Origin: DATDCY01 sp031406795 [NCBI: Candidatus Rokuibacteriota bacterium]
GTDB lineage: Bacteria; JAUVQV01
Assembly: GCA_031406795.1 (NCBI GenBank)
Contig: JANOHV010000157.1
Coordinates: 1-46,054 of the forward strand
Length of the DNA: 46,054 nt
Reading direction: 5' to 3'
Shown here one piece after another: positions 1 to 46,054 of the stretch; within the stretch, counting starts at the first letter, position 1; the number at the start of each line of letters is the position of its first letter. A model generated the notes under the pieces. It did no database searches and was not told the origin of the DNA. It saw only the letters and a program-made list of their open reading frames with translations. Made by a program: the position numbers and the translations under genes.

Positions 1-1
1 C

Positions 2-1078
2 AAGATCGACTTCGTCATCGAGGCGGCGCATCGCCTCGTCGACGCGCTGCAGTACGGCGATCGCTTCGCGCTGGTGACCTACGACGACCGCGTCGAGGTG
101 CCCATCCCCTCCGAGGCGCTCGAGGACCGTCGCCGCGCGCACCGCGTGATCGACGGCATCCGCCCCGGCGGCGCCACGAATCTCGGCGGCGGCCTGGTCG
201 AGGGCTTCCGCCAGGTGCGCCGCAACTTCGACGCCGAGGGGATCAACCGCGTGCTGTTGCTCTCCGACGGCCTGGCCAACCGCGGCATCACCTCTCCCGA
301 GGAACTCTCCCGCATCGTCGCCGGCGAGGGCGAGCGCGGCCTCTCCGTCACGACGTTTGGCGTCGGCTACGAGTTCAACGAGGACCTGCTCTCCGGGCTC
401 GCCGAGAGCGGGCGCGGCACCTACTACTACATCGACCAGGCGCAGCGCATCCCCGATATGCTGGCGCGCGAGTTCTCGACATTGCAGAGCCTCTACGCCG
501 CGGATGTCGAGATCACGATCGAGGTGCACGCGGAGGTCGTGATCCACGAAGTGCTCGGGTACCGTTTTCGCCGCGACGGCAACCGCTACGTCGTCAACGT
601 CGGCGGGCTCTCAGCCGGCGAGCGCCGCCGCGTGATGTGCCGCCTCGCGCCGCCGCGCTGGGCGCGCGGCAGCCACCGCATCGGCCAGGTCCAGGTGCGC
701 TATCAGCTCCCCGGCGAGAAGCGGCCCCTCGCCACGTCGCAGGAGCTGCGCTTGAACTGGCTCGATGACCGGAAGGAGGTCTCCCGCGAAATGAACCGCG
801 ACATCTCCGAGCGCTCGTCGGTCTTCCAGGCCAACGCGGCGCGGCAGAGGGCGGCGGCGCTGGTGGACAAGGGCGACGTCGCCGGCGCGAAGCAGGTACT
901 CGGCGAGAGCAAGGCGAAGCTCGAGGCGGCGCCGGTTCAGAGCGAGGAGGTGCGCAAGGAGGTCGGCGCGAACGAGAGCTACGATCGGGCGATTTCGGCA
1001 CCGATGTCGCCCGCGGAGCAATCCTCGATACAGAAGGACATCAAGTACGAGTCGTATAAGAAGTTGCAGCAGAAGTAG
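2..1078 (+). CDS. VWA-domain protein, 5' end outside window
   Basis: The frame is already open at base 2, so the start codon lies upstream. What is visible (about 358 residues) begins KIDFVIEAAHRLVDAL, the helix that normally follows the MIDAS DxSxS motif of a von Willebrand factor A domain. The MIDAS threonine (GGATNLGGGL) and aspartate (LLLSDGLANRG) are both present, so the metal site is probably intact. The remaining 200 residues are a beta-rich region followed by a polar, helical tail without membrane segments. VWA proteins of this Ca-activated-channel/CoxE-like type usually bind protein partners in metal-dependent fashion, often at the cell envelope, but the partner cannot be told here. 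It converges on the PrmA-Nudix gene; a GC-rich hairpin lies between them. Confidence 0.8.
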   Translation, partial: KIDFVIEAAHRLVDALQYGDRFALVTYDDRVEVPIPSEALEDRRRAHRVIDGIRPGGATNLGGGLVEGFRQVRRNFDAEGINRVLLLSDGLANRGITSPEELSRIVAGEGERGLSVTTFGVGYEFNEDLLSGLAESGRGTYYYIDQAQRIPDMLAREFSTLQSLYAADVEITIEVHAEVVIHEVLGYRFRRDGNRYVVNVGGLSAGERRRVMCRLAPPRWARGSHRIGQVQVRYQLPGEKRPLATSQELRLNWLDDRKEVSREMNRDISERSSVFQANAARQRAAALVDKGDVAGAKQVLGESKAKLEAAPVQSEEVRKEVGANESYDRAISAPMSPAEQSSIQKDIKYESYKKLQQK

Positions 1079-1100
1079 TCTGGCCAGCGCGGGAAAGCCT

Positions 1101-1125
1101 CCGGGCGCGCTAAGCCGGCGCCCGG
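1101..1125. terminator. hairpin between convergent genes
   Basis: CCGGGCGC (1101-1108) pairs with GCGCCCGG (1118-1125) across a 9-nt loop, between the stops of the VWA gene and the PrmA-Nudix gene. There is no T-run, so a role as bidirectional terminator is inferred from position. Confidence 0.4.
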
Positions 1126-1132
1126 GGGCCCG

Positions 1133-2563
1133 CTACAGAATCCCCGCTTCCCCCAGCCGCCGCAGCTCCTCCGAAAGATTCGGCGTCGCGTGGCCGGCGG
1201 CGACCAGCGCCGCGGCCTCCGCGATCGTGAACCAGCGCCCCTCGTCGATCTCCTCGGGCCGGACCGCCGGTTCCGAGCGCGCGACATGCAGGAAGGTCTC
1301 GACCAGTTCGGTTTCGCGCGCCGTTTGCCAGAGGTAGCGGTGGAGAAAGCGCAACTCGCCGGCCAGGCCAAGTTCCTCGCGCATCTCCCGGCGCGCGCCG
1401 GTCTCGAAGTCCTCGCCGGCATCCAGGTGGCCGCCGACCGAGGTGTCCCACTTGCCCGGCTGGATGTCCTTGGCGGACGAGCGCTTCTGCAGGTAGATGC
1501 GCCCGGCGCCGTCGGTGACGATCACGTGCGCTGCCCGGTGCCGCAGCGACGGCATGCGGTGGCAGAGCGCCCGCGGGGCACGCCCGACGATCGTCCCCTG
1601 CTCGTCGACCAGCTCGAAGACCTCGCCGCCCGCGGGGGCGATCAGCAGCAGGGCCGCCCATTCCCCCTCGCTGCGTTCGCCGGCACAGAGCAGTCCGAGC
1701 CCCTCGTAGACTCCGCGGACCTCGTTTGTCTGCTCTCCCGCCAGCAGGCCGGCCAGGACCAGGACGCCGCAGGGCGACAGGCGCGCGACGAGCTTGGGCG
1801 CCAGCGGCAGCAGCACGTCGGCGGTGATATTCGCGGCGATCAGGTCGAACTTCCCTTCGATCGCGCCCAGTTCCCGTCCGCTGACGTCGACGCGCCCGGC
1901 GAGATCGTTGCGCGCAATGTTTTCCCGGGCCGCCTCGACGGCGTCCGGGTCGTTGTCGATGGCGACCACGAGGGAGGCGCCGCGCAGCGCCGCGGCCATC
2001 GCCAGGATCCCGGTGCCGGTCCCGACGTCCAGCGCGCAATCCGGCGGCGAGAAGACGCTGATCTCCTCGATGAACCCGAGCGCCAGCCGGGTGCTCGCGT
2101 GCAACCCCGTGCCGAAGGCCATGCCGGGGTCCATCTCGATCACGGCCTCGCCGGCCAGCGGCTCGTACGGTTCCCAGGAGGGTTTGATCACCAGCAGCGG
2201 GGCGACGTGGAAGGGGTGGAAATGCTCCTTCCAGCCCGCCCCCCAATCTTCCTCGAGCAGCGGCTCGGCGCGCACCTGGATCGCGCCGGCGACGCCGCTG
2301 CGCGCCTCGAGGGCCGCCAACTCGCCGCGCAGCAGTGCCTCCTGTTCGTCGGCGGCGCCGTCCTGCGCGAGGTAGCCGATCACCCGCTCGGTCGGGCGCG
2401 GGGCGGCCGGGGGCAGCGCCATGGTGATCTCGACGCCGGCGCCGGAGATCTCGGCGACGATGTCGGCCGCATCGTCGACCAGGCCGGCGGGGGCCTCGAC
2501 GATCACGCGCCGCCAGGCGCGACGCGGCCGGTGCGCAAACGGATCGGGGACGCCGCTGGTCAT
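1133..2563 (-). CDS. prmA: Ribosomal protein L11 methyltransferase fused to a Nudix hydrolase
   Basis: One uninterrupted frame encodes two enzymes (476 residues from the chosen ATG). Residues about 1-310 are PrmA, which trimethylates ribosomal protein L11 using SAM: the motif DVGTGTGILAMAAAL (about 179-193), DNDPDAVEAARENI and the ANITADVLL stretch are clear. Residues about 317-476 are a Nudix domain of the YfcD/IPP-isomerase-like kind, with a complete Nudix box (GHLDAGEDFE...REMREELGL, about 378-400). PrmA is normally about 300 residues, so the second domain is a true addition. An in-frame ATG lies 20 codons upstream (2623), but the start at 2563 begins just before conserved PrmA sequence. 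No Shine-Dalgarno is seen; a TACACT hexamer ends 7 nt before the ATG, so the mRNA may be leaderless. Confidence 0.9.
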   Translation of the reverse strand: MTSGVPDPFAHRPRRAWRRVIVEAPAGLVDDAADIVAEISGAGVEITMALPPAAPRPTERVIGYLAQDGAADEQEALLRGELAALEARSGVAGAIQVRAEPLLEEDWGAGWKEHFHPFHVAPLLVIKPSWEPYEPLAGEAVIEMDPGMAFGTGLHASTRLALGFIEEISVFSPPDCALDVGTGTGILAMAAALRGASLVVAIDNDPDAVEAARENIARNDLAGRVDVSGRELGAIEGKFDLIAANITADVLLPLAPKLVARLSPCGVLVLAGLLAGEQTNEVRGVYEGLGLLCAGERSEGEWAALLLIAPAGGEVFELVDEQGTIVGRAPRALCHRMPSLRHRAAHVIVTDGAGRIYLQKRSSAKDIQPGKWDTSVGGHLDAGEDFETGARREMREELGLAGELRFLHRYLWQTARETELVETFLHVARSEPAVRPEEIDEGRWFTIAEAAALVAAGHATPNLSEELRRLGEAGIL

Positions 2564-2640
2564 GGGGGAGAGTGTAGCAGTGATCGCCGGCCGGCGCATG
2601 CTATACTCCCGAGGGCCGAACATCCCGTGCAGGAGGGCAG

Positions 2641-3114
2641 ATGCAGGAATACCAGGTTCCCAAGGAAAAGGCCTCCGTCCTCGTCGAAATGCCGCCCCAC
2701 GAACCGGAGACGCGCTTCGTCTTCCTCTCCCCGTTCGCCCAGAACCACCACGGCCCGGAAACCCCCTCGGACATCTTCAACGTCCCCCAGGCCTTCATCC
2801 CGCTGTTTCGCGAAGGCGGCGAGGTGTTGCTGGCCCGCCACGACGCAATCACCTGGGTGATGATCGGCGAACCGCAGCGGACGGAATGGTATTACTACGA
2901 GACCCGCACGGGTGTTCCCGACACCAGAGTGCACCTCGAGTTCGACACCGGCGGCCACATCGACGGCAAGGTTGCCCTGATCGGTCCGGCGGGCGGCCAG
3001 CGCGTGCTCGACATCGTCAACCGCCACGAGGGTTTCCTGCACGTCGAGCGCGACGACGAACTGTTTCTTGTCAACCTCAAGCGGGTCGTTTCGATCACCC
3101 TCAAGGAACAGTAG
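2641..3114 (+). CDS. Conserved hypothetical protein upstream of pilT
   Basis: 157 residues, soluble, no signal peptide and no membrane segment. I do not recognise a named domain. The sequence is acidic and beta-rich (VFLSPFAQNHHGPETPSDIFN; ITWVMIGEPQRTEWYYYET). It ends two bases before the GTG of pilT, so the two are almost certainly co-transcribed. The start ATG has a good ribosome binding site (AGGAGG, 2632-2637). A TATACT hexamer at 2602-2607 may be its -10 box, back to back with the divergent prmA promoter. The context suggests a link to type IV pili, but nothing in the protein itself shows this. Confidence 0.75.
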   Translation: MQEYQVPKEKASVLVEMPPHEPETRFVFLSPFAQNHHGPETPSDIFNVPQAFIPLFREGGEVLLARHDAITWVMIGEPQRTEWYYYETRTGVPDTRVHLEFDTGGHIDGKVALIGPAGGQRVLDIVNRHEGFLHVERDDELFLVNLKRVVSITLKEQ

Positions 3115-3115
3115 C

Positions 3116-4627
3116 GTGGCCGCACTCGACAAGATTCTCGAATCCATGGCCGCCCACGGCGCCGATCGCTTCACGCTCAAGTCCGGGGAGGCGCCGCTCC
3201 TGCACACCGAACGCGGGACCAAGCCCGTCGGCTCCAGCCCGCTGAGCACCAATCGCGTGCTCGCGTACCTGCGCGAGCTGGCCGGTCCCGCGGAGCGCGG
3301 AGCCATCGAGGCGCGCGAAAGTGTCGCCTTCGCCTACCGCGATTTCACGGTCGCGGTGACCTTTCCCGGGGAAGGCGTCGAGGCCCAGGTCTGCCCATGT
3401 CCCCGGCCGGCGACCGCCGCGGCGGCGGAGGAGCCTCCCCCCGCGCCGGGTGCCCCGCAGGAAGCCCCGACCGCCGTCACGGCCAACCGCACGCAGACCG
3501 CGATGGAAGCGCACAATTCGTTCGACCCCCGAGCCGGCGGCGCGCCCCCGATCGACGAACTCTTCCGCGACATGATCGGCCGCAAAGCTTCGGACCTGCA
3601 CCTGACCATGGGCGAACGGCCGCGCCTGCGTCTCGACGGCCGGATGGTCCAGACGGACCTGCCGCCGCTGACGCCGGAGCGCATGGCCGAACTGCTCTGG
3701 CCGATCTGCTCGCCCAAGAACCGCAAGGAGTTCGAGAGCGACAGCGACACCGACTTCGCCTACGACCTGCCGGGGGTCGCCCGCTTCCGTTGCAACTATT
3801 TCATGGACCGCACCGGGATGGGGGCGGTCTTCCGCCAGATCCCCACGAAAATCCCGACCATGGAGCAGCTCGGCCTGCCCAAGGAGATCATCGACCTCTG
3901 CTGGCTCTCCAAGGGTTTCGTCGTGGTGACGGGTCCCACGGGCTCCGGCAAGTCGACGACGCTGTCGGCGCTGATCAACCACATCAACGAGAACCGCGCC
4001 GACCACATCATCACGATCGAGGATCCGATCGAGTTCGTCCACCCGAACAAGAAGTGTCTGCTCAACCAGCGCGAGATCGGCACCCACACCCAGGGGTTCA
4101 AGCGCGCGCTGCGCGCGGCGCTGCGCGAGGACCCGGACATCGTGCTCGTCGGCGAGATGCGGGATCTGGAGACGATCGGCATCGCGATCGAGACCGCGGA
4201 AACGGGCCACCTGGTCTTCGGCACGCTGCACACGACGACCGCGCCGTCCACCGTGGACCGCATCATCGACCAGTTCCCGGCGGACCGACAGACGCAGATC
4301 CGGGTCATGCTCTCCGAGACGCTCAAGGGTGTCATCGCGCAGACGCTCTGCCGCAAGGTCGGCGGCGGGCGCATCGCGGCCTACGAGGTTCTGATCGTCA
4401 ACACCGCGGTCTCGAACCTGATCCGCGAGGGCAAGACCTTCCAGATCCCCTCGCTGATGCAGACCCAGCGCAATATCGGCATGCGCACGCTCAACGATTC
4501 GCTGTTCGAACTCGTCAAGAGCAAGCAAGTCGAGCCGAAGGAGGCCTTCGTCAAGGCCGTGGACAAGAGCAGCCTGCTGGCGCTGTACGAGCGCGGCGGC
4601 ATCAGGTTCGATCCGAACCGGATGTAG
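3116..4627 (+). CDS. pilT: Type IV pilus retraction ATPase PilT with N-terminal extension
   Basis: Hexameric cytoplasmic ATPase that depolymerises type IV pili and drives twitching. The GTG at 3116 follows the previous stop by one base and has AAGGA upstream, giving 503 residues against about 350 for typical PilT. From about residue 145 the protein is canonical: the N-terminal motif GRKASDLHLTMGERPRLRLDGRMV, Walker A GPTGSGKSTT (about 273-282), Walker B around DPDIVLVGEMRD, and a C-terminal segment corresponding to the AIRE region (VSNLIREGKTFQIPSLMQT). Residues 1-92 look like a second, diverged copy of the PilT N-terminal domain (ADRFTLKSGEAPLLHTERGTKPV), joined by a Pro/Ala-rich linker (about 93-140). 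The last 26 bases overlap the end of the convergent radical SAM gene. Confidence 0.93.
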   Translation: MAALDKILESMAAHGADRFTLKSGEAPLLHTERGTKPVGSSPLSTNRVLAYLRELAGPAERGAIEARESVAFAYRDFTVAVTFPGEGVEAQVCPCPRPATAAAAEEPPPAPGAPQEAPTAVTANRTQTAMEAHNSFDPRAGGAPPIDELFRDMIGRKASDLHLTMGERPRLRLDGRMVQTDLPPLTPERMAELLWPICSPKNRKEFESDSDTDFAYDLPGVARFRCNYFMDRTGMGAVFRQIPTKIPTMEQLGLPKEIIDLCWLSKGFVVVTGPTGSGKSTTLSALINHINENRADHIITIEDPIEFVHPNKKCLLNQREIGTHTQGFKRALRAALREDPDIVLVGEMRDLETIGIAIETAETGHLVFGTLHTTTAPSTVDRIIDQFPADRQTQIRVMLSETLKGVIAQTLCRKVGGGRIAAYEVLIVNTAVSNLIREGKTFQIPSLMQTQRNIGMRTLNDSLFELVKSKQVEPKEAFVKAVDKSSLLALYERGGIRFDPNRM

Positions 4628-5561
4628 GCGGCACGCAGCGCGGGTCCGGGGCCGCCAGGTCGCCGGCGATAAGCAGGCTCACCGCCGGACAGCCGCCGTG
4701 ACACGTGGCGTGGTGGCCGCAGGATGAGCGCGGGCAGGCGTTTTCACTGAAGTTCCTGAAGAATTCCAGCTGCGGGTGGTTCCAGATCGCCGCGAACGCG
4801 TCCGTCAGCAAATTGCCGAGCCGGAATTCCGGTTGCGAGAAAAGCAAATAACACGGGTAGACCGAGCCGTCGGGCAGCACGGAGAGTTTCGTCGTGCCCG
4901 CGGGGCAGCGCACGCCGCGCAGCCGGGCCGCGGCGTCGCCCTCGGGCACGAAGCCGTCGCACGCCACGCCCGCTGCCCGCGGGTAGCGCATGCGAAGCGT
5001 ATCGAGGCGCGAGCGGTACTCCGGGTAGGAGAGGCCGCCCTCCAGGTCGTCCGCCGACACCGGGTCGCGAAAGATCAGGAAGTACTCGGCGCCCGGTCGC
5101 GCGAGGTGCCCGGCTGCCGCCGTCGGCAGCACCCACTCCTGCGTGCAGAGGCTCTTGAGCATCGGCGATCGCCGTGCGATGAAGTCGCGCAGGGGCATCG
5201 GCAGTTCCCCTTCGTTTACCGAAACGCCGACGCGCAGCGTGGCGCGGCCGAACGTGTCTTCAAGGCGTTCGAGCACCGCGAGATCGCCGTGGCCGTTCGT
5301 ACTCAGCGTGGTGCGCATCCCGCGCGCGGCGATCGCCGCCACCAGTTCGTCGAGCCGCGGGTGCAGCGTCGGCTCGCCGCCAAGCAGATCGAGCGTTTCG
5401 ACTCCGGCGAGCTTCAGCTGGTCGAGCATCAGGGCGAATGCGGCCGGCTCGACATCAGGCTGCGGGGGCAGTCCGCGGTTGAAGCAGAAATCACAGGCCA
5501 GGTTGCAGTTCAGGGTCGGGTAGAACTGGACATAGTCCGGAGCGGAAGGCCGGACGGTCAT
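4602..5561 (-). CDS. Radical SAM/SPASM protein coupled to the GspAB-like pair
   Basis: 319 residues from the ATG at 5561. The 4Fe-4S cluster motif CNLACDFC (Cys 19, 23, 26) is followed by the GGEPTLHP motif that binds SAM. The C-terminal region carries SPASM-type cysteines (VRCPAGTTKLSVLPDGSVYPCYLLF, then ACPRSSCGHHATCHGGC and a last Cys near the end), which in this superfamily bind auxiliary clusters and usually go with peptide or protein modification. The start codon overlaps the stop of the gspB-like gene (ATGA), so translation is coupled. No candidate small peptide substrate is evident next to it. The substrate is unknown; a component of the pilus or secretion machinery is possible but is inference. 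Confidence 0.85.
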   Translation of the reverse strand: MTVRPSAPDYVQFYPTLNCNLACDFCFNRGLPPQPDVEPAAFALMLDQLKLAGVETLDLLGGEPTLHPRLDELVAAIAARGMRTTLSTNGHGDLAVLERLEDTFGRATLRVGVSVNEGELPMPLRDFIARRSPMLKSLCTQEWVLPTAAAGHLARPGAEYFLIFRDPVSADDLEGGLSYPEYRSRLDTLRMRYPRAAGVACDGFVPEGDAAARLRGVRCPAGTTKLSVLPDGSVYPCYLLFSQPEFRLGNLLTDAFAAIWNHPQLEFFRNFSENACPRSSCGHHATCHGGCPAVSLLIAGDLAAPDPRCVPPTSGSDRT

Positions 5562-6487
5562 GGGCGCCCCCCGGCCACCCGGAAGTACCACCCTTTGAAG
5601 ACGAAGACGGCTCCCGACGAGGTGATCTCCTGAAGTTTGAGACCGGGTGCCGCCTCGCCGCCTTCGTGCAGAAGCCGGTCATCGACGCTCATCAGGCGCA
5701 ACGATGGCTCTTCGGACCAGACGTGGCCCGAGACGAGCAGCTTCGGGAGTTCGGCGCGAACCGAAGCGGGAAGTTCGGACAGTTCGAGGACTCGACCGTC
5801 TGCAGGTGGTGACTGCTCGGGCGGCGGCACCACGGGCACTGGCTCCGGAGGGCTGACCGGGGGCGCGGCTGGAATCCCGGCCGACTGCATTCCGCTCGCC
5901 GGCACCGCAATTGATGGAGCCTTCAGGCCCGGCGGCGGCGGCAGGACAGCGGGCGCCGGCGTGATCGTCGCCGGCAGCGCGGGCATCGGGACCGCCACCA
6001 TCGAGCCGGGGTCCGGGGCGGCCGGGGACGGCAATGGGGTAATGCGCGGAGGCGCCTCCGGGATCGCAACCGGGACGACGGTCGAAGCGTCCTCCCCGCG
6101 TGGAATCCGCGCGGGCGGCGCGGGCGATTTCGGCCGGTTGTCGAAGGGCTTGCGCGCAGGAACGGGGGCCGGGGCCGAAGCTGGGCCCGCCTCGACGCCC
6201 ACCGCTGCGACCGGGCGCGGGGCCACCGGGGCAGCCGGAGCTTCGGCGCGCAGCGGTATCGAAGCGGCAGCTGGCGGCTGCGCTGCATCTTCGTCGCGGT
6301 CTGCCGTTCCGAACCAGGCCCCCAGGGTTGCGGTCGCCGCGACCACGAGAAGCACCGCGGTCACAATCGCGCGCGTCGGCACGCGCGGAGTCGGGGGCTG
6401 GGGCCCGTGCACCGTGAATAGGTCCGGGACCGGGCCGGGGGGGCGCTGGCGCTCCGACTTTTTCAGCGCATCGAGAATGTAGGACAT
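5558..6487 (-). CDS. gspB: GspB-like general secretion pathway protein B
   Basis: 309 residues. The start MSYILDALKKSERQR is the hallmark N-terminus of GspB-like proteins. A single membrane segment (about 41-58) follows, then a long Pro/Ala-rich periplasmic stretch (about 65-230), and a C-terminal T2SSB domain (LSELPASVRAELPKLLVSGHVWSEEPSLR onward). GspB works with the ATPase GspA to help place the secretin through peptidoglycan in type II secretion. The gene starts 2 nt after the stop of the gspA-like gene and overlaps the radical SAM gene by 4 nt. The Pro-rich linker is long and low in complexity, as expected for spanning the periplasm. Whether the partner secretin serves secretion or pili is not shown here. 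Confidence 0.85.
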   Translation of the reverse strand: MSYILDALKKSERQRPPGPVPDLFTVHGPQPPTPRVPTRAIVTAVLLVVAATATLGAWFGTADRDEDAAQPPAAASIPLRAEAPAAPVAPRPVAAVGVEAGPASAPAPVPARKPFDNRPKSPAPPARIPRGEDASTVVPVAIPEAPPRITPLPSPAAPDPGSMVAVPMPALPATITPAPAVLPPPPGLKAPSIAVPASGMQSAGIPAAPPVSPPEPVPVVPPPEQSPPADGRVLELSELPASVRAELPKLLVSGHVWSEEPSLRLMSVDDRLLHEGGEAAPGLKLQEITSSGAVFVFKGWYFRVAGGRP

Positions 6488-6489
6488 AA

Positions 6490-8160
6490 TCAGTCGGCCC
6501 CCGCGAGCGTCGGCGTCCCGGGGGCCGGGTCCGCGTCGAGCAGGATCAGCGTTTCCGGGCCGGCGACGCCGTCGTCTGCGATCCCCGAGGCCTTCTGGAA
6601 GCGGCGCACGACAGCGGTCAGCCTCTCGTCGTACACCGGATCGGCCGCGGCCTCGGGAGTCGAACCGCCCGTCGCTGCAAGCCGTTTCGCCAGCCATGCA
6701 ACGCCAGCGCCGCTGTCCCCCGCGGCCAGCGTCCCCCGCGTGTGCACCGGCGGCCGCCAGAGCAGCACGAATTCCCGGATGTCGTACCCCTCGAGCTTGT
6801 CGATGTCGACCACGGTGCGCGCCCCGCCCGCCGCCAGCGTCACCTGCCGGCCCTGCAGTCGCTCGAGAACCAGCCACCGGGGCTCACCCTGCGCATCGTA
6901 GACCCGCACGACGGCCGGGCGGTTCAGGCGGCGCAGCTGCTCCAGCCCCCCCTCGCCGCGCAGGCAGTCCAGGCCGTGCACGAGAGCCAGCGCGCAACCG
7001 TTCTCCCCATCGGCCACCCGAATCCCCCAGAGCCGGTAGAGCCAGCCCCACGCCTCGCTCTGCTGCCGGGCCTCCGGCTGCTCGAGGAGCGCCCGGAGCA
7101 CGCCCGAGACCGGCGGCAGTGGTCGGGGTCGGGGCGAGGGGGTCGAAACGGGAGGGGCGCCGGCTGCCGTCGCCGCCGTGGCGGGCACGGGCGGCGTCTT
7201 GTCGGGCGCCAGCGGTGCGGCCGGCGCCGACAGCGCCGACACCGTCGCGGGGCGTTGCGATGTCTGGCGCCCGGCCAGGGCGACCAGCACCGCCACGGTC
7301 ACGAAGACTCCTGCGGCGGCCGCCGCGGCAATTCGCGCCTTCGGCCACGGCGCATCCCCGGCGACCTCGCGGGCGGCCTGGGCGAGCGTGGCGCGTTCGA
7401 CCTGCCGCTTCCCCTGCACGAACGCCCCGAGCAACGACCGGTCGCAGAGGATGTTGATCAGCCGCGGCACCCCGCGGCTCAGGCGCCGCAGCCGGCCGAT
7501 CACCGCCGCGGGGAACAACTCCTCGGCGGTTCCGGCCACCGCGAGCCGGTGTTGGACATAGGCGCGCGTCTCCTCACGCGAGAGCGGCCGCAGATGAAAG
7601 CGCGCCGTGATCCGCTGCGCGAGCTGGCGCAGGTCGGGCCGGGCCAGCGTGACGCGCAACTCGGGCTGGCCCATCAGGATGATCTGCAGCAACTTGCGAC
7701 TGCTCGTCTCGAGATTGGTCAGCAGCCGGATCTGCTCGAGCACCGTCGCGTCGAGATTCTGCGCCTCGTCGATGACGAGGACGGCCCGCTCGCCGGCGGC
7801 ATGAATCTGGAGGAGAAAGCGGTTGATGAGGTCGAGCGAACTCTTCACGCTCGCGGGGCCTTCCGGCCGGGCGATCCGGAATTCGTCGCACACGGCGGCG
7901 AGCAGCTCCTCGGCGGTGAGGGCGGGGTTCAGGATGACGGCGGCGCGGGTGCCCGGCGGCAGCTGCTCGAGAAAGCAGCGGCAGACCGTGGTCTTGCCCG
8001 TGCCGACCTCGCCGGTGAGCTGGACAAATCCCCCCTCGCTGCTCACGCCGTAGAGCAGGTGCGCGAGCGCCTCGCGGTGCTGGGCGCTGAGGTACAGGAA
8101 GCGCGGGTCGGGGGCGAGCGAGAACGGGAATTCCCGCAGGCCGAAGTACTCCAGATACAT
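6490..8160 (-). CDS. gspA: GspA/ExeA-like AAA ATPase with peptidoglycan-binding domain
   Basis: 556 residues from MYLEYFGLREFPFSLAPDPRF, the conserved beginning of the ExeA family. Walker A GEVGTGKTT (about 50-58) and Walker B VLVIDEAQNLD (about 127-137) lie in the cytoplasmic ATPase part. One membrane segment (about 277-297) is followed by a Pro/Ala-rich linker, a C39-peptidase-like domain (WGWLYRLWGIRV...LVLERLQGRQVTLAAG) and a C-terminal peptidoglycan-binding domain (about 500-550, RRFQKASGIADDGVAGPETL). Known members help the secretin cross the cell wall. An in-frame upstream start at 8274 was rejected because the family begins at this ATG. No Shine-Dalgarno is seen, but TCGACA-17 nt-TACCCT ends 6 nt before the ATG. 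First gene of the gspA-gspB-radical SAM operon. Confidence 0.9.
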   Translation of the reverse strand: MYLEYFGLREFPFSLAPDPRFLYLSAQHREALAHLLYGVSSEGGFVQLTGEVGTGKTTVCRCFLEQLPPGTRAAVILNPALTAEELLAAVCDEFRIARPEGPASVKSSLDLINRFLLQIHAAGERAVLVIDEAQNLDATVLEQIRLLTNLETSSRKLLQIILMGQPELRVTLARPDLRQLAQRITARFHLRPLSREETRAYVQHRLAVAGTAEELFPAAVIGRLRRLSRGVPRLINILCDRSLLGAFVQGKRQVERATLAQAAREVAGDAPWPKARIAAAAAAGVFVTVAVLVALAGRQTSQRPATVSALSAPAAPLAPDKTPPVPATAATAAGAPPVSTPSPRPRPLPPVSGVLRALLEQPEARQQSEAWGWLYRLWGIRVADGENGCALALVHGLDCLRGEGGLEQLRRLNRPAVVRVYDAQGEPRWLVLERLQGRQVTLAAGGARTVVDIDKLEGYDIREFVLLWRPPVHTRGTLAAGDSGAGVAWLAKRLAATGGSTPEAAADPVYDERLTAVVRRFQKASGIADDGVAGPETLILLDADPAPGTPTLAGAD

Positions 8161-8166
8161 GCCGCG

Positions 8167-8195
8167 AGGGTACACCAGGGCCAAAACCTTGTCGA
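8167..8195 (-). promoter_or_regulatory. Candidate sigma-70-type promoter of the gspA operon
   Basis: On the minus strand TCGACA (8195-8190), a 17-nt spacer and TACCCT (8172-8167). The -10 box ends 6 nt before the gspA ATG, so transcription would start at or next to the start codon. The -35 matches consensus at five of six positions; the -10 is weaker. Confidence 0.4.
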
Positions 8196-8272
8196 TGACC
8201 GGAAGGACGGGATTGCGCGTTGCGCTCTGCGGAGTCACAATACCCCCCGGACCCGGCAAGGGAGGGTGGTTC

Positions 8273-10711
8273 ATGCAGGACTTCGAGAAGCTCGGCGTCT
8301 TTTACCTCGGCAAAGAGTACGACCTCGCGGCGAAAAAGCGCACTGAAAACCTGGTTCTTTACGACTCGCGGGACCTGGTCACCCACGCTGTCTGCGTCGG
8401 CATGACCGGCAGCGGCAAGACCGGCCTGTGCATTTCGCTGCTCGAAGAGGCGGCGATCGACGGGGTGCCGGCGATCGTCATCGATCCCAAGGGCGACCTG
8501 GCGAACCTGATGCTGACTTTCCCCGAGCTGCGCGGCGCGGACTTCCTCCCCTGGGTCAACGAAGAAGAGGCGCGCAAGAAGGGGATCGAGCCGGCGGCGT
8601 ACGCCGAGACCCAGGCCGCGCTCTGGAAAAAGGGGCTCGCGGAGTGGGGCCAGGACGGCAAGCGCATCGGCCAGCTGCGCGCGTCCGCGGAGTTCGCCAT
8701 TTACACGCCTGGCAGCAGCGCGGGCATCCCGCTGTCCATCCTGAAGTCCTTTCAGGCGCCCGAGAAGGTCGTACTCGAGGACGGCGACCTGCGCCGCGAA
8801 CGCGTGGCCACGACCGCGACGAGCCTGCTGGCCCTCGTCGGCGTCGACGCCGACCCCGTGCAGAGCCGCGAGCACATCCTGCTCTCGACGATTCTCGACA
8901 GCGCCTGGCGGCAGGGGCAGGACCTCGACCTCGCCGGGATCATCCAGCAGATCCAGAATCCGCCGGTGCAGCGGATCGGCGTTTTCGACCTGGACTCCTT
9001 CTTCCCGTCGAAGGAGCGCTTCGGGCTCGCGATGACGCTCAACAACCTGCTCGCCTCGCCCGGCTTCTCGGCCTGGCTCGAAGGCGAGCCGCTGGACATC
9101 GGTCGCCTGCTCTGGACGCCCGCGGGCAAGCCGCGCGTGGCAATCGTCTCCATCGCGCACCTCTCGGACGCCGAGCGGATGTTCTTCGTCTCCCTGCTGC
9201 TGACCCAGGTGCTCGGCTGGATGCGGACGCAGTCCGGCACGACGAGCCTGCGCGCGCTGCTCTACATGGACGAGATCTTCGGCTTTTTCCCGCCGGTGGC
9301 CAACCCGCCCTCGAAACCGCCGCTGCTGACGCTGCTCAAGCAGGCGCGCGCCTACGGCCTCGGCGTCGTGCTCGCGACGCAGAACCCGGTGGACCTGGAC
9401 TACAAGGGCCTCGGGAACACCGGCACCTGGCTGCTCGGGCGGCTGCAGACCGAGCGCGACAAGCAGCGCGTGCTCGAGGGGCTCGAGGGCGCCTCCGGCG
9501 GAGCGGCTTTCGACCGCGCCGCGATGGAGCGCACACTCGCGGGCCTCGGCAACCGGGTCTTTCTGATGCACAACGTGCACGAGGACGCCCCGGTGGTCTT
9601 CGAGAGCCGCTGGGCAATGTCGTATCTGCGCGGCCCGCTGACGCGGGTGCAGATCAAACAGCTGATGGCGGAACGGCCGGCCGCGGACGGTTCCCCGCCA
9701 GCGAAGACGGCCGCGGGAACGAGTGCGGGTGCGGCCGCGTCGCTCGCCCCTGAGACTCGCCAGGCCGGCGACGCGGCAACCTCACGGCCCGTCCTCCCGC
9801 CCGACATCCCGCAGTTCTTCGTACGGCCGCGCGCTCCCGTCGACGAACTGGTCTACGAACCAAGAATCCTCGCCATCGGCAGGATCTACTATGCCGACGC
9901 CAGGGCGGGCGTCGCCACCGACGAGGAGTTCGCGGTGCTCGCCGAACCGGCGGCGCGGGTGGACTGGGACGGCGCCGAATCGACCCCGGTGCGCGACGCC
10001 GACCTGGAGCGCATTCCTGCCGAAGGCGACGCCTTCTTCGGGGTCGTGCCGCCCGAGGCCGCGAAGGGGCGCAGCTACCTGGAGTGGGGGAAGGCGTACG
10101 CCGAGTGGCTGTATCGCTCGCGCCGGCTCGAACTTTTCCGCAGCCCCGCCACCGGCGTGGTGTCGAAACCCGGCGAGACGGAGCGCGACTTCCGGATCCG
10201 CCTGCAGACCGCCGCCCGGGAGAAGCGCGACATGGTCGTCGAGAAGGTCCGCCAGAATTACGCGCCCCGCCTCGCGCGCCTCGAGGAGCGCATCCGCACC
10301 GCCGAGGCGGCCGTCGAGCGCGAGAAGTCGCAGTCGACGCAGCAGTCGCTGCAGACCGCGGTCTCGATCGGCGCGACGATACTCGGCGCCTTCCTCGGCC
10401 GCAAGACGATCAGCGCGTCGTCGATCGGTCGCGCCACGACCGCCGTGCGCGGCGCCGGGCGCGTGCTCAAGGAGCGCGATGACGTCGGCCGCGCCGCCGG
10501 GAACGCCCAGGAGCTGGCGGCCGGGCGCGACGAGCTGCAACGGACGCTGGATGACGAAATCGCTCGCGTGCAGGCCGCGGTCGACCCGCTCACCGAGCCG
10601 CTCGAGCGCGTCACGATCGCGCCGAAGAAGAAAGACGTCGCGGTGTCGATGACCGCGCTGGTCTGGGTGCCGTACCGGCGGGACGCCCGCGGCGGCATCG
10701 CGCCGGTGTGA
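8273..10711 (+). CDS. HerA/FtsK-like ATP-binding protein of unknown function
   Basis: 812 residues. Walker A GMTGSGKTGL (about 43-52), a VIDPKGDLANLM motif and Walker B LLYMDEIFGFFPP place it among HerA-like/type IV coupling ATPases that carry a helicase-HerA or DUF853-like core. After a Pro/Ala-rich linker (about 470-510) comes a second conserved region (VYEPRILAIGRIYYADARAG) and a long charged coiled coil near the C-terminus (LARLEERIRTAEAAVEREKSQS), interrupted by a short hydrophobic stretch (TAVSIGATILGAFLG) that might touch a membrane. The ATG at 8273 has GGGAGG 7 nt upstream; an upstream GTG at 8159 would overlap the divergent gspA start and is unlikely. The cellular role of this family is not established, so no function is assigned. 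Confidence 0.8.
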   Translation: MQDFEKLGVFYLGKEYDLAAKKRTENLVLYDSRDLVTHAVCVGMTGSGKTGLCISLLEEAAIDGVPAIVIDPKGDLANLMLTFPELRGADFLPWVNEEEARKKGIEPAAYAETQAALWKKGLAEWGQDGKRIGQLRASAEFAIYTPGSSAGIPLSILKSFQAPEKVVLEDGDLRRERVATTATSLLALVGVDADPVQSREHILLSTILDSAWRQGQDLDLAGIIQQIQNPPVQRIGVFDLDSFFPSKERFGLAMTLNNLLASPGFSAWLEGEPLDIGRLLWTPAGKPRVAIVSIAHLSDAERMFFVSLLLTQVLGWMRTQSGTTSLRALLYMDEIFGFFPPVANPPSKPPLLTLLKQARAYGLGVVLATQNPVDLDYKGLGNTGTWLLGRLQTERDKQRVLEGLEGASGGAAFDRAAMERTLAGLGNRVFLMHNVHEDAPVVFESRWAMSYLRGPLTRVQIKQLMAERPAADGSPPAKTAAGTSAGAAASLAPETRQAGDAATSRPVLPPDIPQFFVRPRAPVDELVYEPRILAIGRIYYADARAGVATDEEFAVLAEPAARVDWDGAESTPVRDADLERIPAEGDAFFGVVPPEAAKGRSYLEWGKAYAEWLYRSRRLELFRSPATGVVSKPGETERDFRIRLQTAAREKRDMVVEKVRQNYAPRLARLEERIRTAEAAVEREKSQSTQQSLQTAVSIGATILGAFLGRKTISASSIGRATTAVRGAGRVLKERDDVGRAAGNAQELAAGRDELQRTLDDEIARVQAAVDPLTEPLERVTIAPKKKDVAVSMTALVWVPYRRDARGGIAPV

Positions 10712-10736
10712 CGAAGCGGAAAGGAGGTGAACAACC

Positions 10737-10844
10737 ATGGCGACTTTCTCCTGTGAGAAGTGCGGCTGCACCAAGGACGGCCGCTGCAAGCCGAAGGCCT
10801 GTCCGAAGTGCGGAGCGGAGGGGACGATGATCAAGAAATCATAG
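10737..10844 (+). CDS. RCKP-type rubredoxin-like small protein
   Basis: 35 residues, beginning MATFSCEKCGCTKDGRCKPK. Five cysteines form CxxCxC followed later by RCKPKACPKCGA, matching the RCKP-type rubredoxin-like family, which is expected to bind one metal ion (iron or zinc) through two cysteine pairs. The ribosome binding site is close to ideal (AAGGAGGTGA, 10721-10730, 6 nt before the ATG), so the peptide is probably made in quantity. It lies 25 nt after the HerA-like ATPase gene and is followed by a strong hairpin, so it could be co-transcribed or separate. Full rubredoxins are about 53 residues; this short version lacks the aromatic core, so an electron-transfer role is not certain. Confidence 0.85.
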   Translation: MATFSCEKCGCTKDGRCKPKACPKCGAEGTMIKKS

Positions 10845-10864
10845 GCGCAACACGCCGCGGGGAA

Positions 10865-10900
10865 CCCGTCGGCGCGCGGCGCCCTTCGCGCGCCGACGGG
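10865..10900 (+). terminator. Strong hairpin after the rubredoxin-like gene
   Basis: A perfect 14-bp stem: CCCGTCGGCGCGCG (10865-10878) pairs with CGCGCGCCGACGGG (10887-10900), loop 8 nt. There is no T-run after it, so it is terminator-like rather than a classical intrinsic terminator. Confidence 0.55.
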
Positions 10901-10958
10901 GGGCGTAACACCCGAGATACGCCGGCTCATTCCGGGTGATTGCGGGTTTTGCGTGCGC

Positions 10959-10987
10959 TTGCGGATTGGCCGCGGGCGATCTATGCT
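10959..10987 (+). promoter_or_regulatory. Candidate promoter of the hybrid kinase gene
   Basis: TTGCGG (10959-10964), 17-nt spacer, TATGCT (10982-10987). The -10 box ends 8 nt before the ATG at 10996, which has no Shine-Dalgarno sequence. This fits a leaderless mRNA. Both hexamers are only partial matches. Confidence 0.35.
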
Positions 10988-10995
10988 GATTCACC

Positions 10996-13524
<2,529 letters not shown>

Positions 13525-13615
13525 ATGAAGACACCAACCGGGTCTTTCGCCTCTCCCCGCCGGCTGAACGCAAGTCCGGCCCGCGAAGAAATGTGCTCAT
13601 CAAGGAGGTCCGAAC

Positions 13616-15733
13616 GTGCGATCGATGGGTGAACGTCGTCTCCTTCCCGCCGTCCTGGCCGTTCTTGGCGTCGTGGCCGCCGCGGCCGGCTCCAGCCACG
13701 CCGCCGATCCATCCCTGCCCGTGCGCAAGGTCGTCCTGTACAAGCACGGCATGGGCTATCTCGAGCGGCGCGGGAAGGTCACCGGAGACGCCACCGTTTC
13801 GTTCAATTTCCGTGCCGACCAGATGAAGGACCTGCTCACCAGCTTCTACGCGGTGGACCTGGGCGGCGGCACGATCACCTCGGTGCGTTACGACACCGCC
13901 GAACCGCTCGCGCGCCGGCTCCAGGAGATCCTGATCAGGATCCCGGAGTCAGCCGCGCTCAGCCAGTTCTTGCCGCAGCTCAAGGGCGCGCGGATCTCAG
14001 CCAAGGTCTCCGGAGAGGAGTTCGTCGGACGCGTGCTCGGCCTGGAGCCGTTCACCGAATCCTCGGATGGCAACGTCGTACGGCAGGGTCACTTTCTTGT
14101 GATTCTGACTGACGGCGGCGCGATGCGCTCGGCCGATCTCGCCGGCATCGCCGAGCTGGCGATCCTCGACGAGGGGCTGCGCGCCGATGTCGTGCGCCTG
14201 CTGGACCTCGCGCTCGAAGGGCGGCGCGCCGATGCCAAACGCCTCGCGGTCACCGCCTCGGGCAAGGGCGAGCGCGAGCTTCGCGTCGGTTATCTTGTCG
14301 AGATGCCGGTCTGGAAGTGCTCCTACCGCCTGATCCTGGACCCCGAGAACAAGGAGAAGGCGCTGCTGCAGGGTTGGGCGCAGGCCGAAAACACCAGCGG
14401 CGAGGACTGGGAGGACATCGCGGTCTCCTTCGTCGCCGGCAACCCGCTGTCGTTCTCGATGGACATGTACACCCCGCTGTTCGTACCGCGCCCGCAGGTG
14501 CCGGTGCCCGGCCTGCAGAACCTCGCCGTAAACTGGGGAGCGGCGCCGGCGCCCGAGGCGCTGGGCGACGAACAGGGATACCGCAGGCAGATCCCGGCAC
14601 CGGCACCGCTGCGGGCAAACCTCGGCCGGTTGGAGGCGGCCAACGCGCCGGCGACGTTCGCATCCCAGAGCATGGACCAGGTGGCGGGAGCCGCCGCGGA
14701 GGAAGGCAAGGAGTTCGCGGCCGTGATGGAAGCCAGCGGCGGCACGGCGGCGCAGGGCGTCAAGGTCGGCGAACTGTTCAGCTACGAACCGCGCGACCCC
14801 GTCAGCATCCCGCGCGGGCAGGCGGCGCTCGTCCCGATCGTCTCGAAGCGCGTGACCGGACGGCGCGTGCTCGTCTACCAACCCTCCTTCTCGCCGCGGC
14901 CGGTGAACGCCTGGGTCCTTGCGAACGACACCGACCTGACCTTCGAGGCCGGCGCGGTGACGTTTTTCGAGGGAAGCACCTCGCTCGGCGAAGGAATCCT
15001 CGGCCACACGCTGCCACCCGGCGGGCAGGAGGTCGTCCCGTATGCCGTCGATGCCTCGGTCGACGTGACGCCGAAAGTCGCCTCCCGGCAGGAGCCCTAC
15101 ATCCGCGGCAAGATCGCCGACGGCGTGCTGCAGCTGACCCGCGTCGAGGTCCTCGTCAACACCTGGACCCTCGCCAACCGCGGCAAGGAGAAGGCGACGC
15201 TCTGGCTGCACCAGCCCATGAGCCCGTCGTACAAACTCGCCAAGCCCGAGAAACCCCTCAAAGAGGTCGGCGGGAACTATCGCTTCGAAATCGTGCTGGC
15301 CCCGGGGGAGACCAGGGAGTTCACCGTCGAGGAGCGCCGCGATGTCGGCGAGGCGGTGTTTCTGGCGAACGAGGACGAGACGCGGCTGCGCTTCTTCGCG
15401 GCCGGGCCCTATCTCGGCGAGAAGACCCGGCGCTTTCTCGCCGAGATCGGCGAGCTGATGGCGAAGAAGTCGGCCCTGCAGCGGCAGGTCAACGAGGCTC
15501 AGGAGCAGATGCGCCGCCTCGCCGAGGAGGAGGAGCGGCTGCGCCGGAACATCGGCAGCGTGAGCTACAACCAGCCGAAGGAGGCCGAACTGCGCGCCAA
15601 GTGGATGACGGCGCTTTCGCATGCGGAGGACCAGCTGACTGCGCTGCGCGGCCGCGTCGACGAAGCCGGCTCGGAGGTCCGTTCACTCGAGGAGCAGATC
15701 GCGGTGAAGATCCGCGGGTATCGGGAAGAGTGA
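13616..15733 (+). CDS. Secreted DUF4139-domain protein
   Basis: 705 residues starting with a signal peptide (about 1-29, cleavage near SSHAADP). The mature part is a large beta-rich DUF4139-type protein (VYKCSYRLIL-like core at EMPVWKCSYRLILDPENKEKALLQGWAQAENTSGEDWEDIAVSF is split here only for orientation: WKCSYRLIL and NTSGEDW are its clearest marks). A C-terminal coiled coil follows (about 610-705, LMAKKSALQRQVNEAQEQMR). GTG at 13616 was chosen over the in-frame ATG at 13625 because AAGGAGGT (13602-13609) sits 6 nt before the GTG but 15 nt before the ATG. The function of DUF4139 proteins is not established; a periplasmic or outer-surface location is inferred from the signal peptide. Confidence 0.8.
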   Translation: MRSMGERRLLPAVLAVLGVVAAAAGSSHAADPSLPVRKVVLYKHGMGYLERRGKVTGDATVSFNFRADQMKDLLTSFYAVDLGGGTITSVRYDTAEPLARRLQEILIRIPESAALSQFLPQLKGARISAKVSGEEFVGRVLGLEPFTESSDGNVVRQGHFLVILTDGGAMRSADLAGIAELAILDEGLRADVVRLLDLALEGRRADAKRLAVTASGKGERELRVGYLVEMPVWKCSYRLILDPENKEKALLQGWAQAENTSGEDWEDIAVSFVAGNPLSFSMDMYTPLFVPRPQVPVPGLQNLAVNWGAAPAPEALGDEQGYRRQIPAPAPLRANLGRLEAANAPATFASQSMDQVAGAAAEEGKEFAAVMEASGGTAAQGVKVGELFSYEPRDPVSIPRGQAALVPIVSKRVTGRRVLVYQPSFSPRPVNAWVLANDTDLTFEAGAVTFFEGSTSLGEGILGHTLPPGGQEVVPYAVDASVDVTPKVASRQEPYIRGKIADGVLQLTRVEVLVNTWTLANRGKEKATLWLHQPMSPSYKLAKPEKPLKEVGGNYRFEIVLAPGETREFTVEERRDVGEAVFLANEDETRLRFFAAGPYLGEKTRRFLAEIGELMAKKSALQRQVNEAQEQMRRLAEEEERLRRNIGSVSYNQPKEAELRAKWMTALSHAEDQLTALRGRVDEAGSEVRSLEEQIAVKIRGYREE

Positions 15734-15737
15734 CGGA

Positions 15738-16735
15738 ATGAAATATCCCGGAACCATCCAGGTCACCGGCACCCCGCTGCGCGCCGAGAGCTTCCGGGTT
15801 CTGCTCAACGAGCACCCGGTGACCCCCCGCAGCCTGACGGGTGCGCGACTGCCCGTTCTCGAAGGCTCGCCCTTCGGGCCGATCTACGGCGAGATCGTCA
15901 TCGTCCCCGCAAGCGCGGCGGATGCCAGGGACGTCGGCATCGAAGTCCGCGTCAAAGGCGTCATGGTCCGCCGCGAACTCTTTGGACTGGAAATGGCGGC
16001 CGGCAAGGACGCGACCCGGGTGCGCGGCGAGATCAACGCCAACTTTCTCCCGGTGACCTCCGATCGCAGCGGATTCATTCTCGACTCCCCCGAGTACGTG
16101 GCCTTCTGCGCGGTAATGAAGCGGGTGACCCATGAGGTGGGACGAGTACTGGCGAAGACCTCCGCCGTCCGGGAGAACCGCCGCTCGGGCAAGGCCGTCA
16201 GGGAGGTCATGCAGCGCATCCACACGGCTCTGGCACGCAACCCCGATTTTTCACCGTTCGGCCCGATTCCCTACGGCGAGAGACAACCAGGGGCCGGTGG
16301 AGCGGCAGCGACGGGCGGAAAGAGCAGCGGCGAGGGGCAGGCGCCTCCCGTGAAATCCCGCCGGCCGCGACGGAAACACCCAAGAAACCGCCCAAGCCAC
16401 CCAAGCCGAGAAAGCACAACCCGCTGCTCAAGCGGCTCACGCCCGATGCCGTCGTCAAGCGCATGCGCTTTGGCAAGATGGCCGTCACCTGCGTCATCGA
16501 CCACTTCGGTGCCGAGGGGCCGGAGGTCTTCAGCGAGGAGAACGCGATCTACCTCAACGCCGACCATCCGCTGTTCGAACGCGAATCCGACCACCCGCGC
16601 TCCTTCACCATGCACGTCGCCCGCCTTTTCGCGCAGGAGATCGCGCTGATGCAGAACCCCCGCAACCCGCGCAAGGCGTTCGAGATGCAGAGCCGGATCC
16701 TGCGGGAGGCATTCCGGGAGGAGCCCCGGCCGTAG
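15738..16735 (+). pseudogene. Frameshifted gene, probable C-terminal part of an ATP-binding family protein
   Basis: The reading frame from ATG 15738 makes sense up to about residue 204 (NPDFSPFGPIPYGER..., GQAPPV) and then turns into Arg/Ser-rich nonsense. A good sequence continues in the -1 frame from about 16352 (EIPPAATETPKKPPK, then NPLLKRLTPDAVVKRMRFGK) to the TAG at 16733-16735. One missing base near 16352 (GTGAAA where GTGGAA would restore the frame) explains it. This is either a sequencing error or a real mutation. The N-terminus (MKYPGTIQVTGTPLRAESFR) resembles, from memory, the middle of longer proteins with an N-terminal GHKL/Hsp90-like ATPase domain, which is absent here. The gene starts 4 nt after the DUF4139 stop without a Shine-Dalgarno, in line with a truncated remnant. 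Confidence 0.6.
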
Positions 16736-16801
16736 CGGGGACTTCCCACCGCATTGCATTTCTCCGACAAACCGTGGTGGCCTTCCGGGCAGAGCGCCGT
16801 G

Positions 16802-16819
16802 GCAGCGGCGCGCCGCTGC
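16802..16819. terminator. GC palindrome between convergent genes
   Basis: Perfect 18-bp palindrome GCAGCGGCGCGCCGCTGC in the 129-bp space between the frameshifted gene and the convergent VKOR gene. It may act as a bidirectional transcription barrier; there is no T-run. Confidence 0.3.
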
Positions 16820-16864
16820 CGCACTGGAACGGGTATCCGGGGCGCCTGCTCGCATCCCGGAGTC

Positions 16865-17815
16865 TCAGGGCTTCTTCGGCTCCTGACCCGGCGGGCAGTC
16901 CACCGTCACGTTGCAGCCGTCGTCTTTCTCGTCGCGGAAGAGCTCGAGCGAGCCGGCGCCGAGGAGCCGCGAGGGGTCGATGTTCAGCACCGGCGAGGCG
17001 CGGAAGCACTCGGCGCTGATGTAGGCGAGGATGCGCTTCTCGCCGCGGATGACCGACACGCCCTCAGGGCCGGGCACCAGCAGCACCGGCACCTCTTCGA
17101 TACCGAGCAGCGCCAGCAGTCCGCGATTCACGCCCGGGTCGTAGGAAGCCGCGCGCTCCACCCCCGGCAGGTCGAGACCGGCGATCTGGTCGATCGGATT
17201 GAAGTGGAAGTTGCAGCTGTTGCACGACTCCAGCGTCTTCAGCACCTCGGCGCAGTGGGGGCAGGTCGAAGAGAAGACCAGATAGACCTGCTTCGCGGGG
17301 GCGGCGCAACGCCGCACCCCGTAGGTCCCGCCGTCGAGGGCCCGTCCCCCGGCCGGCGGCTGGATGACCCCGAAACTCAGCACCGAGAAAGCCGCCATCG
17401 ACGAGAAGAAGACCGCGGTCGCCCCGACGGACTGGCGCACCCCGGCGAGCAGGTTGAGCAGCACCACGAGCGCGAAGACCGCGAGACACCAGGAACAGAA
17501 GGCCTTCGCGACAAACATCTGGTAAGAGAAGAGCACTCCCTCCGCGGCGACGGCGCCCAACAGGAGCAGACCGAGGAGCCGCCGCACGACTCGCGAGGCC
17601 GGCGCCCGCCAACCGAGCGCGGCCGCCGTCAGGAAGAAGCAGAGCCCTGCGACATTGATGAAGAGCGGCGGCACGCGCGTCAGCCCCTCGATGACCCGGC
17701 AGCCCTCGTTGAGACAGACGGCTTTGCCGCTGCTCAGGAGCAGCACCGCCTGGATTGCCGAGCCGAGCGCGCCGAGAAACGCGAGGGTGACGGATATTGC
17801 CCGCTTCACGCCCAC
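16865..17815 (-). CDS. VKOR-thioredoxin fusion (disulfide-forming membrane protein)
   Basis: 316 residues. The N-terminal 150 residues are a vitamin K epoxide reductase domain with four to five membrane helices, the loop cysteines Cys 34 and Cys 39 (CLNEGC) and the quinone-side CSWC motif (Cys 107, 110). A thioredoxin-like domain follows with CPHC (Cys 185, 188) in YLVFSSTCPHCAEVL. Such fusions move electrons from substrate thiols through the thioredoxin domain and VKOR to membrane quinone, making disulfides outside the cytoplasm, in place of DsbA/DsbB. The C-terminal 60 residues carry extra cysteines (Cys about 270, 300, 306). The start is a GTG at 17815; another GTG two codons later is possible. 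The neighbours give no specific substrate. Confidence 0.87.
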   Translation of the reverse strand: MGVKRAISVTLAFLGALGSAIQAVLLLSSGKAVCLNEGCRVIEGLTRVPPLFINVAGLCFFLTAAALGWRAPASRVVRRLLGLLLLGAVAAEGVLFSYQMFVAKAFCSWCLAVFALVVLLNLLAGVRQSVGATAVFFSSMAAFSVLSFGVIQPPAGGRALDGGTYGVRRCAAPAKQVYLVFSSTCPHCAEVLKTLESCNSCNFHFNPIDQIAGLDLPGVERAASYDPGVNRGLLALLGIEEVPVLLVPGPEGVSVIRGEKRILAYISAECFRASPVLNIDPSRLLGAGSLELFRDEKDDGCNVTVDCPPGQEPKKP

Positions 17816-17848
17816 TTCGACACCTGCAGGGGCAGATGGTTCCGCTGA

Positions 17849-18376
17849 CTAGTCACGCTCCCCCTTCTGGCCCACGAAGAAGTCCTTCTTGTCCCGGAAC
17901 AGCACATTGAAGGTCGTCAGGGACCCGTAGACCCGCGTGATGTACTGCTGCAGATCGACCTTCTCGGCGTCCGTCAGCACCTTGTGCGCGTTGATCTGCG
18001 CCTCGAGCACCCGCAGCCGGTCGCGCACCATGATGATCTTGTGAAAGAAGGCCTCGACCGGGACGCTCTTGGACGTCTGAGCCGCGTCCTGCGGTTTGAG
18101 GACGAGTTCGCCGCCCAGCCAGCGCTGGCCCATGGCGATGGCCGGCGCGCCCTCGCGCTCCTGCCGGATGAGCGCGAGCAGCAGCAGGTCGCTGGCTTCC
18201 CGCTCAGCCTCCGATAGCAGCACCAGTTCCACGCTCGGAACCGTCAGCCGCACGCCGCGGCGCGCGAAGAGGACCGCGGCGACCTGGGAGTCGCCGAACC
18301 CCGCCGTGTCCTCCACGACACCGGGGCCTTTCTGCGCGTGCCGGACCAGATCCCCTTTGATCACATCGATGGACAT
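17849..18376 (-). CDS. Conserved hypothetical protein
   Basis: 175 residues, soluble, no signal peptide. I do not recognise a named domain. It starts MSIDVIKGDLVRHAQKGPGV and contains a helical C-terminal half (VPVEAFFHKIIMVRDRLRVLEAQINAHKVLT, then a helix with QQYITRVYGS). Such helices suggest a small oligomeric protein. The ribosome binding site is good (GGGAGGGGAG about 6 nt upstream on the minus strand). It lies 18 nt after the MazG-like gene and 33 nt before the VKOR gene, so all three may form one operon. No function is assigned. Confidence 0.7.
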   Translation of the reverse strand: MSIDVIKGDLVRHAQKGPGVVEDTAGFGDSQVAAVLFARRGVRLTVPSVELVLLSEAEREASDLLLLALIRQEREGAPAIAMGQRWLGGELVLKPQDAAQTSKSVPVEAFFHKIIMVRDRLRVLEAQINAHKVLTDAEKVDLQQYITRVYGSLTTFNVLFRDKKDFFVGQKGERD

Positions 18377-18394
18377 GAAACTCCCCTCCCCACG

Positions 18395-18742
18395 CTACGG
18401 GTATTCGGTCGATTTCTTCGCGCTCCCCCGGCACTTCTCGATCGGGTACTTCGCCGCGTTCACGCGGATCTTCGCCTCCACCGCCACCCCCAGGTCGACC
18501 CCGAGCCGGTCGGCAAGCCGCACCGTGTAGATGAAGACGTCGGCGAGCTCCGCCGCCACCTGCTGCTGCACCGTGGGCGGCAGTTCAGTGCTCTGCTGTT
18601 CCGTGAGCCACTGGAAGTGCTCCATCAGCTCCGCCGCCTCCACCGCGAGGGCCATGGCGAGGTTCTTCGGCGCGTGGAACTGCTCCCAGTCGCGCTCGCG
18701 GGCGAAGGCCCGCAGGCGTCCAGCAAGATTATCGATGTCCAT
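18395..18742 (-). CDS. MazG-like nucleotide pyrophosphohydrolase
   Basis: 115 residues, the size of the DCTPP1/RS21-C6 group of all-alpha NTP pyrophosphohydrolases. The metal-binding signature is present: EAAELMEHFQW (ExxE) and, one helix later, ELADVFIYTVRLAD (ExxD). The early WEQFHAPKNLAMAL stretch is also typical. These enzymes hydrolyse non-canonical or excess NTPs such as dCTP analogues to the monophosphate and pyrophosphate, cleaning the nucleotide pool; the exact substrate cannot be read from sequence. No Shine-Dalgarno precedes the ATG. A TTGCCG-17 nt-TACATT promoter would place the transcript start at the ATG. Confidence 0.87.
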   Translation of the reverse strand: MDIDNLAGRLRAFARERDWEQFHAPKNLAMALAVEAAELMEHFQWLTEQQSTELPPTVQQQVAAELADVFIYTVRLADRLGVDLGVAVEAKIRVNAAKYPIEKCRGSAKKSTEYP

Positions 18743-18750
18743 GGATCGAT

Positions 18751-18779
18751 AATGTAATCTCTACCAGGGTTTACGGCAA
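18751..18779 (-). promoter_or_regulatory. Candidate promoter of the MazG-like gene
   Basis: On the minus strand TTGCCG (18779-18774), 17-nt spacer, TACATT (18756-18751), ending 8 nt before the ATG at 18742. Each hexamer matches consensus at four of six positions. It stands back to back with the plus-strand promoter at 18830. Confidence 0.35.
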
Positions 18780-18829
18780 GATGGCGCATGTAGGATCTCG
18801 ATCGACGGAACTCCTGTTAGCTTACGTCC

Positions 18830-18858
18830 TTGACTAAGAAGCGGCAAGTTTCTATCTT
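18830..18858 (+). promoter_or_regulatory. Promoter of the GNAT-thiolase-GNAT cassette
   Basis: TTGACT (18830-18835), 17-nt spacer, TATCTT (18853-18858). The expected leader of about 120 nt contains a small hairpin just before the ribosome binding site: TAGTCGG (18955-18961) with CCGACTA (18968-18974). The hairpin ends at the first base of AGGAAG and could affect translation. Confidence 0.55.
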
Positions 18859-18986
18859 TAACATACATAAAGGACGGCTCTTGAAGGTGTCTCCTGCCCG
18901 CACCGGGCTGTGGGGGGTTGGATTTCGGGAGTCGGCGGACGATGCCGTCCTTGGTAGTCGGGAAACGCCGACTAGGAAGAAGAGCG

Positions 18987-19547
18987 ATGCTGGAAGGACT
19001 TCCCAAGAAGTTGGCGCTCGCAGACGCCAGTGCGCTCATTCTCAGACCCATGACCAAGGACGACGAGAACGACGTGTCGCGGTTCTTCGCCTCCCTCCCC
19101 AAGCAGACAATCCGCTTCCTGCGCAACGACGTGACGAACAGGAAAGTCATCGCCGGGTGGATGCGTGAGCTCAACTACGAGAAGACGCTGCCGATCATCG
19201 CCGAACTCAGCGGGAGGATCGTGGCGACTTTGAGCCTCCACCGGCAGACATTCGGGTGGGGTCGTCACGTCGGCGAAGTGCGGATCGTGGTCGAGCCGTC
19301 GTTCCAGGGGCGGGGCTTGGGCGGGGCTCTGCTGGAAGAGATCAGCCGGATCGGGGCGGGCAGCGGCCTGAGGAAGCTGGTCGCCAGGGTCGTCTCCAAG
19401 CAGGGTGACGTTATCACGGTCTTCGAACGGTCCGGATTTCAGAGAGTCGCGACCCTGGCGAAATTCGTCAAAGACCTCGATCAGCAGTACGCGGATATCG
19501 CAATCATGGTGAAAGACCTTGTTCCCCGAACATCGACGAATGCCTAG
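18987..19547 (+). CDS. GNAT-family N-acetyltransferase, copy 1
   Basis: 186 residues. The acetyl-CoA binding motif is seen as SFQGRGLGGALLEEISRIG (Q/RxxGxG/A), preceded by the beta strand GEVRIVVEP. ATG 18987 was preferred to an upstream TTG-type start because AGGAAGAAG lies just upstream and the paralogue starts at the same level. The protein is a diverged paralogue of the GNAT at 20806 (shared layout ILRPMTKDDENDVSRFFASLP versus IFRPLRKDDERALAAFFGELP). It overlaps the thiolase gene by 8 nt. GNATs transfer acetyl groups from acetyl-CoA to amines of small molecules or proteins. The position next to acetyl-CoA-consuming enzymes is suggestive, but the acceptor is unknown. Confidence 0.85.
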   Translation: MLEGLPKKLALADASALILRPMTKDDENDVSRFFASLPKQTIRFLRNDVTNRKVIAGWMRELNYEKTLPIIAELSGRIVATLSLHRQTFGWGRHVGEVRIVVEPSFQGRGLGGALLEEISRIGAGSGLRKLVARVVSKQGDVITVFERSGFQRVATLAKFVKDLDQQYADIAIMVKDLVPRTSTNA

Positions 19548-20751
19548 AGACGGCTCCGTGCGCGATGTCGTGATCGCCAGCGGTGTGCGCACCGCCATCG
19601 GCAGCTTTGGGGGAACGCTGAAGGACGTGCCCGCCGTCGATCTTGGGGGCATCGTGATCAGAGAGGTTCTCAAGCGCGCGAGGGTGGGCCCCGACAAGGT
19701 CGACTTCGTGGTCATGGGGAATGTGCTCCAGGCGGGTTTGGGGCAGAACCCGGCGCGACAGGCGGCCATCAACGGCGGAGTTCCCCAGAACGTCCCGTCG
19801 ATGACGGTGAACGTGGTCTGCGGCTCCGGCATGGAGGCGGTCATCACGGCGGCGCAAAAGATCAAGGCCGGCGACGCCGAAATCGTTGTTGCCGGCGGCA
19901 TGGAGAACATGAGCCAGGCCCCGTACGTCATGACCCAATCGCGCTGGGGCCAGCGGATGGGGCACGGCCAGTTGTTCGACGTCATGATCCGCGACGGGCT
20001 CTGGTGCGCCTTCAGCGACATGCACATGGGCGTTACCGCCGAGAACGTGGCGAAGAAGTTCTCCCTCAGCCGCGAGGACCAGGACGCGTACGCGACGGCG
20101 AGCCAGACGAAGGCGGAAATGGCGATCACCTCAGGCCGTTTCAAGGACGAGATCGTCCCGGTGCCGGTGCCGCAGAAGAAGGGCGCGCCGCTCATCTTCG
20201 ACACCGACGAGTATCCCAGGTTCGGGACGACGGCGGACATATTGGCGAAGCTCAAGCCCGCCTTCGACAAGAGCGGGACCGTCACCGCGGGGAACTCCTC
20301 GGGGGTGAACGACGGCGCCGCGGCGCTGCTCCTCATGTCGGCGGACAAGGCGTACAAGATGGGAATCCGCCCCCTGGCCAAAATCGTCGCCTACGACAGC
20401 CGGGGCTGCGAGCCCGAGTTGATGGGGATCGGTCCCATTTTCGCCGTCCAGAGCGCCATCGCCAAGGTAAAATCCGGGTTGGACAAGGAGATCGACCTCG
20501 TGGAGTTCAACGAGGCTTTTGCCGCCCAGGCGATGGCCTGCCAGGCTGCGCTGCACATCAACCCCGACCGGATCAACGTCAACGGCGGTGCGATCGCCCT
20601 GGGGCACCCGATCGGCAGCAGCGGTTCGCGGGTGCTGGTGACGCTGCTTTACGAGATGAAGAAGCGAAACGTCGAAATCGGACTGGCCGCCCTGTGCGTC
20701 GGCGGCGGCATGGGTTTGGCGACGATCGTGGAGCGGAGATGGTATTTCTGA
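19540..20751 (+). CDS. Acetyl-CoA C-acetyltransferase (thiolase), copy 1
   Basis: 403 residues. Condenses two acetyl-CoA to acetoacetyl-CoA, or the reverse. The nucleophile is Cys 94 (NVVCGSGMEAV); NEAFAAQ, GGAIALGHPIGSSGSR (catalytic His) and CVGGGMG (acid/base Cys) are all intact. ATG 19540 overlaps the GNAT stop (8 nt), suggesting coupling; a TTG seven codons upstream or a GTG at 19558 are possible alternative starts. It is closely related to the thiolase encoded on the opposite strand at 21400 (shared GNVLQAGLGQNPARQAAI), but the operon partners differ: here it lies between two GNAT genes. It may supply or drain acetoacetyl-CoA for PHA synthesis. Confidence 0.92.
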   Translation: MPRDGSVRDVVIASGVRTAIGSFGGTLKDVPAVDLGGIVIREVLKRARVGPDKVDFVVMGNVLQAGLGQNPARQAAINGGVPQNVPSMTVNVVCGSGMEAVITAAQKIKAGDAEIVVAGGMENMSQAPYVMTQSRWGQRMGHGQLFDVMIRDGLWCAFSDMHMGVTAENVAKKFSLSREDQDAYATASQTKAEMAITSGRFKDEIVPVPVPQKKGAPLIFDTDEYPRFGTTADILAKLKPAFDKSGTVTAGNSSGVNDGAAALLLMSADKAYKMGIRPLAKIVAYDSRGCEPELMGIGPIFAVQSAIAKVKSGLDKEIDLVEFNEAFAAQAMACQAALHINPDRINVNGGAIALGHPIGSSGSRVLVTLLYEMKKRNVEIGLAALCVGGGMGLATIVERRWYF

Positions 20752-20805
20752 TGCTCCACCTCGCGGTCGCGCCGCGATCGCGTCCGGGTCAGCCGGGAGG
20801 CGGCA

Positions 20806-21372
20806 ATGGATAAGCTTGTGAAGACGCTGATCAACTGCTACCCGAAGCAGGTCGTCCTCGATGACGGCAGCGAAGTGATCTTCAGGCCCCTGCGCAAGGA
20901 TGACGAGCGCGCCCTTGCCGCGTTCTTCGGGGAACTCCCCTTCAAGGACCGGGCCTGCCTCAAGGAGGACGTCTCCGACCCCCGGGTAATCGAAGGTTGG
21001 ATCGATCAGCTGGACTACGACGCCATCCTTCCCGTCGTCGCCACGGACAACGGCAGGATTGTCGGGGACGTCACCCTGCACTTCAACGCCACCAGCTGGA
21101 CGCACCACCAGGCGGAGATCCGGCTGACGACCAGCGTCAGCCACCGGGCAAAGGGGCTGGGGAAGCGGCTGAACCAGGACATCATCGACATCGCCCGGAC
21201 CCTGGGGCTCGAGCAGCTGAGCATCGAACTGGCTCCCGAGTTGCAGGACGCTTTCCTGCTCTGCCAGAAGCTCGGGTTCCAGCAGGCCGCGGTCCTCAAA
21301 GGGTTCATCGTCGACCTCGACGGAAACGAGACGGACCTCGTCCTGATGATCAAACAACTGGCCGACCGCTGA
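20806..21372 (+). CDS. GNAT-family N-acetyltransferase, copy 2
   Basis: 188 residues, paralogous to the GNAT at 18987. Start MDKLVKTLINCYPKQVVLDD has GGGAGG (20795-20800) upstream. The acetyl-CoA motif is SHRAKGLGKRLNQDIIDIA. The N-terminal 25 residues carry an extension not seen in copy 1 (the NCYPKQVVLDDGSEV stretch). The gene is 54 nt after the thiolase and ends 27 nt before the convergent phaA stop. Possible roles include acetylation of PHA-cycle enzymes or of small amines, but the sequence gives no acceptor. Confidence 0.85.
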   Translation: MDKLVKTLINCYPKQVVLDDGSEVIFRPLRKDDERALAAFFGELPFKDRACLKEDVSDPRVIEGWIDQLDYDAILPVVATDNGRIVGDVTLHFNATSWTHHQAEIRLTTSVSHRAKGLGKRLNQDIIDIARTLGLEQLSIELAPELQDAFLLCQKLGFQQAAVLKGFIVDLDGNETDLVLMIKQLADR

Positions 21373-21399
21373 AAAAGGCCCCCGCCCGGTTACCGAAGC

Positions 21400-22581
21400 T
21401 CAGCGCACCCGTTCGACCAGCATCGCGATCCCCTGCCCGCCGCCGATGCACAGCGAGGCGAGGCCCAGGGTCACGTCCCGCCGCACCATCTCGTACATGA
21501 GGGTCACGAGGATTCGCGTGCCGCTCGCGCCCACGGGGTGCCCGAGGGCGATGGCGCCGCCGTGCACGTTCACGCGGGAGAGGTCCCACCCCATCTCGCG
21601 GTGGACCTGGATGGACTGGGACGCGAACGCCTCGTTGATCTCGACGAGATCGATGTCCCCGACGCCGATCCTGGCCTTCATGATCAGCGCCTTGCAGGCG
21701 TTGATCGGACCGAGTCCCATGAACGCGGGGTCCAGCGCGGCCGACGAAGCGCCCTTGATCCTGAAGGCCCACGCGGGCTTGAGCTCCTGCATCCGCTCCT
21801 TGGAGACCACAAGCACCGCGGCCGCCCCATCGTTGATCCCGGAGGCGTTGCCCGCCGTCACCGTCCCCTGCTCCTTGAACGCCGGCGCCAGCTTCGCCAG
21901 GCTTTCGACGGTCGTGCCGAAGCGGGGGTGCTCGTCGGTGTCGAAGATCTTGTCCTCGCCCTTCGGCTGCTTGAGCCGCACGGGGACGATCTCCTCCTTG
22001 AAGACCCCGGCCTTGATCGCGTCCTCCGCCTTCTTCTGGGAGTTCGCGGCGAACAGGTCCTGCTCCGCCCGGCCGACCTTGTACTTCTCCGCGACGTTCT
22101 CGGCGGTCTGCCCCATGTGGTAATCGTAGAACATGTCCCAGAGCGCGTCGTTGATGAGCGTGTCGATCATCTCGGCGTTGCCGAGGCGCTGGCCCCAGCG
22201 CGCCGACTTGATGACGTAGGGGGCGCTCGTCATGTGCTCCATGCCGCCGGCGATGATCATGTTCGCCTCGCCCGCCGCAATGGCCTGGCCGGCGAGGGCG
22301 ACGGACTTCAGCCCCGAGCCGCAGACCTTGTTCAGCGTGAAGGCCGGGATGTTCTCGGGAAGGCCGGCCCTGATCGCGGCTTGCCGGGCGGGGTTCTGAC
22401 CGAGCCCCGCCTGAAGGACGTTCCCCATGATGACTTCTTCGACCGCGCCGCCCTGGACCCCGGTCCGCCTGATGACCTCCTTGATCACCTCGGAGCCGAG
22501 GTCGATCGTGTCCAGGGGCGCCAGCGTCCCGTTGAACCGCCCGATGGCTGTCCGCACCCCACCGACAATATATGCTTCCAT
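21400..22581 (-). CDS. phaA: Acetyl-CoA acetyltransferase PhaA
   Basis: 393 residues. First enzyme of polyhydroxybutyrate synthesis: two acetyl-CoA to acetoacetyl-CoA. Nucleophile Cys 87 in LNKVCGSGLKS; NEAFASQ, GGAIALGHPVGASGTR and CIGGGQG complete the active site. Length and motifs fit biosynthetic thiolases. AAAGGAG lies upstream of the ATG. The last gene of the minus-strand PHA operon, 133 nt after phaB; that gap holds a short copy of the dispersed repeat. It is paralogous to the plus-strand thiolase at 19540. Confidence 0.93.
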   Translation of the reverse strand: MEAYIVGGVRTAIGRFNGTLAPLDTIDLGSEVIKEVIRRTGVQGGAVEEVIMGNVLQAGLGQNPARQAAIRAGLPENIPAFTLNKVCGSGLKSVALAGQAIAAGEANMIIAGGMEHMTSAPYVIKSARWGQRLGNAEMIDTLINDALWDMFYDYHMGQTAENVAEKYKVGRAEQDLFAANSQKKAEDAIKAGVFKEEIVPVRLKQPKGEDKIFDTDEHPRFGTTVESLAKLAPAFKEQGTVTAGNASGINDGAAAVLVVSKERMQELKPAWAFRIKGASSAALDPAFMGLGPINACKALIMKARIGVGDIDLVEINEAFASQSIQVHREMGWDLSRVNVHGGAIALGHPVGASGTRILVTLMYEMVRRDVTLGLASLCIGGGQGIAMLVERVR

Positions 22582-22657
22582 CTCCTGGTCTCCTTTAGTG
22601 ACGATGTCTACCCCGGGACGAGCCAAGGGACTGGAACTCGCCGCCGTTGGCCCGTAC

Positions 22658-22708
22658 TGGGCGGAGGGGTGGCGCGGAGGGGAGGTCCGCAGCGACAGGA
22701 CCCCGCAG
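22658..22708. repeat. Dispersed repeat, shortest copy
   Basis: Core GGGCGGAGGGGTGGCGCGGA then AGGTCCGCAGCGAC and AGGACCCCGCAG. It matches both ends of the long copy at 45835-46054 but lacks the middle (about 150 bp) and the hairpin part. It sits between phaB and phaA. Confidence 0.7.
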
Positions 22709-22714
22709 TCCGCA

Positions 22715-23458
22715 TCAGATCCGCATCCCGCCGTCGACTTCGATGACCCGCCCGGTGAAGAAGTCATTGCCGATGATGAACTGGATGGCCCCGGAGATCT
22801 CCCCCATGTCGCCCAGCCTCCCGACCGGGATGTTCTGGATAAGCTTGTCGAGCACGTCGGGCCGGATCTTCGCGACCATCTCGGTGTTGATGTACCCCGG
22901 GGCGATGGCGCCGACCCGGATACCGTATCGGGAGAGTTCCTTGGCCCACGTCACCGTCATGGCGTCGACGGCCGACTTCGAGGCGGAGTAGTTGGTCTGG
23001 CCGAGGTTCCCGGCGCGGCTGATGGACGAGATATTCACGATCACGCCCTTGACCTTCTGCTTCACCATGTGGAACGCGGCTTCCCGCGCGCAGAGAAACA
23101 CGCCGGTGAGGTTGACGTTGATCACCTTCTCCCAGCTCGCGAGCGGAAACTTCGTGATCTCTTCGCCCTTCTGCTTGATGAACAGCGCGTCGGCGGTGAT
23201 GCCGGCGTTGTTGATCAGGACGTCGGGCGCGCCGTGGGCCGCCACGTAGCCCTCGAAGAAGGACTCGACGCTCTTCTCGCTGCCGACGTCCACGATCTGT
23301 CCGGGGATCCCGGCCTCGGCCTTCAGCGCGTCCAGGTTCTCCTGGACCACGTCCACGACAAACGGCGCGGCGCCGAGCAGCTTCAGGTCCACCGCAAACC
23401 GCTTCCCCATGCCCCGGGCGCCGCCCGTGATGATGACTTTCTTCCCTGCAAGATCCAT
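22715..23458 (-). CDS. phaB: Acetoacetyl-CoA reductase PhaB
   Basis: 247 residues, short-chain dehydrogenase/reductase. The cofactor motif is GGARGMG (12-18) and the catalytic triad is Ser 144, Tyr 157 and Lys 161 (SSIS, YSASK). In this operon it should reduce acetoacetyl-CoA to (R)-3-hydroxybutyryl-CoA, the substrate of PhaC. FabG-type 3-oxoacyl-ACP reductases share these motifs, so the PhaB assignment rests on the neighbours phaC and phaA. GGGAGAG lies upstream of the ATG. It starts 52 nt after phaC. Confidence 0.88.
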   Translation of the reverse strand: MDLAGKKVIITGGARGMGKRFAVDLKLLGAAPFVVDVVQENLDALKAEAGIPGQIVDVGSEKSVESFFEGYVAAHGAPDVLINNAGITADALFIKQKGEEITKFPLASWEKVINVNLTGVFLCAREAAFHMVKQKVKGVIVNISSISRAGNLGQTNYSASKSAVDAMTVTWAKELSRYGIRVGAIAPGYINTEMVAKIRPDVLDKLIQNIPVGRLGDMGEISGAIQFIIGNDFFTGRVIEVDGGMRI

Positions 23459-23509
23459 GGTGCTCTCCCGTTCCTGCGTGTCGCTCGAGGCTGATGTCGC
23501 CCCTGACGC

Positions 23510-24706
23510 TTATTTCGTGCGGCTGTTGCCGGCTCTCGCCCGCGGCTGCTTCTTGCCGACGGCCTTTGTTGCTCTTGTTGCTCTTGTTGCCTTGGTCGCC
23601 TTCGCGGCCTTTGCCGCCTTGACCGCCGGCTCGCTCCGATCGCGATCGTGAAGCCATTTCGAGATCGCCGGGGCGAGCTCCTTCTGCGATTTACCGCCCA
23701 CGAAGACCCCGATGTGACCGCCCTTGAACTCGTAGAGCGACTTGTCGGTGCTCCCGACGAGATCGTTCAGCGGCTTCGTCGCGGCAGGGGGGACCAGGTG
23801 ATCCGCGCTCGCATAGATGTTGAGCAGCGGCATCGTGATGTTCTTGAGATCGACCACCCGGCCGCCGATCTTCATCTCGCCCTTGACGAGCTTGTTCTGC
23901 TGGTAGCACTCCTTGATGAACTGCCGCAGGCACTCCCCCGCCTGGCCGGGGCTGTCGAAGATCCACTTCTCCATGCGCAGGAAGTTGAGGAGCTTCTCCC
24001 GATCCTCGATCACCTCGAGCATGTCCACGTACTTGCGGATGTTGAGCGTGAACGGCATGAGCCTGAGAAAGCCCGAGTTCATGAAGTCCCCGGGGACGAC
24101 CCGGTAGGCGTCGACGAGGGCGTCGATGTTCAAGTGCTTGGCCCAGCTGAACAGCAGGCCGTCGTTGGTGGAGAAATCGAACGGCGCAACCAGGGTCACG
24201 AGGTTCTTCACCTTCTTCGGGTACAGCGCCGCATACATCCCGCAGAAGGTTCCGCCCTGGCAGATGCCCATCAGATTGACCTGGCCCTTGCCGGAGTCCT
24301 TTCTGACGAAGTCGACGCAGTTGTCCAGGTATCCGGTGATGTAGTCGTCGAGCCCGAGGTACATGTCGGCCTTGGTGGGGTAGCCCCAGTCGACGATGTA
24401 GACGTCCATGCCGTGCTGCAGGAGGTTCCTGACCATGCTCCGATCGGGCTGGATGTCGAGCATGTACTGGCGGTTCACCAGTGCGTACACGATCAGCACC
24501 GGTACGCCGCAGGTCACCTTCCCCTCCGGCTTGTAGTGGAACAGCTGGAGCTTGTCTTCCTCGTAGACCAGGTCCTTGGGAGCCGTCCCGACGTCGATCT
24601 CGTCGATGCTGGCGAACAGTTCGGCGCTCTTGATGAACCTGGTGCTCGCCTCGCCGAGTTCCCGGGCGAAGTTCTTCATGTTGAAGTTTTCCAGGGTCGT
24701 TTTCAT
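23510..24706 (-). CDS. phaC: Class III PHA synthase catalytic subunit PhaC
   Basis: 398 residues. Polymerises (R)-3-hydroxyacyl-CoA into PHA. The nucleophile is Cys 149 in the lipase-like box GICQGGTFCG; Asp 302 (ASADHLVPP) and His 331 (GGHIGVFVGG) complete the triad. Class III enzymes are about 355 residues and need PhaE. The extra 38 residues here form a basic Lys/Ala/Thr tail (AAKAAKATKATRATRATKAV then KKQPRARAGNSRTK), like histone H1 or phasin tails, which may bind DNA or the granule surface. The ATG overlaps the phaE stop by 4 nt (ATGA), so the two subunits are translationally coupled. Confidence 0.95.
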   Translation of the reverse strand: MKTTLENFNMKNFARELGEASTRFIKSAELFASIDEIDVGTAPKDLVYEEDKLQLFHYKPEGKVTCGVPVLIVYALVNRQYMLDIQPDRSMVRNLLQHGMDVYIVDWGYPTKADMYLGLDDYITGYLDNCVDFVRKDSGKGQVNLMGICQGGTFCGMYAALYPKKVKNLVTLVAPFDFSTNDGLLFSWAKHLNIDALVDAYRVVPGDFMNSGFLRLMPFTLNIRKYVDMLEVIEDREKLLNFLRMEKWIFDSPGQAGECLRQFIKECYQQNKLVKGEMKIGGRVVDLKNITMPLLNIYASADHLVPPAATKPLNDLVGSTDKSLYEFKGGHIGVFVGGKSQKELAPAISKWLHDRDRSEPAVKAAKAAKATKATRATRATKAVGKKQPRARAGNSRTK

Positions 24707-25809
24707 GCGCGCACCTCGCCAAGCTGTTTCTCCAGCCCCTTGACCTTCTTCTTCAGCTCGTAGACCGTCTTGTACAGGTCGTCCATCTCGGAGCGCAGCG
24801 CGATGGGCAGGTCGTAGAGGTGGAGTTCCATCAGTTTGAAGGAGTGTTTGCGCACGTCCAGGGAAGCCTCGAGAAGCTCGCCCTGCATCTTCGCGTAGTC
24901 TTCCGTCTGAAAGAGCGAAGAATACGCCTTCTCGTTCACCGTGATCCAGAGGTTGAAGAACTCGCCGAAATCCTTGAACTCCTCGCCGGCGCTCACCTTC
25001 TCCGCAACGGCCGCGATCATCTTCTCGCAAGCGGCCAGACCGGTGATATACATGGTGTGCTCGAATTCGGTGTTCTTGGCGAGGTAGGCCGACAGGACGT
25101 CAAGGCTGCGCAGCAGCAGTTCGACCTTCTCGCGATCTTTCCCGACGGCGGGGATGTGGAAGACCCGCCCGACGGTGCTGTCGAAGGCGCTGAACATAGT
25201 GTGGTAGATCTTCATGAAGGCTGCGGGATGGCCTTCCATGATCTGGGGAAGATCCCGGTAGCCCCGCGCTGAGGCCTCCATCCAGGGTTGCATGAAGCCC
25301 TGCGACGAGTGGGTCCAGCTCTCGAGCAGCTTCTTGACCTGGTCGGCGAGTTCGGCCGCCGCATCCGGGTTGAACCCGAAGACACGGTCCAGCATTTCCT
25401 TGTACTTGGCCGGGTCGATCAGGTCCTTGAAGGAGTCGGTGCTGACCCCCTTCTGCTGGATCGCCTTGAAAAGTGGCAGCCACAGTTCGTAGAGCTTCAG
25501 GTAGGCGTTGGAGCTGGATAGCGATCTCAGCAGGGTCTCCCTGACGAAATTCGCGTCCCCGGCATCGCCGCCGCGGAAGGCGTCGTTCACTGATTTTTCC
25601 CAGGCAGTGTACGCGTCCGGAAAACCGCCGAAGCCGGACATCGCCCCGCCGAAGGCCGGCATGGCGCCGCCAAATCCCGGCATCGCGCCGCCGGTTGATC
25701 CGAAACCGGAGAAACCCTGCTGGAACTTCCTCGCCATGTCGCCCATGCTGGTGAAGGCGTCCTGCTGTGCCTTCATCCAGGAGTCGAGATAGTTCTCTGT
25801 GCCGCTCAT
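24703..25809 (-). CDS. phaE: Class III PHA synthase subunit PhaE
   Basis: 368 residues. Partner subunit of PhaC. The C-terminal 200 residues are typical PhaE (HIPAVGKDREKVELLLRSLD; DVRKHSFKLMELHLYDLPIA) ending in a coiled coil (ELKKKVKGLEKQLGEV). Near the N-terminus a short repeat AMPGFGGAMPAFGGAMSGFGG (about 41-61) is of phasin-like low complexity. ATG 25809 was chosen because the phasin-like start MSGTENYLDSWMKAQQDAF has GGGGAG upstream; longer in-frame extensions are out of frame with any conserved region. It lies 29 nt after the first phasin-like gene. Confidence 0.9.
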   Translation of the reverse strand: MSGTENYLDSWMKAQQDAFTSMGDMARKFQQGFSGFGSTGGAMPGFGGAMPAFGGAMSGFGGFPDAYTAWEKSVNDAFRGGDAGDANFVRETLLRSLSSSNAYLKLYELWLPLFKAIQQKGVSTDSFKDLIDPAKYKEMLDRVFGFNPDAAAELADQVKKLLESWTHSSQGFMQPWMEASARGYRDLPQIMEGHPAAFMKIYHTMFSAFDSTVGRVFHIPAVGKDREKVELLLRSLDVLSAYLAKNTEFEHTMYITGLAACEKMIAAVAEKVSAGEEFKDFGEFFNLWITVNEKAYSSLFQTEDYAKMQGELLEASLDVRKHSFKLMELHLYDLPIALRSEMDDLYKTVYELKKKVKGLEKQLGEVRA

Positions 25810-25838
25810 TCCTCGCTCCCCATCCGGCCGCAGCCGAG

Positions 25839-26192
25839 CTACTTCTTCTTCTCGGCGGTCTGCTTGAACAGTTCGGCGAGCTTGGTCACCATCTCCCGCG
25901 TCATCTCCATCTGCTTCTCGACGGTGCCCTTCCAGGTCGCCTGGATCTTCGCCGACTCGTCCGAAAAGGTCTTCGCGGAGTTCACCATCGTGGTCAGCCA
26001 GGAGTTGTACAGGCCCATCACCTCTTTGACCGGCCCTTCCTGCGAACCGCCGAGATTCATCAGCGAGGCCTGCATCTTCTTCGTCGCCTCGGCCCACTTC
26101 TCCGTGGCCTCCTTCTGGGACTTCACCCAGGTGTCCATGAAGTCCTTCTGGTTCTTCATCCAGGAATCCACGAGTTCCGTCGCCTTGTCCAT
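25839..26192 (-). CDS. Phasin-like granule protein, copy 1
   Basis: 117 residues, nearly all helical and rich in Lys, Glu and Met, no cysteine. MDKATELVDSWMKNQKDFMD and VEKQMEMTREMVTKLAEL are amphipathic helices typical of phasins, small proteins that coat PHA granules. It is a paralogue of the protein at 26310 (shared MKxQKDFM, GPVKEVMG/GPMKEMLG, NSAKT, VEKQM). The N-terminus also resembles that of PhaE (YLDSWMKAQQDAF), so duplication from one ancestor is likely. AAGGAG lies upstream of the ATG. Its position directly upstream of phaE and phaC supports a granule role. Confidence 0.75.
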   Translation of the reverse strand: MDKATELVDSWMKNQKDFMDTWVKSQKEATEKWAEATKKMQASLMNLGGSQEGPVKEVMGLYNSWLTTMVNSAKTFSDESAKIQATWKGTVEKQMEMTREMVTKLAELFKQTAEKKK

Positions 26193-26309
26193 GTGCTTCT
26201 CCTTGTGTCTGAGTGTCCGTGTCGCTCACGGCGAGCAGCGATCAAAACGGAGCGCGCCCGCTCTTCTGCCGGCGCGCCCCGGGCCAAACCGGTCCGGTCA
26301 GGGAAACGG

Positions 26310-26711
26310 CTACTTCTGCGAACAGCCCGGCGGGAAGCCGGCGGTCATCTTCTGCATCATCTCCCGGGCGACATCCATCTGCTTCTCGACGGCGCTCATC
26401 CAGACTTCCTGGATCTTGCCCGAATCGTCGGCGACGGTCTTCGCGGAATTCATCATCATCGTCAGGCAGTCGCTGGAGTACCCGAGCATTTCCTTCATCG
26501 GGCCCGCCTGCGTGCCCCGCATGTCCATCAGCGGCTTTTGCAGCCCCTCCACCGCCTCGGTCCACTGCTCCATGCCCTGCTTCTGGGCCTTCGCGCAGCT
26601 CTCCATGAAATCCTTCTGGGACTTCATGCAGAAATCCATCATGTCCATCATGGTGTTCATCTCGGTCTTCATCTCGTTGCCCTTGGTTTCCTTGTTCATC
26701 GCCTTGCGCAT
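26310..26711 (-). CDS. Phasin-like granule protein, copy 2
   Basis: 133 residues, helical, unusually rich in methionine (MKTEMNTMMDMMDFCMKSQK) and with four cysteines, unlike copy 1. The segments MKSQKDFMES, GPMKEMLGY, NSAKTVADDS and VEKQMDVAREMMQKM align with copy 1. The C-terminus ends GFPPGCSQK, where copy 1 has a Lys-rich end. The start at 26711 has GGGGA upstream; an internal ATG at codon 14 is also possible. A function on PHA granules is inferred from paralogy and operon position. Confidence 0.7.
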   Translation of the reverse strand: MRKAMNKETKGNEMKTEMNTMMDMMDFCMKSQKDFMESCAKAQKQGMEQWTEAVEGLQKPLMDMRGTQAGPMKEMLGYSSDCLTMMMNSAKTVADDSGKIQEVWMSAVEKQMDVAREMMQKMTAGFPPGCSQK

Positions 26712-26795
26712 CTTCGTTCCCCTTTCGTTGCCTTCGGTTTCCCTAGTTGTCGTTCCTGCCCGCGCCCCCCCGGCCCGGGCGCCTCCACGCGGCCG

Positions 26796-27284
26796 CTATT
26801 CGGCCCCCACCTTCAACATCCGGAACAGATCAAAGGAGTTCTTCGCGATCTCCTTGTTGATCTCCAACTGCTTGTCGATGCTCCTCTGCCAGAGGTCCTG
26901 GGCCTTCTTCCCCCCCTCGGAGAAGAGGCTGAGCTGCAGATCGCGCATGGTGTTCCTGAGGAACGCATTCTCCTCCCGCAGCCGCTTGTTCTCCTCGAGG
27001 ACCTCGTCGTACCGGATCTTCGGGACAAAGCCGAAGATGATGAAGAAGTCGGCCATCCGCTCGTACATCTCGAGGGAGTTCGGGTACAGGCTGTTCTGCA
27101 TCATGTAGGCGCTCCAGTACCTTCTGGCCGATTCAATGCCTTCCTGGTGCATCTTCACGAAGAAATCCAAAAACCCCGTCTTGAAGAGGGGGTTGGTGAA
27201 GAGGTGCTCCATTTGCGTCCGGCATTCGTCGTTGATCACGGTGCCTCCACCCTCCTGGGATCCTCCGGCCGTCGACTTCCCCAT
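26796..27284 (-). CDS. Coiled-coil protein of the PHA operon
   Basis: 162 residues from ATG 27284, which has AGGAAGGA upstream; an upstream in-frame ATG at 27383 would overlap the RHH gene heavily. The middle is aromatic and hydrophobic (FLDFFVKMHQEGIESARRYW; MADFFIIFGFVPKIRYDEV) and is followed by a leucine-zipper-like coiled coil (LEENKRLREENAFLRNTMRDL) and a helix with DKQLEINKEIAKNSFDLFRM. I do not recognise a named family. The layout is like PHA synthase accessory subunits and it sits in their operon, so a granule-associated or synthase-associated role is possible. Confidence 0.65.
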   Translation of the reverse strand: MGKSTAGGSQEGGGTVINDECRTQMEHLFTNPLFKTGFLDFFVKMHQEGIESARRYWSAYMMQNSLYPNSLEMYERMADFFIIFGFVPKIRYDEVLEENKRLREENAFLRNTMRDLQLSLFSEGGKKAQDLWQRSIDKQLEINKEIAKNSFDLFRMLKVGAE

Positions 27285-27309
27285 GCCCGATCCTTCCTGA
27301 TACCGGCGT

Positions 27310-27657
27310 CTAACCCCCATCGCGCTTCTCCGGTTTTCTCCCGGGCCCCGCCGCGCCATGTTCGGCGGGAGAGCCCGGCGCACTCCAGAGTGACCAGGGG
27401 TTCATGATGGCCTTTGAAACCACGTCGACGTCGGTCATGGAGCCAAGCCGCTTCAGCCACGAGCCGAGCAGACCGAAGTAGTTCTTCAGGTCCATGCCGG
27501 ACTTGACCATGAAAGGCAGGGCCCTGTTGAGATCTCTGATGTAGGAGCGTACGACATACGCGGCGTTGATGTCGGGGTCACCGAATTCAATGAGGAGCTG
27601 CTTCAGCTTCTCGTACTCATCCTCGTCCAAGCGAAGGGTGATCGACTTCAGTGCCAC
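27310..27657 (-). CDS. Ribbon-helix-helix regulator of the PHA operon
   Basis: 115 residues from a GTG with GGGAGG 6 nt upstream. The N-terminal 45 residues (ALKSITLRLDEDEYEKLKQLL, then INAAYVVRSYIRDL) look like a MetJ/Arc ribbon-helix-helix DNA-binding domain. The rest is an unrecognised hydrophobic segment (GLLGSWLKRL) and a Gly/Pro/Lys-rich tail. As first gene of the operon it probably controls its own promoter, perhaps in response to PHA or acyl-CoA level; a role like that of PhaR/PhaQ-type regulators is inference. An inverted repeat overlapping the -10 box could be the operator. Confidence 0.7.
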   Translation of the reverse strand: MALKSITLRLDEDEYEKLKQLLIEFGDPDINAAYVVRSYIRDLNRALPFMVKSGMDLKNYFGLLGSWLKRLGSMTDVDVVSKAIMNPWSLWSAPGSPAEHGAAGPGRKPEKRDGG

Positions 27658-27685
27658 GTGTCCTCCCTTTCAAAAGAATTGCTTT

Positions 27686-27705
27686 CGTATCGCATAAGTA
27701 ATACG
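27686..27705. promoter_or_regulatory. Candidate operator overlapping the PHA promoter
   Basis: CGTAT (27686-27690) and ATACG (27701-27705) form an inverted repeat with a 10-nt centre, overlapping the -10 box. Placement is ideal for repression by the RHH protein, but the arms are only 5 bp. Confidence 0.35.
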
Positions 27706-27726
27706 TCCGTTGTCTGACATTGTCAA
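27698..27726 (-). promoter_or_regulatory. Sigma-70-type promoter of the PHA operon
   Basis: On the minus strand a perfect TTGACA (27726-27721), a 17-nt spacer and TATTAC (27703-27698), about 40 nt upstream of the RHH GTG start. This is the best promoter in the window. Confidence 0.7.
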
Positions 27727-27779
27727 GGGAATTAGCACTGCAGCGAATCTTTCTTGTGTTACCCCAGACCGTTATTTTT

Positions 27780-27861
27780 CGTAGGGGAGAGGGTTTATCC
27801 CCTCCCGCCGGTTTGCGGTGAACTGTCCTCAACTCGGGCGGGGATGAACCCCGCCCCTACG
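27780..27861. repeat. Intergenic element with terminal inverted repeats
   Basis: The left arm starts CGTAGGGGAGAGGGTTTATC (from 27780) and the right arm ends in the near-complement ATGAACCCCGCCCCTACG (to 27861). About 26 nt of each arm match with a few differences, around a 25-nt centre. It lies in a 365-bp gene-free, relatively AT-rich stretch (27658-28022) that otherwise holds the PHA promoter; I see no ORF worth calling there. It looks like a small mobile or MITE-like intergenic repeat. Confidence 0.55.
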
Positions 27862-28022
27862 AACCGTTGTACGTTTATCACAATATTCTCAATGTGTTAT
27901 TCACAAAAGTTCGCTGTAGTGTTAAGCGCGGGGAATGCGCATTTCGGTCGCGTCACGAGGAACGGCTTGGTCGGGTGCTTCTGCGCCCCCGTGCGAGCCG
28001 CGGGATGCGTACGGCTGGCGGT

Positions 28023-29249
28023 CTACCCTTCGATGCAGATGATTTCGAACCGGTCGCCGCTCAGGCAGCGGCCACCAGCCGGCGTGACCTCGAAGGTGTT
28101 CTCGACCCCGACCATCCCGAAGCCGGGAATCCCGAGCTTCGGCTCCAGGGCGAGCGTCATCCCCTCCTCGAGCGGGGCGTCGAACCCCTTGGCGATTACG
28201 GGATACTCGTCGATCGCCAGCCCGATGCCGTGGCCGAGGAAGCGCACCTTGTTGCCGCCGAGGGCCATGAACCCCTCCGCCCAGCCTTCCTGCTCCGCCC
28301 AGGCGAAGCAGTGCTCCGCCATCCGGCTCGGAACACTCCCCGGCCGCAATTGCTCCGCCAGCCAGGACTGCACGTCGACGCAGAACCGATGCGCCGCCGC
28401 CGCGCGCGCCGGGATGTCCTCGCAACGCCCGGGCCAGTAGACCTGGGTCTTGTCGGTGTGGTAGCCGTTCAGCACGAAGCCGAAATCGCAGACGAGGGGT
28501 TCCCCGCGCTCCCAGCGCTTCGCGGCGTGTCCCATGTGCGGACTGGCGGGATGCTCCCCGCGCACCCCGACCGGCCCGTTGTAGACACTTGGGTAGTTGG
28601 CGTTCTCCCCCGCCGCGACGTGGCCGAGGAAGATCTCCTCCCCGTAATTCTCCATGCGCAGCTGCCCCTGGTGGCCGGCGGCGAAGAGGACCTCCCAGGC
28701 TCGATGCGCGATCTCCCGCTCAGTCATGCCGGGGGCGATCAGCGCCGGCAGCTTCTCGCTCATGCAGGCGGCATGCAGCCCTCCCGCCTCGCGCATCAGC
28801 TCCAGTTCCCACGGAGACTTGACGGCGCGTGCCAGCCCGAACACCCGATCGCCAGGGACCAGACGCGCCGGGGCGAGATGCTCGACCAGCGTGCGCCCCA
28901 GCGCCCAGGTAATCCCCCCCATCTCGGCTGCCGCGGTGGCGGCCAGGGGTGAGCCGGCTTGCGCCAACAGGGCGGGCAGATCGCGAAAGGAGCGGTACGT
29001 CAGGATGTTCGCCAGCGGCGATTCCAGCCGCGCCCGTTCGATCCCCCGGCGGCACAGCAGCACGGGATCGCCCTCGAGCGGGAGCCAGAGCACGCCGCCG
29101 ACGAAGGTTCCCGAGAGGTAGTAGATGTTCAACCGCGAGAAGACGAGCAGCCCCCCCGACTCCGGCGCCACCCCGGCGAGTTCCCAGCGACAGCGCTCCT
29201 GGCGCCGTTCGACCTCGGCCCGCGGCACCAGTTCTTCCCGTGGCGTCAT
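28023..29249 (-). CDS. M24-family aminopeptidase (Xaa-Pro peptidase-like)
   Basis: 408 residues. A creatinase-like N-terminal domain (about 1-165) precedes the pita-bread metallopeptidase fold. The five metal ligands of M24 enzymes are visible: Asp in VCDFGFVL, Asp in YHTDKTQ, His in LGHGIGLAID, Glu in LALEPKLG and Glu in VGVENTFEV. These enzymes remove N-terminal residues, often before proline, using two metal ions; related proteins without peptidase activity exist, so the substrate is open. AAGGAGGG precedes the ATG. It is downstream of the FAH-family gene on the same strand (100 nt apart). Confidence 0.88.
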   Translation of the reverse strand: MTPREELVPRAEVERRQERCRWELAGVAPESGGLLVFSRLNIYYLSGTFVGGVLWLPLEGDPVLLCRRGIERARLESPLANILTYRSFRDLPALLAQAGSPLAATAAAEMGGITWALGRTLVEHLAPARLVPGDRVFGLARAVKSPWELELMREAGGLHAACMSEKLPALIAPGMTEREIAHRAWEVLFAAGHQGQLRMENYGEEIFLGHVAAGENANYPSVYNGPVGVRGEHPASPHMGHAAKRWERGEPLVCDFGFVLNGYHTDKTQVYWPGRCEDIPARAAAAHRFCVDVQSWLAEQLRPGSVPSRMAEHCFAWAEQEGWAEGFMALGGNKVRFLGHGIGLAIDEYPVIAKGFDAPLEEGMTLALEPKLGIPGFGMVGVENTFEVTPAGGRCLSGDRFEIICIEG

Positions 29250-29349
29250 GCTCGCCCTCCTTGGGGTCCAAGTCTAACCATAATGCGCGCTGCTGACAAA
29301 GTCCCCCCCTGACCAGGCCGGGGCTCGGGGGGCATCTGTGGGGCCGGTT

Positions 29350-30249
29350 CTACTCCCCGATCCGGTTGCGCATGACGCCGATGCCCTCGATCTCCGTCTC
29401 GAGAAGATCGCCGGGCCGCAGGAACTCCGGGGGGGTGCGCGCAAAACCCACTCCCGCGGGCGTCCCGGTCGAGATGATGTCGCCCGCCTCGAGCGTCATG
29501 CCGAGCGAAAGCTCCTGGAGCAGGCGCGGCAGCTTGAAATAGAGCAATCCGGTGTTCGAATCCTGCTTGGTCACCCCGTTCACCCGACAGGTGAGGCGCA
29601 GGTTCCCGGGATCGATGCTGTCGGCGGTCACCAGCACCGGGCCCATGGGGCAGGTGCCGTCGAGGCTCTTGCCCTTGTGCCACTGGCCGCCGTGGCGGAA
29701 CTGCAGGTCGCGCCAGGACAGATCGTTGATCGTCGTATACCCCCAGACATGCGCCATGGCGGTCTCCGGGCTGAGGTTCTTGCCGCCGGGACCGATCACC
29801 ACGCCGAGTTCGACCTCCCAGTCGAGGGAGGTGGAGATCGAGGCATCGAAGGGGACACGATCGAAGGGACCGGTGACGGCGGTGGTCGCCTTGCTGAAGA
29901 AGACCGGCCACCGGGGAAGCTCGCGGCCGTCGCTCAGCTTCTGCGCGCCCTCCTCGAAGTGCTCGCGGTAGTTCCAGCCGACACAGAAAACATTTTTCGC
30001 AGGGCGCGGGATCGGCGCGTGGAGCTCCGCGTCAGCCAGCCTGACGGCGGAGGCGGGCGCACGCGAGGCCAGGGCGTCGAGCGCCAGGCGCGCCGCCTGC
30101 CCCCCGCGTACGATGCCGAGCATCGTTGAAAAGTCGACATCAGCAACTGGTCCGACGCCGGCCGGGATGTCGACGATCCGGTCGCCTTCGACGACGAGAC
30201 CGGGGCGCGGAGCGCCGCCGACGACGGGGGAGTAGGTGACGAGTTTCAA
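29350..30249 (-). CDS. Fumarylacetoacetate hydrolase family protein
   Basis: 299 residues. The metal-binding acidic residues of the FAH fold are present (SLDWEVELGVVIG; the region AMAHVWGYTTINDLSWRD). The family includes acylpyruvate hydrolases, oxaloacetate decarboxylases and 2-hydroxyhepta-2,4-diene-dioate isomerases; the exact reaction cannot be told. The start is a TTG (30249) but has a strong AGGAGG 6 nt upstream and begins MKLVTYSPV, the usual start of the family. The gene is divergent from the radical SAM peptide locus. Confidence 0.87.
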   Translation of the reverse strand: MKLVTYSPVVGGAPRPGLVVEGDRIVDIPAGVGPVADVDFSTMLGIVRGGQAARLALDALASRAPASAVRLADAELHAPIPRPAKNVFCVGWNYREHFEEGAQKLSDGRELPRWPVFFSKATTAVTGPFDRVPFDASISTSLDWEVELGVVIGPGGKNLSPETAMAHVWGYTTINDLSWRDLQFRHGGQWHKGKSLDGTCPMGPVLVTADSIDPGNLRLTCRVNGVTKQDSNTGLLYFKLPRLLQELSLGMTLEAGDIISTGTPAGVGFARTPPEFLRPGDLLETEIEGIGVMRNRIGE

Positions 30250-30453
30250 GGCTCCTCCTGGTTGCGCGGTTCTTCAGCAGCATAGTAGCCACTCGGGGTG
30301 CCCGGCATCAAGTCGCTCCTCGCGCGTCGCAGGCGCCTGCTCGCGGTTGGCGGCGTGCGCACGGCCGCGGTTCTGCGGTATCATCGGAGCGTCCGGTTCC
30401 GTCATCCCGCAGCGCGCGGGCAATCCGCCAACATCGAAGGGGGCGTCAGGGGA

Positions 30454-30528
30454 ATGAAGACCAGGGAGATCCAGCAGAAACCAACGCCCGGCTCGCCGAT
30501 CCTGAGCCGGCGCCGCAAATTCCCGTGA
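30454..30528 (+). CDS. 24-residue micro-ORF coupled to the four-cysteine protein
   Basis: ATG 30454 to TGA 30526-30528, beginning MKTREIQQKPTPG and ending RRRKFP. AGGGGA lies just before the ATG. Its stop overlaps the GTG of the next gene (GTGA), and that gene has no ribosome binding site of its own, so translation of the micro-ORF is probably needed to reach it. The peptide has no cysteine and a basic end. It could be only a leader for coupling, or a second peptide substrate. The 200 bp upstream (30250-30453) hold no clear gene; a lone TATCAT at 30379-30384 may be a -10 box. Confidence 0.4.
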   Translation: MKTREIQQKPTPGSPILSRRRKFP

Positions 30529-30791
30529 GCGATTTTCCGAGACTCTGCGCCGCTGCGCACCTGCTGCCGTCCGACCCGGACGTGCCGCTGGGCGACGCCG
30601 ATCTGGTGCGCCTGATCTGCAGCGACTGCCCCTTCTACAAGGAGGGGGAGGACGAGGAACTCGAGTGCGGCGCCTTCATGCTCCTGCGCCACCTGCTGCG
30701 GAAGAAAACGGTGACCGTGCAGGCGATTCTCGATGCGGTGCGCGACGGGGAGAGCGCGGAGGGATCGTCGCCCTCACGCGGGGAGGGTTAA
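30525..30791 (+). CDS. Four-cysteine small protein upstream of the radical SAM enzyme
   Basis: 88 residues, starting with GTG. Four cysteines (8, 32, 35, 48) include ICSDCPFYKEGEDEELECGA, a CxxC plus a later Cys set that could hold a metal or Fe-S cluster. I do not recognise a named family. A helix follows (FMLLRHLLRKKTVTVQAILDA). It is coupled to the 24-codon ORF upstream (4-nt overlap) and ends 6 nt before the radical SAM gene. The tight arrangement makes it a likely partner or regulator in peptide modification. The last 15 residues (SAEGSSPSRGEG) are low in complexity. Confidence 0.7.
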   Translation: MSDFPRLCAAAHLLPSDPDVPLGDADLVRLICSDCPFYKEGEDEELECGAFMLLRHLLRKKTVTVQAILDAVRDGESAEGSSPSRGEG

Positions 30792-30797
30792 CCGGGC

Positions 30798-32000
30798 GTG
30801 TCGCCCCCCCCGCCGCCGCAGTCGCCGGGTTTGGCAGACTGGCTGGCCCTGCCCCCCCATTGCACCCTCAAGCGCCTCGAAACGCCGGCGCTCTACGACA
30901 CCCGCGCCGACGAGCTGTACGAACTCGACGAGGAAGCTCTGCGATTTCTCGCATCCTGCCCTTCGCGCGCGGCGGCGGATCGCGCGCCGGAGACAGCGGC
31001 CCTCGTCGAATTCTGCCGCGGGGAAGGACTGCTCGTTTCCTCGAGCGCGCCAGTCGCCACGGAGGTCCCCGCGCTTCCCCCGCTGCTGCCCAGCCTGCGC
31101 TACCTGCTCGTGCATCTCACCGACCGGTGCACGCTGCGCTGCCGGCACTGCTTCATCGGGCACCAGACCGGAACGGATCTGCCGTATGCCGCGGTACTGC
31201 GCCTCGCCGGGGAGTTCGTCGAACTCCAGGGGTTGCGCTTCATCGTCTCCGGGGGAGAACCGCTGCTGCACCGGGACTTCTGGCGGCTCAACGAGCGGCT
31301 TTCGGGGTACCCGTTCCGCTCGATCCTGCTGACGAATGGCAGCTTGCTCGATCGGGCGGCGGCGCGGGCGCTTCGCTTCCACGAGGTGCAGGTGAGCCTC
31401 GACGGACCGCAGGACGCGCACGATCTGCTTCGCGGCAGCGGGAGCTTCCGCCGCGCTGTCGCCGCGCTGCGCAACCTTGCGGAGGCAGGCGTGCCGATCT
31501 CGGTCGCCACCGTCGTCTTCGCGGGAAATCTCGAGCGCTTTGACGAATTGGCGGCCATCCTGCGCGAATTCCCGCTGCGCGGCTGGTCCATCGACGTCCC
31601 CTGCCCGGCCGGCTCCATGGCTGACCACCCCGCGCTGCTCCCCGATCCGGTGCGGGCCGCCGCACTCATGGCGCGTTCGCACGGCGGCGGCTTCTACGGC
31701 TCCAGCGGCGGCTACGCCTGCGGGGCGCACCTGGCTGCCGTCATGGCGGACGGCACGATCGACAAGTGCGGCTATTTCACCAGCCTTCGGTCCGGTCAGG
31801 CCAGCGAGGGGCTGACGGCCGCCTGGGCGCGCCTGCCCCGGTGGCGCCTCGAGGAGCTCTCCTGCACCTGCGCGCACCTGGCGGAATGCCGCGGCGGCTG
31901 CCGGTTCCGTGCGCAAGCCCACGGCGACCTGCTCGGCCCCGACCCCGCCATGTGTTACCAGCGCGGGGTGCCCGTCGGCGGCGACCGCCGCGGCTCTTGA
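30798..32000 (+). CDS. Peptide-modifying radical SAM/SPASM enzyme with PqqD-like N-terminus
   Basis: 400 residues, GTG start with GGGAGGG upstream. Residues about 20-85 (LKRLETPALYDTRADELYEL onward) look like a PqqD-like RiPP recognition element that would hold a precursor peptide. The radical SAM cluster motif is CTLRCRHC (Cys 111, 115, 118), followed by VSGGEPLLH. The C-terminal SPASM region has seven cysteines (308, 324, 356, 358, 364, 368, 386), enough for two auxiliary clusters. Enzymes of this build make thioether or C-C links in small peptides. A cysteine-rich 20-residue peptide is encoded 218 nt downstream. From memory, the CbpB/CbpA pair in NCBI families may be the same system; I could not check this. 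Confidence 0.88.
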   Translation: MSPPPPPQSPGLADWLALPPHCTLKRLETPALYDTRADELYELDEEALRFLASCPSRAAADRAPETAALVEFCRGEGLLVSSSAPVATEVPALPPLLPSLRYLLVHLTDRCTLRCRHCFIGHQTGTDLPYAAVLRLAGEFVELQGLRFIVSGGEPLLHRDFWRLNERLSGYPFRSILLTNGSLLDRAAARALRFHEVQVSLDGPQDAHDLLRGSGSFRRAVAALRNLAEAGVPISVATVVFAGNLERFDELAAILREFPLRGWSIDVPCPAGSMADHPALLPDPVRAAALMARSHGGGFYGSSGGYACGAHLAAVMADGTIDKCGYFTSLRSGQASEGLTAAWARLPRWRLEELSCTCAHLAECRGGCRFRAQAHGDLLGPDPAMCYQRGVPVGGDRRGS

Positions 32001-32117
32001 CAACCTCAGGACCTACGATAGTAGGCAGGTCTGCCAGGCGATCGCCGGTCTGCTCGCTCCCGGACGCTGACCGCCGCTGCGCAAGGGTTGATGATCGCGC
32101 GCTGCGGGCCATCTCCC

Positions 32118-32144
32118 TTGACACGCCGAGGGGTCGGATATAAG
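32118..32144 (+). promoter_or_regulatory. Promoter of the 20-residue cysteine peptide
   Basis: Perfect TTGACA (32118-32123), then TATAAG (32139-32144) after a slightly short 15-nt spacer, about 75 nt upstream of the peptide's ATG. It would give the peptide its own short mRNA ending at the hairpin 32303-32335. Confidence 0.5.
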
Positions 32145-32218
32145 TTCGAATCCCGGGTTGACGACTTCTACGGATTGCGCCGGGACAGGCGCTTCATGCA
32201 GGAAAGGAGGTGGGTCCC

Positions 32219-32281
32219 ATGAAGATCACCAAGATGACCAAGCAGGCCTCGACGCTGTGCAAGTGCAAGAGCAGCTGTTAG
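32219..32281 (+). CDS. 20-residue Cys-rich peptide, candidate RiPP precursor
   Basis: The peptide is MKITKMTKQASTLCKCKSSC. A basic leader (Lys 2, 5, 8) without cysteine is followed by a core with three cysteines (14, 16, 20), the last being the C-terminal residue. The ribosome binding site is excellent (AAAGGAGGT, 32203-32211, 7 nt before the ATG). A candidate promoter lies upstream and a perfect 15-bp hairpin downstream, so the gene is probably a monocistronic, highly expressed unit. Position behind a radical SAM/SPASM enzyme with a recognition domain makes it the likely substrate; Ser 18, Ser 19 and the cysteines are plausible modification sites. No transporter or protease gene is adjacent. 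Too short for routine gene calling, so it may be missing in databases. Confidence 0.75.
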   Translation: MKITKMTKQASTLCKCKSSC

Positions 32282-32302
32282 TCGCTCTCTTCACCGATTG
32301 AC

Positions 32303-32335
32303 GGAGACCCCGGAGGGCATCCCTCCGGGGTCTCC
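32303..32335 (+). terminator. Perfect 15-bp hairpin after the peptide gene
   Basis: GGAGACCCCGGAGGG (32303-32317) pairs exactly with CCCTCCGGGGTCTCC (32321-32335), loop CAT. It is 21 nt after the peptide stop and is followed by TGTCT, a weak T-tract. It should end or stabilise the short peptide mRNA and separate it from glnS. Confidence 0.8.
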
Positions 32336-32370
32336 TGTCTCGAACGGCGGGGAACTCCATCGTTGCGCTG

Positions 32371-32379
32371 TGGTAGAAT
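32371..32379 (+). promoter_or_regulatory. Extended -10 box of glnS
   Basis: TGGTAGAAT (32371-32379) matches an extended -10 (TGn plus TAGAAT), about 30 nt before the glnS ATG. No clear -35 is seen, as is common for extended -10 promoters. Confidence 0.4.
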
Positions 32380-32409
32380 CCACGGGTTTTTAAAGCAACG
32401 GAGGAACCC

Positions 32410-34104
32410 ATGAGCGACGAGACCACGTCCGAGACCGCCCCCCGTGACTTCATCCGCGAGATCGTCGCCACCGACGTCAAGGCCGGCGTCAACGGCGGCC
32501 GCGTGGCGACGCGGTTCCCGCCCGAACCGAACGGTTACCTCCACATCGGGCACGCCAAGTCCATCTGCCTGAACTTCGGCGTCGCCCGGCAATTCGGCGG
32601 CACCTGCAATCTGCGGCTGGACGACACGAACCCGGCCAAGGAGGAGGGGGAGTACGTCGACTCGATCATCGGCGACGTCCGCTGGCTCGGCTTCGACTGG
32701 GGGGAGCGTCTTTATTACGCTTCGGACTACTTCGAGCGGCTCTACGAGTTTGCCGAACAGTTGATCCGGCGCGGCAAGGCCTACGTCGACGACCAGAGCG
32801 CCGACGAGATCCGCGAACGGCGCGGCACGCTCACCAACCCCGGCGAGGACAGCCCCTGGCGCGACCGGAGCGTCGAGGAGAATCTCGACCTCTTCCACCG
32901 GATGCGCGCCGGCGAATTCCCCGACGGCGCCCGTGTGCTGCGCGCGAAGATCGACATGGCGGCGCCCAACATCGTGCTGCGCGACCCGACGCTCTATCGC
33001 ATCAAGCGCGCCACGCACCACCGCACCGGCGACGCCTGGTGCATCTACCCGATGTACGATTTCGCCCACTGCCTCTCCGATGCCATCGAGGGGATCACGC
33101 ACTCGATCTGCACGCTGGAGTTCGAAATCAACCGCCCGCTCTACGACTGGGTCATCGACAATGTGGACGCCCCCGCCCGCCCGCGCCAGTACGAGTTCGC
33201 GCGGCTGAATCTGACCTACACCGTCATTTCGAAGCGCAAGCTGCTCCGGCTCGTTCAGGGCGGCACCGTCTCCGGCTGGGACGACCCGCGGATGCCGACC
33301 CTCTCGGGGCTGCGCCGCCGCGGTTATACCCCCGAGGCGATTCGCGCCTTCTGCGACAAGATCGGTGTCGGCAGGCGCGACAGCACCGTGGACGTCGCGC
33401 TGCTCGAGCACTGCCTGCGCGAGGACCTGAACCGGCGTTCGCCCCGGCTGATGGCGGTGTTGCGCCCCTTGAAACTGGTCATCGAGAATTACCCCGAGGA
33501 CGAGGTCGAGGAACTCGACGCCGTGAACAACCCCGAGGACCCGGCGGCCGGCGGCCGCAAAGTCCCCTTCTCCCGCGAACTCTTCATTGACCGCGAGGAC
33601 TTCCGGGAGGACCCGCCCAAGGGGTTCCTCCGGCTCGCCCCGGGGCGCGAAGTGCGGCTGCGCTACGCGTATTTCGTCAAGTGCGTCGGCGTCGTCAGGG
33701 ATGCGGCAGGCGAAATCGCCGAGGTGCGCTGCACCTACGACCCGGCGACGCGCGGCGGGGACGCGCCGGACGGGCGCAAGGTGAAAGTGACGATGCACTG
33801 GGTGTCGGCTGCCCGTGCGCATACCGCCGAGGTTCGCCTCTACGACCGCCTCTTCGCGTTGGAGAGCCCCGACGAGGCGGAAGATTTTCTCTCGACGCTC
33901 AACCCGAATTCGCTCGAGATCCTGCAGGGCTGCCGGGTCGAACCCGCGCTCGCGCAGGTGCCGCCCGGAGCCATCGTCCAATTCGAGCGCGTGGGTTATT
34001 TCGCCGCCGATCTGCGTGATTCCCGACCGGATGCCCCGGTCTTCAACCGGGCCGTGACTCTGCGCGATGCCTGGGCGAAGATGCAGAAGGCGCCTCGTCC
34101 TTGA
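32410..34104 (+). CDS. glnS: Glutaminyl-tRNA synthetase
   Basis: 564 residues. Class I synthetase that charges tRNA-Gln with glutamine. The [15 protein letters not shown] block (HIGH at 45-48) and the KMSKS counterpart VISKRKL (about 270) are clear, as are the GlnRS-type LRLDDTNP and the two C-terminal anticodon-binding beta barrels. GGAGGA precedes the ATG. A matching tRNA-Gln(CUG) gene lies 670 nt downstream on the other strand, next to gltX. Many bacteria lack GlnRS and use GatCAB instead; its presence here argues for direct charging. Confidence 0.96.
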
Positions 34105-34128
34105 CATTACCTATCGGTCGTATAGACT
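34101..34128 (+). promoter_or_regulatory. Promoter of the tetraheme cytochrome gene
   Basis: Perfect TTGACA (34101-34106, overlapping the glnS stop), 16-nt spacer, TAGACT (34123-34128). The transcript would start near 34135, about 70 nt before the GTG. Confidence 0.5.
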
Positions 34129-34202
34129 GACGTGCAAGTGCCGGGAGTCACATGAACTCGCGCCTGCGGGTGCCCGGCCGTCAACGCCACAGGGAGGTAT
34201 CC

Positions 34203-34649
34203 GTGAAAAAACTTCTGGGCTGCATCGCCATCGCTCTCCTCGCGCTCTCCCCCGGTCTCGCAGCCGCGGCGGAAAAGGTCCCGGAGGGGAAGGAATCGCT
34301 GACCTTGGAATCGATGTCGAAGGCCAGGAAGGCCTCGGGGAAAAAAGTCCTCAAGGGACCGGTGCCCTTCGCCCACCAGGCCCACGTCGACAAGGGAGTC
34401 GCCTGCACGGATTGCCACCACAAGGAGAAGGCCGGTGATACGCCACAACCCTGCTCCGCGTGCCACAAGGACACCAAGGGAGACGCCCCGAAGATCAGCG
34501 ATGCTTTTCACGGCGGCGAAAATGACTCGCTGCCGTCGCTGCAGTCCTGCATCGGCTGCCACGCGCGCAAGGTCGCCGGCCAGAAGGCCACCAACGCCCC
34601 GGTCTCGAGGGAACCCTGCGCTGCCTGCCACAGCATCCTGAAGAAATAG
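34203..34649 (+). CDS. Periplasmic tetraheme c-type cytochrome (class III-like)
   Basis: 148 residues from GTG 34203, which has AGGGAGGT just upstream and begins with a signal peptide (KKLLGCIAIALLALSPGLAAAA, cleavage about residue 22). Four CxxCH heme sites: 68-72 (CTDCH), 84-88 (CSACH), 116-120 (CIGCH) and 139-143 (CAACH). Extra histidines (FAHQAH, DCHHK, AFHGG) can serve as second axial ligands. Spacing and size fit cytochrome c3/c7-type electron carriers of metal- or sulfate-reducing bacteria, working between inner-membrane oxidoreductases and outer partners. An upstream ATG (34152) would place extra residues before the signal peptide and is unlikely. Confidence 0.9.
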   Translation: MKKLLGCIAIALLALSPGLAAAAEKVPEGKESLTLESMSKARKASGKKVLKGPVPFAHQAHVDKGVACTDCHHKEKAGDTPQPCSACHKDTKGDAPKISDAFHGGENDSLPSLQSCIGCHARKVAGQKATNAPVSREPCAACHSILKK

Positions 34650-34681
34650 CCGGCCGACGAGGTCGGCCGTCAGCGCAGTAC

Positions 34682-34707
34682 CGGGGCGGGGTCGCTACCC
34701 CGCCCCG
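34682..34707 (+). terminator. Hairpin after the cytochrome gene
   Basis: CGGGGCGGGGT (34682-34692) pairs perfectly with ACCCCGCCCCG (34697-34707), loop CGCT, 32 nt after the cytochrome stop. Confidence 0.55.
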
Positions 34708-34771
34708 AACAAAAACCACCCGCGCCAAGAACGTCGAACCCCAAAGGACGTGGAGGCGGGTGGTTTTTGTT
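34708..34771. terminator. Bidirectional terminator between cytochrome and tRNA-Gln
   Basis: AACAAAAACCACCCGC (34708-34723) pairs exactly with GCGGGTGGTTTTTGTT (34756-34771). On either strand a GC-rich stem is followed by a T-rich run. An inner pair (ACGTC with GACGT) extends the structure. It can stop both the plus-strand cytochrome transcript and the minus-strand tRNA transcript. Confidence 0.7.
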
Positions 34772-34845
34772 TGGCTGGGGGACAAGGATTCGAACCTTGA
34801 TAAGCAGAGTCAGAGTCTGCTGTCCTGCCGTTGGACGATCCCCCA
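34772..34845 (-). tRNA. tRNA-Gln (anticodon CUG)
   Basis: A complete cloverleaf on the minus strand: acceptor TGGGGGA with TCCCCCA, D arm GTCC...GGAC, anticodon arm GCAGA-CTCTGAC-TCTGC with CTG at positions 34-36, and T arm CAAGG-TTCGAAT-CCTTG. Discriminator G and an encoded CCA end complete it (74 nt). It lies between glnS/cytochrome and gltX. Confidence 0.97.
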
Positions 34846-34888
34846 GTGTCGGCGGGAATATACCCAGTTCCCGCCCTCAGGTCAAATG

Positions 34889-35012
34889 CAGGCTACTGAA
34901 AAAGGCCCATCTGCTGCGTTGGACTTCGCCCTTCGTCCCTGCGGCGTACTGTTCGTACGCCTCAGTCCTCAGGACTCGCCCGCCTTGCACCTGGGCCTTT
35001 TTGAGCAGCCTG
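34889..35012. repeat. 124-bp intergenic element with long inverted arms
   Basis: The 21-nt arms 34889-34909 (CAGGCTACTGAAAAAGGCCC...) and 34992-35012 are complementary at 19 of 21 positions. Inside is a second hairpin, GGCGTAC (34943-34949) with GTACGCC (34955-34961). It begins 30 nt after the gltX stop on the minus strand and may terminate gltX. Similar elements are, from memory, common between genes in Geobacter and relatives. Confidence 0.65.
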
Positions 35013-35041
35013 CCCCATCCCTGAGTCGCTTCGGCCGTACG

Positions 35042-36541
35042 CTACGATGCGGCGGCCTCCAGCAGCGCGACCGCGCGACGCACGCGCGTCAGGACCGTTT
35101 CGCGCCCGATGACCGCCATGCTCTCGAACAGCGGCGGGCTGACGCTCTGGCCGGTCACCGCCACCCGCAGGATACCGAAGATCTGGTTGGGCGAGAGACC
35201 CAGTTGGTCGACCAGGGCGCGCAGCGGCGGCTCCGCGACATCGTGCGCAACGGAGGGGAGGCCTTCGAGAATGGCGAGACAGCGCGCGGCAACCGCCGCC
35301 GACTCGGCCGCGCTGAGTTTCTTTGCGACCAGCGCGGCGGCGTCCGCGGCGACGTCGTCGCGGAAGAAGAACCCGCCGATGGCGACCGCGTCGTCGAGCG
35401 TGACCATGCGCTCGCGGATCAGCGGAACGACCGCAAGGAGGCGCGCCTCGTCCACGACAAGACCTGCGCCCTCCAGGTACGGCCGCAGCCGGCGGGCGAG
35501 TTCGGGCTCGGGCAGAGCCCGGATGTGCACGCCGTTGAAGTGATCCAGCTTGGTGAAGTTGATCGCCGCCGGCGAGGGGTTGAGCCGGTCGAGACTGAAT
35601 GACTTGACCAGATCGGCGAGCGTGAAGAATTCCGTGTGGTCGTCCAGGCTCCAGCCCATCAGGGCGATCCAGTTCACGACGCCCTCGGGGGTGTAGCCGA
35701 GATCCTTGAGGTCCTTGACGAAGATCGAGTACCCGTCCTTGACCAGGTCCGCCGACTCGCGCTTGCTCATCTTGCCCTTCCCGCTGGGCTTGAGAAAGAC
35801 CGAGAGGTGGACGAACTCCGGCTCTTTCCAGCCGAGCGCCCGAATGATGTGGGCGTGCAGCGGGAAGGTCGGCAGCCACTCCGAGCCGCGGATGACGTGG
35901 CTGATCTGCATCAGGTGATCGTCGACCATCGCCGCGAGGTGGTAGAGCGCGAGCCCGTCGGACTTGACGATGATGTAGTCGTCGAGCTGGCGATTCTCGA
36001 CCGTGATCGCCCCGCGCACGCGATCGCGCACGGTGATCGACCCCTCGCGCGGCATCCGGAAGCGGACGACGTGCCGCTCGCCGGCGGCCACCCGCCGCGC
36101 CGACTCCACCGGTTCGAGCCGGCGGCAGGTGCCGTCGTACATCGTCGGCAGCCGGTGCGCCTGGGCCTCCTTGCGCATGGCGTCGAGGCGCTCCGGCGAA
36201 CAGAAGCAGGGGTAGGCGTTGCCGCGCTCGACGAGACGCCGCGCGTGTTCGCGGTAAATCTCGGCCCGCTCCGACTGGCGATACGGTCCGAACGGGCCGC
36301 CGACGTCGGGCCCCTCGTCCCATTGCAGCCCGAGCCAGCGCAGGCTCGCCATCAGCTCCTCTTCGGAGCCGGGGACGAAGCGCTTGCGGTCGGTGTCCTC
36401 GATGCGCAGGATGAATTTCCCGCCCGTCTGGCGGGCGACGAGATAGTCGAACAGCGCGGTGCGCCCGCTCCCGAGGTGGGTGTACCCCGTCGGGCTCGGC
36501 GCGAAGCGCACGCGCACCGGCGCCGGCCCGGCTTCGCTCAC
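35042..36541 (-). CDS. gltX: Glutamyl-tRNA synthetase
   Basis: 499 residues from GTG 36541. Class I synthetase charging tRNA-Glu. The HIGH motif appears as HLGS in APSPTGYTHLGSGRTALFDY and KMSKS as KMSKR (GKGKMSKRESADL). LRIEDTDRKR and the cysteine pair CFCSPERLDAMR are typical. A longer in-frame start at 37240 covers only out-of-frame sequence of the TPR gene and is rejected. The GTG starts 8 nt after the TPR stop, so the two may be co-transcribed. With glnS present, this enzyme is expected to be discriminating, that is specific for tRNA-Glu. Confidence 0.94.
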   Translation of the reverse strand: MSEAGPAPVRVRFAPSPTGYTHLGSGRTALFDYLVARQTGGKFILRIEDTDRKRFVPGSEEELMASLRWLGLQWDEGPDVGGPFGPYRQSERAEIYREHARRLVERGNAYPCFCSPERLDAMRKEAQAHRLPTMYDGTCRRLEPVESARRVAAGERHVVRFRMPREGSITVRDRVRGAITVENRQLDDYIIVKSDGLALYHLAAMVDDHLMQISHVIRGSEWLPTFPLHAHIIRALGWKEPEFVHLSVFLKPSGKGKMSKRESADLVKDGYSIFVKDLKDLGYTPEGVVNWIALMGWSLDDHTEFFTLADLVKSFSLDRLNPSPAAINFTKLDHFNGVHIRALPEPELARRLRPYLEGAGLVVDEARLLAVVPLIRERMVTLDDAVAIGGFFFRDDVAADAAALVAKKLSAAESAAVAARCLAILEGLPSVAHDVAEPPLRALVDQLGLSPNQIFGILRVAVTGQSVSPPLFESMAVIGRETVLTRVRRAVALLEAAAS

Positions 36542-36549
36542 CGCGCGGC

Positions 36550-37233
36550 CTACTTCGGTGCCGGCGAGTTCGCCTGCTGGCCGAGTTCGCGGGCGGCCTT
36601 GTCGAGATCGGTCCCGCCGGCCGCCTGGCTCCGCAGCTCCTCGATCGAGCGGCGGATGCTCTCGGCGTTCGGATCGCCGGGCGCCACCCGCAGATAGTCC
36701 TCCCAGGCCGCGATTGCGCCCTTGGGGTCGTTGAGGTCGTGCATCAGCACGACCCCGATGTTCATGCGGCTCTGCGGGTGCGTCGGGCTGAGCGATGCCG
36801 CCTTGCGGAAGACCGCGAGCGCCTTCGGGAAGTCTTTGAGTTGACGGTACATGACGCCCATGTCGGTCAGCACGTTCGGGTCGTCCCCTTTGATGGCGAG
36901 CGCCTTGCTGTAGGCATCCACCGACTTTTGCGCCTCGCCGAGGTCGAAGTAGTCGTTGCCGATCTGGACCAGCGCCTGGTAGTTGTTCGGGTCCTTCTTC
37001 ACGATATCCTCGAGTTGCGCGATGTCGCGCGAAAGCTTGATGCGGTCCGGACCCTGCTGCTGCCCCCCCGTGATGGGCGCCGGGGCGCCGGATCCCCCGG
37101 AGCCGCCGGACGGCCCGGTGAAATTCATGATGATCATGCCGACAACGAGTCCGGCGATGAAGCCGCTGCCGACGAGGATCGCTTTGTTCGGGGTGTCCGG
37201 GCCGGTCTTGCGGGGCGGTTGATTCGCTGCCAT
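36550..37233 (-). CDS. Membrane-anchored TPR protein
   Basis: 227 residues. One N-terminal membrane segment (about 18-38, ILVGSGFIAGLVVGMIIMNF), a Gly/Ser/Pro-rich linker (about 41-60), then about four TPR repeats (YQALVQIGNDYFDLGEAQKS; PNVLTDMGVMYRQLKDFPKA; SRMNIGVVLMHDLNDPKGAI). The layout is like the CcmH/NrfG-type TPR scaffold proteins, which bind unfolded partners in the periplasm. AAGGAGGA precedes the ATG. First gene of the TPR-gltX unit. The partner cannot be read from the sequence. Confidence 0.82.
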   Translation of the reverse strand: MAANQPPRKTGPDTPNKAILVGSGFIAGLVVGMIIMNFTGPSGGSGGSGAPAPITGGQQQGPDRIKLSRDIAQLEDIVKKDPNNYQALVQIGNDYFDLGEAQKSVDAYSKALAIKGDDPNVLTDMGVMYRQLKDFPKALAVFRKAASLSPTHPQSRMNIGVVLMHDLNDPKGAIAAWEDYLRVAPGDPNAESIRRSIEELRSQAAGGTDLDKAARELGQQANSPAPK

Positions 37234-37351
37234 GGCGCACTCCTCCTTGATCGGTGAATGGTTTGTGCTTATACCACGAGAAGGCCCCCGTCCGGAAGTG
37301 CCTTTAGAACTGCTCGAGGTAAGCGTTCAATGAAGTGCGGTAACTTCTCCC

Positions 37352-37424
37352 GTTCGTGGTGAGCCTGTCGAACCACGAACAGGAAAGAGTCTTCATACAA
37401 GCGCCCTTCGACGGGCTCAGGGCG
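37352..37424. repeat. Pair of inverted hairpin repeats with conserved loop
   Basis: Hairpin 1: GTTCGTGGT (37352-37360) with ACCACGAAC (37372-37380), loop GAGCCTGTCGA. Hairpin 2, in opposite orientation: CGCCCT (37402-37407) with AGGGCG (37419-37424), loop TCGACGGGCTC, whose complement is GAGCCCGTCGA. The loops are conserved and the stems differ on both sides in step, which shows selection for pairing. They lie between the TPR gene and the glycosyltransferase-like gene (214-bp gap). Confidence 0.65.
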
Positions 37425-37447
37425 AACGGTACTGATCGGGCCACCGT

Positions 37448-39169
37448 TCACTGAAGGGTTACGTTCTCGAGGGCCTGCGCGGCACGCGTGCTGGCGGGCC
37501 AGGCCGCGAGGAACTCCTCGAGCACGAGCCGCGCCGCCGCCGGCTCGCCCCGCGCCGCCAGCAGGCGCGCCTGCAGCAGTTCGGCGTCCTCGAAATCGCG
37601 GCGCCAGGCCCGGAACACCGCCAGTTCGCGCAGTGCCTCCTCCGGCCGCCCGACCGCGGCGTAGTGCCGCGCCGCCACCAGAGAGGTCTCCGGGAGCGCG
37701 AACGGACTGCGACGCGCTTCGTCGAGGTAGACTCCCGCTCTGGCCAGTTCCCCCGCCTGCAGGTACAGGTCGGCCCCGCGGGCGTAGGCGAGCCCGAGGA
37801 CTTCCGCCCGGCGCCGCGCGTCCAGCCGCGGCGGCAGCGAGACGGCGAGCACGAGCGCCACGGCCGCAGACAGCGCGCCGGCGCCCCTGAGGTCGTGCCC
37901 GCGCAGCCGGCGGCCGATCTCCCGGATCGCGAACAGCGCGCCGGCGATGAGCGGAAGAATCATCGGCAGCCGGAAGCGATCGAGCGTCCAGAAGGGAAGG
38001 AAGGAGATCCAGGTCCCGACGAAGACGGCCGGGAAGATCAGCGCGCCGCGATCCCTGCGGGCGCACCACCACCCGACGACGCCGAAGGCGAGCACGAGCC
38101 CGAAGCCGAGCGGGTTGAAGCCGATCAGCGGGTTGACCCGTGAAAAATACTCGTGCGGATAGTTGCCGGAAATCTCGTCGTTGCCGAGCGACACCCAGAA
38201 GCGCCGCGCCAGCAGGCCGAGGCTGCGGCCCGGGTGATCGAGCACGTAGCGCAGCGCCTCGCGCGACCAGAAGCGCGAGGCCTCGGACGGGGTGACGGGG
38301 CGGCCTTTGAGGCGCGCGGCCTCGGCGATCGAGTCTTCCGTCAACCGCGCCGGGCCGCCGCGGGCGAACGCCGGCTGCACGAAGGAGTCGCCGCGCGAGC
38401 GGTCGTTGAAGGCCATGAAGAGATTCGAGCCGCCGGACGCCGCGATCAGCACGCAATCCCCGCCGACCAGGCAGTTGCGTGCCGTCACGGGAAGCACCGC
38501 CAACGCAATGCCCGCCAGAAGCACGAGGGTCCGGCGCAGGGCGAGAGCGGCCCCGCCGCGGGCCGCGACCAGCAGGAGGAACAGAAAGGGCGCCAGCGCG
38601 AGGAGGTTCTCCCGCACGAGCAGCACCAGCCCGAACAGCAGCCCCGAGAGGAACAGCGGCGGCGTCCGGCCCGAAAGCAGGTGCCGTTGCAGCAGCAGCA
38701 GCGCCGCGAGGAGCAGCACCGAGGCGAACGACTCCTTGATGGGGAGGGTATCGGCGAGCAGCGTGACCGGGTAGACGGCGTAGGCCAGGGCTCCGGCCAG
38801 CGACCAGCCCGGCGGCAGGTGATCCAGCAGGATGAAGTAGGCGAGCAGGGCGCCAAACGAACCGGCAACCGCCTGAACTGCGAGAATGTGATGAAAATCG
38901 ATGCCGCTCAGCGCATAGATCCCCACCTGCGCGTAGGCGTACAGCGGTTCGTAGAGGAAGGGGCCCGGCGCGGGGGTCGCCGCGAGGATCTCCAATGCCC
39001 ACTCGTAATACCGTCGGGCGTCGAGAACCGGGTAGAGCGCGTAGGGAGTCCCCAGAAACAGCGCGAGCGAGACGCCCCGCAGCGCGAGAGCTGCGAAGAA
39101 GACGACCGCGGGATACCCGACGCGGGCCGGGAGATCCCGAGGCTGACCCGCCGTGACCGGCCCGGGCAT
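37448..39169 (-). CDS. Multi-spanning glycosyltransferase-like (GT39 type) membrane protein with TPR tail
   Basis: 573 residues. About 10 or more membrane helices in the first 400 residues, with the acidic loop YPVLDARRYYEWALEI after the first helix and CLVGGDCVLIAASGGSNLFM further on; this is the layout of GT39/ArnT-like, lipid-linked-sugar-using transferases. The last 140 residues are soluble and TPR-like (GADLYLQAGELARAGVYLDE; ALRELAVFRAWRR). ATG 39169 lies 14 nt after the stop of the next upstream gene, so they are co-transcribed. Acceptor (protein, lipid A or glycan) is unknown. Confidence 0.78.
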   Translation of the reverse strand: MPGPVTAGQPRDLPARVGYPAVVFFAALALRGVSLALFLGTPYALYPVLDARRYYEWALEILAATPAPGPFLYEPLYAYAQVGIYALSGIDFHHILAVQAVAGSFGALLAYFILLDHLPPGWSLAGALAYAVYPVTLLADTLPIKESFASVLLLAALLLLQRHLLSGRTPPLFLSGLLFGLVLLVRENLLALAPFLFLLLVAARGGAALALRRTLVLLAGIALAVLPVTARNCLVGGDCVLIAASGGSNLFMAFNDRSRGDSFVQPAFARGGPARLTEDSIAEAARLKGRPVTPSEASRFWSREALRYVLDHPGRSLGLLARRFWVSLGNDEISGNYPHEYFSRVNPLIGFNPLGFGLVLAFGVVGWWCARRDRGALIFPAVFVGTWISFLPFWTLDRFRLPMILPLIAGALFAIREIGRRLRGHDLRGAGALSAAVALVLAVSLPPRLDARRRAEVLGLAYARGADLYLQAGELARAGVYLDEARRSPFALPETSLVAARHYAAVGRPEEALRELAVFRAWRRDFEDAELLQARLLAARGEPAAARLVLEEFLAAWPASTRAAQALENVTLQ

Positions 39170-39183
39170 CTGCCCCGCCCCGC

Positions 39184-40620
39184 CTACTCGGCCGACGGCG
39201 GCATCAGCACCGCGTAACCCAGGCCGGCGGCATTGACGTCTCTTCGCACGACGGCATATTTCCTGCCCTCGATCAGCTGGCGGGCGACCTCGTCCTGCAC
39301 CCCGCCAGTATGCCACAGGACGGCACGGTAGCCGGGGAAGGCGCGGAGGAAGCCATCGAGCTCGCTCGGGTCCAGGGGGAGGCCGACAAAACGCTTGTCG
39401 GGAAAGCGCCAGGCCAGGGATTCGGGGTGATAGAAGCCGCTGTTGACCAGATACGCGCCCTCCGTGAGCAATTCGGGGCGAGGCGTCACGGCTTCGATCG
39501 GATACATCGCCTGAGGGAGTAACTCTCCGGTCCCGCAGGCGATCACCAGCGCCACGAGTCCGCCGGCGACGAGCCCCGGCACGCGGCTGCCCCCCCCGCC
39601 GCGGGAGCGGATCCGGTCCGCGGCGAGCGCCACCGCGGCGATCAGGACCGGGAAGACGCCGAGCCAGACGCGAAAGAAGTTCGCGGAGAAGCTCCTGTCG
39701 AGGAACAAGAAGGCGCCGGCGGCCGTGAACCCCGCCAGAGCCAACTCCCGTCGGCGGTTCGCGAGCAGGCAACCGGCCGCAAGCAGCAGGAAGAGCAGCG
39801 GCCCCCAGGCGATCCCGTCGGGACCGCGAAACCACAGCGGCACGGGCACCAGCTTCGCGTGCAGGCGGCTCAAGCCCTCACGCACGGCCGGGTGCAGCTG
39901 GATGACCAGGGTCGAAAGCGCGTTGAAATCGGCGCTGCGGGCGGCCAGCCCATCCCAGGTGAAGACCCAGGGGTGGGCGCCGATCACCTGATGATTGCGC
40001 CACCAGGCGGCCCCCAGAGGCACGGCGGCGCCGGCCGCCCAGGCCAGCGACCGGCGTCTGGTCGCGAGGAACGGGAGGAAGAGCAAGAGGTTGACGGCGA
40101 AGTTGACCCGCACCGCCGCGGCGAGGCCGAAGAGCGCCCCCGCTCCCGCCGCCGCGAGCAGGCCGGGCCGGGTGCAGACCCAGACCAGCGCCGCGAACAC
40201 CAGGGCGAGCGCCAGACTCTCCGGCCCCAGGTGGCAGGTGAACGACACCAGGGGGCCGAAGAGCGCCGTCATCAGCGCGGCCGCGTCCGCGGCCCGGGGC
40301 GCGTCGGGGTGCGTCGCGCGCAGCCACCGCCAGACCAGCGGCACCAGGAGCAACGACAGCACCCCGGCCAGCCACTGGCCGCCGATGCGAGCCGGGAGGG
40401 CGGCGCTGAGGTAGTACCACGCGGGATGGTGCCAGATGTACGGCTGCCTGTCGAAGAGGGTGAAACCCTGTCCGGCGCGGATGTTCTCGACCAGCTTGAG
40501 ATGCCGCCACGGGTCGAAGCGGGGGAGTTCCGTCAGGGCGAGGTAGGCGATGCGTGCGACTGCGCCGAGCAGCAGCGCGACGACCAACGGCCACCGGGAA
40601 GACCCAGGCGTCGTTGTCAT
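39184..40620 (-). CDS. Multi-spanning glycosyltransferase-like (GT39 type) membrane protein
   Basis: 478 residues from ATG 40620, with AAGGGGAACC upstream. About ten membrane helices; the first loop holds FDPWRHLKLVENIRAGQGF, matching the D-x-x-x-x-x-x-x-N/G loop of GT39-like enzymes, and HHPAWYYLSAALP follows. A soluble end (LPLDPSELDGFLRAFPGYRA) faces outwards. An in-frame extension to 40698 would begin inside the dispersed repeat (DGPQRPPQRRGG...) and is rejected. It pairs with the gene downstream as a two-gene glycosylation unit of unknown product. Confidence 0.75.
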   Translation of the reverse strand: MTTTPGSSRWPLVVALLLGAVARIAYLALTELPRFDPWRHLKLVENIRAGQGFTLFDRQPYIWHHPAWYYLSAALPARIGGQWLAGVLSLLLVPLVWRWLRATHPDAPRAADAAALMTALFGPLVSFTCHLGPESLALALVFAALVWVCTRPGLLAAAGAGALFGLAAAVRVNFAVNLLLFLPFLATRRRSLAWAAGAAVPLGAAWWRNHQVIGAHPWVFTWDGLAARSADFNALSTLVIQLHPAVREGLSRLHAKLVPVPLWFRGPDGIAWGPLLFLLLAAGCLLANRRRELALAGFTAAGAFLFLDRSFSANFFRVWLGVFPVLIAAVALAADRIRSRGGGGSRVPGLVAGGLVALVIACGTGELLPQAMYPIEAVTPRPELLTEGAYLVNSGFYHPESLAWRFPDKRFVGLPLDPSELDGFLRAFPGYRAVLWHTGGVQDEVARQLIEGRKYAVVRRDVNAAGLGYAVLMPPSAE

Positions 40621-40634
40621 GGTTCCCCTTGTTC

Positions 40635-40869
40635 CCGTGAGGGCTGCGGGGTCCTGCCTGCCACCCCGCCGCTGGGGTGGTCGCTGCGGACCGTCCATCT
40701 AACTCGACCATTCGCGCTCTCGGGGATTGGCACCGCCTTGTTTTGGGGGCTCACGGTCTCGTTCGGCCCGCGATCGGATCGCGCGCCGGAAAGGCGAAGC
40801 TGGTACTTCCTCATTGGCCTCGCTGCGCTCCCCCGCCGGAGACCTCCCCTCCGCGCCACCCCTTCGCCC
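40635..40869. repeat. Dispersed repeat, long copy (reverse orientation)
   Basis: Reading the minus strand from 40869: GGCGAAGGGGTGGCGCGGAG, then a middle of about 150 bp with GCGATCCGATCGC, and an end with CCACCCC-AGCGGC-GGGGTGG (a hairpin) and CAGGACCCCG. It is the full counterpart of 45835-46054 in the opposite direction. It lies directly upstream of the glycosyltransferase-like gene and up to near the methyltransferase stop. Confidence 0.8.
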
Positions 40870-40905
40870 GGCATGTGTCGCAAAGCAGCTGGGGATCCGT
40901 GTCGA

Positions 40906-41643
40906 TTACGCCGGGGGTTGGTTGGTGAAGCAGGTGATCTGGCCGTCGCCGTGAATCACGCGAAAGGCGGGCGGCAGGAAGTCCTTCAGGCAGTCCGCTA
41001 TGCTGACGATTTTCACCGGGTGGCGGACTTTCGCCACTTCCCGGGCGAACATCTCGTAGAAAACCCGCCCCTCGCCTTCCGGGCGAACCGGGCGATAGAG
41101 GTAGATCACGTCGAATCGATCCGGCCGGACATCCATGATGTTCGCGTGGACCCACTCGACGCGATCGTCCGCAATACCCAGCAGCGCCTGCAGGCGCCGC
41201 CCCTGTTCGATCATCGGGCCGCCCAGCTCCACGAGGGTCGTCAGCCGGTGGGGGTAGAGGTGCTGGAAGAGCAGCCCCTGGAGGCCGTTGCCGGCGCCGT
41301 AGTCCACGAACCGCGTTCCGGGCGCGAAGTAGGGCGCGGCAACGTGCAGCGTTTCGAGCCCGCCCGCATGGCACCAGTAGCCGCCGAGCTTGTCGAACGC
41401 CGCCCGCTCCGCCTCCGCGTAGGCCCCGCCGGAGCCGTGGACGACGCAGTAGAGGCGGGCGAGCGCGGTCTCGATCCGGTCCTCGTCGCCCGTCTCGCGC
41501 GCCGCGAGCAACTCGCGATGAAACTTCACGTACGAGGGGACGATGTCATCGATCCCCGGCCGCGAAGCCAGTTCGTCGAACAACGCCCCGACGCGGGCGA
41601 GCATCCGGTCCCTGGGCGAGACCGTTGCGGCGGGGTGCACCAT
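40906..41643 (-). CDS. SAM-dependent methyltransferase-like protein
   Basis: 245 residues from ATG 41643 (GGGGG just upstream; 8 nt after the lemA stop). A class I methyltransferase motif FVDYGAGNGLQGLLFQHLYP, then ELGGPMIEQGRRL and the acidic VEWVHANIMDV and VIYLYRPVRPEG, form a Rossmann-type SAM site. The first 90 residues are helical (IVPSYVKFHRELLAARETGD). No substrate can be named. Translation is likely tied to lemA. Confidence 0.75.
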   Translation of the reverse strand: MVHPAATVSPRDRMLARVGALFDELASRPGIDDIVPSYVKFHRELLAARETGDEDRIETALARLYCVVHGSGGAYAEAERAAFDKLGGYWCHAGGLETLHVAAPYFAPGTRFVDYGAGNGLQGLLFQHLYPHRLTTLVELGGPMIEQGRRLQALLGIADDRVEWVHANIMDVRPDRFDVIYLYRPVRPEGEGRVFYEMFAREVAKVRHPVKIVSIADCLKDFLPPAFRVIHGDGQITCFTNQPPA

Positions 41644-41651
41644 CCCCCGGG

Positions 41652-42227
41652 TCAGAACTTGACCTTCGGGGTCTCTTCCTGGGCCGCGGGGAGGTCGTAG
41701 TACACGGCCTGCTGCACGCTGGCGAGCCCGGCGAAGATGCTGCCCGGGAAGCCGCGCACGTAGGCGTTGAGCACCTTGACCGTCTCGTTGTAGCGCATCC
41801 GTTCGACGGCAATCCGGTTCTCGGTTCCCTCGAGGGAGTCCTGGAGCTTGAGGAAGTTCTCGTTGGCCTTGAGCTGCGGGTAATTCTCCTGCAGCATCAA
41901 CAGGCGCGAGAGCGCGCCTTCGAGGCCCTTCGAGGCGGCCACCTTGTCGCCGACGCTCTGGGCGGCGAAATACTTGGTGCGCGCTTCGGCGATGGCCGTG
42001 AAAATCTCCTTCTCGTGCGCCGCGAAACCCTTGACGGTCTCGACGAGGTTCGGGATCAGGTCGTAGCGGCGCTTGAGCTGGTTTTCGACCTGCGCCCACT
42101 GCGCCTTCACGCCTTCGTCCATCGCGATGACGGCGTTGTACTTGCCGAACCCCCACATGAGGAGCCAGCCGCCGAAGAACAGAACGACGCCGCCGATGAT
42201 CAGTGCCGTCTTCAAACCCTTGCTCAT
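41652..42227 (-). CDS. lemA: LemA family protein
   Basis: 191 residues. An N-terminal membrane helix (about 7-26, ALIIGGVVLFFGGWLLMWGF) is followed by the helical LemA domain (WAQVENQLKRRYDLIPNLVE; LLMLQENYPQLKANENFLKL; ERMRYNETVKVLNAYVRGFP). LemA proteins form membrane-attached helical bundles and often sit with TPM-domain proteins, as here; their molecular role is unclear. AAGGAGG precedes the ATG. A perfect TATAAT lies 56 nt upstream. Confidence 0.93.
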   Translation of the reverse strand: MSKGLKTALIIGGVVLFFGGWLLMWGFGKYNAVIAMDEGVKAQWAQVENQLKRRYDLIPNLVETVKGFAAHEKEIFTAIAEARTKYFAAQSVGDKVAASKGLEGALSRLLMLQENYPQLKANENFLKLQDSLEGTENRIAVERMRYNETVKVLNAYVRGFPGSIFAGLASVQQAVYYDLPAAQEETPKVKF

Positions 42228-42282
42228 GAGTCAGCCTCCTTGCGTGTGATCCGGATCAGGCTCCGGAAGTCCTCGAAGCGGG

Positions 42283-42288
42283 ATTATA
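42283..42288 (-). promoter_or_regulatory. Perfect -10 box upstream of lemA
   Basis: TATAAT on the minus strand (42288-42283), about 55 nt upstream of the lemA ATG. No convincing -35 at 16-18 nt was found. The 232-bp gap (42228-42459) otherwise holds a short copy of the dispersed repeat. Confidence 0.4.
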
Positions 42289-42350
42289 CCGTGTCTCCCC
42301 AAAATATTCTGCCCAGCCGTGTTGGAGATTCTCCAAAGACGCCTGCAGTT

Positions 42351-42434
42351 ACCGTGCGGGCTGCGGGGTCCTGCCTGCCACCCCGCCGCCGGGGTGGTCG
42401 CTACGGACCCTCCCCTCCGCGCCACCCCTTCGCC
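42351..42434. repeat. Dispersed repeat, short copy
   Basis: Minus-strand order: GGCGAAGGGGTGGCGCGGAG, then directly GGTCCGTAGCGACC, the hairpin CCACCCC-GGCGGC-GGGGTGG, and AGGACCCCGCAGCCCGCACG. It is the long copy (40635-40869) without the middle segment of about 150 bp. Confidence 0.8.
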
Positions 42435-42459
42435 AGCAGGTGCTCAATCGCTGCGGCGG

Positions 42460-43281
42460 TCACCAGGAACCTGAGGAGCCGCCGCCGCCGAAGCCGCCGC
42501 CGCCCCCGCCGCCGAAACCACCGCCGCCCCCGCCCCAGGAGTCGCGGGAGCCGCCACGCGAGGCGAGCAGCATCATGATCAGCAGTTGCGGGTGGCGAAT
42601 CAGCAGATAAATGAAGATCGGGATGAGCAGCAGCGCCAGAACGGTGGCCAGCGGCCCCGGCTTGCCCGCCGAGCGCCCCGACCGCCGGGCCGCGACCGGG
42701 GGCGCCCCCGAGAGCGCGACGCCGGAGGCCGCCGCAACGCGGGTCGCCAGCTCCCCCGCCAGAGCCGCGAGCCCCCCGCCGTAGTCGCCGGCGCGAAATG
42801 CCGGGACGAGCAGCTCCCGGCCGAGACTGCCGACGAGGCTGTCCGGGAGCACGCCTTCGAGCCCGTAGCCGACCTCGATGCGGTACTTGCGCTCCTGCAT
42901 CGCCAGCGTGAGCAGGACGCCGTTGTCCTTCCCCTTCTGGCCGAGCTTCCAGCGATTGTGGGCCAGATCGATCGAAAAGGCCTCCAGCGACTCCCCGTCG
43001 AGCGTGGGCAACGTCAGCACGATCACCTGCGTCGTGGTCTGCTGCTCCAATTCGCGCAGCAGGGCGTTCGTCCGGGCCTCGACGGTGTCGTCGATAACTC
43101 CCGCCAGATCGACCACGTAGTTCGGCGGCGACGCCGGCACCGGAGGTCCGACCGCCGGGAGCGACGCCGCGAACGCAAGCAAGATAACCGCGAACAGACA
43201 AGCCGTCCGCAGGAACCACGGCGGAACGGGGTGAGGACGACGCCGCGAACGGGTCGCTTGCAGCGCTCCGTTACTCGCCAT
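42460..43281 (-). CDS. TPM-domain membrane protein
   Basis: 273 residues. A signal-like membrane segment (about 26-46), the TPM domain (about 53-185, PNYVVDLAGVIDD; TTTQVIVLTLPTLDG; RKYRIEVGYGLEGVLPD), a second membrane helix (about 210-228), and a Gly-rich tail (GGGGGFGGGG... ending GSSGSW) typical of the family. Members are linked to photosystem repair or are of unknown role in other bacteria, and often lie beside lemA as here. The ATG overlaps the end of the nucleotidyltransferase gene by 11 nt and has no clear ribosome binding site. Confidence 0.87.
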   Translation of the reverse strand: MASNGALQATRSRRRPHPVPPWFLRTACLFAVILLAFAASLPAVGPPVPASPPNYVVDLAGVIDDTVEARTNALLRELEQQTTTQVIVLTLPTLDGESLEAFSIDLAHNRWKLGQKGKDNGVLLTLAMQERKYRIEVGYGLEGVLPDSLVGSLGRELLVPAFRAGDYGGGLAALAGELATRVAAASGVALSGAPPVAARRSGRSAGKPGPLATVLALLLIPIFIYLLIRHPQLLIMMLLASRGGSRDSWGGGGGGFGGGGGGGFGGGGSSGSW

Positions 43282-44014
43282 GCTCGTCGAGGATCCGGCC
43301 GAGTCGCTGCGTAGCCTGGTGACAGCGCTCGAAGAGGTCGCGCACGCGCGCCGCGTCAGGTTTGACCCGGCCCTCCTTCAGCGCGATCATTTCGTTGAAG
43401 ACGTGGGCATCCGGTCCGACGGCCGACTCGAGGGCGGCGAACGCCTCGGCGCGCCGCACGGGCGGCTCCTTGCCGAGCAGCACAAGGATCCCGCGCGCCA
43501 GCGGCTGGTAGCCGGAGAGAAACCGCCCGAGTGCCTCCGCGAGCGCCTTGGGCTCACCGAGGGCCCGCAGGTACGACTGGCGCAGCCCGACGAGGCGGCT
43601 CTTGATCTCGCGTTCGCACTGGTGGCGCAGATCGCCGCGATCGATCCTGATCGGAGCGAGAAGATCCTCCCCGAAGACCGTCTCGTGGATCAGCCGCATT
43701 TCGAGGAACTCCATCGGGAAGACATCGAGCGAGGAATCGATGTACCCCTGGTCCATCACGAGCGGCGGGGCGATCCCCTTCCCCTTGAAACGCTGGCCGA
43801 GCGGCGCGATTGCCTCGAGCACCGCGAGGTCCATCTCGCGCAACACGAGCAGCGAGTTGATGTCGGAGCTGCCGGCATCCCAGTCCGGCGTCACCGCGCT
43901 GCCCACCAGGTGCAGGGAATGCAGGTGCGAGCCGGCGAGCGTCGCCAGTTCCTCGAGAAAAGGGGCGGCCTTGGCGCGCACCGCAGGTTGGACTCGTTCA
44001 AGGTGCAGCGTCAT
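43271..44014 (-). CDS. Nucleotidyltransferase-domain protein
   Basis: 247 residues from ATG 44014, with AAGGAG 6 nt upstream. The minimal nucleotidyltransferase motif is LVGSAVTPDWDAGSSDIN (about 38-55), with the GS pair and the acidic residues D-x-D separated more than usual. A helical C-terminal half follows (REIKSRLVGLRQSYLRALGE, and a coiled end). It could be a small-molecule nucleotidyltransferase or a HEPN-linked type; no partner gene is adjacent. The first gene of the cluster running into the TPM gene. Confidence 0.75.
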   Translation of the reverse strand: MTLHLERVQPAVRAKAAPFLEELATLAGSHLHSLHLVGSAVTPDWDAGSSDINSLLVLREMDLAVLEAIAPLGQRFKGKGIAPPLVMDQGYIDSSLDVFPMEFLEMRLIHETVFGEDLLAPIRIDRGDLRHQCEREIKSRLVGLRQSYLRALGEPKALAEALGRFLSGYQPLARGILVLLGKEPPVRRAEAFAALESAVGPDAHVFNEMIALKEGRVKPDAARVRDLFERCHQATQRLGRILDEHGE

Positions 44015-44103
44015 GTGTCGCTCCTTGGTTTCTCTCAACCGCCCGCCGGCTCCCGGGGGGCGCGCATCCGCTTTTTCGCCACCGATTGAACTATACTCGA
44101 AGC

Positions 44104-46054
44104 GTGCGGTGGATGCGAATGGTGCCAGTCGTCATTTTCGCGCTGCTGGCTGCCGTGGCTGCCCAGGCCAGGCTGGATCCGGTTCACCACTGGCGCACCA
44201 CCCGGACGCCGCACTTTGCCATCCACTACCATGAAGGCTGCGACGAACTGGCGGCGCGGGCCGCCCGGATCGCCGAGGAAGTCCACGGTCGGCTGGCCCC
44301 GCGCATCGGCTGGACCCCGCGCGCGAGAACCCGAGTGATCATCGCCGACGACGACGATGCCGCCGGCGGCTGGGCGACCCCGTACTCTTTCAACCAGATC
44401 CTGATCACGCCGACCCCGCCGCTCGGGGAGTACGGATTCGGCACGACCCGTCACGACGACTGGCTGCGTCTGGTCATCACGCACGAGTACACCCACATTC
44501 TCCAGCTCGACATGGCGTCGCGGCTCCCGCTGGCGCTGCGTTCGGTCTTCGGGCGGCTCTACTTCCCGAATGCTCTCCAGCCGGCCTGGCTCATCGAGGG
44601 GCTGGCAACCTACGAGGAGACCGAGTTGACCGCCGGCGGGCGCGGACGTTCGCCGGGGTCGGCGATGATCTTGCGCATGGCCGCCCTCGAGGGACCGTTC
44701 CCGACGCTCGACCAGATGGCGGTCCTGCCGGACGCGTGGCCGGACGGGCACGTCCCCTACCTCTTCGGAGAGTCGTTCCTGCGCTATCTCGGCGAGCGCT
44801 TCGGCCGCGAGAAGCTCGCGGAGATCAGTCGGGCCTACGGGGGTCGCCCGCTGCCCTTCCTGGTCGAGTCAACCGGCCTGGCGACCCTCGGCGAAGCGTA
44901 TGCCGACCTCTGGCGCCAATGGCGCGAGGAACTGCGGTCGCGCGCTCAGGAGCAGCAGCGCGCGCTCACCGCGCGCGGCCTGACTCCGTCGGCGCCGCTG
45001 ACAAACGCCGGACGCTTCAACGGGTCGCCGGCGTGGTCGCCGGACGGCCGGCGGATCGCCTGGCTGCGCGCCGACGGCAGCGGCTTCCCGGGCGTCTGGG
45101 TCATGGACGCCGATGGGTCCAACGGCCGGCGCCTCGTCCGGAACTCCTTCTCGACAACCACCGCGGCCACGATGCTCTCCTGGAGCGCTGAGGGCGGCCG
45201 CCTCTATTACACCAAACAGGGCATCGTCCGCGGCGCCGCGGTGGTCAACGACATCTGGGCCTGGGATTTCGGCCGGCAGCGCGAGATCCGTATCACCCGC
45301 GGGCTGCGCGCCCGCGACGCCCACCCCTCGCCGGACGGGCGGACGCTGGTTCTGGTGACCGCCGCGCGGGGCCTGACGCGCCTGGCGCTGCTGGATCTCG
45401 ATGGGCAGCTGCCCGCGCAGACCGCGGTCCGGCTGCGTCCGCTGACCGGACTTTCGACCGACCAGTACGCCGAACCGCGCTGGAGCCCCGACGGCCGGCG
45501 CATAGCGGCGAGCGTCTGGGTGCCGGGCGGTGAAAAGGAGCTCCGCGTTCTCGACCGCGCGGGCCGACTCCTCGCGAGTGTCGGCCACGAATCCGCCCTC
45601 GACGGCGCCCCCGCCTGGAGCGCCGATGGACGCAGCCTGATCTTTTCCTCGGACGCCACCGGCATCTACAACATTTTCCGCTGGGACGAGGAGACGGGCC
45701 GGATCACGCAGCTGACCAACGTCCTCGGCGGCGCCTTCTCCCCGGCGCCATCCCCGGACGGACGCCGCCTGGCCTTCGCCGATTACTCCGCCAAAGGCTA
45801 CGACATCCGGGTGATGAACCTGGAGGAATCCGCTGGGCGGAGGGGTGGCGCGGAGGGGAGGTCTCCAGCGGGGGAGCGCAGCGAGGCCATTGAGGAGGTG
45901 CCAGCGGAGCTTCTCCGGCACGCGATCCGATCGCATGCCGAACGAGACCATGAGCCCCCCGAGCAAGGAACTTCATTGGGCGAGGAAGCGAATGGTCGAG
46001 TCGATGGAGGTCCGCAGCGACCACCCCAGCGGCGGGGTGGCAGGCAGGACCCCG
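44104..46054 (+). CDS. Secreted metalloprotease-beta-propeller protein, 3' end outside window
   Basis: An open frame of 650 codons to the window end. A signal peptide (VVIFALLAAVAAQA) is followed by a peptidase-MA-like domain with the zinc motif HEYTH (about residue 135-139, VITHEYTHILQLD) and the later Glu ligand in WLIEGLATYEE. Residues 300-575 are TolB-like propeller blades (SPAWSPDGRRIAWLRADG; AEPRWSPDGRRIAASVWVPG; APAWSADGRSLIFSSDATG; SPDGRRLAF). From about 45835 to the window end the frame runs through a long copy of the dispersed repeat (GRRGGAEGRSPAGERSEAI), so the natural C-terminus is probably replaced. GTG 44104 or ATGs at 44113 and 44119 are possible starts; TATACT (44092-44097) would make it leaderless. 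Confidence 0.8.
   Translation, partial: MRWMRMVPVVIFALLAAVAAQARLDPVHHWRTTRTPHFAIHYHEGCDELAARAARIAEEVHGRLAPRIGWTPRARTRVIIADDDDAAGGWATPYSFNQILITPTPPLGEYGFGTTRHDDWLRLVITHEYTHILQLDMASRLPLALRSVFGRLYFPNALQPAWLIEGLATYEETELTAGGRGRSPGSAMILRMAALEGPFPTLDQMAVLPDAWPDGHVPYLFGESFLRYLGERFGREKLAEISRAYGGRPLPFLVESTGLATLGEAYADLWRQWREELRSRAQEQQRALTARGLTPSAPLTNAGRFNGSPAWSPDGRRIAWLRADGSGFPGVWVMDADGSNGRRLVRNSFSTTTAATMLSWSAEGGRLYYTKQGIVRGAAVVNDIWAWDFGRQREIRITRGLRARDAHPSPDGRTLVLVTAARGLTRLALLDLDGQLPAQTAVRLRPLTGLSTDQYAEPRWSPDGRRIAASVWVPGGEKELRVLDRAGRLLASVGHESALDGAPAWSADGRSLIFSSDATGIYNIFRWDEETGRITQLTNVLGGAFSPAPSPDGRRLAFADYSAKGYDIRVMNLEESAGRRGGAEGRSPAGERSEAIEEVPAELLRHAIRSHAERDHEPPEQGTSLGEEANGRVDGGPQRPPQRRGGRQDP
45835..46054. 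repeat. Dispersed repeat, long copy (cut by window end)
   Basis: Begins GGGCGGAGGGGTGGCGCGGA, contains the middle with GCGATCCGATCGC and GAACGAGACC, and ends with the hairpin CCACCCC-AGCGGC-GGGGTGG and CAGGACCCCG at the window edge. It matches the minus strand of 40635-40869 along its whole length with substitutions. It lies inside the open frame of the propeller gene. Confidence 0.8.

What the first reader, a model, noticed from the sequence alone, without database searches (positions are those of the whole stretch)
30454..32335. Compact RiPP-like locus: radical SAM/SPASM enzyme with recognition domain, four-cysteine partner and a 20-residue Cys peptide
Seen in sequence: a 24-codon ORF coupled by GTGA to an 88-residue CxxC protein, 6 nt to a radical SAM/SPASM enzyme (CTLRCRHC, seven SPASM cysteines) with a PqqD-like N-terminus, then a 20-residue peptide with three cysteines. 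Known: enzymes of this build modify peptides through thioether or C-C bonds, and their substrates are small and nearby. Inferred: the 20-mer is the substrate and the four-cysteine protein a new kind of partner. The precursor would be among the shortest of its kind, and no exporter or protease gene is present, so the product may work inside the cell, perhaps as a cofactor or metal ligand. It may equal the CbpA/CbpB pair named in NCBI families; I recall the name only.
Basis: partly seen in the sequence, partly recalled or inferred. Interest (0 to 1): 0.85.

Follow-up and report, generated by a model that had tools for sequence, protein, structure and literature searches.

The report
Radical-SAM-linked 20-residue CKC peptide system
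A 20-residue, three-cysteine peptide travels with one radical SAM enzyme and a small cysteine protein through bacteria and archaea, and a sister form of the peptide sits in copper-export gene clusters, which points to an undescribed enzyme-made metal-handling peptide.

Summary
Observation confirmed. A radical SAM enzyme with seven SPASM-type cysteines and an RRE-like N-terminus, an 88-residue cysteine protein and the 20-mer MKITKMTKQASTLCKCKSSC belong to one conserved system (Nitrospirota, Archaeoglobus, Methanoperedens, an Asgard archaeon, Desulfobacterota, Actinomycetota). In 395 genomes of the Nitrospirota phylum, enzyme, peptide and partner occur in 118, 120 and 110; 102 hold all three, 269 none, often unlinked. 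One contig fuses partner to enzyme. CbpA/CbpB is not supported: 24-40 bits against a 375-bit cut-off in five relatives. No NCBIfam or Pfam family names peptide or partner. New: peptides split into CKCK and CKCH types. Unlinked CKCH copies lie within 5 kb of copper-ATPase, YHS-reductase or multicopper-oxidase homologues in 24 of 32 cases, unlinked CKCK copies in 1 of 43. Best reading: a RiPP-like peptide matured in trans and used in the cytosol to bind or buffer soft metal, CKCH being a copper version. The window's peptide is CKCK, so its metal, and all chemistry, are inferred.

The parts
32219..32281 (+). 20-residue precursor-like peptide MKITKMTKQASTLCKCKSSC (CKCK type)
   Evidence: family
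30798..32000 (+). radical SAM enzyme with seven SPASM-type cysteines, 400 aa; RRE-like N-terminal domain about residues 15-82 with DELYELDE (38-45), CxxxCxxC 111-118
30525..30791 (+). 88-aa cysteine partner (conserved CxxC...C), corresponding to half of the two-domain form found in Nitrospirota
30454..30528 (+). 24-codon ORF, possible translational-coupling leader; no homologue found
32203..32210 (+). Shine-Dalgarno-like AAAGGAGG of the 20-mer
   Evidence: read
32368..32385 (+). terminator-like stem-loop followed by a T run, downstream of the peptide gene (1 found, 0.2 expected)

Best explanation
A three-part, RiPP-like system. The radical SAM/SPASM enzyme binds the basic N-terminal half of the 20-mer (MxI[KR]K[VI]...) with its RRE domain, whose conserved DELYELDE motif lies on the third main strand, and modifies the C-terminal CKCxxSC, probably at a cysteine or the Lys between the first two; the small CxxC...C protein assists as adaptor, cluster carrier or electron donor. 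No export signal is seen, so the product probably stays in the cytosol as a small thiol/metal ligand. One enzyme serves one to three peptides per genome: a CKCK form (as in the window) and, in some, a CKCH form placed in copper-export operons. Shown: conservation, three-way co-occurrence, one fusion, predicted fold, copper context of CKCH. Inferred: the modification, the partner's role, metal binding, and that CKCK peptides also handle metal.
For: Coupling: 39 of 41 enzyme genomes hold the peptide at E<1e-4; of the other two, the Asgard one has a look-alike read by eye at E 0.38 and G008 none. 40 of 41 hold the partner. In 395 Nitrospirota-phylum genomes: 102 all three, 12 enzyme+peptide, 4 enzyme+partner, 4 peptide only, 2 peptide+partner, 2 partner only, 269 none (enzyme-peptide Fisher p 5e-86, not corrected for relatedness). 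One enzyme match (E<=1e-40) per genome in 41 of 41. Of 20 loci L163-L182 (2 Desulfuromonadia, 18 archaeal, three of them repeats of L037, L039, L042) the partner is within 1.5 kb in 20, the peptide is seen in 18, and the order peptide-partner-enzyme in 17. Fusion of partner to enzyme in L035. AlphaFold model pLDDT 89; best PDB matches are the RiPP maturases SuiB and SkfB, aligned from residues 14-20 on, Z 24.9-26.4. Leaders bind RREs between alpha-3 and beta-3 (PMC7470986 and PMC8326336, passages seen; the latter names SuiB as an exception). Copper: unlinked CKCH 24 of 32 against CKCK 1 of 43; in the batch fetched after the idea was formed (L184-L204) 8 of 10 against 0 of 12, counted from the list. 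Two neighbouring ATPases pass NCBIfam's copper-ATPase cut-off TIGR01511.
Against: No modification has been observed; conserved adjacency is not proof of substrate. The window's peptide is CKCK type, and CKCK copies do not sit by copper genes (1 of 43 unlinked, 0 of 22 linked; linked CKCH 0 of 2, other types 0 of 13); no copper seed hits the window. Eight of 32 unlinked CKCH copies lack copper neighbours. If all three thiols were used for crosslinks, metal affinity would fall. CKCH loci include close relatives, so counts are not independent. Six genomes have the peptide without the enzyme, four the reverse, at the thresholds used.
Confidence: 0.6

Rival explanations
1. The modified peptide is a redox or catalytic cofactor (a PQQ- or mycofactocin-like role, or an Fe-S/electron-transfer ligand), and its place near copper genes is a secondary use.
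For: One enzyme per genome; CKCK copies within 5 kb of homologues of an Fe/Mn SOD (8), a nitroreductase (8) and a small cytochrome c (6) among 53 CKCK copies; 2-oxoacid:ferredoxin oxidoreductase-like genes (named by eye) in 12 of 43 clustered loci; best NCBIfam hit is the mycofactocin maturase, far below cut-off.
Against: No residue pair used by PQQ or mycofactocin chemistry (Glu-Tyr, Val-Tyr; recalled) is present; CKCH copper context.
Confidence: 0.22
2. The 20-mer is an unmodified mini-metallothionein-like metal ligand, and the enzyme modifies another target such as the cysteine partner.
For: CxC and CxCH patterns resemble metal ligands (recalled); the partner is fused to the enzyme once.
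Against: Enzyme and peptide co-occur in 114 of 395 genomes with 4 enzyme-only and 6 peptide-only; conserved basic N-terminus and RRE-like domain fit leader binding.
Confidence: 0.1
3. The short ORFs are leader peptides that regulate translation or transcription of neighbouring genes in response to metal or cysteine.
For: Short, Cys-rich, sometimes first in a run of genes.
Against: Found before and after neighbouring genes, and on either strand; conserved at residue level with free third codon positions; coupled to an enzyme elsewhere in the genome.
Confidence: 0.03
4. A secreted RiPP (bacteriocin or signal).
For: Radical SAM RiPPs are often secreted (recalled); an ABC-transporter ATPase cluster lies near unlinked copies in 5 of 55 loci.
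Against: No signal peptide by eye; no exporter or protease family recognised by eye among the neighbour clusters listed; conserved across phyla.
Confidence: 0.03

Closest known systems
SkfB/SkfA (sporulation killing factor, sactipeptide)
   Same: Enzyme architecture RRE + radical SAM + C-terminal cluster domain; best sequence match in the PDB and top Z, 26.4.
   Different: SkfB has a twitch domain (PMC8326336, passage); here seven SPASM-type cysteines; substrate unrelated.
SuiB/SuiA (streptide)
   Same: RRE + SPASM; best Foldseek match; short precursor (recalled).
   Different: Streptide has a Lys-Trp crosslink (recalled); no Trp here.
SCIFF/CteB ranthipeptides
   Same: Small Cys peptide widely conserved in a lineage, RRE + SPASM enzyme, antimicrobial role doubted (PMC8326336, passage).
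   Different: Six Cys in 45 residues and Clostridia; here three Cys in 19-21 residues, other phyla and archaea, plus a cysteine partner.
Bufferins, oxazolins and methanobactins (copper RiPPs)
   Same: Ribosomal Cys peptides linked with copper handling.
   Different: Made by MNIO enzymes; bufferins and oxazolins carry Sec signal peptides (PMC12452194, passages seen); here a radical SAM enzyme and no signal peptide by eye.

Membership tests
RiPP | Genetically encoded precursor conserved with a modifying enzyme | tested here: met
RiPP | Post-translational modification of the peptide | not testable with these tools
   needs mass spectrometry
RiPP | RRE (PqqD-like) recognition domain | tested here: met
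   model only: strands 22-26, 30-34, 39-42 then helices 45-52, 57-61, 64-75; SuiB chain 5v1q_B has 360 residues aligned within 14-392, so most of 14-92 is covered; also 5v1s, 5v1t, 6efn from 15-20. The domain was not searched alone; no Pfam hit
Radical SAM/SPASM enzyme | CxxxCxxC and seven C-terminal cluster cysteines | tested here: met
   PF04055 71.7 bits; cysteines invariant in the 32 rows of A1
Radical SAM/SPASM enzyme | Pfam SPASM model PF13186 | tested here: not met
   no hit for the window enzyme at E<=1
CbpA/CbpB (TIGR04163 rSAM_cobopep) | Score above the 375-bit cut-off | tested here: not met
   23.7-39.5 bits at the enzyme's place in five of seven genomes, no row there in the other two; for the window enzyme itself none of the 25 families shown (of 75) passes its cut-off
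SCIFF | Six cysteines in about 45 residues | tested here: not met
   three cysteines in 19-21 residues
Sactipeptide or ranthipeptide | Cys-S-C thioether crosslink | not testable with these tools
   no chemistry data
Copper RiPP (bufferin, oxazolin, methanobactin) | MNIO-family modifying enzyme | not tested
   the linked enzyme is a radical SAM protein; loci were not searched for MNIO genes
Copper-handling peptide | Genomic association with copper export | tested here: inconclusive
   seen for CKCH (24 of 32 unlinked), not for CKCK, the window's type (1 of 43 unlinked, 0 of 22 linked)

The most novel reading that the evidence does not exclude
A pan-domain family of cytosolic, radical-SAM-matured copper/soft-metal peptides of about 20 residues (CKC peptides), in which one Lys-to-His change after CKC sets metal use and genomic placement, served in trans by one enzyme and a new CxxC...C partner; it would be a route to copper RiPPs that does not use MNIO enzymes.
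Probability: 0.4. Interest if true: 0.88.

Novelty: new variant of a known kind. Interest (0 to 1): 0.75.

Why it matters
A conserved enzyme-peptide-partner set found from Nitrospira relatives to Archaeoglobus and an Asgard archaeon has no name in NCBIfam or Pfam, and none of the papers listed in the searches made here describes it (capped lists of an open-licence library). The genes are tiny and easy to miss in annotation. The CKCK/CKCH split next to copper exporters gives a direct, cheap test of whether radical SAM enzymes make intracellular metal ligands.

Tried and rejected
CbpA/CbpB identity: rejected on relatives. A plasmid or viral home: no match in plasmids; 79 pattern matches in viral contigs, none a relative by tblastn. 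The 24-codon ORF as a conserved part: no homologue. A sigma-70 promoter before the peptide: none by the scan; a TTGACA-N15-TATAAG stretch seen by eye has a 15-nt spacer and is not claimed. Partner structure: model pLDDT 71, pTM 0.46, too weak to search. Exceptions to co-occurrence: two are weaker than they look, since G125 has a peptide just over the threshold (E 0.0018) and G331 has C-terminal enzyme fragments, one at a contig end; the counts were not changed for this. Alignment A4 held two cupins by mistake (L003, L027 rows); it was used only to describe the two-domain form and for the Pfam scan, whose other hits were to single members, E 0.0017 or weaker. VIA-align was not run on the N-terminal domain alone.

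Rows dropped: the patterns demanded CKC and the last Cys, so two fetched copies (L137, L142) gave no row; one copy that I judged unlinked (G230:C35) was not fetched; L207 was left out as a repeat of L012; one duplicate row was removed (113 to 112). The pattern demanded K5, CKC and C20, so their invariance there is not evidence; S19 (128 of 132) is. In the tree eight of 14 intended extra rows (L169, L170, L172, L173, L174, L175, L177, L180) were not picked up by the motif filter, so 38 rows were used. The output was cut in the middle.

Full report
Observation. The window holds, on the + strand, a 24-codon ORF (30454-30528), an 88-aa ORF (30525-30791), a 400-aa radical SAM ORF (30798-32000) and a 20-codon ORF (32219-32281), flanked by a fumarylacetoacetate-hydrolase-like gene on the other strand and a glutaminyl-tRNA synthetase gene (names by eye). 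NCBIfam gives only below-cut-off radical SAM matches among the 25 of 75 families shown (best TIGR03962 at 89 bits against 265), Pfam gives PF04055 at 71.7 bits, and neither gives anything for the three small ORFs.

Family. A scan of species genomes gave 42 loci. In 30 of the 42 a peptide of the form M.I[KR]K[VI]......CKCxxSC lies within 1 kb of the enzyme, 24 after and 6 before it (sequences). The misses are L001, L004, L006, L007, L008, L011, L016, L018, L025, L036, L038 and L041; L007 is cut in the peptide by its contig end, and L041 is a distant radical SAM protein (E 2e-8). Residue-level selection shows in third-codon freedom and ribosome-binding sites.

Genome-wide coupling. Profile searches found one enzyme match per genome in 41 of 41 (E<=1e-40), the peptide in 39 of 41 at E<1e-4 (G008 none; G036, an Asgard archaeon, E 0.38 but reading MKITKVTKKETKTACKCSSAC) and the partner in 40 of 41. 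In 395 genomes of the Nitrospirota phylum the numbers are enzyme 118 (E<=1e-60), peptide 120 (E<=0.001), partner 110 (E<=0.001): all three 102, enzyme+peptide 12, enzyme+partner 4, peptide 4, peptide+partner 2, partner 2, none 269. Many peptide copies are on other contigs than the enzyme. Many genomes are drafts and all are related, so p-values are only a guide. In the class of one Desulfuromonadaceae genome (G040) the enzyme is rare: 2 of 244 at E<=1e-60, G040 itself falling under the threshold. In the phylum of an Archaeoglobus genome it is in 18 of 246. In these 20 loci (L163-L182) the order is peptide-partner-enzyme in 17; L169 has the peptide after the enzyme, L172 and L174 show none.

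Partner. The 88-mer belongs to a family in which five columns (C32, C35, F37, E47, C48) are invariant over 19 single-domain members. Nitrospirota and Desulfuromonadia carry a two-domain form, and L035 has it fused to the enzyme. Of the 42 loci, 25 have it within 1.5 kb of the enzyme (counted, the L035 fusion included). No Pfam family matches more than one true member at E<=1, and neither the window protein nor the L015 form matches NCBIfam. Its structure model is weak.

Enzyme. DELYELDE (seven of eight columns invariant in A1, all in A6), CxxxCxxC and the C-terminal cysteines are conserved. The model (pLDDT 89) has main strands 22-26, 30-34 and 39-42 followed by three helices to residue 75, the RRE layout, with DELYELDE (38-45) on the third of these strands. 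The best PDB matches are SuiB (Foldseek) and SkfB and SuiB (Z 24.9-26.4); CteB follows at Z 23.2, aligned from residue 97. Passages in PMC7470986 and PMC8326336 say that leaders bind RREs as a strand between alpha-3 and beta-3, and that SuiB is an exception. The tree (38 rows) has the archaeal rows on one side of a branch (98/96) and the window next to Geothermincola (92/95, not starred), on long branches; transfer history is left open.

Two peptide types. After CKC comes K (window, most copies), H, or G, N or S in others. I noticed P1B ATPases, YHS-domain thioredoxin-reductase-like proteins, multicopper oxidases and Met-rich secreted proteins around unlinked CKCH copies. Representatives were named by HMM (two ATPases pass TIGR01511, copper-translocating; the oxidase matches TIGR01480 below cut-off and PF07732 above it; the reductase matches YHS only weakly). 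Counting homologues within 5 kb by tblastn (E<=1e-10): 17 of 24 CKCH against 1 of 53 CKCK in the first batch; over all fetched, unlinked CKCH 24 of 32, unlinked CKCK 1 of 43, linked CKCK 0 of 22, linked CKCH 0 of 2, other types 0 of 13. The second batch alone (L184-L204, counted from the list) gives 8 of 10 and 0 of 12. TM6 CPC or CPH motifs were seen in 17 of 20 loci with an ATPase hit that I examined (their meaning for copper pumps is recalled). CKCK copies lie instead by a TPR protein (followed by an ispE-like gene), SOD, nitroreductase, or a small cytochrome c in part of the loci.

Interpretation. The coupling makes the 20-mer the likely substrate (my estimate 0.9). The copper context makes a copper role likely for CKCH (about 0.65) and a related metal or redox role possible for CKCK (about 0.45). 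The modification, the partner's role and any metal are not shown.

Literature. Full-text searches for the peptide string, for CbpA/CbpB, and for radical SAM with copper, RiPP, Nitrospira, Archaeoglobus or SPASM terms listed no paper on this system. I saw listings and starts of abstracts only, and lists were capped (for example 15 of 158, 20 of 132). Subscription papers are mostly not held. Copper RiPPs described in PMC12452194 are MNIO products (passages seen); PMC10206099 reports copper-binding His-to-butyrine peptides (listing only).

Noticed in passing
4602-5591 (-): A second radical SAM/SPASM protein in the window, hitting PF13186 and TIGR04085 above cut-off; its role was not studied.
   Followed up: no
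19519-27400: Polyhydroxyalkanoate-like gene set (thiolases, reductase, synthase and phasin-like ORFs, named by eye).
   Followed up: no
34152-34649 (+): Small multi-CxxCH protein that looks like a multihaem cytochrome c (by eye).
   Followed up: no
L145: G331 carries two peptide copies on one contig, each preceded by a C-terminal stretch of the enzyme (the first cut by the contig end), as after a tandem duplication.
   Followed up: partly
L109, L111, L118, L133, L135, L146, L148, L157-L159: Met-rich secreted proteins beside CKCH peptides; the one of L109 weakly matches PF13801 Metal_resist, below cut-off.
   Followed up: partly
L003, L010, L015, L017, L021, L027, L029, L151: CKCK peptide within 300 nt of an Fe/Mn superoxide dismutase homologue in Nitrospirota; in subsets of these loci a nitroreductase, rubrerythrin-like and 2-oxoacid:ferredoxin oxidoreductase-like genes lie near too.
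   Followed up: partly
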